64,000 nucleotides of DNA from Paracamarosporium sp. OC-R06-R3 (Eukaryota > Ascomycota > Dothideomycetes > Pleosporales > Didymosphaeriaceae): the NCBI GenBank assembly GCA_019828545.1, contig JACVRA010000181.1, positions 1 through 64,000 on the forward strand. The letters run 5' to 3'. The stretch's first letter is position 1. Each line of letters begins with the position of its first letter. Position numbers and translations under genes: made by a program. This document shows, one piece after another, positions 1 to 64,000 of this stretch. The notes under the pieces were generated by a model that ran no database searches, was not told the DNA's origin, and worked only from the letters and a program-made list of their open reading frames with translations.

Positions 1-2689
1 TACTTATTTAAGCTCCTAATAATTATAGCTTAACTAAGCCCCTAAGGCTTAATATAATTAATTAGTCTCTAGCCTTATTATAGGATTCCTTTATTATCTA
101 GATTAATATTAAGGCCTTTAGCTTTTAGTACCTTATAAGTACTATCTTATAGCCTTTAGTTCCTTATACTTATAATATTAAACTTATTTTATTATATTAG
201 GTACTAGTTTAAAATATATTAAGTATATATATATAGGTTATTTATACGTTAATATAAGTTAGTCTTCTTTAAATAAGACTTATAAAAAGTATAAGAAGAA
301 GGTTAAAGAGGATAAAAAAAAATTAATAACTATAATTATATAAATATTATAAAATAAGAAAATCTTTACTTAAGTTAAAGAGTATACTTATAAGAAGATA
401 ATATATTTTACTATAGAAATGGCTATAAATAAAAAAGATATAAGTACTACTATTATAAATTATTTTATAGTAAATACTCTTATTAACTATTCTACTATAA
501 TATAGTTAATGTTAAATATAGTTAATAAAATAGTATTTATTTTTAATTTATTATAATAATATATCTTTTATATTTATTATTTAATTACTAAGTTATAGAA
601 TCCTTATTTATATTCTTTAACTAATTATTAATAATTATTAAAATTACTCTTTAGTTTTTAAGTATTTTTACTTTCTAGGTATTCTTTTTATTTAATAAGG
701 TATTATTAAATTCCTTAGTAGGTCTTAGTATATTTAATACTTTTTATTTTAAATTTATTTTTTTCTTTTACTTTATAGTAGAAGGTTATTTAAACTAGAG
801 TTTCTTAGTCTACTAATTTTAATAAAAATATATAAAATATAAGGTATATCTTTATATTAGGTAGTAGTTTTAGTTTATAATTTATTAATAATATTTATTC
901 TAAAATAAAAAATAGTTTAACCTTAATATAGTCTAGTTTTTTATATTTTTTCTTTTATATATAAAGATTCTTTATAAGTAGATATACTTTATCCCCTTTT
1001 TTTAGCTAAAATACCATTTTTCGTTTTTTATTAATATATAAAATTGCCTATTTTTAGGCCTTTTTAAGGTTTTTTTATAATTATTTATATATTCTTTTTA
1101 GTTTTTCTATTAATTTAATAGCTTTTTCTATTTTTATTATTATTTATAGTACTTAATTAAAAAGATATAGATGTCTTCTATAATTTATATAGTAAGGTAT
1201 ATATTTTAATATAATTAATTCTTTATTATTATATACTAGTTATACTATTAATAATAATAAAATTTAGTTATTCTTTTAGTTATTATAGTAGATATATAGG
1301 TATATTTTTAGTATTTAATTTATATATTCTATCTATTCGTTTATTTATAAGTAATATACTATTAATAGTTTTCTCTTAGTTCTAATAAGTACTATAAGGG
1401 TTATTTAATAGTTTAATATAAAAAGTTTATTTCTATTACTTATAATTATCTTTAAAATTTTATAGTATTAAATAAATTAGTTTAATAAAAGATATATAAG
1501 TTCTTCTACTAAGAGCTTTTTATTATATAAAATAAGTTTAATATATTTAGTTAATTAATAGACTATTATTAAAATAGTATTATACTTAATTTCTATTACT
1601 AAGTTCTTAAATATTAGTAGTCTTATAATAAAATTTATTAATATATCTTTTTATAGTACTTTTAGTATCTTAATTACTTATATTTTTCTATACTTAAGAT
1701 ATATTATATATTTATTCTATTAGTATTTAATGTATTTTTTAATATATTTTATAATTACTTTTTTAATTCCTTTAAAGTTGTAGTTCCTTTAGATAAGCTC
1801 TATTATTTTCTTAATTCCTAGGTATTTATATAGTAGGTTATTATAATATTATTATATAATCTTAGTTTATAATTCTTTTAATACTTATCTTATAATTATA
1901 AGTAGTTAATTAAGTTTTACTATTAGTTTTAGTAATCTATCCTTAGCTTTTTTAAGTATAATTAAGTATATTTTCTATTTTTTTTTTATTAAGTTATTTT
2001 TTCTACTAAGAACGTTAGCTTATCTATTATCTTTTTCTACTATATAGATAATCTTAAATTTATATTATCCTATTATTTATAATTAATACTATTATTTTAA
2101 TATAAGTTTTCTTATTATTATAAATTATAAAAGGTTTTTATAGTCTATATAAATTTCTAGTATTAAGTAACTAAGGGTATATATCCTTTAGTATTTTAAG
2201 GCTTTAATAATTATATATAGTTCTTTATTATATATATTATATTTTATTTTGGCGTTATTTAGTTTATAAGAGTAGTATATAATTAAATACCATTTACTAT
2301 TTTATTCCTATTTTATATAAGCTTTTAATATAAGATTACTTACGTTAGTTTTAAAATATAATAGTTTATTACTTCTAAAGTATATAAAAACTAATTCTAT
2401 AATATATACTATTTTAAGTAGTTAAAATAATATTTTATATTTATCTATTTATTAAAAAGGTATATTCTTTTTAATAAGGTTAGTTAAGGGTACTATAATC
2501 TTAATATAATTTTTAATAAATTATTAATTAAATTTATAAAATTTTAAAAATTCTTAGATGTTTTTTATTATTCTTAATATTGGCTAGTTTTATATATACT
2601 TAACTTTACTAAATGCTATCTTAATCCCTTTTGTTATTATTATATATCCTAGAAATTTAAGTTATTTAATGCTAAATTAATATTTCTTT

Positions 2690-2970
2690 AGCTTAATCTT
2701 TAAATATACTTTATTTAATACTTTTAATACCTTTTATATATAGGTAACATAGTTAGATTTATTATTAGAATAGATAAGTATATTATTTATATATATAATA
2801 ATAAATATATCTAGATATTTCTATAGTATACTATTAACTAGTACTTAAAAGGTAGTTAATATATTTATAAGTCTAAAGGGTATTACTATATACTTAAATA
2901 ATTTATATCTTATTTAAAATATTATTATTTATTCTTCTCCTTCTTTTATCCTAATAAAATAATATCTGTC
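2690..2970 (-). pseudogene. Reverse transcriptase core of a Ty3/gypsy element, RIP-mutated
   Basis: Read on the minus strand, this segment gives the gypsy RT palm in order: a decayed PFGLTNAP block, a degraded ATFQ block, then a YINNILIYS motif at 2,767-2,793. In Ty3/gypsy enzymes that motif is Y-[IVL]-D-D-ILIYS; both catalytic Asp codons have become Asn through G-to-A change, and Gln/Trp codons have become stops. The enzyme would have copied element RNA into DNA; this copy cannot. The frame holds across the segment despite the damage, which is why I trust the call. Confidence 0.8.
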
Positions 2971-5900
2971 TTATAGGTCTATTATTATAAAGATTTTAGT
3001 AATAGTAAGTCTATCTCTTAACTTAACTATATTAAATAATAAGTAATAATTTTTAATTATTATATTATTAAGTTATTAGTAATTTATATATAGTCTAGAT
3101 TGTCTATCCTTTTTAAATATAAATATAAATAGGCTTACTACTTTTAATTTTAATATTTAAATATATCCCTTTTTTAGGTTTATTTTAATAAACTCTTTTT
3201 TTTATTTAAGCTCCTTTTTTAACTTTATATATAGTAGTCTAAAGGGCGGAGTTTTCCCTTCTTCTAAGTTAATTATATAATCTTATAACTAATATTTTAA
3301 AAGGTTATATATTTCTTTTCTTTCTTTAAATATATACTTTTATTTATAGTATTACTTAAGTATCTTATAGAGTATACTATTATCTATTTTCTTATATTTT
3401 ATAATCTAGTAGTTCCTATTAGTATCTATTAAAAATTTACCTAATTTTTTAACTATATTAAGTTATAGTATTATATTATTAATAACTTTCTTATTTACTA
3501 TTCTCTTCCTAGAATATATAGGCATTGCTTATAATATATATTTATAGCATTTAAAGAATATCTTCTTTTTAATCCAATTAATATTTAAATTATATTTTTA
3601 TAGTTAAGGTAGTTTTAATATAACTTTATATTATAATCCTTTTAATATATTTAGAATAATTTCTTTTATATATCCTTAAATAATTATTATTATTTTAACC
3701 TCTTAGGTAATATAAGGTATCTTAGGCATTAGGGTTTTATTTATAATATAGAGTATATAGGGTTTTTTTTTATCTAGTATAATAAGTCCTACTTTTTTTA
3801 CTATTTAATATAATATAAAGTTTTTCTTTATTTTTAAATTTATAAGAGCTTTTGTCTATATCTTTTTAAGCTATACTAATAGCTTAATTTATATTATTAT
3901 AATTAATATTTTATTTAACTTAATAAAGACTTCTTCTTATTAAAGTTTAAATTTAAAAAAGACATTTCTTTATATAATTCTAGTATAAGATAGGGGTTAC
4001 TCTTTACCTTTTACTTTTAGTAATAATATTTTTCCTTTTTAAATCTATACTTTCTCTTTTCCTTTAGATACTATTAGTATTCTAGGTTTAAATAAGTATA
4101 CTATAATTCTTAAGTATATATATTATTAATAATTAGTTTTACTATAAGGATTTATCTATTAGTAAGGTTAAGAAAGAATATTACTTCTTATTTATCTTAT
4201 AGATATTTATTATAGGTTATAATAGGGTAATTAAACTAAGCCTAGTAATATTTAAGTAAGTATTATAGTTTATAGTTTAATTCTTTCTTTCCTTAATAGT
4301 ATATTATATATATATTATATTTATAGTATTTTATATATAGTTTTAAGTATATAGAATTTTAATAATTTAAGTTATATTATTATTAGTAGAAAGAGTTCTT
4401 ATTTTAATATATTACTTTTATATTTTTATTATTATTATAGTAGATGTCTATTTAGGTTTAGTTTATTAATAAAGTATATATTACTTTTTATTTTTAATAG
4501 GTACTACTTAAGTATAAAATACTTTTTATAAGTATATTTTTATTTCTTAATTATTAAGGTTCCTTAAGGTAGTCTTATATATTAATTATTAAAATACTTT
4601 CCTTTTCTTTTATATTTAGATAGGGTATAGGTATCCTAGATAGAATATTTTTCTTATTCTTTTTTTAGTATTTATTATTAAGGTTACTTATACTATATTA
4701 TTCTTTACTTTTTATTAAGAGTATTATAATTTTATTAAGCTATTATATTTATTCTTTAGTTAAAATAACTTTCTATTCTTCCTCTAGTTCTTATTCCATT
4801 GTTAATTTAAAAAAGGTTAATATATTTAACTATTTAATAATCTTATTCTTAGATTTATAATTTCTAGTTATATATCTTAGTTTATAATATATAAAATAAG
4901 TATAAGTTTTTTATTTTATAATAGTCTTTTATATAGACGTATTCTTATTATATTTATTTTTAAGTACTAAAGTAATATTATTAAGTTTTATAACTTTATT
5001 AAATAATTCTTTAATAGTTTATAGGTTCCTTTTTTATCCTTTTATTAAAACGTTAAGTTAGCTATAGTAGATTTCTTCTATAGGTTAATATTTATAATTA
5101 GTTTTTAGGGTATAGAGTAGTAGTTATAAGACTTAATAGTTTTCTTTAAATATTAATTTTCTATATTCTACTTCCTTTAAGTTATAGTATAAGTCTTATT
5201 TTAAGTTATACTATTTTAAATTAATTTAAATTACTTTATTTATAAGTTCTTAGAGTATATTAATTATAGTATTATTATATAAAAGCTTTTATCTAATAAA
5301 CTTCTTAAGTCTTTAGTAAAAGTATATTATTAAAAATACTTTTTTTTATTTAGTTTAGTTAGAGTTCTTTTTAAATTTAGTTATATATTTAGCTACTAAT
5401 CTAGTTTACTTAATATTTTAAAGGGCTTACTTAATAATTTAAGTTATATTAATTATATTAAAGTATATTTTAAGCTTTATATAGAAGTGGTTATAGTCTT
5501 TTATTATTTAGTTAGTAGTATTATTAACTTTATTATCTTATATAAGATACTAGTTAATATAGGGTTAAATCTATTTAAGTATATCTTTTTTTATATATAT
5601 AGTAGTAAAGAGGGTCTTATTCTTATCTTCTTATTCTTATCTTAAAAAGTAAAAGTATATATTAAGTTATAGAACTTAAATCTTTATATACTTATAATTA
5701 CTATAGTATAAATTAGGCTTAGTAGTAGAGTTTTAATAATTCTTAATACTAATAATACTATTACTTTTAAAAGTATTAATAAATATAGTTAAAAGGTTAC
5801 TAATACTTATATTAAGGGTATTTAAAATATTAAAGCCTTAAAGTTAATTAAATATAAAGGGGTAAGTAGAGTTAATTCTTAAATAAGAATACTTAGTATA

Positions 5901-6420
5901 AAATAAAATAATATTATATTATATAAATAATATAATAGAAGTATTAAAAAAATCTAAATAATAGATTACTAATAGATTATTACTATATAAAATAGATTAA
6001 ATATAAAAATTAAAGGTAATTCTTTTATTTTTATATACTTATATTAGGGCTATTTATTAGTAAGTACTCTTTTTAAAGTGTTCTCTTTAAAGCGCTCTCC
6101 TTAAAGCGCTTACTATAAAATACTTACTATAAAATACTTTTTATAAAGTAGTTATATAACTCTTTTATAAGTATTAGTATATATAAGTATATAGGTTAGG
6201 CCTATATATACCTTTTTATAATAGGAATCTACTTAATTAATTATCTTCCTTTATATTAAAATCTTAAATCTTAACAACCTTTAAGGCTACTTTAATGTAA
6301 ATAGCTAGTAAAAGAAGAGTATATATAAAATAAAAAACTTTTAATAGATTTAATAACTTTTTAGTATCTTTTTATATTAGGCCTATAAATTAGTTAATTA
6401 ATCTTTAGTTTACCTTTTAT

Positions 6421-6422
6421 NN
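6421..6422. other. Two undetermined bases (assembly join)
   Basis: Two N characters sit between AT-rich sequence and a pyrimidine-rich run. This is probably a scaffold join or an unresolved low-complexity base call. Linkage across this point may not be exact. Confidence 0.95.
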
Positions 6423-6429
6423 ACATAGA

Positions 6430-6985
6430 CCTTTTAACTACCTATATTAATATACTTTTTTTTTAATACTTAAATTTTTAAACTTATTTTTATTTCTTTT
6501 TTTTTTACTTTTTTATTTTTTTTATCTTTTAATTTTTTTTTTTAAATTTTTCTTTTTTATTTTTTCTTTACTCTCTTCTATTTTCCTATTTTATTTTATT
6601 TTTTTTTTATAATATTTCTTTCTTTTTATTTCTTTTATTTTTATACTATATTTATCTTTTTTATACTTAAACTCTCTTGTTTTTATATTTATTTTATTTA
6701 TATATAAACTTTTTATATTTTATTTTTAATTTTTATTTATTTTATATTAATTTACTATTTATTTTTCCTTTATTTTCTTATTAGTCTTTATTTTATTTTC
6801 TTATATTAAAATTTTTTACCTTTTTTTTCTATTTCTCTTCTTAGTTTTTATTTTTTTTTTTTTTTTTCCTTCTTATTAAATCTTTTTTATATTATATAAT
6901 TTTTCTTTTACTTTATATTTTATTTAACTTTTTTATATTTTCCTTCCTCTTCTTTTATATTTCTTAATTTTTAACCTTAAATAAT
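6430..6985. repeat. Pyrimidine (T/C)-rich low-complexity tract
   Basis: About 550 bp are almost only T and C on the plus strand, with several runs of eight or more T. No ORF, RNA or element end is visible. It lies just beyond the 3' end of the ruined recombinase/helicase gene. Confidence 0.85.
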
Positions 6986-7009
6986 AATTATATTATTTAT
7001 TTAATTTTT

Positions 7010-10000
7010 ATAATACTATTAATATATTATTAAAATAATCTCTTTATTTCTACTACTATTCTTATAAATATAAACTTAATAATAAGTTTATAAATTTATA
7101 TACTTTTATTTTATTAAATATACTACTATTTTACTCTTTTAATAATCTAGTTATCTAATAAAACTCTACTACTATATAATTACTCTTAATTAAATAAAAT
7201 GTTTACTTTATTCTTAAATAGTAAAGTAACCCTTCTATAGATAATTTATAAATCCCTTTACTTATTAACTATTATACTTAACGTTTTTGTATGCCGTCCT
7301 TATCCCTGTATATAATCCCTATTAATCCGCCTAATAAAACCCCTTAATACTAGTAATGGCCGTCTACTAACTACTAATACTGCCTATTTCTATTTTCCTC
7401 CTATTAATTGCAAATCTCCTACGGTACCCTATACTAAAAATAGCCTAAATACGGCTTAAACTATATTGTCTACTTAATCTTTTTAATTATCTCCTTAGCC
7501 TGCTGGCTTTCTGCCTATTAATACTGCCAAACGTCGTGTGTACGCTGTCCGTCACTGGCTGCCTTATATACTCTATACTAATTTAACTACTGTACTAGCT
7601 ATCTATACAGCCACTCTATGCTGCCATACGCCTTCTACTACTCCTATATCTATCTTTGCCGTAGGCCTTATTATATCTAATCTTACTGTTAGAATGTATA
7701 CTATAACCCTTCTCTCTCTATTTCTATCTCTACTTTAGCCACTTCTATCTCTTCTTTATTGCTACTAATCTTGCTGCTGCCCTCCTTGCTTTCTACCTCT
7801 TCTATCCCCTCGTCTATCCCCTTATCTGTCCCCTCGTCTACCCCCTCGTCTGCCCCCTCGCCTCCTCAGTATACATTACACTTTTCTTCTCCCTCCTTGT
7901 ACCCTACCTACTCTACTTCTCTTTTGTCTAAGTAACCACCTATTACTACCTGCCTACACCTTACTACCTTGCCTTCTCTAATTAATGCCTATACTAACGT
8001 ATGCTCCTTCTCCTCCTACCTGTTTTCAGCTGCTCACTGTGCTTCTGCCTATACGATTATAACTGCCTTATTTTACGCCCTATCTCGTCCCACCCTACCG
8101 CTCTCCTACGCGTAATCCAGTACGGAAAATGGCTAATCTATGTAGATAATATACTAGATATTAGGGATGTTAATGCCCATCCCTAATGCACTCGTGGCTA
8201 CAATTACCCGGCCTCTACCTATTATAAAATCCTCTAGTATACTTACCTTGCCGACTGCATTATAGTAATACGTATGGCATTTAAGCTACTACACTAGCTC
8301 TTAGACCTTACGCACTAAGTTGCTATAAATTACTACCTTGCCCTTCTTGTACTTGCGCAACTTCTTCTAGACTATGCCTAATATAATTCCCTCTACCTCC
8401 TACTTCTTTACTACCCTCCCTATCTTAATTACCTAGTATACTACGTTTGTCTACGTCGTCTCTACCTAGAATACTTTAACCTAGTTAGAATTAAAATATA
8501 TTTACTAGAACAGCTCGTCCTCTTTACTAGGTGGCAATATTGCGGTTAATAGTACTATCTACGTCTTAACTATTACTAACTTGCTTAGTTACTACATCTA
8601 CTTACGGAACGTATACTGCTAGTTTAATATAATATAGTATTTATTAATTATAATGTAGTCTAGTTACTGCATTACTTTTAATTAGTTTATAAACGTAGTA
8701 AACGCCTGTATTACTATAGACTTAAGCATTACTAATATAATGGCAGCTACGTTAGGTAGACGACAACTCTCCTATACTATATATAATATCCCTAGCTTTC
8801 TACACTACTACTTTATATCCCCTCGTAATGTAATTAACGGGACGACGACGATAGTCGTACCCCCTTACTCTACCTACGTTAGTAATATAAATAATATGCT
8901 TTTGCCTACCCCTATTAGTATTACTACTACTACGGGGCTCTCTTTACTTAAAATGGCCTTAATAGCTTCTTTCTAGACGCTGCAGAAGGTTGCCGTCTTA
9001 CCTACTATATACTATAATTACTTAGTAGCATTTACCTTTCTTAGTCTTTCTAATTAATTAATCTTAGCTTTGTCTACCTTACTTTTAAACGGTGCCCTCT
9101 TCTACTTCTTATACCTATCCCCTTAAACGTCCAATAGGAACCCTAAAAACTAATGCTAATCTATACTTAATATCTAGAACTGCTGCTGCCTGTCTACTAC
9201 TGCTCCAGCCTACTCTATAATGCCGCGTATGTATATTATGCCTGCCACGTGCGCCGTGTACCCTGCCTACAAATTAGCTACCAACCCTATAACATTCTCC
9301 TCATCCCATGCATCGTTCTCATCGCCCCTATCTGGTTGGAACGCCGTGGATCTACGCAAAAACCGCTGACTAATCCCAATTGCAATCTTGCAATATACTG
9401 TGATCGTTAACGGCTGGCCTAACCTAATACTAGTCTTATGCTTTAACGCCTCCTATAACCTATCCGTCGTCCACTTGCGCCCGCTGGGGTCGGCTGGCTA
9501 CATATGTAATGAAATTGCCTCCTTCTCCTATACTATAGCCTCCATCTGCTGCTGGAACGGCAACACTAACTATATGTAATATACTAATAGCTCGCCCACC
9601 TTGTGCGGTAAATACTAGTAGATAATCTTAATGTTACTACTAACTATATACCCTTTGTAGTATCTTATCGTAAACACTACCTTACTATTCTTAATAAATA
9701 TATTATAGTAACCCCCCTTAACCGTATTGCTATACTGGATGCTTATGATCTCTAGGCCTCTTGCTGGCTGACCGCCTATAATATATATTAATATAATTAA
9801 CTTCTCTTTAAATGTAACCACCCTATCTATATACTGCTTAACCGCTTACTAGTTAACGCCTAAATGGGTACCTGGCTTTATAAACTGGCCTCTAAGTTAG
9901 GGGTCTTGGCCTACTTACTTAAACAACCACTACTCTCCGTCTACGGGCATATAGGTACGCTAGTCCTTTAAAAAATTCTACTTAGGCCGCTTATTAGTTA

Positions 10001-11792
10001 GATTATCGCGTAAACTCTCTTATAGGATTCTAGGGTTGGGTTTAGTAGACGGGCTATTGCTAAACAACAAATCCTCTATTAATAGCTACTTATATATATA
10101 TACTAGCCTATGTACTATGCTATAGAACTGGGTTATGGTAAACTATACCTCCTTATACAGCAACGTATCCTACCCTACCCATTCTATATATCTGTAGGAC
10201 GTTGTATTGTAATAAATTTTTAATCTATACGTCTACAAATCTAATATCTATTACATAAGGCTATAGCTGCTGTAGACTATAAATCTATCTATTATATACT
10301 AGACGTACTATAAACACCCTTTTAGCTAGTATTGCTATAGGGTGCTTTTACTATTACTCCTATATATACTATTGCTATCTATATCATCTCCTTTAAATAG
10401 CTTTGACGACTCTAACGCCTACTATACAACTATAAACTAGGCGACCTTAATGACGGCTAATAATATAGGTGGGTACTACTCAGCGCCCTTCTACCCGTCC
10501 TCCTTAACCCCCAGCACGGCCAATGCGTACACCAATGGGCTGTCGTACTCCTTACGGGTGATGGACTGGTTTAATAAGGTAATGTAAAATACTAAATACG
10601 CCTTTTTTACATCCAATAACGCTTCTAGCTTACTAATTAATCTAGAACCTACTGTCTACTCTGCCTCCATTTTGCCTACTATGCTATCTATATCGTCCGT
10701 TATCTTATCTAACTCCTTGTTTGGCTCTTCTTCTTCTTTTTCTACTTTTAAATCTACCTCCCCTGCTGCCTTTACTAACGCCTCCTACGCCTTGTGCTGC
10801 CGCTGCGTAAACCAATACTTGAGGCTCTTCCACCTATGCTCTTACTAGGTTTACCAAAAAAATATTAACATCTACTTCTATGGCTGCGTGTGGTCGCCAA
10901 TCAACTTCTTATTTATATATAGCTGCAATGGCTGGAACTGCGTCTAGTGCTTTTCTATCTAAATTACTTCCAGCCGTACAAACACACCCGTGCGGTGGAT
11001 GACTAACAACTAGCTGAACTATACTAACCTATCTATGGCTTTCTATATGGCTACTGCTACGGGCTCCTCTTCTACTTTGGGCTCTTCTATGCTCGCCAAC
11101 AACTCCGGCTGCTTTATGCCTACTAAATACGGCATTTATCCTATACGCTTAAGCCACGGGTTCACCTCGTCCCGCACACCATCCTAGATTATCGTCTTAG
11201 CCTACTTTTGCACGTTGGCCTACGCCTCGTTTATATTCTGGCCAACCTGTGCCTACTCTATCTTGCCATCTATGGGTTTGGGGGTGGATTTAGGTTGGTG
11301 GACCTCAAAATACTATAAGCCGGCCCCTTAGATAAATAATTACTAGTAGTAGATATGCCTCTAACCTTAATTACTACGTAACTATATACTTTGCTTCTCT
11401 AATCAACGTAGGTGGCCGCCTTTGCCTGCTGGTAACCAATCGTAAACGTCTCGCTAATGGTTTTTTATAATGCGGAAACTTTAAATAATTTGGCAATACT
11501 AGCCTAGGGCTAATTTACGCATCAACCCGTCCGTGTACACTAGTAACTAACTAATGGGCTTAATACTTTGGCTGGGCAGCGTTAACTTACCGGCGTACTG
11601 CTTTAGTCCAGCCCAGCTCTTAAGCTCATCTGCTATTAACTGCGCTTACTTGCCTTTAATCTCTTGGTGCACTTTTTGCAAATAACTCCTAGCATAACTT
11701 AGTAGAACGCCATACCTGCATTCTCTATATATTACTAACGAGTACTTTAGTAAATATTTAAAATACTCGCCTACAACGTTGCTATTTGCCAT
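7010..11792 (-). pseudogene. Ruined DUF3505 / tyrosine recombinase-like / RecQ helicase fusion gene
   Basis: Read on the minus strand from an ATG at 11,792, one long frame can be followed with many TAG/TAA stops in place of Trp/Gln/Arg codons. Order of signals: a DUF3505-like N-terminus with a decayed C2H2 finger (CRECRYGV) near 11.7 kb; a conserved block KEYDSPLVYALAVLGV near 10.55 kb; a recombinase-like block GGQPARG at about 9.77 kb, then a K-x-x-x-x-x-x-S block near 9.36 kb and YIRG near 9.23 kb (candidate Arg...His/Lys-x-x-Arg...Tyr set); then a RecQ helicase with Walker A TGVGKS-like at 8.9 kb, GGTTIVVVPLITLRG at 8.85 kb, a motif II (family form DECH) mutated to NKYY at 8.64 kb, SALGMGINIPN at 8.17 kb and an ESGRxGRD block at 8.08 kb. 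A Cys-containing tail runs to about 7.0 kb. Fungal subtelomeric RecQ-type genes of this kind are familiar to me; the recombinase label is inference from motif spacing. No function remains in this copy. Confidence 0.85.
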
Positions 11793-11873
11793 AATAGTGG
11801 GTTTAACGCTGTAGTAGACAGTTACTATAATGGGTAATCTATAAAGCTAATAATTTAATATGTATTATAATGG

Positions 11874-11878
11874 CTACC
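11874..11878. repeat. Left target-site duplication, ctacc
   Basis: The five bases ctacc directly precede the left LTR and recur directly after the right LTR at 18,433-18,437. A 5-bp duplication fits Ty3/gypsy integrase. Confidence 0.9.
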
Positions 11879-12118
11879 TATAACGGCCTAGTGCACTAGT
11901 AGGTTATATAATCTCGCGTTTAGACGCAACTACGCGCTTAGGCGCAACTACCTTATATAATATTACTACCTAGAGCGGAACATTGTTCTGTCTAGTAACT
12001 ATATATAAAAGTAAGTATACCCTTTGTACCTATTATCTCCTTATCTTAGTATAGTTAAAATAGAGCCAACTTACCTTATTAACTACCCTTAATATAGGAG
12101 ACTAAGCTCGTCCTTATA
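11879..12118 (+). repeat. Left (5') LTR, 240 bp
   Basis: Begins tataacgg (RIP form of TGTAACGG) and ends ccttata (RIP form of CCTTACA). A TATA-like tataaaag box is visible near 12,003. Compared with the right LTR I count about 22 differences, all C/T or G/A. Confidence 0.92.
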
Positions 12119-12299
12119 TTATACTAAGATTACCAACTCGGCTGAAGGACGATAATATAATATTAGACTAAACTACTTAATCTACTAGCGCGTATAACTT
12201 AACAATGGCCACTCTAGGAGATCTATTATACAACTATACTAAGTCGTTAGTTTATTATAGAATATAATTACCTACGCTCTCTACTAATAGAGCTAAAGA

Positions 12300-15200
12300 G
12301 AGGGTCTAGATACTACTAAGTAATGCACTACTTAAAGGGAGTTAAAGGATAAATACCTATTTATTAGACGTACTTAAGTATAGGCAACTAACTACTTACG
12401 TAAAGAGGGCTATAAGAGCTCTAGCCTCTATAAGAGAGGAATCTACCCCTACTTATTAACTATCTTAAGCACTACTAGCTTACCTTCTTTCTACTAGAGA
12501 ATTAACCTTAGCTATTCCGTCTATAGCTAATATATACTATAGTACTAATACACCTATTTATAGCGTTAGTACTTAAGAGAGAAATACTAAGCAACGTATA
12601 TAACCTAACTAAGTCCTTTACCTACCTTAAGGACTAAATCTAGAGCTACGGCTCTATTACTAAGGAAAACTATAACTAAGATACCTCTATAAAGCTGGCC
12701 CGCCTTTAGTAAGGTATAGATAAAGAACTTCTATAAGCACCTTAGCTGTCTACCTTTACTGGCAATAACTTAATTACGGCTATACTAGAGGCCGTCCTTA
12801 AGTATTTCTAAAAGAACCTATTAATAATTACTATAGAGCTGGCTGGCCAACTACTTCTTTATAAAGTAGAGCGTTAATAGGTTTATATATACTATTAGAT
12901 TACTGCCAACGCCCTAGCCGAAGGCGAGGAGCTGTAGTAGGCCCTTACATAGGAGTGGTAAAAAGTTAAAATAGTCTAGGAGGAACTGCGTACGCTTAAA
13001 GCCTTAGCTATTAATAAAAAGCTACTAATAACCTAACGTTGTACTACGCACTTCTAAGTCCTACCGTCTACGCCACGGAATTAGGATAACTTTAATCTAA
13101 CTAGCCCTCTAAGCTTAAAATTAGGCAAGTTTAACAACTTACGTCTTTTATATTAGTTACTTTTTAAACCTACTACTACTACCTTAAGTACCTAACCTAC
13201 TAGCTAGTATTCTATTAAATTCCTAGATCCTCTATTACTCTTAGATAGTAAGACTACTACTATGTTTAACTATTAAAGAGTATATATAGAGAATAAACTA
13301 TAGTTAAATAGTAACTAGTTTATTAGAAGTAATATATAGGATACCTAAGAGTATATTACTGTATATATAACTACTTATATAGAGAACCCAGCTTAAGACT
13401 AGCTTAAAACCTTAATTAGTACCCTCTATAATAGTAGGGATACTATTAATAGTAAATTCCTTATAAATACTCTAAACTAGGCCTTTAGTAATCCGTATAA
13501 GGAGAAGAATACTTACTAGGCCTTTAGTTAGCTTTAACTATATACTACTACTAAGTTCTTAAGCTTCTAGGTTAATTTTTTTTACCTAGCTACTTAGCGT
13601 AAGCTCTTAGTAGACTAATAGATTAAGGAGTTTTATAAGAAGCTTACTAATTAACTTTATATAAATATAAGCCGTAATATCTATTAACTTAAGGATAACT
13701 ATAATAAGTTTATAGGCATTGCTTATAACCTAGTACGTAAAGCTGCTATTACTAATAGCTAAGCTACTATATAAGCTAAGTATAAGAAAACTGCCACCCT
13801 ATTTATTAAATCCTATAAGTATACATTCTTGCCAGCGCTAGTATTAGCATTAGTGCTACAGCACCTTTGCGCTATAGTAACGTAAGTTAACTAGCTTACC
13901 TACTTCTACTACTATAAAGCTAGTTACGTTGTTTATAATTGCCTAGATAGACCTACTAAATAGAAGGCTATTAAACTACCTATAGATATAGATAATAATA
14001 TCTACTTTAATGCCACTAATAAGAGCATCTCTAAAAGTAATTTAAAAAAAGCTTAGTTTTAGGAGAAGTCTCCTCCCTAGAGTACCCTACTAAAGTAACT
14101 AGTATATAAGACCTCTTATTTAATAGGAGTACTTTTACTCTATCTTATTACATCTTAATAAATAGTCTTACTATTAAGTTTAAGGCTCTTATTAATATAG
14201 GAGCTAATAGCTATATTCTAGTCTACCTAAAGCATCTCTATATTATTAAGAAAGAACTTAAAGTATCTATCTAAAGTATAGAAGCCGTCCCTTTAGCTAG
14301 ATATAATAGTTAACTAAATAAATAGATAGATAAACACTTTTAGGTAGATCTAGTAATAAATAGCTACTACCTTACTACCTACTTTATTCTTTATAATATA
14401 GGCTGCTATAACCTAATTATCAGCCGTAAGCTTCTTAAGGATGTAGATGTATAGATTAATTATAAGTAAAAGAAACTTAGGTGGCTAAATATAGTACTAA
14501 TAGACTATAAGCGTAATATTATTATACTAACGTATAGACCTACTATAGAAGTTAATTTAAAGTACTAGCTTAATACTAATTGTTAAAATAAGCTAATAAA
14601 CGTAGTAATTATATAGTATACCTATTAATCTCCTTAGTAATTTCCTTAGTATTAAGACTATTAAAGGAATCTAATAAAGATAGAGAAGTAACTTTGCCAC
14701 TAAGCACTATAAGTATAGGATTAGTAACTAGTGTAAGAAAAGCATAAGGAACCTATCTCTCGTGCAAAGCTTACTTAGGCTAGCCTTAAAATAAATATAA
14801 TAGGAGTAGCTGCCTTTACTATATACGCTTAATAAAAAGATATAGTAATAGACTATATTAGTATCTATAAGATAGAGTAGTTAATCTAAGACTATAAGAA
14901 AGAGCTTACCTAGAATAAATAAGTAGACCTAGTATATCTAAAAAAGGAGTTCTACTAATTAGTTGCCTAAAAGTTATTAGTACTAGGCTATACTAGCATA
15001 ACTTTAGTCTACTTCTTAAAGAAGGACTTAGATATATTGCTACTATACTATAATAGTATTAACTATAATATTAAGCTAATTATTAAAAATACGCTAAGTA
15101 CTAGTCTACTATATAGTATATCCCTAGAATAGTTGCAGCTAGTTAAAGAATACCTAAATAACTACCTCTAATATAGCTTTATTATATATAGTAATGCCCT

Positions 15201-18060
15201 ATATACCTTACTAGTACTATTTACTAAAAAGTCTAAAGGAGGGTAGTAATTTTGTATTAACTATTATAAGCTTAATACTATTACTAAGAGAGACGCCTAC
15301 TCTATCCCCTTAATCTAAGAGACCCTTACGTAACTAGTCTATACTAAGGTATTTACTAAGTTAGATGTATAATAAGCCTTCTATTGCATTTAACTTAACT
15401 AAGAAGCTAAAGACTTAACTATCTTTTATATATACTATGGCAACTATAAGTATTACATACTCCTATTTGGCCTTTGTAATGGGCTAGTAACCTTTTAGTA
15501 ATATATTAATAAAATTCTATATAGTATATTAGATAACTTCTATACTACCTACCTAAATAATATCTTAATCTACTCTAAGGACCTACTACAGCACGAAGAG
15601 TATATAGTCTAGGTATTAAAGTAACTTTAAAACGCTAGTCTATAAATAGATATTAAGAAGAGCAAGTTTATAGTAATTAAGACAAAGTTCTTAGGCCTAA
15701 TTATTAGCACCTAAGGTATCTAGAAGGATCTAGAGAAGGTTATAGTTATATAAGACTAGCCTATCCCCACTTTAATAAAAAGCTTATAGTTATTCCTAAA
15801 GTTCTATAACTTCTATAGGATCTTTTTTAAAGACTATAGGCGTATTATTCAGCCGCTTACTAAGCTACTTAAGAAGGGCGCCTAGTATACTTTTAAAAAA
15901 TTAGAGCTTATAGCCTTTTAGTAAGCCAAGGACCTTATACTATTAGATAACGTATTTACTTACTACTTACCCTACTACTAGACACGTATAAAAATAGACG
16001 TAAATAATAGTATTATTACTAGAGTACTATTATAGCTATAGAATAATAGTCTTTAGTAACTAGTTGTCTTCTACTTAAAGACTATAAGCAGACTACAGAT
16101 AAACTATAATATATATAATAAAAAGATACTTATAGTTATCTATAGCTTTAAAGAGTAGAGGTCTTAGCTTATTAACTTATAAACACCTTAGCCATTTAGC
16201 GCTATTACTAACTACTAAGCACTTAAGTACTTCTTAACTAAGAGAGAGCTTACGCCCCAATAAATACGCTGGGCAATAATAGTAACTAATTTCAACCTAA
16301 AGCTTACCTACTAACTAGGTATAGTAAACGTAGTGGCCGACGCGCTGTTATAAAAGTAAGAAAAGCTATAAACTTAAAAGGAGAAGGATAAAGCAGCTTA
16401 TACAAGAACCTTCCTATAAGTAAAGTAGTTAAATATTAGCATAGTTTAGATATATATAGATTAGCTATATAACCTCACTGCTTAGGGTCTATAGCTACTC
16501 TAACTTAAGATTACTATATCTAACACCTTTATAGCTTCCCTACCTCTAGACGACCTGTACGCGCTTATAGATTAAGTTATTAAGGTAAACTATATTAACA
16601 AGACCCTATAGAAGCTATAAGATAAAGCGCTAGCTGGCAATTTAATATAATAACTAAACAATAAGGGCCTACTTCTCTACTAAGGTTAACTATTCGTCTC
16701 TACTATTTACTTCCTATATACCTATCTTATCCGAGTAGCCTACGCTACATAGATTACCACTTATCTAGGAAAGAAGAAGATAGCCAAGCTACTTAGAGAT
16801 TAGTACTACTGGCTAAAGATAGCTAAAGATATTAATACCTACGTAGCAGCCTACAAAGCTTACTAATAGAGCTATATGCCCTATAATTATACCCCTAGGC
16901 TACTAAAATTACTACTAATACTAGAGTAAGTATAGTAGGACGTCTTAATAGATTTTAAGTTATTCCTACCTAATAAAAAGGGGTACAATAATGCCTTTGT
17001 AGTAGTTAATTATTTAGGTAAGTACTACTTCTCTCTACCTTACTACAAGACAGCTATAGTAGAATAAGTAGTAGATATATACTATTACTATATCTAGTAA
17101 GTATATGGCCCGCCTAGGTTGATCGTTTCTAATTAAGGCCTATAATTTGTCTTAGCATTTATAAATAAGCTATGCCGCCTTATAGGAATTAAGTAGAAGC
17201 TCTCTACAGCCTACCATCTCTAGATAGATAGCAATATAGAGATTATAAACTAGTATATTAACTAGCACCTACGTCCCTTTATTAATTACTATTAAGATAA
17301 CTAGTCTAATCTACTACCCTATATAGATTAGGCTTAGGCCATCTTACCTTATAAAACTATAGGCCTCTTGCTATATAAGATTAAGTTTAGACACTAGGCA
17401 GTCTACTACTAGGACTAAAAGGAACACACTAAGTTATTATCTATAGTTAAGGAGTAGATATCCTAAGAAGAGGTATAGGACTATACTAAGGTACGCCGTA
17501 AAGCCGTCAACACTGCCGTAGAGATAACATAGAGAGGAATAGCTCAAGCTTAAAAACACTAAGCACGACAGGCAAACAAGAAACGCTAGGAGCTAGACTT
17601 CTCTATTAGTAACTAAGTCTATATTACACTAAGGGGTTTTATTACTAGCCACCTTAGCCAAAAGCTTAATTAGTAGATGTATAGACCCTACCCTATTACT
17701 ACTATAAAGGGCCACTCCTACTAGGTTAGGCTTCTACTATATATATACATATACAACGTCTTCTACGTAGACTACTTACAAAAAGCTGCCGCTAAGGCGC
17801 TCCTAGGTTAAGTAGAACTAGAAGAAGAACTAATAGAGGTTAATAGCAACTTTAAGTAGTAGGTTAACGAGATCCTTAACAGCCGCATCTATTAAGGACG
17901 TCTATAGTACAAAGCTGCCTAGATTGGCTATAATCTTAACCCTATATAGTATAACGCTTAAGGATTCATGGGCGCTCCGCAGAAGGTCAAAGACTATTAC
18001 CTAGCCTACCTAGATAAACCTAGACCGCCAGTGCAGCTGGAAGTATAGCTAAAAGCATAT
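12300..18060 (+). pseudogene. gag-pol remnant of the LTR retrotransposon
   Basis: A single plus-strand frame order can be followed through many stops. Gag ends with a CCHC zinc knuckle at 13,901-13,942 whose first two Cys, the Gly and the His read Tyr, Tyr, Ser and Tyr, each one transition from the expected codon. The aspartic protease site at 14,188-14,205 reads LINIGAN where the family has LIDTGAN, so the catalytic Asp (14,194-14,196) is lost. Reverse transcriptase has YLNN at 15,550-15,561 in place of YLDD. RNase H follows near 16.0-16.35 kb. Integrase shows a zinc-binding block near 16.8 kb and a degraded IVSDRGPQF block near 17.13 kb. A chromodomain-like segment (about 17.87-18.04 kb) ends the frame. 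The element cannot transpose by itself. Confidence 0.88.
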
Positions 18061-18180
18061 AGGACAAAGAAGCAGCTAAAGACAATAGAAGAAGATAATA
18101 AAGCTATAAGTAAGCTAGCACAGGATAAGCAACGAAGGAGAAGGTAGAAGTTAATAGACTTAAGGGACTAAGCCCACCTT

Positions 18181-18192
18181 AAAGGGGGGTAA
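18181..18192 (+). other. Polypurine tract of the retrotransposon
   Basis: The run aaaggggggtaa ends immediately before the right LTR, where plus-strand DNA synthesis is primed in this class. Confidence 0.8.
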
Positions 18193-18432
18193 TATAACGG
18201 CCTAGTGTACTAGTAGGTTATATAATCTTACGTTTAAACGTAACTACGCGCTTAGGCGCAACTACCTTATATAACATTACTACCTAGAGCGGAACATTAT
18301 TCCGCCTAGCAACTACGTATAAAAGTAAGCGCGCCCTTTATACCTATTATCTCCTTATCTTAGTATAGCTAAAATAGAGTCAACTTACCTTATCAACTAC
18401 CCTTAATACAGGAGACTAAGCTCGTCCTTACA
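18193..18432 (+). repeat. Right (3') LTR, 240 bp
   Basis: Same length as the left LTR, begins tataacgg and ends ccttaca. It keeps more C and G than the left copy, so the two LTRs were mutated to different degrees. It is followed by the ctacc target duplication. Confidence 0.92.
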
Positions 18433-18690
18433 CTACCTATATACTATCTATTGCACTTTATATAGGTTTTTATAACGAGCAATAGGTTTATAAATGGAAT
18501 ATAGGCACTATAATAAAATACTTACTATAAAATAATAGAGTAGTTTATTATACCATAAATATCTATTCCTATAATAAAAGTGCTACTATAAAATTGTTAG
18601 GTAATATCTCTATTATAGTAACACTCTATATCATTCTCTATAGATAAAAATTAGAAAAATATTATTTAATTAATATAGCTGTATTACGGC
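18433..18690. other. AT-rich spacer between the retrotransposon and the DUF3505 gene
   Basis: This is the other side of the insertion site and therefore part of the original upstream region of the ruined helicase gene. It contains a 22-bp string (18,513-18,534) identical to one at 6,115-6,136. No ORF is visible. Confidence 0.6.
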
Positions 18691-21296
18691 TTCTTATTAC
18701 ATTATAAATTATTTCTTTTCTTATTAGACGATTCAAACAATGCCGGCCGCTTACGCTAAGGTATAAAAGTATAAAATCTAAGGAAATTATGCCATTTCTA
18801 ACTTAATTTCTAATACTTAGCTCTTTTAGCTTCTATAGCCCTAGGGGCTTCTTCTAACCTTTAAGTATATATAGTTCCTATAATCCATGTCGTATGGCTC
18901 ACCTAACCGTCTACATGCTTCTCCTTAACGCTATAATCTCGTTTAAATCCGCCGTACTTTAGATAAACACGAGATATAGCAATCACTGCGTACTAATAGT
19001 AAGTAATATTTAGGTGCGTCTATAAGTGTATCTACGCCTCTTCCTTTAATACGCGTATTAAACGTGCACTGTCCCAGGTGGCTATATTACTCTTTAACTA
19101 TAGGAAGGGTAGTGGTGGTGTCTTATCTGCCTACACAAGCGCATCTAGTTTTCTCCAAAATGGTAGGATAAACTATAGATAGTAAACAAGAAGTTTACTA
19201 ACTTCCTTTAGTAGATAATAGTAGATAATCTTTGTAGATCTAACAACGTTATAACCCTTATAGTATATAGTTACCGTGCTTACCAGACCATCTTTAATAA
19301 AGATGTTTCAATGGTGCCCATTTACTGTATTGTAGTAACGTAGACTAAGGATCTCTGTTCCTTAAGTAGGCTGGCCTGCAGTTATATGGACGAGTAGTAG
19401 GAGACGCTTAAGAAACAAATCAACCTTTAAGATGTACCTCTTTACCGCAGGTACTTTCCAAAGAACCTTCAAGTCTTTTTTACGCAGCTCCACGAATTTG
19501 GCGCGTAGCGTGTCTGATCCTAACACACGATCAAACATCCAGCGTCCTCCCTTTGGCAAAACACCCGCGTTCTAAGGATCCTTGCGGAAACTCCAACCTT
19601 TGGCGTTTTCCGTTGGATCGTCTCGCAAGTTGCGCAGTTTAAAGGCAGGGATCACGTCTCCCCTTTCTTCGTCGTTGTGTACCAGGAAAAGTCGCTCCAG
19701 CTCGGACTGCGCTAGGGCTACTTGCGTAGCAACGAACTTCTTCCAATCGGCCACATTTAGATCGAGCTGCTTGTAGGTGAGTCGCTCATGGTCGTCGGAC
19801 CAGTAGATGTACCCCAGACTCATTGAGCTATTCCTAATCTTCTTCCCGTAGGCACGCAACCAAAGCACCCAGTTGAACGGAGACCGGCTCCTATGGATCA
19901 TGAATCGTTCCCGCATCTCGTCAAGGGCATCTACCGGATGCTCGATCTTCCCGTCCTCTGCCATCATCACCGACATCTGGATTACGAGCATCTGCGAGAT
20001 CTTGACAAATGCAGACAGGTGCGTTGTGAAGTTACAAGCGTCTCGTAATATCTTTTTCTCCGGATCCACTGCCAGCGCTGCAAGGAAACCAACCGCTGTG
20101 CTCTCGAAAAGGTCGCCTTTCAACGTGTGATCGAGCAGGGAGATGCAGAATTGGAGGCAAGCCCTGTCGAGCCGGACCTCTAGTAGCTTCTGCATGGCTC
20201 CGTAACTGCTGTCATCATTTTCTCCTTGCTTTTGTTCTCGCTTTAGTAGGAGGAGCTCCTCGCCAATACTGATCATTCGATCAAGATGTCCAAGTTGCGA
20301 AGCTGTTAGACGGTGAGCGAGCTCGACGCGATTCTCCGGCCGAATCGTGCGGTATGCAAAACATATCATTCTCTTAAACACCAGCTTGTAATCCCGATAC
20401 GTCGAGTTACGTAACTTGGTCAACAGAGGCCGGTCAAACGCTCGTCGCCTCTGGATGAAACTGTTGATCCGCGCCTGGTCAAAGACGTTGACTTTGTCGT
20501 TTCGTATAGAGCTATGCGCTTCTTCAACAACGCGGTCTATGCTAGCCGAGAACTCGACGAGAAGCGGTTCTGATGCGGCGTTGGCAGGGCTCGCTAATTG
20601 AGCGACCTCGGCAAAGGAATGACCTTGGAGATACTTTGGCCATCGGGTCATCTCAAGCCAGGGTGAGACTTCTGTCGGTGCAGCATTGTCTAAGATCACG
20701 TCGTCTAGCCTGGTCGTCTCTTGGTCCCGCTTCGCCAATGCCTCGTTGACTTCCGCGCGTATGAAGTCCGCCTCACGTAGCTCCGCTGCCATTGCCTGGC
20801 GCCGCTGCGCTTCCTCCTCTTCTGCCCCTTCAGTAGGTGAGGCCACAGTGAAATACCCGCTTTTAGGTCCATGTACGAATAAACGCTGACAAGAAACCTC
20901 CTTCCACTGAGGCGCAGCTACCGCAGCGGCTTTGGGTGGGCGTCCTGGAGCACGTTTGTCCTCGACATGACAGTCGTTAAAATGTTTTGCTAGCACTCTT
21001 GGTGCTCTGCAGGTGTATATGCAGTCTGGACATGACAGGCCCTGGTGTATAGGGAGGTGCGGTAAGGCAAGCTGTCCAGCAGGCGGTAATTGGAAGCAGG
21101 CTGAGTCTGGGTCGACAGGAGACTTGAGCATAAGCTCTTCAACCAGTTGCGTCCGCGCAGCCTTCGAAGAGCCAAGAATTGGATGCTCAGCGTGCGAGCG
21201 CGTCAAGTGGGCCAGATAGTGCTTGGGCCTAACACCTATACCGCACGTAATACATATCCATGTCCGACAGTCTGTAATGTAGTAGAAAAGGTCCAT
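18690..21296 (-). pseudogene. DUF3505 protein with tyrosine recombinase-like C-terminus, 3' half RIP-damaged
   Basis: The frame opens at ATG 21,296 (MDLFYYITD). It has a first Cys/His finger (CITCGI...HLTRSH), a second (CPDCIY...HFNDCH), and the SCQRLF/GYF block typical of DUF3505 (OrsD-like) proteins. The frame is clean for 574 codons to TAG at 19,572-19,574, then continues in the same frame to TAA at 19,362-19,364. The second stop falls in the recombinase block (HITAGQPT then stop, where the relative at 9.77 kb has GGQPARG), so the first catalytic Arg is the lost codon. Beyond it, to about 18.69 kb, the frame still reads as recombinase (AVIAISR block near 18.97 kb, IGTIYT near 18.88 kb) but with six or more further stops. 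No RecQ domain follows. The recombinase call is inference; the DUF3505 call is firmer. It is a relative, not a copy, of the 7.0-11.8 kb gene. Confidence 0.85.
19572..21296 (-). CDS. Intact N-terminal portion of the DUF3505 gene (574 codons)
   Basis: This is the part of the damaged gene that still reads without a stop. ATG 21,296 is preferred because the frame upstream of it has no ATG, only a TTG. GC content and codon use here are normal, in contrast to the AT-rich remainder. The encoded product would hold both Cys/His fingers and the long helical middle region but none of the recombinase-like catalytic residues. If expressed, it could at most be a DNA- or protein-binding fragment. Confidence 0.65.
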   Translation of the reverse strand: MDLFYYITDCRTWICITCGIGVRPKHYLAHLTRSHAEHPILGSSKAARTQLVEELMLKSPVDPDSACFQLPPAGQLALPHLPIHQGLSCPDCIYTCRAPRVLAKHFNDCHVEDKRAPGRPPKAAAVAAPQWKEVSCQRLFVHGPKSGYFTVASPTEGAEEEEAQRRQAMAAELREADFIRAEVNEALAKRDQETTRLDDVILDNAAPTEVSPWLEMTRWPKYLQGHSFAEVAQLASPANAASEPLLVEFSASIDRVVEEAHSSIRNDKVNVFDQARINSFIQRRRAFDRPLLTKLRNSTYRDYKLVFKRMICFAYRTIRPENRVELAHRLTASQLGHLDRMISIGEELLLLKREQKQGENDDSSYGAMQKLLEVRLDRACLQFCISLLDHTLKGDLFESTAVGFLAALAVDPEKKILRDACNFTTHLSAFVKISQMLVIQMSVMMAEDGKIEHPVDALDEMRERFMIHRSRSPFNWVLWLRAYGKKIRNSSMSLGYIYWSDDHERLTYKQLDLNVADWKKFVATQVALAQSELERLFLVHNDEERGDVIPAFKLRNLRDDPTENAKGWSFRKDP

Positions 21297-21700
21297 GTTA
21301 ATGCACCAGCGGATATTCGCAGATAGAACGCCATAAGCTACTAAGTGCAAGCAGCTATATAAGAGACGACGCTTAATGCTAACATTTATAAAGAAGATGG
21401 CTGGGCTGCAATTTCCCCCTTACCCGTCACGTGCTCCCACACCCCATCTTGTAATAAGAAGCCTTGTAGATAGACGAGATATAAGCTAGGAGTCCAGTGG
21501 CAATAATACTCCTAGGGCAGTTCAACTGCTCTTAGGGTGACACCTCGTAGATACAGTGACTTTTGCCAAAATACGCCAGCTATTCTACTATGCACTAGGA
21601 ATAGATACCCGTGAAAGCTCGCGTAGCGTTTTGGTGAGGCGAGGCACGGACCAAGTCAAAAGCGAATCGTCACCAATCAGCGACCGAGAAAATGGAATGG
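21297..21700. other. Spacer upstream of the DUF3505 gene
   Basis: About 400 bp with no coding signal I can support. It should contain the promoter of the minus-strand DUF3505 gene; no motif stands out. Confidence 0.5.
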
Positions 21701-22420
21701 GGGCAGAGTGTATTTGCGATTAATACTCTAGAGAAGCGCATCTTCTTCCTGGTGGCGATGTGCGGCGGCGCAACCACGCCTCTGTTGAGGAAGATACGTT
21801 TCATTTCCTTGTAACAGAATGTCATATTGCTATCCTGCTCGAGCGCGGCTGGCGACAGCTCAGGGCTGCTCTTACGGACGGCCAGTACCGATGCCTACAC
21901 ATTGACTTCGAATTCTTCTAGGCTGAGCACGTGTAGATACTCTAGCCACTTTCGGAGTAGTTGGGGGTGCTGCTGGATATTGTGCTGCCGGTAAACGCAC
22001 GTCCCTTGCTATGGAGATGGGAGCCCTCGCGGACATTCTCGGAGAAGATGGCGCCCCCACTCTGCTGCTGCAGTGAGCGGATGTAGCCAGGACCTAGCGC
22101 CAGATTCTCCACCACCTGATTGTCAATCACGTACACCTTGGAATCATCGAATGGCATTTTGATGTTGCCGTAGTAGAATTGCGAATAAACCAATCCGTCC
22201 ATATTCTCCTGGCCGCGCGGTATGCTAGACAGCGTCTAGCCCATTGACTCTCTCGCCGTGGCCCACGTCTTGGGAGTGCCGCGTAGACACTACCTACGGT
22301 AAAGTCCTCAACGCTATTGTGATTACGAGCAATCGCGGGTACGTTTAGTAGAACGCTTGGGGCTGCTACTTCGCCTAGATGCCTGAGACGTCTGTTCATT
22401 AGCTTCCGCATACGTGTAGT
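21700..22420 (-). pseudogene. DUF3723-like gene remnant
   Basis: On the minus strand the peptide GLVYSQFYYGNIKMPFDDSK (about 22,137-22,200), then VVENLALGP and a segment with LHSKGRA, matches the pattern I associate with DUF3723 (YSQFY..., LALDP, YLHSKxR). A second good segment in another frame (EMKRIFLNRGVV, about 21.79-21.83 kb) lies downstream. Frames change at least twice and a TAG interrupts the upstream part, so no full product can be made. DUF3723 is a fungal family of unknown biochemical role that is frequent in giant Starship elements and other accessory DNA. The name rests on remembered sequence pattern only. Confidence 0.6.
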
Positions 22421-22739
22421 GTATTAGAGGACGGCCTACCCTAGGTTTAGAAGCACGCTTGGTGTATAGGGAAGCTTCCTCTCCTCTACGCCCACCCCGC
22501 TTTGTTTTAATATCTACCCCACGGTAGGATCGAAAGGTTATTTCTTGAGATAGTTTCAGTCCGCATATAGCGTCAGCAATCCAGCAAATGCATAGGCCGG
22601 CGTTGACTTCCTGTGAAAAGTCTTCCCTCTGCTGAGAAGTGGCCTCTCTCCAGTCACGGGACTCAGGGTTCTTATGTTTGTAATGCCAGTACCGCTCATA
22701 GGCCGTCTCTAGTATAGCTTCACCCGAGTGGTCTAAGAC

Positions 22740-24310
22740 TGATGCGCGATAGGGAGGTGACTCCTGTAATGCTAACGTACCCTGCGAAAATCAAAGGATC
22801 ATGTAGACTATATATGGCAGCCCGTAAGCCACTGCAAGATGTAGTAGTGTCTTCCCCTCTTTGTTTCGCATGTCGGTTCGCCGTACGCTGTTAAGGATAA
22901 ACCAAAGTGTGGCCGCGACCTCGTTGGCATCCTCCTTCCACTAGGACGCGTGTTTAATAAAGGCTAGAAGGAAGGTATCACCCTGCTCGTCGTACTAGTT
23001 TAGAATATTCGTTCCCTTATATTCTTGTTTGCATGCACTCCAGACTTTCCCTACATTCTTGTAACGTAGGGTTCCAGGCTCCCTAAATAAAGTACTCCAA
23101 TGCTGCAGCTGCAGAGTATCCTGGGAGGGGAGATCGCCTAGTAGGTCTAGCACCGATTTTCCAAAACGATTTCGTAGCCCAGTGTCAATTCCGGCTTCGC
23201 GACAGATACGCTGCCAGTCCTGCTGCCAGCAATGCTTGCGTGACTCGTCACAAGGGTCTGGTACACTCTCCACGACCATGAGGTCCAACATCCAGTCGTT
23301 GTTCTCCTTCCACTGCTTAACCAACGAGTCGCTCTCTATGAGACGGTGTATCAAGGTGTTTCCATCTTCATCCTAGTGGCTAAAGCGGTAATGCAACCCC
23401 TCCTTACTAAGATAGTTGCGTAGTTGGTCGAAGTTATAGGTAGGACTAACGCCAAATACGTCGAGCTGCTTCCCTTACCCCCTCTTCTCAGATGCTAATT
23501 AACGGATGTAGAATTCTGCTATACAGGAAGCTGCAAAGGTAGTGATAGTAGCTTTACTTTTAGGTTGGCGCAATCTCCTACTAAAGTCCCGTGTACTACT
23601 TTTCCAAGGCTCATATAGTGACGTGGCTAGATTAGGCTGAACACCGCCTCCATATACCTGTTTACAGTCTATAAAACATTGATCCCATTGTCCTACCAGT
23701 GTATCTAGATCCTTCTTCTTATCTTTAAAAAGGCGACGCCAAACATCAAAATTTGCGTTATAGATACCTTTTCTCTCTGCAGAAGAATTTAGGCATTTAC
23801 AAGGAGGGCCAAGGAGTTCCTTAAGCCGTCTCTTTACTTTTTCAGGACTAGGGTCGCTTTAGCTATACACTCTTTACGCATCTCCAATTAAGCAAGAGCA
23901 ATCCTACCTATACTGTTGATACGTCTCATCCTTTTGTATGTCCTCAAGGTCTTCCGCCGAACAGAGGTAGTAGCGATAGAGAAGCCAAAGCTCTTTAAAG
24001 GTCAATAGGTCTGGGTTAGGATTGGCTGGCGTAGCCGTTTGGGTCCACGTAAACCCTTCTAACTGTGCAGTACGACGACCCATCCTCTCTATAACGCCGA
24101 CAATCGAACGTTTAACGCCTGTATGGAATGCGTTTAAGGATAGTAGTAGTAAGGTCGTAGAGGCTGGGTCGTAAGGTAGTGTTATCTGGTAGGGCTAGAC
24201 CGTGCGTCGCCCAAGGTAGCAAAGTCACGTACGTAATTGGTCAACGCGCTCCTGCTAACTCTTTCAAGTAAACATCCCACGCTATTTAACGCAACAGCCT
24301 CTACAGGCCA
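22740..24310 (-). pseudogene. Ankyrin-repeat-type gene, broken by stops and a frameshift
   Basis: A long minus-strand frame reads from about 24.3 kb (EAVALNSVGCLLERVS...) through LTFKELWLLYRYYLC, KRRLKELLGPPC, WRRLFKDKKKD, NFDQLRNYLSKEGLHYR, DGNTLIHRLIESD (23,330-23,370) and ends in an ankyrin-like unit with KEGKTLLHLAVAYGLPYIVY near 22.85 kb. A frame change near 24.2 kb (in the YVRDFATLG segment) and at least six in-frame stops break it. DGNTLIHRL and GKTLLHLA are ankyrin-type helix signatures; the N-terminal two thirds I do not recognise. The longest intact piece is 22,995-23,354. Confidence 0.65.
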
Positions 24311-24517
24311 GGGTCCGGCGACCTTATGTACGCTATCTGCCTAACCTTTTTAGGTGATTATAAGTAGGCTACTTAAGCATAATATAGGGTGCCATAGTGG
24401 ACCATTCGTGTAGGAGCATATAGGCTCGGCCATAAATAACTAACCCACCCCCCTACCATTCGCGAACCCTTAACCGCACTTTCAATAATACCTCAACTGT
24501 ATACTATAGCGCAAGAG

Positions 24518-25355
24518 ATGAACCAGTTCACTCAGCATCTACTCCACCAGACCGGCGTATGCTCATGGGAACGTCCTAGCTGCACGGCTGAGATTGAGGA
24601 GCCGAATCTATACTACGAGCAGCGTACGTACCCCCGCTGCTCTCCCCTCTCCTCTACCTTAGGCTACCCAACCCCATCTCCATCTGATCACCCTTTAACG
24701 TCAGCCTCTAGATACCTGCATCCTACCTGCCTGTGTCAACCGTCGAGCCCATAAGCCATCTGCAGACTACTGCGAGGAGCGTACGTAACACCCGATTATA
24801 TACCTTGCAAGAGTTAGGTGTGGACGCAGCCGTATGGACGTAGCCGCATGGACGTAGCCGCATGGACGTTCCATACGCTCTACCACCAAGAGCCAGCCTA
24901 CCTGTTAGCTTACGTGTTATCTATAGATCGTTGCGACCAACCACGGTGCCAGCGTAGGAAAATGGACGGAGTAAGCTACTGTAGCGATCACCGGCGCTGC
25001 GAATGGCGTGGGTGTAATCGCGACGTAGTGGAAGGCACCGGGCGTTGCGACCGCCACCAGACATGTGCGAGGGACGGCTGCCACCGCGCTAAAATACAGA
25101 CGCGGGGCCAAGGGGATTCCGCGCCTTACTGCGAGCTCCGTAAGTATTGGGATGATAAATATCTACTGGAGCTTCTTAGGCACTATGTACCTAATACCGC
25201 CCGCAGATACTCCGTGCCATTCAGCTGGATGCAACGACCACGTCGACTACGAGACGAATAGATCTACAGTACACTGCAGTAAGCATAGGTGCCAAGTTTA
25301 CCGCTGTCAGGGAGGGATCCGTCCTAATGGTAAGCGGTTTTGCAAGACGCGTTAG
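24518..25355 (+). pseudogene. Cys/His-rich repeat protein gene, frameshifted
   Basis: The plus strand encodes a series of short units of the form C-x3-C ... [YRF]C-x2-H/R: CDQPRC...YCSDH, CEWRGC...RCDRH, CARDGC...YCELR, CHSAGC...HCSKH, and a last unit ending FCKTR at 25,355. Earlier decayed units are seen at 24.55-24.8 kb (CSWERPSC...YYEQRT; DYCEERT). The units fall in at least two frames, with a switch near 25.15 kb, and stops separate the first part. Such repeated Cys/His units would bind zinc, but I do not know a function. The middle ORF 24,818-25,261 is the largest intact block. Confidence 0.6.
24821..24870 (+). repeat. 14-bp tandem repeat, three copies plus a partial
   Basis: Units of tggacg[c/t]agccg[t/c]a at 24,821, 24,835 and 24,849, with a partial fourth at 24,863. 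A 14-bp unit shifts frame at each copy gain or loss, so it may be one cause of the broken frame in the surrounding Cys-rich gene. Confidence 0.9.
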
Positions 25356-26065
25356 TTAAAAGCTTCCCTATACTACTAATAAAAGTAAGGTAAATGTAGT
25401 AGATTAAGCTAACCTATCACCCTTTAGATAATAAGTATAGGAAGGACCTACGACACCGTCCATAAGGGTCTAGGAGGCGTAGAAGGGAAGTATAAGGGAG
25501 TCCGTCTATATTTTAGGACATAAGGTTAGTGGTTACCGTACGTTAATACGCTTACCTACGAGATGATATTACAAACGGCCCTTCTTACCCCTTAAATAGC
25601 CATAACTAGCCTTAAGTAGTTATCTAGAATGCTTAAGAACCTTAGGGGTCTAATAATACCTATACTTTTATTAGTATAGTTTACTCTATTGTAATAGCCT
25701 CTGATATAGAGAAAGTAGGGGTTATAAAGTGATTTAGTAGGCGTAACCCTTTCCTAGGCTGCTGCGATAATAGAAGAGTAGTGCTTAACCCAGAGACCAT
25801 TATAGCTACAAAAAATCAACCCTATAAACCCCACCACATCTGACCTTAACAACATCAGCTCCCTACGTCGCCTTAGTAGTAGTACTCCTCGATCCTGGAG
25901 TATAACCTCGCTATTCCGCGGACTATCTCGGTTACCCTGAACCACCTCTATCTAGCCCAGCTCCTATAGTAGTCGATTGCTGGCGCCCTTGTACTCTGCG
26001 GTGTCGACGGTTAGTCGTATCCGCCTCAGCTTTCACCAACTACTTGGGATGGTACCTTATAAATC
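25356..26065. other. Intergenic, no gene recognised
   Basis: About 700 bp with mildly AT-rich sequence and several stop codons per frame. A 63-codon minus-strand ORF at 25,754-25,945 shows no familiar motif and I do not support it as a gene. Confidence 0.6.
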
Positions 26066-27350
26066 CTACCTAGCCATCATCCCATCCTGACGCACTTGGT
26101 ACCGCTGCCACCTGCGGAGAATGCTTTCTTTGACGTTCTCCATGTTCAATTCTGCCTCCTTGGGCTCTTCAGGCACGCCTTCCAGCACTGCCTGCCTGCC
26201 TCGTCCGATCGACCAGTGCCCACTATTCTGTGCCTGCACCAACTCCCTCCACCCCAGCCTTTTACCCGACTCGACTTCTGCGTGAACCTGGTCATGATAT
26301 ACGGATAGCCACATTCTCTGGTGTTGCTTCGTATGCTGCCAGAACACGGTGTGGTTGGGATAGGGTACGATCCAGTTTACTGCCGGGAAGATGGCCTTCA
26401 CGTCCTCTTTGAAGATTTTACCTTCCTCTTCACCGCACCAAGTCTCTACGATCTTCGCACACCGCTCGTGGAGTACCCGGTACCCTCTCTCCCCCCAATG
26501 CTTCCGGTCTTGCCCGTCGCCAAAGTCCCAGAGGAAGTCAATGAAGCCGTCGAGATCCTTGTACGCCATCTTGTTCCCGCTCGCTAGCCGGTATGGCTGT
26601 GTGCCTTCCAACATCATGTCCAGATTCTCCTTGCATAGGGTGAGCCTACCCTGCACTGCGTCGCTGCGGAATTCCGCCTTGATCGAGCTTTCAATCGACG
26701 ACAGCACGTCTTTCCGGAAATGCCGTATGCACATCCACCTCATGTGCCACAGGATGAACGACTGCACCGAAGGCGCAGTTCCGTAGCGCTTCAGCCATTT
26801 CCCCAGCATCTCTGCCTTCATGAAATCATCCTTGGCCTCTCGGATCGCCCGCCACCGCGCCGTAAACGTCTCCGCTATGTACACGTTGCCGAATAGGCTG
26901 CATCCTGCAAGCTCCTCGCGGAACGTGAATTGTTCCCAGTCAATCTTCGGCATCAACCAGCAGTAGCCGTCCCGTGCTGCCGTCGTCGAAAACCCAAGCC
27001 CGTACAGCTTCTCGCCGCTCTGCCTGTGCACCCGCTCGTCGTTCCAAAGCGCAATCTCCGGTCGGAGCTGGCAGCTGCCGTAGCCGAATTTGAGCAGCCG
27101 CGCACAGTTGCAGTACTGGCCAAGAATCATCACTGAAGATAACTGCGAAGAAGTGTTTTGCTTCCTTAACGAGTATAGAGTGCTTGTATGCAAGCAGCAC
27201 CGTACAGGCGGTGTGAATCTCGACAAGCATCTGCGAGTACAGCATGCAACGCCCGTAGCGCAGCGGAGGGAAGTTGTACAATATTTCTCGCAATTTTCTA
27301 GGGCCGAACCGAGTATGATCAAGCTTCCCGAGGCCGGCTTCGAACGGCAA
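26066..27350 (-). pseudogene. Hypothetical gene with one frameshift
   Basis: The minus-strand frame ending at 26,066 reads well from about residue 85 of its ORF to the end (WNDERVHRQSGEKLYG, FREELAGCSLFGNVYIAE, WLKRYGTAPSVQSFILWHM, LDGFIDFLWDFGDG, WIVPYPNHTVFWQHTK), whereas upstream of about 27.13 kb the better reading is in the frame of 26,940-27,458 (FGPRKLREILYNFPPLRYG, LVKEAKHFFAVIF). A single frameshift around 27,105-27,150 therefore separates the two parts; no GT-AG pair that would mend it is evident. Trp, His and aromatic residues are common. I do not recognise the family. Its upstream end runs into the left inverted repeat of the neighbouring element, so its true start is probably lost. 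Confidence 0.55.
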
Positions 27351-27415
27351 AGAACTACTCTCAAAATGACGAGCGTCCAGGGATGAAGCTCGTGGGATGG
27401 TTTCTACAATCACTA

Positions 27416-27861
27416 ACGTCCATCCCTGCGTGCCGGGACGCACGGTGTAACGGGACACCTTTTCTTCCGGACGCTCGGATTGCCTGCAACGTCCTCAAAA
27501 ATAGACAAGCGCAATACGCATCCATTCTGCACATCTTTTTTCTTAGCACATCAGCCTCCGCTGCCGAAAAGCGGGTCGTTGACCATGCTGTCGCTCATTC
27601 TGTCAGTGCCGTTAACCGACTCTCCTCCATTAACCCCCTGTTCGTTGGCGACCACAGATGCCAGTAAGGAGCTCGGTGGATCAGAGATAAACCCAAGATG
27701 GCAAAGTTCAAGACTGCAGCCTCAAGAGGTCAACTTAAGGTAAGGAGTGTGGATCCCGGCAGTTTCTCCGCGCTGGCGACAAGATGGTCAAAACGCGTTG
27801 GACCGGCCGTGCACTGCTGGCGGCTCTTAGCACGCGGCAGCTTGCAGTAGCGTGCTGAGAT
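27416..27861 (+). repeat. Left terminal inverted repeat (about 446 bp)
   Basis: Near-identical to the right copy over the outer 70 bp (gccgggacgcacggtgt, cttttcttccggacgctcgg) and then patchily similar to 27,861 (gctgctgg, gctcttagcacgcgg, agcttgcagtagcgtgctga). Many differences are transitions. Confidence 0.85.
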
Positions 27862-28028
27862 GTCTGCCTGGCCTTAGACAGCTCTTATTCCCGGTTGCAT
27901 GCACTGCCTCGCCAGGCTGCCTTCTCTGCCTTCTCTGCCTTGTTGCAACCATATCATTCTAATCTCACCACCACAAAAGTCGTTCGCCCCTCTAATTACC
28001 CAGGGACTAATCTTAAGCTGCAAGCGTA

Positions 28029-31018
28029 ATGTGGCTCCTCCATTATGACGCGCTGAGTAGACTGATCTTGACAGACTTTCGCGGCAAGCCGATCCCGCCC
28101 TACGCTATTCTATCGCATTGATGGAGCGACTCTGAGACCCTCATCGAAGACGTATTGAACGGAAACTATAAAGAAAAAGAAGAAGGCTTTAAAAAGCTAC
28201 AGTTCTGTGCTAAACAGGCGGCTCAGGACGGGCTGCAGTACTTCTAGATCAACACATACTGCATTAACAGATAGGACAACAACGAGCGCTCAAAGGCGAT
28301 CAACTCGATGTTCGAGTGGTACCAGAACGCGGCCTGATGTTATGTCTTCTTGTCAGACGTGTCGGCCGCATACAGCGACTAGGAGGCGTCGTTCCGGAAG
28401 AGCGAATGGTTCACTCAAGGATGGACGCTCCAAGAGTTCTTGACGTCTCTATGCCTACGACGTATGGAGAAGGAAAAGAGAGCGCATTAAGAAGATTGCA
28501 GGCTGAAGTCGAGGGAGCTGGCAGCGCACCATCGATCATTCCATTCTCACAAAACCCGTCTTTCGTGGGCCGCGAACTACAGCTTGTAGAGCTAGAAGCG
28601 AAGCTCTTCAGCAATGAGCAGACCACCACGCTAGCAATTGTTGGCCCTAGTGGAATAGGCAAATCACAGCTCGCGCTCGAGGCTGCCCACAGAACAAAGC
28701 AGAACAGCAGAAGCTGCTCGGTTTTCTGGATGGACGTGAGCGATATAGACAGCCTCTACCGGTCTTACGCAAGCGTTGCGCAGAAGCTCAGTATTCCTAG
28801 TTGTGACGATGACTAGGCAGATATAAAGCAGGTTGTAAAACGCTGTATGGCAGCAATAAGTGCGCGACAGTGTTTGCTGATCTACGACAACGTAGAGAGC
28901 ACCACTCTACGGCCTAGCGGCTCGTCTATGACACAAGCTGTAGACTTAGTCGACTTTCTACCGCACTCTAAGCTATGTTCTGTCATCTTTACAACTACAG
29001 AGAGCAATACAGCTGAAGCGCTTGCTCCACAGAACGTCACAGCGTTACATGAGCTGACGCCAGACACGGCGTTAAGGATGCTGCAAAGCCGCTTGATAAC
29101 GCCGCTTTTGAACGCTAAACAGCAGGATGCTATGTACTTGTTAGAAGAGCTATCGTATCTGCCTCTAGCGATCGCGCAAGCAGCAGCGTGCATGAACACT
29201 AGTGGTATGACAGTGCAGCAGTACCAAGCACAGCTAGTCGAGCACAAAGAAGCAGCTCTCAAGTACAGCGATGACTCATCTGAAGGCGAGCAGCGGGAAT
29301 CTGGTCTAAGAAAGACTGTAGCTGCTACACTGTCTCTCTCTATGAGCCAAGTGCGCTCTAGCAACGCGGCTGTAGCAGACTATCTCTGTCTAGCTGCGTG
29401 CGTCGATTAAAAGGATATCTTGCTTGATCTTCTAGAGGCAGCATTGCCGCAGGCCCGTGAAGATGCTATCAGATTACTTGATAGGTATGCGCTCGTCACT
29501 AGGCGACCTGCTGAGTCAGCACTTGATATTCATCGACTCGTCCACTATGCGTTACGAAAGAGGCTGCAGGAAGAGGGAAGACTCCAAGAATAGACTCAAA
29601 GCACAATCACACAGCTACTCCAGGTGTTCCCAAACCACAATTATAGTAACAGAAGTAAATGGAGGCGACTGCTTCCGCATGCACGGTATGTTCTATCGGA
29701 TACGCAAAGGGATAACAACAAGGAGAGATTGGATCTTGCACAGAAGTGTGGCTTGGCTCTGTACAGTGATGGCCAGTATAAAGGAGCCGAAGAGCTGTTT
29801 GTGCAGGTGATGCAAACGATGAAGAAAGTGCTTGGTAACGAGCATCCTAACACGCTGACCAGTATAAACAACCTAGCGTTGACGTACAGCAATCAAGGGC
29901 GATGGAAAGAGGCCGAGGAGCTACAGGTGCAAGTGATACAGACGAGGAAGAGAGTGCTTAGCAACAAGCATCCTTCTACGTTGACCAGTATGAACAACCT
30001 AGCGTTGACGTACAGCGATCAAGGGCGATGGAAAGAGGCCGAAGAGCTACAGGTGCAGGTAATGCAGACGAGGAAGAGAGCGCTTAGTGACAAGCATCCT
30101 TCTACGCTAACTAGCATGGCCAACCTAGCGTCGACGTACAGCGATCAAGGGCGATGGAAAGAGGCCGAAGAGCTACAGGTGCAGGTAATGCAGACAAGGA
30201 AGAGAGTGCTTAGTGACAAGCATCCTTCTACGCTGACCAGCATGAACAACCTAGCGTCGACGTACAGGAACCAAGGGCGGTAGAAAGAGGCCGAGGAGCT
30301 ACAGGTGCAAGTGATGCAGACGAGGAAGAGAGTGCTTGGTGACAAGCATCCTTCTACGTTGACCAGCATGGCCAACCTGGCGTCGACGTACAGGAATCAA
30401 GGCCGGTGGAAAGAGGCCGAAGAGCTGGACGTGCAAGTGATGCAGACGATGAAGAGAGTGCTTGGCGACGAGCATCCTTCTACGCTGACTAGCATGAACA
30501 ACCTAGCGTTGACGTACAAGAACCAAGGGCGATGGAAAGAGGCCAAAGAGCTGGACGTACAAGTGATGCAGACGATGAAGAGAGTGCTTGGTAACGAGCA
30601 TCCTGACACCCTGACCAGCATGGCTAACCTGGCGTCGACGTACAGGAACCAAGGGCGGTGGAAAGAGGCCGAAGAGCTACAGGTGCAAGTGATGCAGACG
30701 AGGAAGAGAGTACTTAGCGACAAGCATCCTAACACGCTGACCAGTATGAATAATTTAGCGTTGACGTACAGCGATCAAGGGCGATGGAAAGAGGCCGAAG
30801 AGCTACAGGTGCAAGTAATGCAGACGAGGAAGAAAGTGCTTGGCGACGAGCATCCTGACACGCTGACCAGCATGCACAATCTTGCTTTCACGCTGCAGGT
30901 ACAAGCTCATCATGACGAGGCTTTTGCGTTGATGGAAAGATGCTCTCAGCTGCGCAAGCAGGTTCTTGGTGAGCAACACCCTAATACACAGTTGTCGCTT
31001 AACACGCTAAGCAACTAG
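28029..31018 (+). pseudogene. HET-NB-ARC-TPR (NLR-type STAND) gene, decayed
   Basis: From ATG 28,029 the frame starts MWLLHYDALSRLI and reads a HET domain (PPYAILSH, EGFKKLQFCAKQAAQDGLQY, INTYCINR, EWFTQGWTLQEF). Stops at 28,119, 28,245, 28,272, 28,335 and 28,380 interrupt it. Near 28,432 the HET domain is cut short and joins, out of frame, to its own distal end (LDVSMPTTYGEGKESALRRL), which suggests an internal deletion. The second frame then carries FVGRELQL, a P-loop VGPSGIGKSQLAL near 28,640, a Walker-B-like CLLIYDNVE at 28,867, the LSYLPLAIAQAA block near 29.15 kb and about ten 42-residue TPRs, ending at 31,018. In that frame stops occur at 28,814, 29,408, 29,591 and 30,281. HET-NLR proteins trigger fungal cell death on non-self recognition. 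This copy cannot make a full product. Confidence 0.88.
29795..31000 (+). repeat. Array of 126-bp units encoding 42-residue tetratricopeptide repeats
   Basis: Nine strong units plus a divergent last one, each with the pattern VLGDxHPxTLTSMxNLAxTYxxQGRWKEAEEL in pieces, repeat every 126 bp. Units are close to identical at the DNA level; the variable positions cluster in the G/S-D/N-E/K triplet and in the SMNN/SMAN and YSDQ/YRNQ pairs. High internal identity is typical of fungal NLR repeat domains kept alike by recombination. One Trp codon has become TAG at 30,281-30,283. Confidence 0.92.
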
Positions 31019-31527
31019 CGAGCTAAGTGAAGTGACGAAAGTTGTAACTACGTTACATGTTCTCTGTGTGGCAGGCACCACCTAGTGCACGGACTATCAA
31101 GTCAACACTCGCCCGCTCTCTTTCCTTCTCTATAGACTTCTCACTCCACACACTTCTGCAGATAGCAATACAGCTTGTTGTCCACATGCCTGCCTGCCCA
31201 CAAAAGTCCATTACCTTACTTTTGTATGTAATGCTGATCTCTAAGCATGATGCTAAAGTCACGAAGTTGTGAATAACTTTTCAAGATGTGTAGTAATGCA
31301 GCGGTAAATCCAACTAACTCTAAATATCTTGTAGAGAGCTTTAATCCAGTCCACATAGCAGTTCTACGCAAAGCAACAACAGACCTGTACTTAAAGCGAG
31401 CCAAAAGTAAGCTGTAACACGTGGGTGCATATTTAGAAGAATAGCCGCCCGCAAGTCGGGAATAAGAGATACCTGAGGAGAAATGCTTAAAGCTGGGGTT
31501 CTCAGCCACAATGCGCGGCACGCTGAT
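31019..31527. other. Spacer between the NLR gene and the right inverted repeat
   Basis: About 500 bp with no supported gene. Short ORFs on both strands show no recognisable motif. Confidence 0.55.
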
Positions 31528-31974
31528 ATCTCAGCACGCTACTGCAAGCTACCGCGTGCTAAGAGCAGCCAGCAGCGCACAGCCAGTCAGATCCGTTTCG
31601 ACGATCTTGCCGTTCGCGCGGAGAAACTGCCGGAGTGCATACTCCTCGCCTTTAGTCAAATATTTAAATAAGCAGTCTTGATATTTGCTATTCTGCCTTT
31701 CTTTGCAGCCCACCGAGCTCTCTACAAATATAAACCGCCGCGAATGAACAGGGGGGTATTGAAGAAGAGTCAATAGAAGGCACCGACAGAACGGGCGATA
31801 ACATAGTCAAAAACGTGCTTTTCGGCGTCGGAGGCTGATATGTTAGGAAAATAAGATATGTAGAATAAATGCGTATTATGCTTGTTTATTTTTAAGGTCG
31901 TTGTAGGCAATCCGAGCGTCCGGAAGAAAAGGTGTCCCGTCACACCGTGCGTCCCGGCACGGAGGGACGGACGT
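31528..31974 (-). repeat. Right terminal inverted repeat (about 447 bp)
   Basis: Reverse complement of the left copy. It is more A/T-shifted in places (for example gcgtattatgc against gcgtattgcgc), fitting light RIP or ordinary drift of one copy. Confidence 0.85.
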
Positions 31975-32174
31975 TAATAAAAGATCTAGAGAACAGGGGG
32001 GCAAAGGAATACGAGTATTGGGTTGAGAACCTAGATGGGACACTTCCGTCTATCGATGAGTCAAACCCTGGGAGTATGATAAGGACAAAGATCGCAGAAG
32101 GAGCACGTCGGCACCAAGCACGCCGCTATCTCGGAAGGCTGTTTGCAAGCGCTTCTGAGTTCAGAAAGAAGTGA
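31932..32174 (+). CDS. Small chimeric ORF starting inside the right inverted repeat
   Basis: An 80-codon plus-strand ORF begins inside the inverted repeat (MSRHTVRPGTEGRTL) and continues into flanking DNA (EYEYWVENLDGTLPSIDE, RRHQARRYLGRLF) before stopping. The left repeat likewise starts an outward ORF with the leader MSRYTVRPGTQGWTL. The flanking part reads like a genuine coding remnant but I cannot name it. It may be part of an older gene cut by the insertion. Confidence 0.35.
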   Translation: MSRHTVRPGTEGRTLIKDLENRGAKEYEYWVENLDGTLPSIDESNPGSMIRTKIAEGARRHQARRYLGRLFASASEFRKK

Positions 32175-32246
32175 TTGAGGAAACAAAGGTGTTACGATTG
32201 TTGTGTTCATTTTCACACGGCCTGGTTATCCGACTGGGATCTAAAA

Positions 32247-33791
32247 TCACCGCACCCTTCTACGAAATCTATTTCGTTTCCAATCCCCCGCTGCGCGACC
32301 CTCCCTCTTCACCTTTCCCAAACTCGGCTCTACCGCACAAGATGCTACATCCGGCATCCACCTCCTATTCAAAAAGCGATCCAATTTATCATTGATCGCG
32401 CGCTCTACCTGTTCCCCAGCCTCCTCAACGTAGTCCGCCACCGTAGCATCCAGCTCCTGAAACTTCTCATCCACCATCTGATCGATATCCGCCTGCAAAT
32501 CTTCGAGCGCATCGTCTTTCCTGCTTTGGATATCGAGTTTCTGGTCTTCTATAGTTGCGATGAATTCAGTATCGGCGGCGTTGCGCAGATATTGTGCATC
32601 GTATAGTGTGTCTTCGCAGATGGTGGTGAGTTTCTTCTCGCAGTAGGCGGAGGCTCGGGCGGAGAGGAAAGCGCGGAGGGAGGAGCGGAGGATGTGGAGC
32701 GATGGATCAATGGCGGGATTCGTTTTCGGGGGTGATGTGGGGTTTGAATCAGGGGGAGGTGGTGATGATGTTGTGACGGATTTTGATGTATCGATGAATT
32801 GCGCTAGCATTTCTGGAAACATCTGTTGCATCATCTTTCGCATGGTATCCTCGAGATGAGGGGGTATGTGTGGTGGGTCTGCGAGTGAGGGATGTGGTGA
32901 TTTGGTATCGAGAAAATGACGAGTGTATGTCGATTCGTCAACCGTGGAAGACGGTAGCCTACTGGGGCTCAAAATTGTTGTGGCTTTCTCGGTGGGGGAC
33001 CCTTCGGGCACGTAAAAAACACGTTTCGGCGGCGGCGAGAGTGGTGGGCTGTAGGATACTATGGTGATATCACGTGTGAGTCAAGTACTCCAGGAAACAA
33101 GAGGGTTGATATTGAAGTTGTTTAAGAAGACAAACTCACTGTGCCGGGTACGTTTACGGCTCGCATCTGCGTACGATGGTGGCTCGTTTGATTCAACAAG
33201 GTACTGCTCGGTAGGACTGAATACTGACCAGTCCTCAAGCCGGCGTCCTTTGAGGTTCTTCTCGTCAATGCGAAAGCCAGTGAACGTTTCCGGCTGGCTG
33301 ACAATAGTCAAGAACGGACCAACTTGTTTCGGCTGGAACCATTTCCAGTCGAACAGTATTGTGATCTCGATGGCCTTGGCTAGGTCTACCAGTTGGCGAA
33401 AGTGGAGCTCGTGACTAGGTTGAGGTGCTATGCTTCCTGACACGTTCGGACAAAGGATGGCGCAAGGTTTCTTGAGGTTCAACGAGAGAGCTCGAACTTC
33501 AGGGGTCTGATTTCGCGCAATGTGGCTTAATTCTGTTAGTGTAAGAGTCCTCTTTGCGGTCATGCACGTGGTTGTGGCAGGGACGAGATTATCAGCATCG
33601 TATAAGAAGTGGAAGGGCTGGCTGTCGATGAAACCATGCACGTGAGTCGTGTGTTGGAGAGAAAACGTGGCATGCAAGCCGTCTTTGAATTTAACCTGAA
33701 AAGTGCATCGTAAGAGTGAACATGTATCATTGTCAGTTGCGACATAAGCCAATGCACCGATACCTGCCTCGCGAAAGAGGTTGTATGTCAT
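32247..33791 (-). CDS. Hypothetical protein, two exons (487 aa)
   Basis: Predicted exons are 33,791-33,140 and 33,058-32,247, split by an 81-bp intron (gtgagt...catag) that keeps the frame. The first exon encodes a globular, beta-rich-looking domain (FREAGIGALAYVATDNDTC, FSLQHTTHVHGFIDSQPFH, KPCAILCPNVSGSI, FDWKWFQPKQVGPFLTIV). The second has a Pro/Ser-rich linker, a charged helical stretch likely to coil (DALEDLQADIDQMVDEKFQE) and a basic C-terminus (RNRFRRRVR) that could be a nuclear signal. There is no signal peptide. I do not recognise the family. The gene is intact, unlike everything to its left as far as 21.3 kb. Confidence 0.7.
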
Positions 33792-36043
33792 TCTGTATCC
33801 AGTCTAACTGCCCAATCGAACCAAAGCAAACAGACACTCACGAAGTGCGCCCTCGCAACAAAGTCTAACCAGATGCTTTCCTAATAGCAACCTTATAGAA
33901 AAGTAACGGAATAAAAAAGCGAACGAAATCTAAAAAAAGCTGGAAACAATTCCCCGACCGCTGCCACCGCCGGCTGCCTTCAGGATGCGCGCACTACACT
34001 TGACCGTCTGCGAACCACCCCTCCAATGCAAGCAAACCAGCGCGTGGGCCGAAACCGAGGCACGCCGTGATTGCCAACTTCAGAGGCCTTGTGAAATTCG
34101 CAAGGATGGTGGACGGAGGGTCAGTCTAAGCGCAGGCAAGCAGAGAAGAACAGCGTAAGCGGTGAAGGAGACACCTGTCTCTAACGTAGCAAGCCAGCGC
34201 GTGGGGCGAAACCGAGGCGCGCCGTGATTGCCAACGCTAAAGAGAGTGCGGCCTCAGCGGATCGCGATAAAACGGCTCGTATTGCGGGATCGAAGATGGG
34301 GGCGATGAATTCGAGATGAAGGGGTTGGTGATGGCGGTTGAGGAGTAGGTGTGTGTGGTGTAAGAGATGGCGCGGCCGTACAAGACCAAGAAGACCGGGC
34401 GCGCTAGATTTGTCAGCAGTCACGTGCTTTTTATTTCTTCACGTGACTTCTATCCATCCTAGTTAATCATCTATTAGTATCTTAACAATTAATACATTTT
34501 AAACTATAGGTTATTAGAGACCAACTACCTTATACTTTTTAAACCCGTGAAAAGACCAAATGATCCGGAGGCGGCGAGCCGTCAGGTAGCTATTAGAGAA
34601 GCGCTACAAGGAGTTATCGCAAAGGAAATTCATAAAGGAAGCGTCGCATCCACGGCACTACATCCGAGGACAATCGGATAAGAATGCAACGAGCGTGACG
34701 GGAGGACATGAGCTCCACTCTAATATTGTAACGGTGAAAAAGCGCTTGTAGCGGTGAGTTCAAAGTTGAGGTAATCGTTGTTCTTGAGTAGCTACGCTAC
34801 GGAAGCTATATAAACAATCTCTATGACGTACTCCTGCTGCCCAGGCGGGTGCTCCTGCTGCTCAGGCAGGTGCACCTGCCACGCTCCAACCGTCACAAAT
34901 ATCCTTAGTGAGCGCGGACTACGCCCCGTAGGCATGTCTGAGTGTGTTGTGCGATTCCTTTGTAGTGTATATTACAAGGCAGCTGTCCACCCATGCACCT
35001 CGAACCCCCACGTTATATTAACAGATTTTCAGCTCTCGTGTGTGTAAAGTTCTAAATTGCCTCCGAAATGTGCCCGGAAGGGTGCAAATTGTCTCCGAAA
35101 TGTATCCGGAACAGTCCTTGTTTCCAATGAAGAGTACTATTGGGAAAGTATCCTTGAAGCTCTGGTGTTCCTTCGCGGCACGCTTTCTCACTAACTGAGT
35201 TCAGACCCCTAGAGATTGGGCATGTACACTACGCACATACCTAAATCCTTCATGATACTAGACTTGCCTGCCCAAATTACTCCACGATGATCTGGTTTGA
35301 GAGCGCCATGCCCACTAAGATCTAGTGTGCTGCACCTCGGGGATAATCATACTGGGCTGAATATTGTCCCCACTGGCAAAAGCGCCTCTAATATCTGTCT
35401 GCAGCCATGGGGCGTTTGTCATAATGCGGGATATTGTTGACTTCGCGGTTCTATTGCATGTATCGCGTGTTCGGTATAAACGCGGAAATCCATCGTAGGT
35501 TTTAGTAGCCGAACGCCGCATGAGAAGTTACCTCGCGTGCTAGTTAGTCAATCTGCCAGTGATTCGCTGCTACTGGGTCGGGAAGATCCAATTTCACTAG
35601 GATCACGGAGATAAAGAAGTAGAAAATATTAAAGAACTGTGCGAGGCCGAAATTATCAGTGACATGAGGATGTGTGAGCATCTATGCTGCAAGTACGACA
35701 ATCCAGGTTTGTAAGACTCTACAGTAACCTGCTCAAGGGAATGCCTAGCTTGGGCTTTGCAAGGGTGTTGGCAGCTGATGGTATCTATTGACTTGTAGTT
35801 ACATCTGTCGTTTACATTATGTGCCACATAAGCGCATGCGGCGGTGGGATCGCTGGAGGTTAGTCGCCGATGTGGGGGCACAGGATTGACGGCGTAGCCT
35901 AGCGTAAGTAAGCATGCACAGCATTATAGGCTACCTTAAGTAGCGCAGCTCGTTACGTCTCACATCCTAACTTTATCTACAGAATTTATCAACTCGTTTA
36001 GTTTTCTGATCTTTCCTATCATTCCAGTTACGTGCGAAAAAAA
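33792..36043. other. Long intergenic region with short direct repeats
   Basis: No supported gene in 2.25 kb. A 48-bp sequence at 34,031-34,078 (starting agcaaaccagcgcgtggg) recurs in the same orientation at 34,188-34,235 with about three mismatches. A further pair of near-identical segments (aaattg[c/t]ctccgaaatgt) lies at about 35,053 and 35,088. An 80-codon minus-strand ORF overlaps the second 48-bp copy but has no known motif. Confidence 0.6.
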
Positions 36044-36975
36044 ATGGCGGCCGAACCTTCCATCACCGTATCATCCAGGACAGGCACCAACGATGACAAT
36101 GTCATCTTCGGTCAGGATCAGACCGAAGCAGAGCGTCTGGATATGCAGCATAAAGTGATTTATGACGCAATGCCGGAACTTGTCACTGCTCCTATCGATC
36201 TCTCTAAAGGTGGTCTCAAGATTCTTGATCAGGCAACGGGTAGTGGTGAGCCTCACCTGGTTTTTCTGCCTTCATTCTAGATGTCGACTTGTGCTTACAA
36301 GACTCCTTAGGAATCTGGATCCGGGATGTGCGCGCAACGACCAATGGAGCACAGAACATCTGGGTCGGCACCGATATAGCAGACTACTTTCCTACTGGTC
36401 CCCCCTCTGACACGACTTACCACCACCAGTCTATGACAGAAGCGTGGCCCAAAGACTGGGAGAGTAGCTTTGACCTTGTGCATTCGCGCATGGCACTTCC
36501 TGGGGTCGGCACCAACAAGCTCCAAGACACCGTCAACGGCCTCATTTCCCTGGTGAAGCCGGGTGGATGGATCCAACTGGTGGAAATGGATTGGAACGAC
36601 TGGAATGTCGGAGAAGAAGGCCGCATTTTTCACGACGCCATCAAGGAACTTTTCTCCCTCGTCAGTGTCGGCCAGGGTGTAGATCTTCGCGAAAAGGTGA
36701 CGCCTATGCTGGAAGAGGCCGGGCTGCAGAATATTGACTATAAGATCGTTACAACACCCTTTGGTGCCCGTGCTAGGAACACGATTCGTGAGATGAGCGA
36801 AAAAAGTTTATTTGCAACGGCTAAGGGAGTAAGCATGACGACAAAGATGCTTCCACCCATTAGTGTACCGCGTGAGCGACTCGATGCGCTGCCGCAAAAG
36901 CTTGTTGAGGAGGCAAAGAAGGACGGCTGGGAATTCAAGCTCTTCTCCTTGTGGGCTCAGAAACCTGAAAACTAA
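36044..36975 (+). CDS. LaeA-like SAM-dependent methyltransferase (288 aa)
   Basis: Exons 36,044-36,245 and 36,311-36,975 flank a 65-bp intron (gtgagc...ccttag); the join restores motif I, LDQATGSGIW (residues 61-70), the glycine-rich SAM-binding loop. Further class I methyltransferase signs are VGTDIADYFP (motif II), FDLVHSRMALPGV (motif IV region) and LVKPGGWIQLVEMDW (motif V/VI). Proteins of this type act on small molecules in secondary metabolism or, as LaeA, on its regulation. ATG 36,044 is the first in frame. Length is normal for the class. No biosynthetic core gene lies next to it here. Confidence 0.85.
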
Positions 36976-37991
36976 AGATAAGAATATTTACGTTGAGGTT
37001 CTTGATTCTATTCTATAAGCATTGCTTCTACCGTCTTGACACATGCAGGCCTCTTGGAATTGGCGCTGATTGGAGGGAGCCCTGAGGCTGGTCAACTGCT
37101 GAATCGAGGCTGTTGATAACACATAGCTGAGGCTCACCCAGGCTCTTGGTCCATGACGTTCTCACGATACGCACATTCCTTGTCCTGTTGGATTAAAAGG
37201 AGTGCAAGACCAAGCATACATAACATCGCTACAAAGGCTACCGTTCAGTCCATACTTCACCTAAATGTGCTTTCTCTAACGCACGGTACGTCTAAGAGGA
37301 TTACGTACCATAAGAATACTATTAGCCACATCGATGCTGCAAATACTCGTACGAGGTACCGAAGTGTTGAAATTATTATAGCTTTCCATGTTTCCATCGT
37401 TTGAAGAACGATGGTGGGTGCGACCAAAGAGCATACATGGACAGAATATTGTGAGGCATCCTATTCAAAGTGCGTGCTTGATGAAACTACACACCATCTG
37501 CTTATACTCACATGCCAATAGTGGAGTACATAAAGCAAGTTTGGAGTTGTGCCATTTCATTTTCGGGAATATCCTACTGGTCTTATCAATCGTGCGTCCA
37601 TAACTGTTTATATCGTTAGCTCTTCTATGGCGGCTACATGGAGATCTGCGGCTTGCAGAATTCTCCGATGTTCATCGCTAGATGGAATCGTCGGTTCAGT
37701 AACGTATCTGGGCTTGAGTGTGTTCCCATGGCTGTCAAAGTCAAGCACAAGAACCGAGGAGAAACATGCACGCTCACTAGCTCGAATGTTTCATCTTCGA
37801 TTCGAACTTCAGCCTGAAGTAGTACAACAGAAGGCTACGTGAATAGAATTCTACATGAGTGACCTAATAGTAAAGTAACCAAAGGGTGACGCTGGATGTC
37901 TGTAGATCTCTTTATGATTGGAACCGTAGAGGCTGATTGAGAATAAGGTCATCTGTCCGTGCTCTTCTCCCCTCCATCCACCAGATGAGTC
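36976..37991. other. Intergenic, no gene recognised
   Basis: About 1 kb. Several ORFs of 70-100 codons on the plus strand (for example 37,549-37,842) lack familiar motifs and show no coding-like base use. A faint coding-like reading on the minus strand near 37.7 kb could be a gene relic. Confidence 0.5.
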
Positions 37992-38451
37992 TTAAACGAT
38001 AGAGAGGGTGAGCTGAGAGCAATCATCGCCAATAGGAGTACCCTTCTGACGGTCGGCAGCAAGGCGGATATCCTGATATTGCTCACTAGTAGGACAAGCA
38101 TAAAAATAACCGCGGGCCCAGGTCAATTTGCCATCCTTGGTACCGAAATCTTTTGCGCCGGCGCCAGAACCGTAGGTAACATCTCCTCTGGCGTTGATAT
38201 CGACTAGAGAAATGAGTACACATAGCCAAGAGCCTGATAGATAACGCACGCTTTTGTCCGCTAGATAGGCTTAGGCTGCCATCGTTCCCGAGCTGAAACT
38301 CAGCGCCACTTGTCTGGAAGTCGATAAGACCTTTGGAGGGAACAAGCTGTTTTCCGTTCAGGTGAAAGAATCCATCACTGCCAACACTGAGCTTGAAAGC
38401 GGAGGTGTTCGCAGTAAAGGCGAGGACAATGGCAGCGAAAGAGGTCTTCAT
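37992..38451 (-). CDS. Small secreted protein, PhiA/cell-wall-like (137 aa)
   Basis: Exons 38,451-38,250 and 38,203-37,992 surround a 46-bp intron (gtgcgt...ctctag). The protein starts with a clear signal peptide (MKTSFAAIVLAFTANTSA, cleavage expected near residue 18). The mature part is beta-rich and Gly/Ser-rich (FKLSVGSDGFFHLNGKQL, LGNDGSLSLSSGQK, GDVTYGSGAGAKDFG, FYACPTSEQYQDI) with two Cys, one at FYACP and one near the end (GDDCSQLTLSIV). That layout resembles fungal PhiA/IgE-binding-type cell-wall proteins, an inference from style rather than a firm match. It could equally be an unclassified small secreted effector-like protein. Confidence 0.7.
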
Positions 38452-39255
38452 GTTGATGGCGAAGCCGGCGAATGAGGTTGCAATTGAGAAGAGTGTGACT
38501 ATTGAAAGAGACTCGGGGACATGTTGCAGGCTTTATATAGCGGCAATGGCACCCCAAGCAACGCTTAATTCGAATCGTTAATGACGTGTACAGAATTTGC
38601 AGTTATTGCAAGTGGATTCTGGACAGATTAGCCGCACCATGATGGACGGCAAGCGTGCACAGGGTCTCCGTCGTGGACCAATCAATCCTCGCGTAGACAC
38701 ATTGTCATATCGGCCTACATAACCTCAAAAGGAAGCTCTACATGTAGAGAGTGAGCACCTAAGTATTGAATGTGCATCTATTCGGATGAAATTAACAATA
38801 TCTAGACTACTTGCATACTGTATGTGGACCTATCATTTCTGTAAGTACGCTAGTGTTGTAGAAGTATCCATTAGGGTAGACGTGAGCTTTTTAATAGTCT
38901 TGAAGAAACCATCTAGGTACTATAGCTTACTAATAGCGTAGTGATAAGTAAACTTATATTTAAAACTATATTATGTTATGTATCTATTCATATAAGGTGT
39001 TATTAAAGCTACGAGGTTTAATAATAAAGGAGAGTATTTTATCGCTATACTAAGAGATTATAAAGATGATAAAGAGTGGCTTGAAGAGCTAAGCTAAGAA
39101 GCCTCAATACCAAGTTAGCTAAAATGAAACTATAGTTAATGGGTGGACTCTTAGCTAGGTCCTAAAGGTTAATTATCTATGGAACTTTCTACGTCTAAGA
39201 CTTACTAACTTCTATTATACAACAAAAATGTATATAATGAAGAATCCTATACGTA
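38452..39255. other. Intergenic, AT-rich toward its right end
   Basis: About 800 bp without supported genes. The left part should hold the promoter of the small secreted protein gene, with a tatataa-type box near 38,535 on the minus side. From about 38.8 kb the sequence turns AT-rich. Confidence 0.5.
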
Positions 39256-42200
39256 TTAGTCCGTTGTGCCCCATACCTTCCACTCCGACATGATAAGCTT
39301 GGCTAGCTTCTGGTGTATAATACTTTTGGGATGCATAGACTTGTATAGGCCATTCTTAGTAAGGAACGACAGGTCTCGACCTGCTATGTCTGGATACTTC
39401 TCGCCATCTACCTTGACATCAACCGGGTCGCTGCTTCCAGCCTGCGCAACTGCCTGGGCCCACACGCAATCCCAGAGATTGTCATAGTAGCCGCTCCACG
39501 ACTCACACTCGGAGCCTGCGACGTCCCGCTTGGTCAAGTCGACCTTTGTGCCGTCGTTATCTCGGGGATTCAGCTCATGGCCCGCCTCAGTGATGTCGTC
39601 CGAGTACGGGACGAAGAAATAGATGTCTTCGTTGCTGAGGAGCTTGCCGTCATCACCCTTGTCACAGAAGCGATAGCCGTCGAATAGGGGTTCCATGTCG
39701 ATAAACTTGACGCGCTTGAACGGGTATAGGGCTTGCACCTCCTCGATAGCTAGTTGGATCTGCTTGTTCATGGCCCGAACAGCTTGATTGAGTTCGACGC
39801 GGATGGACCTTGTCAGGTAGGGTACGTGCTTGTTGAGGACAGAGCCTTCCTCAACCGGCGTAATGGTCTGCTTGTCACAGTTCTCGTCGGCAGCTCCGAA
39901 CCCAGACTGGTCCTCGTCGTTAAAGAAAGAGGCATATCCAGTCACTATAAGCGTGAAGTACTGGTAATCGACGGCGTCAAGCACGGCGCGGTAAGTCGAG
40001 ACCAGCTTAGGTCGCATGTCTACGATGGCTAATTCGGCGTCGGCCATGATTTTGTTACACGTGTTCATACCGAAAAATAGGCATCGGATAGCGACTTCTG
40101 CAAACTGAGCATCGTTTCCCCCGATGGAGAGCGTTGCCATGCCGAGCTGAGAGCCGCCGATCTGGTCCTTGAGAATAGATATCTGCGACGGACGGCCATG
40201 GGAGCCTTCTGTCAGCACATTGTCGATCTTATCGCCTGTGCAAGCGAGAAAATCGAAATTCTTGTCACCCAGGTTGGTGGTCCAGAAACTGTGACCGTAG
40301 GCATTGACAGTAGTAAAGCACTCGTAACCGGCCTGTGCATCCCACTTGTTTTCGGCCTGGCTACCCGCGCCGATTCCTGCGGCGTAGCTATCACCCAGGG
40401 AAACGAACGTTGGGAAATGAGGTAGATCGTAGTAGACGCCGCCTACAGTGTCCGGTGGGGGGGCAGATCCGCCGCCACCACCGCCACCGCCACCTCCTCC
40501 TCCAGATGATGGGGGTACGGGAAGGTTGGGATCCTTGACGGGATTCTCATCATCTTGGCTTCCGCCGACCGAGCAGTCATTGAACCAGGTCCAGGCCTCG
40601 TTAGTCTGAGGATTTACCTGGACCATATCAGCCACGCCAAGACCGCCCAGGTTTGGGAAGTGAAGGTTGGGTCCGTAGCCGGGTCCTAGATAGCGCTTGC
40701 CGACACCATTCCAGGTCATCGCGCTGCCTGATGCTGGAGTAAAGCCAGCCTATAATTAAGAAAAGAATCAGCGACCCCGAACTATAGCAGGCAAGGCAAA
40801 GAGAGGATCTCACATTGAGGTTCACAGATGTGTCGCCATTGAACTTTTCAATGAACAGGAAGTCGTCCAGCCCGTCACCATCGACATCGGCCCATCGCAG
40901 ATTCGCTCGGTCCTTTCCTTCTGACCTCTTGACCTGGCCCAGGCTTACCATTCCCTTGTCTTCGGTGTTGAGCCAGCCATCCGCACGACCATCGGGCTCG
41001 ATGCACAGGTAGTCGATACGTTTATCGTCGTCGAGGTGGGCGAAGCGGACGCCAAGATCATACAATCCCGGACCCCAGCCCTGGGTGCATGTCACGCCGT
41101 CAGACATCTGGCCCATAGCGGTGAATGAGTAGCCTCCGGCGGAGGACCATTCGTTTCGCCACACTTCCACGGCGCCGTTATCACGGTTCACGCTGAGAAT
41201 ATCGCATTTTCCGTCGCCGTCCCAATCGCCGAGGTGAATGCTCTTGCGGTCGCGATACGTTTGCACAACCTCGCCCATTACATTCCATAGTGGCGTTGTG
41301 TCCCAAAGGCCGTTACGGTGCATGTTCTCGTAAATGGAGATCTCGCCTGTGCTCTTCACCCATACCATGTCGTCGGCGCCGAGTCCGCGCATGTCGCAGA
41401 ATCGTGTACCATCACCTTTGAGCTTGGTGCCGCCCCTGCCTGTATTCTCCCAGATCTTGAAGCGGTCAAATTGATTGTTGCCGGTTTTCTCACGGTAGAT
41501 GTACACATAGTCAGCCCGATTGCTACCAAAGATGCGGGCGAAGCGGATTCGATCCCGGGCGCCAGCGACGCCCATGCCCCCGTGGCCCGACTGTGCTTTG
41601 ACCCACGTTGGGATCAGATTCTTTCCCATGCCACGCTGGTTGATGTAAATAACGGTCGACCCGTCGTCGTTCACGTACACCCAGTCAGCGCGGAAATCGC
41701 CATTGATGTCAACGAGTTGTACGCCAGCAATGTCGCCCATCTACCACGCACGTGTTTGGTTAGCAATTAGACATGTTCGCGTTTGCACACAAAGAAGGAA
41801 CTACACAGAGCCGCAAGGGATGACTCACGCCTTTTCCCGTGAAAACGATCTGGCCATCGGGTCCCATCTCCTGCCAGTATTCCGGGTTGCCGCCTATTCC
41901 GCCGTTTCGCCAGCAACGTATATCGCCATTGGCGCCCACAACACAGTAATCGATACGACCATCCCCGTCGATGTCACCCAGCCTCACATTAGCCTGCGAA
42001 TAGCCTTTGGGCACGGAGAAGACCAGGCCGATGTAGGTGAAGAGGGGTGAAGGGCCGCCATTGTTGATGGAGACATACATGTTGCCTTCGGCGCCGATGC
42101 AAATGAAGTCATCGAGTCCATCACCATTCACGTCGCCCCAGTGGACCCCCTTGGCTTTGCAATCGTTCTTCACGTCGATGATCTCTCCACCGACAAAGTC

Positions 42201-43388
42201 GCCGTTGCCCTGATTGAGAATCATGTCGAAGTAGCGGAGACTGCCGTCACTGCCGACGACCTGGCGGACGCTTTCCTCGATGGCCATCTCGCGGTAGCCA
42301 CCATGGACGTTGACAAGCTGGGCGAACCATCTGCGCTGGTGCGAGTCCTCGGTATCGGAGCCGTACGCGAGTTGGTTGAAGGTGCCACGCGAGCTGCTGG
42401 CATGGATATAGGGGCCGTCGTCGAGCCCGGAGCCGGCCTGCGTCTTGACCACACCGCGCTGGTTGCCCGAGCCGTATTCCTTGAGGCAGGAGTTGCCGCC
42501 TACATCATCGTACGGTGTGGTGGCCGGTCTGGTGACGACGTTCCGCGACAGGGCTGCGTAGATGGCGCGTTCCCAGACAGCAGCCATCTTGCGATAGCCC
42601 TCCTGGGTGGGATGTGTCTTGTCGGTCAGATCGCTTTCGGTGAGCCAGCCCGTGTTCATGTCGGCCAGCAGCAGATGCTCGTTGTTCATGGACTTCACGA
42701 GATCGCGGTACCTCTGGTTGAGCGTCGTCACACGTGCATTGGCATCGGCCCACTTGTGCGGCACCAGCGTGGACAGGATCACGGTGGTGCCGGGGATCTT
42801 GCTCAGCAGCTTTTCCACGAGGCTCTTCATGCGCTCGTGGGCCGTGTCGAAGTCAACATTGCGCTCGCAGTCGTTGGTGCCGGCGTTGAGGAGCACAATG
42901 TTGGGCAGGAAGGGGATGGAGAGGTCTGCGGCGGCCGTGACCTCGGAGATGAGGAAGCCTGAGGTGCCTTCGTGGTTGTTGTCGTGCATGGTGCCGTCGT
43001 GCTTGGTGCCGACCATGTTGACGGGCCACCCGGTGAAGCGGAGGGCATCGCGCAGCGACTTGCGGTAGCCATTGCCACCGTAGGGCTCAGAGGTGAGGCC
43101 CTTTGTGATGGAGGCGCCGAGCGGCAGGATGCGGAGGAAGAAGGGGTCGTCTGGCGGCGTGACAGGGTCTGCACTGTCTCCGCCCCCACCGCCCCCACCG
43201 CCGCCGTTCCACTCGGGCGGAAACTCGTCGTCGCCCTGGTCTCCGATGCCGTTGAAAAAATCGCCGACCAGGCACGTGTCGGCCCGTCCGCTTAGCACCC
43301 GCCGTACGGCAAGGCTGGCGAGCGTCGGGACCGAGTGGACGCCCGCAAAGAGCGCCAGAGCAGCGCCCGCGTACAAGCTCACCCGCAT
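39256..43388 (-). CDS. Secreted protein with two SGNH hydrolase domains and central VCBS/FG-GAP-like repeats (1326 aa)
   Basis: Exons 43,388-41,829, 41,740-40,814 and 40,749-39,256 are joined over introns of 88 and 64 bp, both GT-AG and in phase. A signal peptide (MRVSLYAGAALALFAGVHS) is followed by a nine-Gly linker. The first SGNH domain has LPLGASITKG (block I Ser at about residue 93), NAGTND (block III) and DKTHP (block V Asp/His); it looks like a CE3-type carbohydrate esterase. The middle carries repeated D-x-[DN]-x-D-G-x-x-D units (GDVNGDGLDDF, GDIDGDGRIDY, DINGDFRADW, GDWDGDGKCDI, ADVDGDGLDDF), the calcium-binding pattern of VCBS/FG-GAP repeats. After a twelve-Gly linker comes a second SGNH domain with SLGDSYAAG, SIGGND and SMHP, closer to lipase/esterases of the SEST type. 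It probably removes acyl groups from extracellular polymers or lipids. Both active sites look complete. Confidence 0.85.
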
Positions 43389-43745
43389 GGTTGGTCTTGC
43401 AAAAATCAGAAAAGAGTGTGGCGGCTTGCAAAGCACAACATGTGATCTGCCAACAGACGAAAAGAGTGGCTGTCGGAGCGGTAGGCCATGTGGTCCAGCC
43501 GTCTTTAAACCTCTCTCTCTCATGCCATGGCTGCAACGACTCCCAGCCGACAGCAGCAAAGGAGAGTTGCTCCACCCGGGCCACAAGGATGACACGGTGT
43601 AGCAAAGGCGATACTCGGTCGATTGGACGGTGAACCCACGCTAAAGTAGCCTGCTCCTGCTTGGCTTGGACCATTTATTTGTAGCCTACGGTAGTACAAT
43701 TTCCGATCTGCTTCTCTCAGCAACCTACTACTCTCCTCTGATGAC
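43389..43745. promoter_or_regulatory. Shared promoter region between two divergent genes
   Basis: 357 bp separate the start codons of the double SGNH gene (minus) and the F-box-like gene (plus). A pyrimidine-rich stretch (ctctctctc) near 43,510 lies on the plus strand. No binding site can be named with confidence. Confidence 0.5.
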
Positions 43746-45032
43746 ATGCCTTCTTACCGCTCGCCCAGGACAACGCCACTTCCCAGCTGTGCCTGCCTCG
43801 ATGCCCTTCCTAGCGAGCTCGTCTATGACATTCTGGCCCGCATCGACTCTGCCGCATCGCTTTACTCCGTGCTAACGGCATGGCCCAAGGCCAACCTCGT
43901 CTTCTCGTCCTCTGTCGGGCCAGTTCTACTCGCCTGGGCCCTTGAGGAATCGCTCCCTGGACAGTTGGTGTCGCTGATCTCTGCGACTGCCCGCGTCATG
44001 TTGCAACATGAGCCGGTTGTGAGCCCTGAGGCTGTTCGAGATGGCTACTTCCGCCCTCCAAAGGGCCGATGTGTTGGCCGGGCCCAGCCCATACCGCAGC
44101 AACCATCACGACCATTGCCAGACGCTTCAGCGGCAGATGCCGGCCTGCCGCTCATCCTGGGAAACAATGGACAGGCTGCTCGGCGCCTCCTCGGCCTGGT
44201 TGTCCGCATCGCACGCGCTGCAACCACATTCCTTGAGTACTACAGCGCGGAATGTCGCCTCATCGAACCGCAGCACCTCGTACGGCCTCGGCGGAACCTC
44301 TACCGCCATGGCGACTCCCGTCGCCCGCCCTGGCGCGAGACTGCCGCCGGCCGTCCCTACGTCCCACCCGAGTTCACTTGCTACTCGTGGCAGGAAGGCC
44401 AACGCGCTATGCGCGGTTTCTGGAGGCTGCGCTTAGCCGAAGCACTCGCTCAGAGCGCATCTGAGCGCAACGTTACCTTAGGCCTTTCCTTCTTCACTGA
44501 CTCGGAATTGTGGGCCGAGCAGGATGAGCTACTAACGGTCGCCGACTATCTGGGTTACGGCCAAGACGCCCCCCTAGCCCCCTATCAACCTAAAGACCAC
44601 ATTTGGCATTGGCCCGAGGCTGTGGTAAAGACTCCCACGGCTACCGCCTCGCTACTCTGGGAGACGCTGCTGTCTCCGCTGCAAAAGGTAGACGCCCGGT
44701 CGCGTGGGACGCTCAACCTCGCCCCGGCAGGATGGCAACATTGGGTCAGGCTTGCGACGCAACCGGCATCGCCTGTTCGTGGCGTGCCCTTTTCGCCGTT
44801 TCGGCGCCTCGGTTTTGCGCTTTGGGACAGGGAAAAGCTCGAAATCATGCAGCTGGTGCCGTCCGAGGTCAAAGAAACGCAAGTTGGTGCTAAGGGCATT
44901 GCCTCGCAGGCGGAATGGTTCTTTACCTGGCGCAGCCTCCTGCCTACGGCTCTACGCGTTGAGATAGAAGAACGTCTTGATCGAGAGCTCGAGGGCTCGA
45001 GGGCCCATGTCCAAGGGTTTCGGCCGACATGA
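43746..45032 (+). CDS. F-box-like domain protein (428 aa)
   Basis: A single uninterrupted ORF. Residues 17-46 (CLDALPSELVYDILARIDSA) fit the start of a fungal F-box: L-P-x-E-[LI]-x-x-x-I, then SLYSVLTAWP. F-box proteins bind Skp1 in SCF ubiquitin ligases and choose targets through their C-terminal part. Here the rest is Arg- and Trp-rich (WHWPEAVVKTPTATASLLW, LNLAPAGWQHWVRL) without LRR or WD repeats, so a target cannot be guessed. GC content is higher than in the flanking genes. The start ATG is the first in this frame. Confidence 0.7.
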   Translation: MPSYRSPRTTPLPSCACLDALPSELVYDILARIDSAASLYSVLTAWPKANLVFSSSVGPVLLAWALEESLPGQLVSLISATARVMLQHEPVVSPEAVRDGYFRPPKGRCVGRAQPIPQQPSRPLPDASAADAGLPLILGNNGQAARRLLGLVVRIARAATTFLEYYSAECRLIEPQHLVRPRRNLYRHGDSRRPPWRETAAGRPYVPPEFTCYSWQEGQRAMRGFWRLRLAEALAQSASERNVTLGLSFFTDSELWAEQDELLTVADYLGYGQDAPLAPYQPKDHIWHWPEAVVKTPTATASLLWETLLSPLQKVDARSRGTLNLAPAGWQHWVRLATQPASPVRGVPFSPFRRLGFALWDREKLEIMQLVPSEVKETQVGAKGIASQAEWFFTWRSLLPTALRVEIEERLDRELEGSRAHVQGFRPT

Positions 45033-45843
45033 CCAAAGCTTGTACGGAATATGAATCCACAATGGCTCGTTTTGTGAGTAGTTGATGGAATGTTGGGGGT
45101 TCACGAGATGAAGTGGCTAGCGTATGGAAAAGTCTCCGCCTAGCAATGTAAATATACCTATCCCTCTTCTGGAAATGTTTCCTAGCACCGTTGTCTAAGC
45201 CTAGAACCTTACTTGTCCGATATACCACAACATATACAGCCCCACTACGGAAGAATGTCACTGGTGATTCTCGCGCGAGAACGTAAAGCACAGACACGAC
45301 TACTGCACTGCCTAGCTATAATTATTAATCAGCGCCAAGGATCATGAGCAATGGTACGTTCGTCTATTTCCCACTAGTGGATAGGTAGACTATAAGGATG
45401 AAGGTTCCAAGACTCGTTGCGAAAGGATTCACATAGGCGATAGCCGAGATGACCTAGTAACGTGCTATACTAGTGAACGACCATTGACACTAGAGGATTC
45501 TTCCCATTCAGTAAACTCATTCACCCTGCTCAATGGCTAGATTTCCCGCTGTCAAGATCACAGTAGAGGTAGGCCGTAGTGCCGACATTTAGCCCGCTCC
45601 AGAACAAGGGGAATATTCCCAACAATCACGTCACACGAGTAAGAGATCGAACTGTGACCTCGTCGAAAAATGGAGGGCAATCTCCCCTGGTGTTGAGGCT
45701 CTTATGAGCGGCCAACATCCTGTGCTATCCTGCGTGGTAGTTGAGCATCTACTCCAGTCACTCATTTTTCTCATTGCTCTCTCGAGCTTTCCGACGCTCT
45801 TTAATCTAGTCACTCATTTTCCAATACATTCTCAATAGCCATC
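45033..45843. other. Intergenic, no gene recognised
   Basis: About 800 bp. The right part directly upstream of 45,844 contains repeated cagtcactcattttt[c/t] words (about 45,757 and 45,807) that may belong to the promoter of the next gene. ORFs here are short and featureless. Confidence 0.5.
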
Positions 45844-47116
45844 ATGGTTCGAGCACCGACCAGCTTTCAACGATGGCTGATGGTACTTTTTGCCTTCCTA
45901 ATAGTATCGACCGTGTACGGTCGCAGTGTGCCCCTTCAATCAAAGCAGTCTCTTTCTGGGTTCGATGATGACGAGCTCTCTGCTCTAGCGGCAGGTAACT
46001 CAAGTCTCTTTCGACGCCAAAATGACAACCTGGTCATGAACTGGGCAGATAGGGGTCCCTTGCTGAACAAGGCGAATGCACTGGTATGTGCCTGTTTGTT
46101 CTTACCAAATCTAACCGTGTCAATAAAATGCCTATTTCAGGGTTTGTCGCTCTCGAAATAAAAGTTGAGGCACACTGTCTACTGCATAAAGTTGGAAAAC
46201 GTCTTCGCGCCAACGCTTACCATCTTGAATTGTTCGATAGGTATGCGCTTTCTCCCAAACCAATGAGCAAATCTGGCTGCAAAACGACAACAAGAGTCCA
46301 CAGAGCATATGGTACCAGTACGACGCGCTCGCACAACAGGGTTGGGCCGAAGACATCTACGTTAGCGGCGACGACGAAGACGAAGACGAGGACAACGAGC
46401 CCACGTACACCAGCGACATATCCGATGCGCTTCAAGGCCTTGGTACTGATCCTGACAATTGGGCAAAGATCGGGGCTTCACATCAAAACAACTGGTTCTA
46501 TAACGGCATTGGGTACGAGGCCACTGGGGCCGAATACCAACAGGTTGTATACCCGGTTGGTGGCAGTACGTATCATTTAGTGCATCTCTACCGACCCGTG
46601 TAAGATTACTCGCGCTAGTATCCTGTCGACTAATGTTGCGCAGTCCTCGCCGCCGATGTGAACTTTTCGCCCCAGGCCGCAAGTTATGGCACACGGCCAC
46701 CGCTGGAACGCTGGTCCGATGTGGCGTTTCTACAATGGCAGAACATGTGTACGTACTTCAACCGCAGTGTCCGCGACCTATCGGTGATTCTACGCGTGCA
46801 TATCGTGAACAAGCATACGGCTGGATGGATCATTGCTGCAGTGAAGAACTACGACAGCCGCATGGGGAATGCGCCTCGCGCGCGCATGCCGACGTGGCAA
46901 AACCGCATCACATTTAGCATCGACACTGAGGAGGCTCGAGTACTCTTGGCTACACCAAACGGAAGCGGCGGAGCGTTCCTGCTGAATACTCACAAGGATC
47001 AGCTGGGACTTAAAAAGATCAGTGAAGTGGTTGTGTGGGACTACCATGGCTCGGTTATGGATGGACCTCGCGAGAGTATGGGGCTCTGCCTGGCTTTCAT
47101 AGTGCATGATGTTTAA
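45844..47116 (+). CDS. Secreted fungal-specific protein of unknown function (345 aa)
   Basis: Exons 45,844-46,083, 46,241-46,565 and 46,644-47,116. The second intron (78 bp, gtacgt...gcgcag) is clear; the first (157 bp, gtatgt...gatag) is longer than usual and was chosen because it alone links two well-coded frames. A signal peptide is evident (MVRAPTSFQRWLMVLFAFLIV, cleavage after STVYG). The mature protein has an acidic patch (GDDEDEDEDNEPTY) and a C-terminal region with LERWSDVAFLQWQ, LRVHIVNKHT, LLATPNGSGGAFLLNTHKDQ and VVVWDYHG. I have seen this arrangement (RWSDVAFLQW..., GSPNGAG..., HKxQLG) in uncharacterised secreted proteins of ascomycetes. No enzyme motif is evident. Confidence 0.72.
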
Positions 47117-47988
47117 CGTGGTAGTTATGTTTAGCGTGGTAGTTGTAAGCGGTTCAAGGTACACGAGTTAGTATTCTACTCTTAAGACTAATAGATACTC
47201 GTGATTTAGATTCTTTAGGCATTAGGCCCGCTTATGCGCCCTAACCTAGGGCCTTTACTACAATGGAGCATTGACAGTTGTAGTCTTGACTGAATTACGT
47301 CACACAAGAAATATCTAAGAGTGAAAATGTTCAATCTTGAGGTCTTAGTATGCTCTATCCTGGAGTATGCGAGCCCGAGGCACCGAGAGAATGGTTTTTT
47401 CAAGACCTTTACACAGCATTTCGCTCCTGTTCCCGTTCCCTCTTCGTTCTCGTTCCCTCTTCGTTCTCATTCCCTCTTCGTTCTCGTTCTCGTTCTCGTT
47501 CTCGTTTAGCTGCACGAGCCATCTTTGTGGTATACGCCAAGACCCGACACATCATTTCAAGCAGCCTATGGATTTGTTGGCAATGCGTTTAACCTATTCC
47601 GACGCCCAAATCATCCTAGATGCCTTCTTTAGGCACACCGATGTCCCTCGCGACGATGGTAAAGAGCGTAGGCACAAACTTACCTGACACGTTCCAAGGT
47701 CGATGCTCTCCTTTCTCGCCCAGACACTGGATAGCTGGAGTGGGTTCTGAGTATCAGTGCTTACGACTGATCTCGTTCGTTTAAGCGTGGCTTAGACATT
47801 TCTCGCTGTTTTGTTGACGCTTGCGAGAATAGTATTGGCATGTTTGATACAGTTTCAACACATAAAATGGCCGACACCCTGACGGACAATACCATACACA
47901 GTTCAAGCAGATACATCACCTAATCACATCTCAAGGACGATCATTCTGACCGCTAATTCCGGTGCACCTGATTCCTACACCCATCAAT
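47117..47988. other. Intergenic with a pyrimidine microsatellite
   Basis: Directly after the preceding stop is a short direct repeat (gtttaacgtggtagtt / gtttagcgtggtagtt, about 47,110-47,142). No gene is supported. Confidence 0.6.
47431..47506 (+). repeat. (CGTTCT)n / (CGTTCCCTCTT)n pyrimidine microsatellite
   Basis: A run of cgttccctctt units followed by four cgttct units. It creates long but spurious ORFs made of Ser, Arg, Phe and Val in all three plus frames. Confidence 0.9.
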
Positions 47989-48913
47989 ATGGCTGGAAAA
48001 GAAAAATACTACAACTATACTCCTTCGAAGGGAGCGGCCGTAGTCAGCCTGGTGATATTTGGGGCTCTGTTCGCATACCATGCCTTCAGGCTTTTCAGGA
48101 CGCGAACATGGTTCTGTATCCCCTTCGCCATTGGTTCCATATGTAAAGTACTCATGACTTCCTTCTTGGACCACTCTGACACTCTCCAGTTGAATTAATC
48201 GGCTACGGATGTCGCGTATACGGTAATTCCAAGCCAGACAGCAAACTGCCATACATTCTACAAGCGTTGCTCATCCTCCTCGCACCTATCCTGTTCGCCG
48301 CCTCTGTATATATGTTCCTGAGCCGTATAATTAAAGCAACGGGCCAGCTCGCAAGCTCTATCATCCGTCCAACCCGGCTCACGAAGATCTTTGTGGGTGG
48401 CGACGTACTCTGCTTCCTCATCCAGGCGGTCGGTGCAGCTATCTTAGCTGGTTCGGACTCAAAGAAGAGTTCTAATCTGGGCAAGGCCATCATCCTCGTT
48501 GGATTGTTTCTTCAGATTGCTATATTCGGATTCTTTATTGTTGTGGGAATCGTGTTCCATATCAGGGCTGCACGGGTCTCTGGCGGGAAGTTGGTCGCGG
48601 CCGACTTCAACTGGGAGAGATATCTGCATCAGTTGTATTTGGTTAGCGTTCTGATTACCATCCGGAACGCTTTCCGTGTTATCGAATACGCTATGGGTGG
48701 TATGCGACATCTCAACCCCGACGAACCAAGTTCCAGCGCTGACAAGATTCAGAAGACGGATATCTCCTAGCGACCGAATGGCCTATCTATGTGTTCGACG
48801 CATTACTTATGGCCATCGTGCTAGTCATTTGCTGCAAATGGTATGTGCGTGACATTATCACTGTACATGTAGTTGCGCAGCAGGGTCAAGAAGACTTCGA
48901 GATGGGGAACTAG
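47989..48913 (+). CDS. RTA1-like seven-transmembrane protein (274 aa)
   Basis: Exons 47,989-48,142, 48,190-48,699 and 48,753-48,913, with introns of 47 and 53 bp. The second splice (gtatgc...attcag) converts an early stop into the normal C-terminus (EDGYLLATEWPIYVFDALLM). Hydrophobic segments include AAVVSLVIFGALFAYHAF, ALLILLAPILFAASVYMFL, VGGDVLCFLIQAVGAAIL and AIILVGLFLQIAIFGFFIVV. The spaced blocks YILQALLILLAP, LTKIFVGGDVLCFLIQ and FRVIEYAMGEDGYL are diagnostic for RTA1/RTM1/RSB1 proteins, linked to lipid flipping and resistance to amphiphilic toxins in yeasts. ATG 47,989 is the first in frame; upstream only a GTG exists. The next gene is a Zn2Cys6 regulator, converging on it. Confidence 0.9.
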
Positions 48914-49443
48914 GACCTTCTGGAGCCCAAACACCAGGCTAGACGGCACTGGGACAATGACTGACAAGCATAAAACGCTCGTCGCTCGACATGGTAGCAG
49001 TTGAGGATCGGCTAAGTCGTTGTGGGATAGTCTGAAGTACTCTGTAGCCGTCATATTCTCTTGTTGTTTTCATTCCTGTCATTTTGATTTGGTCAATGTC
49101 CCTCGCGTATGCTCTTTGTTAGATGTTTTCTGTTTGATGGTGGGGTCTGTCATGGCTTTAGAAATGTAGATGAATTAGCTTAAGATTTAGCAATGAATAT
49201 TCTAGTGAGCTAAAGGAACCGCGATCTTAGAGGAATATCATGGTAGACATGCCCTTGAGAATTCATCCTCCGCTGCCAAATGGGTCTTTGGCCAAAGGTT
49301 GCATATTCGCGCTGGATTCGTCATCCTTTCTAGTGTCGGCTCCAGGGCTATTGCAATTGTGAACGAACTTGAAATCCTGCGTTTTGTATTAGGAAGGCGA
49401 TGCTTAGAATAGAGAGATAAGATGTTTCGTAATAAGCACTTAC
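48914..49443. other. Intergenic between convergent genes
   Basis: About 530 bp between the 3' ends of the RTA1 and Zn2Cys6 genes, expected to hold both polyadenylation regions. No other gene is supported. Confidence 0.5.
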
Positions 49444-50562
49444 TCATTGATGCAGACCAGCGTTTTCTCGGCACCATTTCGTAATGCTCATCCATTCATC
49501 CCCCCTTGGGTCAAGTGCACCCGCGATCTCGTCTACTAAACGCCGTCCGGAAAACTCAGCCCACCACATGCCCTCGGATCGGTCCAGAAGTACACCCCAC
49601 TGCATAAAGATAGCAAGTGCAAGGCTATTACCGTTCTTCAAGGCCTCCAGAAATGCAGGCTTGACCGCGGCTATCCAGGGAACTACCAACCTTCCCCTGA
49701 GAGCGGCTTGCTCCAGCGTGTCGATGGCGTGGTCAAAGACAGGACGCATTTGACCGCTGCTCTGCGCACTGATCAAATGACGCATCTCTTCTCGAGGAAA
49801 GCAGAGCGACGGTGTGGAAAGCCTGATCTGAGCGCCGAGGATGCAGCTGAGTGGGCCTTCGCTGAGCCATTCCCGACTCACGTCGAGAATGGATTTGATG
49901 CCGTTCAGAAAGTCGACCAGTCTCAGCATCGCCTCCGCAGTGGATTGGTTTTGCTGCTTGCATTTGCTCTGAAGTAAAGGCGATACAATGGCGCATACCA
50001 TAATAAGCATCGAGGAGATGAAGGCAGCATCACAATTTTCCCGAGAAAGAGCATCGAGAGAACTCCGCAGGCCGCTTACAGCTTGGTGCTGATAGTGCAG
50101 TGCTGCACTCAGGTACTCGTCAGTAATTTTGATGTCATCAGTCTGACTCGCGATTTGTAGCGATGTCAGCGCAAAAACGGCTTCCATAAGATATTCGTAT
50201 CGCAAGGCTTCTTGGATGATATAGTCTCGTAGAGCATCGCCGACCTGTTTTGTGAAGCTGTTGCACGTACTCGAACACCAATGGTGCATGAGTTTCAATT
50301 CCAAGAGCCTTCTTGTCCTCTGCGTAACTTCGTCATGAGTTGATTTGCTTGCTCCGTGGGATCGTCTCGGCCTCACACTAGTAGCTGTGCCGGCCAGAGT
50401 TGGTTCTATGATATTCTGGCCTGGTGGCATGGGATAATAACACACTTCCTGTCGCCGAACACATACTGAGCAGCAAGGGAGCGTTTCGTCGCATTTTACA
50501 CGTCGTATGCGACACTGATTGCAGCCGTAGCGGGATTTCTTGTGTGGACGCTTGATTGGCAT
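49444..50562 (-). CDS. Zn2Cys6 transcription factor, Upc2-like type (372 aa)
   Basis: A single ORF. Residues 14-41 form the binuclear zinc cluster CNQCRIRRVKC...CSVCVRRQEVC, spaced C-x2-C-x6-C-x6-C-x2-C-x6-C, with a basic N-terminus (KRPHKKSRYG) for DNA contact. From residue 85 (LLELKLMHHWC) the sequence has the helical middle region seen in Upc2/ECM22-type and many secondary-metabolism regulators (EYLMEAVFALTSLQIA, ALHYQHQAVSGLRSSL). At 372 aa it is on the short side. The stop is followed at once by gtaagt, so a spliced longer form is possible but not needed. Its targets are unknown; the nearby RTA1 gene is a possible one. Confidence 0.88.
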   Translation of the reverse strand: MPIKRPHKKSRYGCNQCRIRRVKCDETLPCCSVCVRRQEVCYYPMPPGQNIIEPTLAGTATSVRPRRSHGASKSTHDEVTQRTRRLLELKLMHHWCSSTCNSFTKQVGDALRDYIIQEALRYEYLMEAVFALTSLQIASQTDDIKITDEYLSAALHYQHQAVSGLRSSLDALSRENCDAAFISSMLIMVCAIVSPLLQSKCKQQNQSTAEAMLRLVDFLNGIKSILDVSREWLSEGPLSCILGAQIRLSTPSLCFPREEMRHLISAQSSGQMRPVFDHAIDTLEQAALRGRLVVPWIAAVKPAFLEALKNGNSLALAIFMQWGVLLDRSEGMWWAEFSGRRLVDEIAGALDPRGDEWMSITKWCRENAGLHQ

Positions 50563-51389
50563 CTATACCAACCAGTGAGATTGCGTAACGCCTTACACGG
50601 TGGCCGAGAAAAGGTAGGTTTGAACTAGATGAAGTAATTGGAAAGGTGGTTGGGGACCTAAGGGCTTTTAATACCGGTTATAGCGCCTCCAGTTTTAGCC
50701 CACAGTGTTGAGTGAGGAAACGGCGTACTTTTATTCGACTTGCGACTCCCGCAGATAGACGGCTAATCGTCTAGAAGAACAATGTAAGTTCATTGAGCCC
50801 CTGGCCACGAGAGGCCAAGACAGGAGGCCATCGAGCTCGGGATTGAAAGGGTAGCCTACGATTGGCCATATCACTGAAGGCCAAGACATGCTACGGAATT
50901 TTGTTCTTGGCTGTTACGCGGCTGTCTAAGCCGTTGGGTACCAAGCCGCTACGCGCAGGGATCATCTATCGCAGAGACGAACACGTGATCATAGCTTTTG
51001 ATCACATGATTTCTTCTTTTGTATCTAGCACAGTTTCAGATACTGATCGCCTATTTAATAGGCCAAGCTCATCTGATCTCTCCTATGTAGCAATAAATCA
51101 ATTACTGCTCGCTGGGCCGAGCTTTTCAATCTTCTCAACCGCTTAGGTATATAAAAGCGCTGCCAGTGCTAGTGCCAGGACTCCCTAGGGCAATCTACAG
51201 CTGCCGAGGGGCGGCCTGCGACGCCTCTCATGGTATCAGATGGCGCGAAATCTAACGCTGTAGCGTTTTGTTCCGACTATTTAGCAGATTTTGCGCCAGA
51301 AGCTCTACAATCTTTTGTCTTCTCGTCAGTACGTTCAACGTATTCGATGTCTTCAACCATTCCGCCATTCAAATCTTCCCGTTTCTTCT
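50563..51389. other. Intergenic, no gene recognised
   Basis: About 830 bp. The first part should contain the promoter of the Zn2Cys6 gene. ORFs at 50,862 and 51,230 lack motifs. Confidence 0.5.
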
Positions 51390-51965
51390 CTAGCTTCGTT
51401 GGGGCTTGTTAGCGAACACGCCAAGCCTTTTCGCCCCCAGGCTCTTCACCAGCTCATAATTCGGTTGTGAGCACACTGCCACGATCTCTTCCGCTCCCAT
51501 CGCTACAGCAGCCTGCAGGAATATCGACCCCACGCCCCCGCTCGTGCCGTTGATCAACATGCGATACCCGCAGTCCTCCTTGATTCCGCCATTTGTGCAG
51601 ATCAAATGTGACATCGCGCCAATCGCAAGACATCCCGCCTACTCAAGGGATATACTATCCGCAACCACTCCGACCATGTTGCTCTTCAGCGATAGGGTAA
51701 TATACTCGCATAGTGTACCCTGGCCTTTGAGCATCACTATCGTACCCAGTACCCCGAAGACCCTGGTGCCAATTTCGAGATGCGGTGGTGTGGATGGACC
51801 CACAGCAACGATGGTGCCGGAGTAATCTACACTGGGGATAGAGTCCTTCGCTCGTAGTATATTGAGTATCATTCACATGAGCTTGAGATCGCCGGGGTTG
51901 AGGCCTGCGTAGGCTATCTTAATGAGCACTTAGTCGCCCGTTGAGGGTTGGAGATTAAGATTAAG
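51390..51965 (-). pseudogene. Zinc-binding dehydrogenase/quinone oxidoreductase (MDR) fragment
   Basis: On the minus strand the frame reads VLIKIAYAGLNPGDLKLM, a stop, SVDYSGTIVAVG, GTRVFGVLG, a stop at 51,639, then the Rossmann start MLINGTSGGVGSIFLQAA and MGAEEIVAVCSQ, and ends at SLGAK near 51,410. This is the usual order of an NAD(P)H-dependent MDR reductase: GroES-like domain, then the NAD(P) fold with a GGVG loop. Stops break it at least three times and the C-terminal third is absent, so it is a truncated relic. Confidence 0.8.
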
Positions 51966-52515
51966 TTAATTAGGAGGATTTGACGATGGGCTCCGGCGTG
52001 TGAGAATATCCGTGCTTACACCGATTCGGGGATGGGTGCCGTCATGGTTGTGATAGATCGTGTATCTTCGGATGCTTAGTCCCCTTTATGAAGTCAGGTG
52101 CTGGGGTTTGTCGATATTGAGAACTCCATATTTTCCTGGATGCCTACCGCTGAAAATGCTATTGAATCATGTACATGCGGCATGATCCTCTAACAACTAT
52201 ATATAGGGTCTTGGATCTTGGTATTTGTTCCTGCCGGACGATTCGCATAGGCTGCGAACGATGGTTCGGTAACTCAGTAAACCAATTAACGAATGGTGGC
52301 ATCTAAAGGATGTTAGATATGAGCTGCCGCCATCATCGTCTTGGTTCGCGCCACGAGGCTAAACATTCAGTCTCGATGCTTAAAATGTTGTTCTTTTATA
52401 ACCACAATGGTTTTGATAACCCAGGCGATTCGTGAAATAGTCCACTCCACGTCGCAGTTACCGAACATTCTACCATTATCCCATAGTGGCTTCTGGACCG
52501 CCATTCAGGATCGAC
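51966..52515. other. Intergenic, no gene recognised
   Basis: About 550 bp without supported coding sequence between two gene relics. Confidence 0.5.
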
Positions 52516-53240
52516 ATTGTTGAACGCTATCGATCGAGACGGACTGACGGCACTTCATTATCGCTTCATTATCGCATCAGCGCAGATACCGCAGAGCTGC
52601 TTCTTCAACAAAGTACTTCCGTTAACCATAGAGACGATTTCAGCATGACGAATCTTCATTACGCATCCCTTGCAACAGCTTCAGAGGTAACGCGAATTCT
52701 CATTCGTTAAAAAGGGGATACCGACGCGATAGATAATACGTTCTTTTCAGCTCTTCACGACTCGGTAGCCAGTGCATCGTCAAAGAGGGGGCATATGCTC
52801 TTAGCACACGAACCAAACGTACAGATCCAGAACTACCACAGAGAATCACCATCACACATCGCTGCACGGAGGCGAAGAGACGGTCTTGTTCAAGCTTACA
52901 TAATACAGTATCACTAGAAACATCGAACCCAAGAAAGCCGATGGCATTGTGCGGTCAAGACACTGTTTGTGTCTATAACCAGGCAGGGAACAACACCCTC
53001 CACGGTGTGCTTTTTCTGGACGATGAGATTGGCTCGAGAGCATCAAATACCTTTATTCTGCTCACGACCTAAACGCATTGAATGGATCTAGTCAGGCGCT
53101 TGTCCACGTTATAGCAAAGAAGCTAAACGTTTGTATTGATCGTCATCTACTTGACGACTAAGCGAACGTGAGTATTAGCAACAAAGCACTTCACACTACG
53201 CTTGTGATACCAAGAGTGTCCGCAGCCGAAAGAGAGCGAT
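52516..53240 (+). pseudogene. Ankyrin-repeat fragment with an 11-bp duplication
   Basis: The plus strand reads LNAIDRDGLTALHYR, then in another frame ISADTAELLLQQSTSVNHRD, MTNLHYASLATASEVTRILI, a stop, FSALHDSVASASSKRGHMLL, and SPSHIAARRRRDGLVQ; these are ankyrin units (x-TALHYA..., LL...). A tandem copy of cttcattatcg (52,553-52,563 and 52,564-52,574) shifts the frame at the first unit. More stops and shifts follow. No start is visible, so this is an internal piece of a lost gene. Confidence 0.65.
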
Positions 53241-53411
53241 AGACAGGCCAGCAGCTGAGCACAAACATGTTTAAGAAACACAACAATCATACAAGCGACA
53301 AGCGAGCAAAAACCGAAACAAAAACGGCCTGAGGCACATGTGATGGTAGTATCAAAGCAACACTGACACGAGATTCAAAACCAACCCTAATGCATCCGTT
53401 CAGTTTGCGCA

Positions 53412-56400
53412 TTAGGTGGAAGGCATGAGTGTCATTGGGGTGTTTTTAGGAGTCACAGTGAAGACTGTGTACTTTCCAGTGATACCCTTAATATCAATAG
53501 TTATTATCACTATCCCTGAATAGTCACGAAGGATTGACTTACCTCCCATTTTCCCTTAACATATACTTCATAAGGTTTAGCTTCGTGCAAGCTGAGAAGG
53601 GAATTGCTCAGGTAAGGTTTATTATTCTCCATAGCAAGCCTCCACTATAAAAAGCAATCAGAAATTGTCCGAACGGCATGACACAACACGAGATAAGCCT
53701 ACCTCCCATGGATCCGTGTTAGCTTGGGCGACGTCGAATAGCTCATCGGTGCGCGGAAATTCGAAGTCTTGAAGGTTGCGATCGCCCGTCTTAAACGCGT
53801 CCTTCAGCGCGCCCGTCCCTTTGTTGTTTCTGTAGCTACCCCCTCCACCCCAGATAGTGTAACCGCCTTGGAACCTTAGCCTCGGAACGACGCGGACTTT
53901 GGCTGTGTAAGGTAAGGAGGTCCGCTGATTGAAGATCATCTGACAAGTACAGAATGATTAGCACGCGCTTCAGATCACTCAGAAATAATGTTACGCTTTC
54001 TCACCTGATTGAGGACGTTTATGCGCCCTGCCGGAAGCGTGATTTGACCGGTGGTGTTGGTCTCGAAGGTGGTCGTTACCTGCGTCGAGTCCGTTTTTTC
54101 GATCTTGGCGTTGAATGTGGCCTTGACAGTATTTTCCGATTCGAGAATGGGGTTGTTCTTCCCTATGGTCTGTTTGGACTGTAATTCTAGCCCAACGGCT
54201 GCCCCAACGAGTGTCGTATTGGTGATGGTTTCGGTGTCTGTAGCTTTGGTACCGACGGTAGCAGTTGTGCTGTAACAGTCGTTAAATCTGAATATTCCAG
54301 TGCGCAAACTTGACACTTACGCGACGCTTGACATCGGCAACTCTACACTATTAAGCTAGAATTGTGTGAGTTTAAGGCTTGAACAGGTGTTTGCTATGTA
54401 AGATAATACCTTCCATGGCTTCAGCTCTGTGATGATGGGAATGCCAAAGACGATCTCGCTAACTTCGACACTGCTCATAGATTATGGTCAGTAATTATCA
54501 CCTTACCCCCTTGGATATTTCACGCTTACGTCCAATCAAAAAACTCCAGGTTGGTCGGATGCTCCCACCACTATTGGCCCTCAGTCAGCCTGCTAATACC
54601 TATGGGAAGAGTTGACACTTGCATAATCATTCTTTTTGTCGGGTACCCGATTATTCGGCACATGGAATGTACGGCCCATCTGGCTTGCTGGAATGGGTGA
54701 AGTGAATTTAGTAATCAACTCAAGACCAGCACGGCTATCTAGGTACTTACAGTCTTTCCCCGAATCTTCTCTGATTTGAATGTCGTCATACGAGAAATAA
54801 GAGGAGCTAATGTATGACATATTGAGGCAAAAGGCCACTTCAACGCACGAGGGCAAGATGTTTTTAAGGACCTGGCTTGTATTAGCTGCCACGCATCTAT
54901 GAGTATCAAGTCACATACATAAAGTTGGATGTCCTTGGTAGCTATGCCATTGCCTTCGAGACTCGGGACTCTATATTTTGTATGTTTGACACACTCCCGC
55001 AAGGCGTCGATGACACCTGCCTTGAATGAGTCCCACCTCTAGAATTCGGATTAGCTTGTTATTTTCATTTGCCGTCCAGCGCCGCCAACTCACAGTTTTA
55101 GCGTCCGTCCCATCCCCGACCGCCTTGTCTTTGAAATCCTTCTCGACTTCAGCGAGTTTCTTATCAAGAGCGACCTCTGTGTCGTACTGGCCCTCCATGG
55201 TCTAAAATTGTTAATGGCGACTATCTATTGGGAAGCTTTCGAACGGGGGTTAGTCTACCTTGTCGATGAGCGGAACCGTGACGCTAGTGAGGAGCGCCTT
55301 GTTGTAGTTCGATACAATTTCGTCGTATAGCCCTAATTTGTTTGCCTTCTCCATGATGAAAACCTCCTCGATCTTACTAGCGTACGTCGATATGATGATG
55401 CTGGAGACCTCCCCGTTGGCCTGAAGAGAGTAGTTCTTAAGGAGAAGGGTGAAGGTGTTACGACCAACCTTTGCCGTAGCATCGCATTGGAGTGTGATAG
55501 TCTCTCTCTTTGTTGTCGATTGCTTGACCTCGAGAGGGATTGCATCGATTTCGGTGGTGTATTGTGCCAAGATGCCTGGGACCTTTTGGCTCAACTCCCC
55601 GCTGAGAAAAGTTGAAAAATCCGCGCAAGCTGGAACAGTCCAGTCAATATCAACCCATACTATTCGATGCAATGAAGGATCAGTCACATACCCTTATTAT
55701 AGACGGCATTGAACGAACTCTTCGTGCTGGAGACGAAGGAATCAAACTGCAGGAGGAGAGCCGACGAAACTATATCCGCAACGTTGTTAGTGGAAAGGAA
55801 GGTATCTAGTTGATTCTAGTAGTTACGTTAGAGCCATTTGAGTCTAGTGGTGGAGCACGACTCACCCGGAGTGTTGCAGGGTTCACAATAGCGTCATACG
55901 AGATTGGCTCGACGCGCGGCCGCAAAGCGTCCTGCAACTGCATGCTGTATCTCTCTTTGAGCTCAGATAGAAGCTCTGAGGCGTGTTGTCTCACTTCCGC
56001 GTCGTTCTCTTCCCATTGTGCCTGTTGCATCTTGGCGGCACTCTGAGCTGACGATGCGAAGTCTTGCTTCTGTGAGGCTTTATCGTTTCCCTTGTATTCT
56101 GCTTCCAACTTTTTCTCAAAAGCCATTTGCGCGTCAAGTAGCCGGGAGGAGACTCCATTACTGTAAATCTTGGTATCGCCAATTTTGGTGTCAGCACCAA
56201 GCTTGATCAATGCCTCTGTAAGGGTCCGGAGCTGCGTCTGCTTGGCATCTAGAACCCAAACGCTCCATGCGTTATCCACTTTAGCCTGTAAACTGACCTT
56301 CTGGAGATCGAAAGCATCCTGAAGCGTCTTAGCATAGCCGTCTGGGAGAGCCTTAGGGTCATAAGTCTCGCCCTTGGCTTTGTAGCCCCCAATCGCTTGG

Positions 56401-58000
56401 TTTGAAATAGTAGCGAATCGATCCTGGATGTCATTGGTGGATAATAACAACTGCTCCTCTGGAAATTGAGCTTTCACCTCGATGTTGATTGATGCAATCG
56501 CGGCGATCAGCGCAGTAGACAACAAAGCCCTGAGGCGCGTAAGGTTTGACTCAAGGAGCGAAGCTTTCATCGGCTGAGCAGCAGCTGTTGCTTGATCTTG
56601 AACCTTCTTGATCATGGTTGGCGACATGTACGACAAGGTCGAACTTAGATTCGCCTGTAGCAAGATGATATCCTTATCTAGTAATGCTGACAACGCTTGC
56701 GTGGGTTTTGGCTCTTCCTTCAAAAGGCCATCGATGTTGATTGTCAGGCTGTTTGTGAATGCGGTAAGCGCCTTATTCATGGCGGCATTCTGGGCAGATT
56801 CGAAAATGCTTCCGACATTAAGCGGTTCAGCATTATTGATTGCATCCGCGAAAATAGGCATAAAATCAGCAATGGAGCCGCCGGTGAGTTGAGAGCCAAC
56901 AGAAAGCGTCCTTGGCTGAACAAGGGCCTTAGACAGTCCGGTTCGAAGGAACTTGAAGTATTCGAGATAGGAGTCTTCAAAGTCCTCCAACAAAATGAAT
57001 GGCTTCGTGCCATCGGAAAGTCCATCACGCGCTGACTGCTTGAGCTTATCAGGAAGTATGAAGACCTGAACGGACTCAAAGAATGAGCGAAGCATCTGGC
57101 GAATGTTATTCCGATTGTTCACGGCAACGGAACTGCCCTTCTCATCATTCAATAGAAGCCTCTTGATCGAGTCCGCGGTGTCCTTCGCATTAAGACGGAA
57201 TTGGTTGAAGATGATGAAGAGATGGCCGAACAGAGGTTCAGAGGCGGCTGTATCTGTTCCATCGGCGGGATTAGAGGCCGGTGTCTCCGCAGAGCGCAGA
57301 CGCCGACCTGCTTCCGCCATCATACCCAGTTGAGAAAGAATCTCGTCGGTAAGGAGACCACCAGTACGATTGTATATGACCACACGTGATGTTACTAAAG
57401 CTGGACTGAACAGACCCATGTCATAGGAGCTACCGACCGCCCCTTGACCTTCGGTGTCGCAAAAGGATATCTTGATGCTCGAATTGGTTGCCTATTTGGG
57501 CATATACTTAGTTAATGTCTACAAGTCTCCATGTCATCTGAGCTTACCTCTACTATGGGTTCGTTCTCAAGAGCGGAGAACTGCGGCAAGCTGAGAAGTC
57601 TAGTGGGCACATAGATACCTTTCGTGAACGTCTCCATGCCGGGATACGTGGCAAAGAGCTCAGTCTTCTTACAACCAGCCAACAGGTTCATGAGGGTACT
57701 CTTGCCAGAGCGTGCGGGACCCATGACGCTGATTAGGTTCAGAGGGTCTTTGATAAGACCCACGAACTTGTTAGCAGGGTCCTCGATAACTCTCAGAGTG
57801 TATTGCTCCTCTCCACTGGGATTGTCTGCAGATTCCGAGACTAGCACCATATCCAACCACCTCATGGCGACTGAAGTCCCATCATCGGAGATAGCGGCGA
57901 GGTTTGTGGCTGAAAGTGCACCTAGAAAAACAATTCATGAGCATAGCGACAGTCACAAGGGACGATGATAGTAAAACAAAGACGCACCGCCAACGCTCAT
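53412..58000 (-). CDS. GBP-like large GTPase fused to an aerolysin-like beta-pore-forming domain (predicted 16 exons, 1246 aa)
   Basis: Predicted exons (minus): 58,000-57,988; 57,921-57,548; 57,491-55,866; 55,815-55,692; 55,629-55,259; 55,201-55,094; 55,038-54,919; 54,871-54,751; 54,687-54,623; 54,570-54,530; 54,473-54,410; 54,355-54,321; 54,269-54,005; 53,939-53,703; 53,644-53,543; 53,486-53,412. All phases agree. The P-loop GPARSGKSTLMNLL (residues 72-85) and switch DTEGQG (141-146) fit the guanylate-binding-protein/RHD3 class; a later LTGGSIADFMPIFADAINN block matches the GBP helical domain. The middle is helical. The last 260 or so residues are beta-strand- and Ser/Thr-rich (TDTETITNTTLVGA, TQVTTTFETNTTGQITL, PYTAKVRV, PYEVYVKGKWEG), the pattern of aerolysin/ETX-MTX2 pore formers. 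There is no signal peptide, so it should act inside the cell, perhaps at membranes. A split into two genes is the main alternative. Confidence 0.75.
54571..54622 (-). other. Predicted GC-AG intron linking the GTPase and pore-forming parts
   Basis: 52 bp. The donor reads tat|GCAAGT, the standard form of the rare GC-AG class, and the acceptor is ccaatag with a ctgac branch site 11 bp before it. Any GT donor here would put the next exon out of phase or into a stop. Confidence 0.6.
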
Positions 58001-60359
58001 CGTGTCAAGTGTTTGGTTATTCAAGTAGCAAGTAAACGTAGAAATTACTAAGTAACGCGAGAACAAAGCTGAGGTAAACGTTGAGTGATCCTATCGAGTT
58101 AGATGGATGTTGTTCAGACAACCCTTAGAACCCGAGATCACACACGGCTTTATTTATGGTGCAGATTTGAACATACAATGCATCGCTTCGACAACATAAT
58201 GATGCGTTTTGCTGTACGATAATTACAGTTAATTCAATCCAATACAATCTTGCATGAGTGCAAGGAAGAGTGCATCGTGTTCATACAACTACACCTTAGT
58301 TGTGGATTGAAAGACCTCGATACTCCTCACCAAAATGTTGTGGCACCGTGAAGCATTCACATGACAGTTACACTCACAAGGATCGTCCTGTGTAGCCCAA
58401 TGATGATTTTGCGACGTGCATTGCGATATGGACACCGAGTAGGGCCCCGAGTAGTTGATACTCAAAGCGCATACTTCAGCTTCAACTTTTCCGGTGGCGT
58501 CTCCGCATCGAGTGAACCGTGCACAACAATCAGCCATGCAGGCGCGTGCAGCTAGCCCTCGCATTGGGAGGCGACTGGTGATGCACTCCAACCTTGCCTC
58601 GCCGACTTACCTGCAAGTGCATGAGCATTTGCCGCTCCTATATGATTGGCTTTCTGACCTTTAGAGATACTCCAATGCAATGCCAAGAGCTGCATCTTCG
58701 AATAAGCGAACTGCATGTGGTAGAAGCCGAAGCCACCATAGTGGGGGGTATGATGTCGAACGACGCTTTTGCGAACTATAGGTTTACTTATGTGCCTATG
58801 AATTGTTGTGGATGTCTTCATTGAGCAGGTATGAACCCTTCCTTATTTTGTGCATGAAGTCTCATAACCTACGAGAAGCTGAGTTAGATCAAAACAAAAC
58901 CAACTAGATCAATGGACGAACGAAAGACGGCAACTTGATGACGGCGGGGGTGAGAGGTATGCTCTCCTCCCCACACGAATTGCATGTCTTTGTGCCAATA
59001 ACGGTTGATCGCGTGTCTTTCAATATCTCTTGCATTTTCCCCTCAGATGCCAAGGGGCAGTCATTCCTTTTTTGTGAGTCAACTATTGTCCATGCAAATT
59101 GGCTGGTACTAACACGAACCGAGCGCAATGATTTATGGTAGGGATTACGGTCAGGCCAAAGCGAGCTAGAGTCATTTATTCTCGAACAGGTCATAGTTTC
59201 GCGACAGCGGACACATTCTTTATATCAGCCGTGGACAAGGGTGTTGGATGCAGTGTAACCCTCTGTCCCCGAAGCCGAAACCTTACGCACAAAGAGAAGA
59301 ATATCATAGGAATCTGCCATATTGACTACTATATGTGCCCAGCTGAGCGTCTTCCTTATGGATTACGCAGGAGATAGCTTTTGCATCCCGGCCCGCTCAC
59401 TAAGCTCCCGAATACGAACTGTCTTTATATGTTTACCCCGCTGATAGCGAGCTAGACAGCTATCATATGATCGATTCAATTTCGGGCACGGTTTTGTGAA
59501 GCACCTGAGATGGTTGTTTGTCACGAGAGAGGCCATGTCAGAAAATGTTCGAGGTCGGCGTTGGAAGGTGTTTTCAACCGTCACTCGACTACGGTACATC
59601 ATATGCAACGGGATTGATGATGTTTACTAAAGCAAACAATTAGGATGTCGTGTTGCCAAAGAGCTCGCCATACCTACACTGGTGCGGGGCTGCCGGGATG
59701 TCGCCTAAGGCGTAAGCTAGGTCGATGGTGGCGTTCAAAAGCCTGCTCGTCTGGCTGCACCCCTATTCATCTACAACAGGTGATTTTTGCCCATTCTGAC
59801 CACAGAACGTAGAGAAAACAGGAAAAGAAAGCTCTGTAGAATAGTCATGGAGGCTCTAAAACCTGTACTAGAAAGTATCTATTGATTAATAGAGGATGCT
59901 ATCGTCCGATACGTGGAACACATGATGTAGCACATGCGCCTGCTGGCGAGGGTGGAGCTTATTTTGTATCTTGTTAGCATACACACAAGGGCAGGCTGTC
60001 TACCTTGCGAGTACGAAGCCTTCTACAACGCGCGAAACTATAAACAATCACCAAGGTCCTGATTAGTGTAAAGATATGTGCACAAGGCTTACTAAGAACG
60101 GGACGTTAAAATCTAGAGGACACAGCCACATCAACATCGCCCATTTTCACTTTGTACGTGGATGAAAATACTTGATTAAAGATGTTCAGCCTCGTTTCTT
60201 AGGCTGGACCCTGACAAATCGCAGTAGCAATATAGCCAGTAATAAGGAATCTAGAGTAAAACTATAGAGTGTCATTTACATTAACGTAATTTACGGGCGA
60301 GTAACTAGCAAAGGTAGGTGGCTAGCCTCGTAGTATGTGAGTAGTCTATGAAGTGTATA
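58001..60359. other. Long region without a supported gene
   Basis: 2.36 kb. Two minus-strand ORFs with several Cys (58,289-58,591, with CHVNASRCHN and CMADCCARFTRC; 58,904-59,194, with CNSCGEES) might be exons of a small Cys-rich protein, but I found no start with a signal peptide or convincing splice chain. The rest shows nothing I can support. The part just above 58,000 should hold the GTPase gene's promoter. Confidence 0.5.
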
Positions 60360-62286
60360 TTAGACAGCCCGGACTTCGGCCACTGCGCCCGACCGCTTCG
60401 AAGTGCCCTTACCAATCTGTTCCTGCCCTTTCTCAGACCCAGAATCATCCACTGAAGCCCCTTGAATAACATTGACGTCAATTTTTGTGCGCTCTTGATC
60501 GAGTATCTCCGCCTGCGTCTTCGCATATGACTCCCATGGGTGTTTCTGGGCTTCAAACATAGCGGGATCCTTAAAGAGATACGATAAGGTTATATAGATT
60601 CCTCCGCCCATGAAGACTGCAAAAAGCCAGCCAACCTTATAGAGGTTGATCCATCCGTCGGCAATGTTGGCTGTCTTATCAAATTGATAGGCGAGACCAG
60701 GACAGACGGGCCATACAGCCATGAAGTATGCGGCATAGGCTTTCCAGTTCCAACCTTTGTTGTACCAGTAGTCTGCGCGGTGTAAGACTCATATATTATA
60801 ACTCGAGAGTGACACTCTACCTTTGTTTGAACTGTACATGGATAGTACATCGACATTTCCTCTCCGCAAAAGATAGTCGCAGATTGCAATTGCAGGAATT
60901 GCCCCCAAGAATAAGCTGTAACCTGTCAAAAAGGTGAGATATGATTTGGCTGTTGCGAGGATGTGCCATGGTTGGATAATGAATCCGACTGTAAGCCCGA
61001 AGATCATCCCGCGGTTGATGTTAAGGTACTTGGGCACCAAGCAAGCGGAGTCAGCTCCAAACGAAATTAGATTAGCGGACAGGTTCTTAATCTGTTCGGA
61101 GATTGCCATAACAGACGCAAACAAGAAGATGGCAAAGCGTACGCCTCCGCTGTAGTTGTGCGTCAAAATGGCGTCGCACATGTCCCATAGATTCCAGTAT
61201 GTCACGCCATATTTATATGCTAGTGCATTGGTGCCAAGGATACCAATCATGCACAAAAGAGTCTTCCAGAACACGATAGTAAGGAACTGAGACCAGCCCA
61301 CGCTACCGGGAGTTTTGGCATACCGAGCGATGTCCGGGTTTGAGGCAACCATAGGCGAAAATTGGCCGATGATGCTTTGTACGGCGAAAACAAACGCCCA
61401 GCCTAGCGAAGATCCATGAAGTACCTCGGGGGTAGCATCATACGACGTGGCGCCTTTGCTGCCGACAATCATGCAGTAAATGAAAATGCCTATAGTGCAT
61501 GGAGGAACCACCAGTGCTTTGATGGTCCAGAGATGCCGCATCTTGTGGATTTTGAGGGCCATGGCTGGGTACGAGCAGATCCAGACAATAAAGCATGCAA
61601 CGAATTTGCGTGTTGTGATGTGAGCGCTCTCAGGTAGGGTGTTGGCCATCTTATACCACGAATCGCCGAAGACACATCTATATGAAGCATGTCAGCGAAC
61701 GATTGTTATGTCAAGTAGAGAAATCTCACCTTAATGCGACATCGAGAAACAAGGAGCTTTGATACACTGTCACACCAATCCAGAGGATTGCCACTACTGC
61801 GCGGGTAAAAACTGGAAATAGCGAACCATACAATCCTAAAAAAGATGTCTTAACAGTAAGTTCTCAAATACATTCCAAAACGATGAACTTACCAAATGAA
61901 ACGCGCTGCAGTGTTGGAAATCCGATGTGATATACAGCAGATTGCCTGGAATTGAAAGAGGTAGCAATACCACTTATGACAGAGCCCACGAAACATGCAA
62001 GTACTGCTTGCCACCAATTGATTTTCAGACTCAGCAATGAAGAGGCAGCAGCCCAACCACCAGACGTAAAACTATACGAGAACCATAGAGCGAAGTAGCT
62101 GAACCAAGTCCACGTGCGTTCCGAAGGTGGGGTAGGGTCCATATGCGCGTTCGACCAAATGAAGCCATGGTTAGAGGGCGCAAAATCGGATGACTGGACC
62201 TCGATGGCGTTCTTGAAACCTTCTTTGGTGGTGAGCGCGACTCTGGCGTTGTCGCGGAATTGCCTAAAGCTAGGCTTCTTCACCAT
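60360..62286 (-). CDS. NCS1-family nucleobase/allantoin permease (589 aa)
   Basis: Exons 62,286-61,893, 61,835-61,730, 61,677-60,821 and 60,772-60,360, with introns of 57, 52 and 48 bp, all GT-AG and in phase. Typical NCS1 blocks are present: a charged N-terminus, RTWTWFSYFALWFSYSF, SLKINWWQAVLACFVGS, GIATSFNSRQ, FIVWICSYPAMAL, FSPMVASNPDIARYAKTP, ISEQIKNLSANLISFGAD, INRGMIFGLTVGFIIQPW and ATAKSYLTFLTGYSLFLG. Relatives (Fur4, Dal4, Fui1) import uracil, allantoin, uridine or thiamine at the plasma membrane by proton symport. The blocks do not settle the substrate. ATG 62,286 is the first in frame and gives normal family length. The C-terminus is a charged cytosolic tail. Confidence 0.92.
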
Positions 62287-62985
62287 GATGGCGACCTGTT
62301 CGAAGTACTCTCTGGTGAAGGGTCTGAGCTTGCTTGCTATAGCGGTATGAAACACGACAGATTTGACACGGTAACACCTTGATATCCGTTGTAAACAGGA
62401 TGGTTATGTAGAGGATGGCGAGCTCCCTGCTTAGCCAGATAGAATGCTAGAAAATCGTTATCTGCCAAGCCCTTATCACAGTCAAATTGTGCCACATAGC
62501 TTGCACAGCTCCAGGCATCTGGAAACCTGGGGTACCGAATCCGCCAAGCGCTGCAAATGATCGGCACTGTGGGGTTTGCCAATCAGACAAGATAGGAGCC
62601 GGATTATACGGTGGTCAGATTCAGTATCGCCCCCAAGCAGGTCGATAGTGGAGAGAATGAAAGACCTCGGCCGAAGCGTTATCATCACTTTTGTCGGGAC
62701 GGATCGTAATCGAGGATACGTCGGCCGACGCTAAACCATTAGCGGCATAGTTTGGATTCTGAGAACCGATATCAACACTACTGCCACAAGAGTTGAAGGC
62801 TGCGTTGGAGAGGGCAACTAATGGATATCTAGATGCGTGAAGTAAGCAGAATTTTGTTGGCGCAGCTCCCTACATCCCGGTCTTCATTGCTCGGAGTTGC
62901 CTCCTTTGGTAAATAGCGCCCGTTCCTCTGCACAATAGCTACGGGCGCAGGCCTTAGGGTTAACATTTCAACCTCAAAAATGTTA
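62287..62985. other. Intergenic, upstream region of the permease gene
   Basis: About 700 bp with no supported gene. An 81-codon minus-strand ORF (62,337-62,582) overlaps the expected promoter and has no familiar motif. Confidence 0.5.
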
Positions 62986-63140
62986 AATCGATCGTCAGTT
63001 CAGATTGTGTGGCAGGAATCGATAAGGACAAGCAGACCAAGACTAAGGCTCTGCACAAAGGGAACTACCACAGTCTCAACGTATACATAGTCGAAGGCGC
63101 TAGTAGCGGATTAGGTTTCCGTCTTCCTTCAGTTGACGCA
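62986..63140 (+). pseudogene. Possible M43 (pappalysin-like) metalloprotease fragment
   Basis: A short plus-strand stretch reads TKALHKGNYHSLNVYIVE then LGFRLPS, which resembles the segment before the catalytic domain of fungal secreted M43 metalloproteases (K-x-L-x-x-G-x-Y-x-x-LN-[LV]-Y). No HExxH zinc site follows, so only a fragment remains. The match is short. Confidence 0.4.
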
Positions 63141-63242
63141 GGAGCTATCAGTCTAGCTTTATGTTATAGCCCGAGCACGACTTCAAGCACATTGGCATAT
63201 GAAATAGGTGTGTATCTTTCACATTTTCCAAGGCGGATATGA

Positions 63243-63650
63243 TAGCGGAGATAGTTTCAATAACATGGTGCCGTAAGAGGAGCCGTCGTACGCGGCTTTA
63301 GCAATTGTTGGGGTCTCAACAGCTGTTCAATAAAGAAACAATGCGACGGGAGCGGCAAAAAAAAAGTCAAAGACTTCGAAAGTGAACGCAAATTTGAGAA
63401 AAAGCACTACCAATTCGATAGATACATTGACTATAGTAACTGTGCGCACGTAGATACGCCTTTTCAACGTAGACACAGATGTATTCTGCTTCCAATAATA
63501 TGCTAGAAAAAAGAAAGGTACAAAGTGTAGAAAATTGGGTGCAAAGAACATTTGCCCTTAGTCTAGACCCCACGACCGCGTACGATCAAAACGCTCTTGA
63601 AATGTTTTGATTCGAAGTGTAAACTCACTATGATCCAGGAGTACGTCTTC
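63243..63650. other. Intergenic, no gene recognised
   Basis: About 400 bp, AT-rich, containing a run of nine A at 63,357-63,365. The short minus-strand ORFs here are featureless. Confidence 0.5.
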
Positions 63651-64000
63651 TTACACCGCTACGGGGATCGAGAACAAACCCATAGCGGCAGGACCAACAC
63701 TTGCTCCAATGTTAGCTTGGTGCATGGTCCTCGGACCAAACTCAAGCGGATAGTCGATAGCAGTGTGCATGACCATATAGTTTGCCCACATCACTATGTC
63801 GCCCTCGTCTGTCTTTGGGAGCAAGATGTATTCTGGCTTAAGTACCCTCTCTTGGATGGGCTTAAGGAAAGCTCGAATTTCTTCGACATTAGTGATGACT
63901 CGTGGTTCCTCAGTGAGCGAACACCGGAGGAACAGTTTTCGCACACATATGCCGTGGACTTGGAATGCGCGCTCGCCACTCACTGGGTTGACCCAAACCT
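63651..64000 (-). CDS. TauD/TfdA-family dioxygenase, C-terminal part (cut by the window edge)
   Basis: The last 116 or so codons of a minus-strand gene that begins beyond 64,000. VNPVSGERAFQVHG, the acidic-to-helical stretch EEIRAFLKPIQERVL, GDIVMWANYMVMHTAIDYP and PRTMHQANI follow the C-terminal order of alpha-ketoglutarate-dependent TauD enzymes: the distal iron-binding His lies in MHTAIDY and the 2-oxoglutarate-binding Arg in PRTMH. These Fe(II) enzymes hydroxylate taurine, other sulfonates or unrelated small acids; the substrate cannot be read from this part. Confidence 0.82.
   Translation of the reverse strand, partial: VWVNPVSGERAFQVHGICVRKLFLRCSLTEEPRVITNVEEIRAFLKPIQERVLKPEYILLPKTDEGDIVMWANYMVMHTAIDYPLEFGPRTMHQANIGASVGPAAMGLFSIPVAV

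Follow-up and report, generated by a model that had tools for sequence, protein, structure and literature searches.

In animals, guanylate-binding proteins (GBPs) and pore formers serve one defence pathway as separate proteins. Nucleotide binding drives GBPs to dimerise and to coat membranes. Aerolysin modules that are brought together form first a prepore, then a beta-barrel; proaerolysin is targeted by a lectin domain and restrained by a C-terminal peptide. The partners named in the accessible part of a 2011 survey of aerolysin architectures include lectin and crystallin domains, among others, but not a GTPase (PMC3110756). Aerolysin-like domains are described in sac fungi as well. Podospora Pa_5_2020, induced about 18-fold in incompatibility, has a signal peptide, a jacalin-like lectin and LysM, with no GTPase named in the portion of the report we draw on (PMC3689799). 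Likewise, the corresponding portion for Raffaelea RL4_JR_08480 presents a secreted protein discussed with a lectin domain, and names no GTPase (PMC7441637). Cytosolic membrane-damaging domains, some with a nucleotide switch, also occur in fungal cell-death proteins of the HeLo type and in NLR-like proteins (in part PMC3689799).

We analysed a gene whose product unites a GBP-like switch with an aerolysin-type pore former, within a window of 64,000 nucleotides (the whole stretch of DNA examined). Both halves are already known; their joining is unusual, real and conserved. The family seems undescribed in the literature searched: among the matches listed there was no description of a GBP-aerolysin fusion, in agreement with an earlier note that knew of no described fungal protein of such layout; subscription papers and preprints lie mostly outside that search. 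Some family members carry automatic domain labels in databases, and their sequences are already public.

As read from the sequence, the gene runs along the minus strand from its ATG at 58000 to its stop, which ends at 53412, the same two ends that the earlier note had given (53412..58000). The coding length, summed by hand, is 3738 nt with the stop, giving 1245 aa in 16 exons; the note had the same exon number and counted to residue 1246. We built a family profile from 17 relatives, leaving out the window gene, and scored exons 2-16 singly. None of these exons, each read apart, contains a stop codon. The profile was matched by 13 of the 15 scored exons, collinearly and without overlap from position 6 to position 1239, and exon junctions coincide with the interval borders to within a few residues. 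The note's 16 exons in one reading frame from ATG to stop are supported.

Exon 1 (57988..58000; 13 nt, four residues) carries the start codon in a phase that fits exon 2, and is too short for a profile score. Exon 2 (57548..57921; 221 bits, profile positions 6-127) encodes the N-terminus, the P-loop GPARSGKST with an arginine-finger position, and the switch I TKG. The rest of the GTPase domain, with DTEG and with FNQF near the G4 place, is encoded by exon 3 (55866..57491; 733 bits, 128-668) together with the first helical blocks. The helical region continues through exons 4 (55692..55815; 25.9 bits, 672-711), 5 (55259..55629; 99 bits, 713-835) and 6 (55094..55201; 6.9 bits, 837-870), and ends in exon 7 (54919..55038; 13.2 bits, 872-910), where the aerolysin-like module starts. 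The module runs on through exons 8 (54751..54871; 14.3 bits, 913-944), 10 (54530..54570; 5.8 bits, 976-988) and 11 (54410..54470; 15.4 bits, 990-1009) into exon 13 (54005..54269; 48.6 bits, 1023-1104), which encodes Thr-rich stretches and a putative amphipathic hairpin, the pre-stem region. The aerolysin core after the pre-stem, with a WGGGG loop, falls in exon 14 (53703..53939; 116.7 bits, 1105-1183), the C-terminal part of the module in exon 15 (53543..53644; 26.6 bits, 1184-1216), and its last part with the stop in exon 16 (53412..53486; 22.7 bits, 1217-1239). Exons 9 (54623..54687; 21 aa, followed by a GC-AG intron) and 12 (54321..54355; 11 aa) are placed by frame only; they gave no real profile match, their expected places being positions 945-975 and 1010-1022. 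The weakest real matches are those of exons 10 and 6, and the best of 300 shuffled exon peptides reached 1.0 bit.

The N-terminal part resembles the animal proteins GBP1, GBP2 and GBP5, with which it has in common the G-domain fold, the P-loop with arginine finger, TKG, DTEG and then a helical middle. Pfam GBP scores over its cut-off in exon 2 (E 6.8e-5) and exon 3 (E 1.4e-8), and exon 3 finds GBP2 (E 2.6e-5) and GBP1 (E 2.7e-5) in the PDB. The GxxRxGKS loop with its arginine finger, the switch I TKG and the switch II DTEG are kept in 17/17 relatives and in the window, and the predicted structure displays a large G domain followed by a helical middle domain. The GBP-like GTPase and the helical blocks that had been claimed from the sequence are supported. 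Atlastin and Sey1 have a related fold, and structure comparison gives GBP and atlastin equal Z. In contrast to GBP, however, RHD3 stays far under its cut-off in exon 2 (11.5 vs 42.4 bits), and Sey1 is a separate gene in the same genome. Beyond the fusion gene, the PF02263 search of the genome found only that ER-fusion GTPase gene, at about 353.2-355.8 kb of contig C24; a candidate second copy of the fusion at C24:353359 was rejected, its PF02263 match being the Sey1 gene (RHD3_GTPase E 8.3e-67, Sey1_3HB E 1.8e-132). One copy of the fusion gene was found.

Unlike animal GBPs, the fungal fusion has neither an RD motif nor a CaaX tail, and an aerolysin module replaces the GBP effector region at its C-terminus. 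No RD dipeptide occurs in the 20-residue stretch around the G4 place in 17/17 relatives, where FN[QR] stands instead; the register is unsure, with TLRD aligned to IFNQ in the human GBP1 alignment and to LFII, two residues shifted, in that of human GBP2. Since RD is missing near the G4 place, GTP may not be the ligand and another is possible; nucleotide hydrolysis is putative. The fourth-last residue is not Cys in 17/17 relatives (P0035 is cut short), nor does the window gene end in a CaaX.

A viral structure library gave two matches at E < 0.001, both giant-virus proteins, one atlastin-like and one GBP-named. Exon 2 matched 47 NCBIfam families, the 25 matches listed being mostly ABC-transporter and some GTPase families that scored well below the required cut-offs; no NCBIfam match came from exons 3 and 14, and exon 13 one at E 0.092. 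A tblastn search of a plasmid collection with exon 3 found no match. PADLOC produced a single weak match in P0001 (E 0.0075), which we disregarded, and none in P0030.

The C-terminal part is of the aerolysin type. Pfam Aerolysin (PF01117) is present in 15/17 relatives at E 0.001, P0032 and P0033 being the exceptions, and is strong in P0001 (E 6e-20; 72.2 bits vs 24.3). Exons 13 and 14 of the window, scanned singly, do not reach it, and exon 13 alone found no match in a PDB sequence search; we assign the window gene to this type because it matches relatives that reach PF01117. With P0039 as query, the module exons were matched in the source genome. A PF01117 scan of that genome gave no match, but neither did its control. 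PF01117 begins at P0012 residue 796, which aligns with P0001 residue 898, placing the module start at about 895 in P0001 numbering. The aerolysin-type C-terminal part proposed in the earlier note is supported through its relatives; its start lies earlier than residue 980, and its aerolysin/ETX-MTX2 label narrows to aerolysin proper (PF01117).

The predicted structure of this part, a weak model, has the elongated beta fold of what we take to be aerolysin domains 2-4. The model has a mean pLDDT of 63.4 and a pTM of 0.35, with pLDDT < 50 over residues 920-973, which include the pre-stem hairpin. The structural match to aerolysin covers residues about 95-420, and the Foldseek TM-scores are low, 0.27-0.40 by target among aerolysin rows. 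Of the two folds that had been expected from the sequence, then, the G fold came out as GBP-type, tied with atlastin, and the aerolysin fold came out in this weak form. In exon 13, whose region is the one modelled at pLDDT < 50, the strongest alternating stretch was reached by 2.65% of 2000 shuffles and the mean alternation by 1.55%.

With Aeromonas aerolysin the fungal protein has PF01117 and the structural match in common. It differs in having a GTPase attached and in lacking an apparent signal peptide. No lectin domain was found at the N-terminus, and at E 0.001 Pfam assigns the 17 relatives no domain besides GBP and Aerolysin. The same two-domain result sets it apart from HeLo and NLR-like proteins, compared with which it has another nucleotidase and another pore former. 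There seems to be little room for a C-terminal activation peptide: in P0001 and P0012 the PF01117 match stops at 316-318 of 365, and among 14 aerolysin structure rows 10 end at chain 418-420 (7-9 model residues left), one at 401 and three at 450-454.

A hydropathy scan, which is not a dedicated signal-peptide predictor, revealed no hydrophobic N-terminus in seven relatives, whose top 19-residue value was 1.04 within the first 45 residues and 1.47 over the whole length; the signal peptide that the note had found missing is thus not apparent here either. In exon 3 of the window, hydropathy reaches 1.55 over 19 residues from residue 317, near but under the usual membrane-span threshold. As neither a signal peptide nor a membrane span stands out, the protein is probably cytosolic.

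The earlier note had called for a search for the same GBP and aerolysin pair in other fungi, and we found it in many. A search with exons 1-8 returned 37 proteins, 18 from metagenomes and 19 named, the latter from Gaeumannomyces, a Dothideomycetes isolate, Seirophora, Circinaria, Teloschistes, Xanthoria, Sclerotinia, Monilinia, Botrytis, Echria, Elsinoe, Polychaeton and Colletotrichum; we take Seirophora, Circinaria, Teloschistes and Xanthoria to be lichen fungi. Four species that were looked up belong to Sordariomycetes, Lecanoromycetes, Leotiomycetes and Dothideomycetes. A search with the C-terminal part (14 matches, no proteins under about 680 aa, so that standalone aerolysins were outside its reach) and a profile search (34 matches), both aimed at other partners for the two halves, gave only the GBP-aerolysin family.

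A tree of 31 rows was drawn from 39 proteins, leaving out P0026-P0029, P0031, P0034, P0035, P0037 and P0038 (P0038 and P0039 look like gene models that start late). The window, represented by exon 3 only (44% of columns), falls without resolution in a 27-row group, nearest to P0001, and several branches are long. The 12 metagenome rows in the tree, out of 18, group together with the six lichen-fungus rows. Trees of each half for 16 relatives have their well-supported groups in common and differ at weak forks, as would be expected if the halves had travelled together since an old fusion.

The favoured explanation, to which we give a probability of about 0.5, is a probably cytosolic GBP-like nucleotidase of the dynamin superfamily that carries a long helical arm and aerolysin domains 2-4 and performs cell-autonomous membrane attack. 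The family displays a conserved layout, retained catalytic loops and the predicted folds (that of the aerolysin part from a weak model), and a signal peptide is not apparent. As in animal GBPs, nucleotide binding and hydrolysis would cause the protein to dimerise and to collect on a membrane, here within the fungal cell. The crowded aerolysin modules would then come together in a prepore, and the amphipathic hairpins would insert as a beta-barrel. Because an N-terminal lectin and, it seems, a C-terminal inhibitory peptide are lacking, targeting and restraint would probably come from the GTPase and the helical arm, replacing receptor binding and proteolysis. The membrane could be an intruder's or the fungus's own, and the likely use would be cell-autonomous, killing an intruder in the hypha or the own cell after non-self or infection signals. 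Such a protein would be a nucleotide-gated membrane attack or cell-death device, as the note had proposed; by analogy only, it may have a role in defence. Counted against this explanation are the missing RD, the weak aerolysin model and its low TM-scores, the GBP/atlastin tie in Z and the hydropathy of 1.55 in exon 3.

Other explanations were weighed, beginning with the gene model itself. Five relatives aligned to the window by tblastn are collinear, with gaps at short exons and P0030 without its middle part; the pieces of P0001 that match lie between its residues 4 and 1238 and fall within 57925-53421, leaving its residues 861-988 without a match. The profile and alignments strongly suggest a single conserved reading frame across the GTPase/aerolysin junction; this evidence is indirect because the relatives, too, seem to be predicted genes. 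That two adjoining genes were read as one is highly improbable: exons 9 and 12 lack a profile match, and models of window and relatives alike derive from sequence, but the junction-spanning exons 6-8, 10 and 11 match the profile in order and records of many different species hold the same joined protein.

A single protein could still act differently. It might be a membrane-shaping or membrane-binding GTPase whose aerolysin module is a lipid or glycan platform and makes no pores, in keeping with the fold tie with atlastin, with glycan binding by bacterial aerolysin domain 2 (in the accessible part of PMC3110756), and with a pre-stem that is predicted with low confidence and is less conserved than the lobe after it (mean pairwise identity among relatives 0.46 vs 0.54). 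However, the pre-stem retains its Thr-rich stretches and putative amphipathic hairpin, and we consider this explanation unlikely. Similarly doubtful, and slightly more so, is a stored cytoplasmic toxin whose aerolysin module takes effect in the gut of animals that feed on the fungus, with the GTPase serving folding, storage or restraint. Fungi do keep nematotoxic proteins in the cytoplasm (according to the part of PMC10512399 we draw on), and no signal peptide is apparent; yet 1245 residues with a retained catalytic centre would be costly for a passive toxin, and Pfam finds no lectin domain in the 17 relatives.

If the GBP-like switch and the aerolysin pore are indeed joined as in the favoured explanation, fungi would possess a directly testable single-protein membrane weapon. 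Pore formers would then be known to be carried by a dynamin-superfamily protein as well, and the question of GBP-type cell-autonomous immunity in hyphae and lichen fungi would arise. More tentatively, and with odds somewhat below even, the proteins may represent the first family of nucleotide-gated pore formers of the beta-barrel type, uniting in one cytosolic chain what animals split between GBPs and gasdermins. The family would have been retained from a time before the main classes of Pezizomycotina diverged, and would provide hyphae and lichens with cell-autonomous immunity or with programmed cell death.

Rfam gave no match. Neighbouring genes at 48180-50562 and 60789-62403 encode an RTA1-like protein, a Zn2Cys6 transcription factor and a purine/cytosine-type permease, and no link to the fusion gene was seen. 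On the minus strand, an ORF at 19572-21419 has an OrsD-type domain (PF12013, E 4.2e-17), and large ORFs in a row at 39256-43640 are GDSL-type hydrolase-like with repeats, the Pfam match being under cut-off in the one scanned. An NB-ARC and TPR (NLR-like) gene lies on the plus strand at 28268-31018 in four open stretches; 28268-28816 runs directly into 28817-29410, and 29594-30283 into 30284-31018, each pair sharing one frame and parted by a stop, and the gene may be decayed or mis-read. The start of the contig (C67, positions 1-8000) is extremely AT-rich, at 15-16% GC in its first 6 kb and 24% in the 2 kb that follow. Short AT repeats are numerous there, and it is perhaps repeat-decayed DNA.
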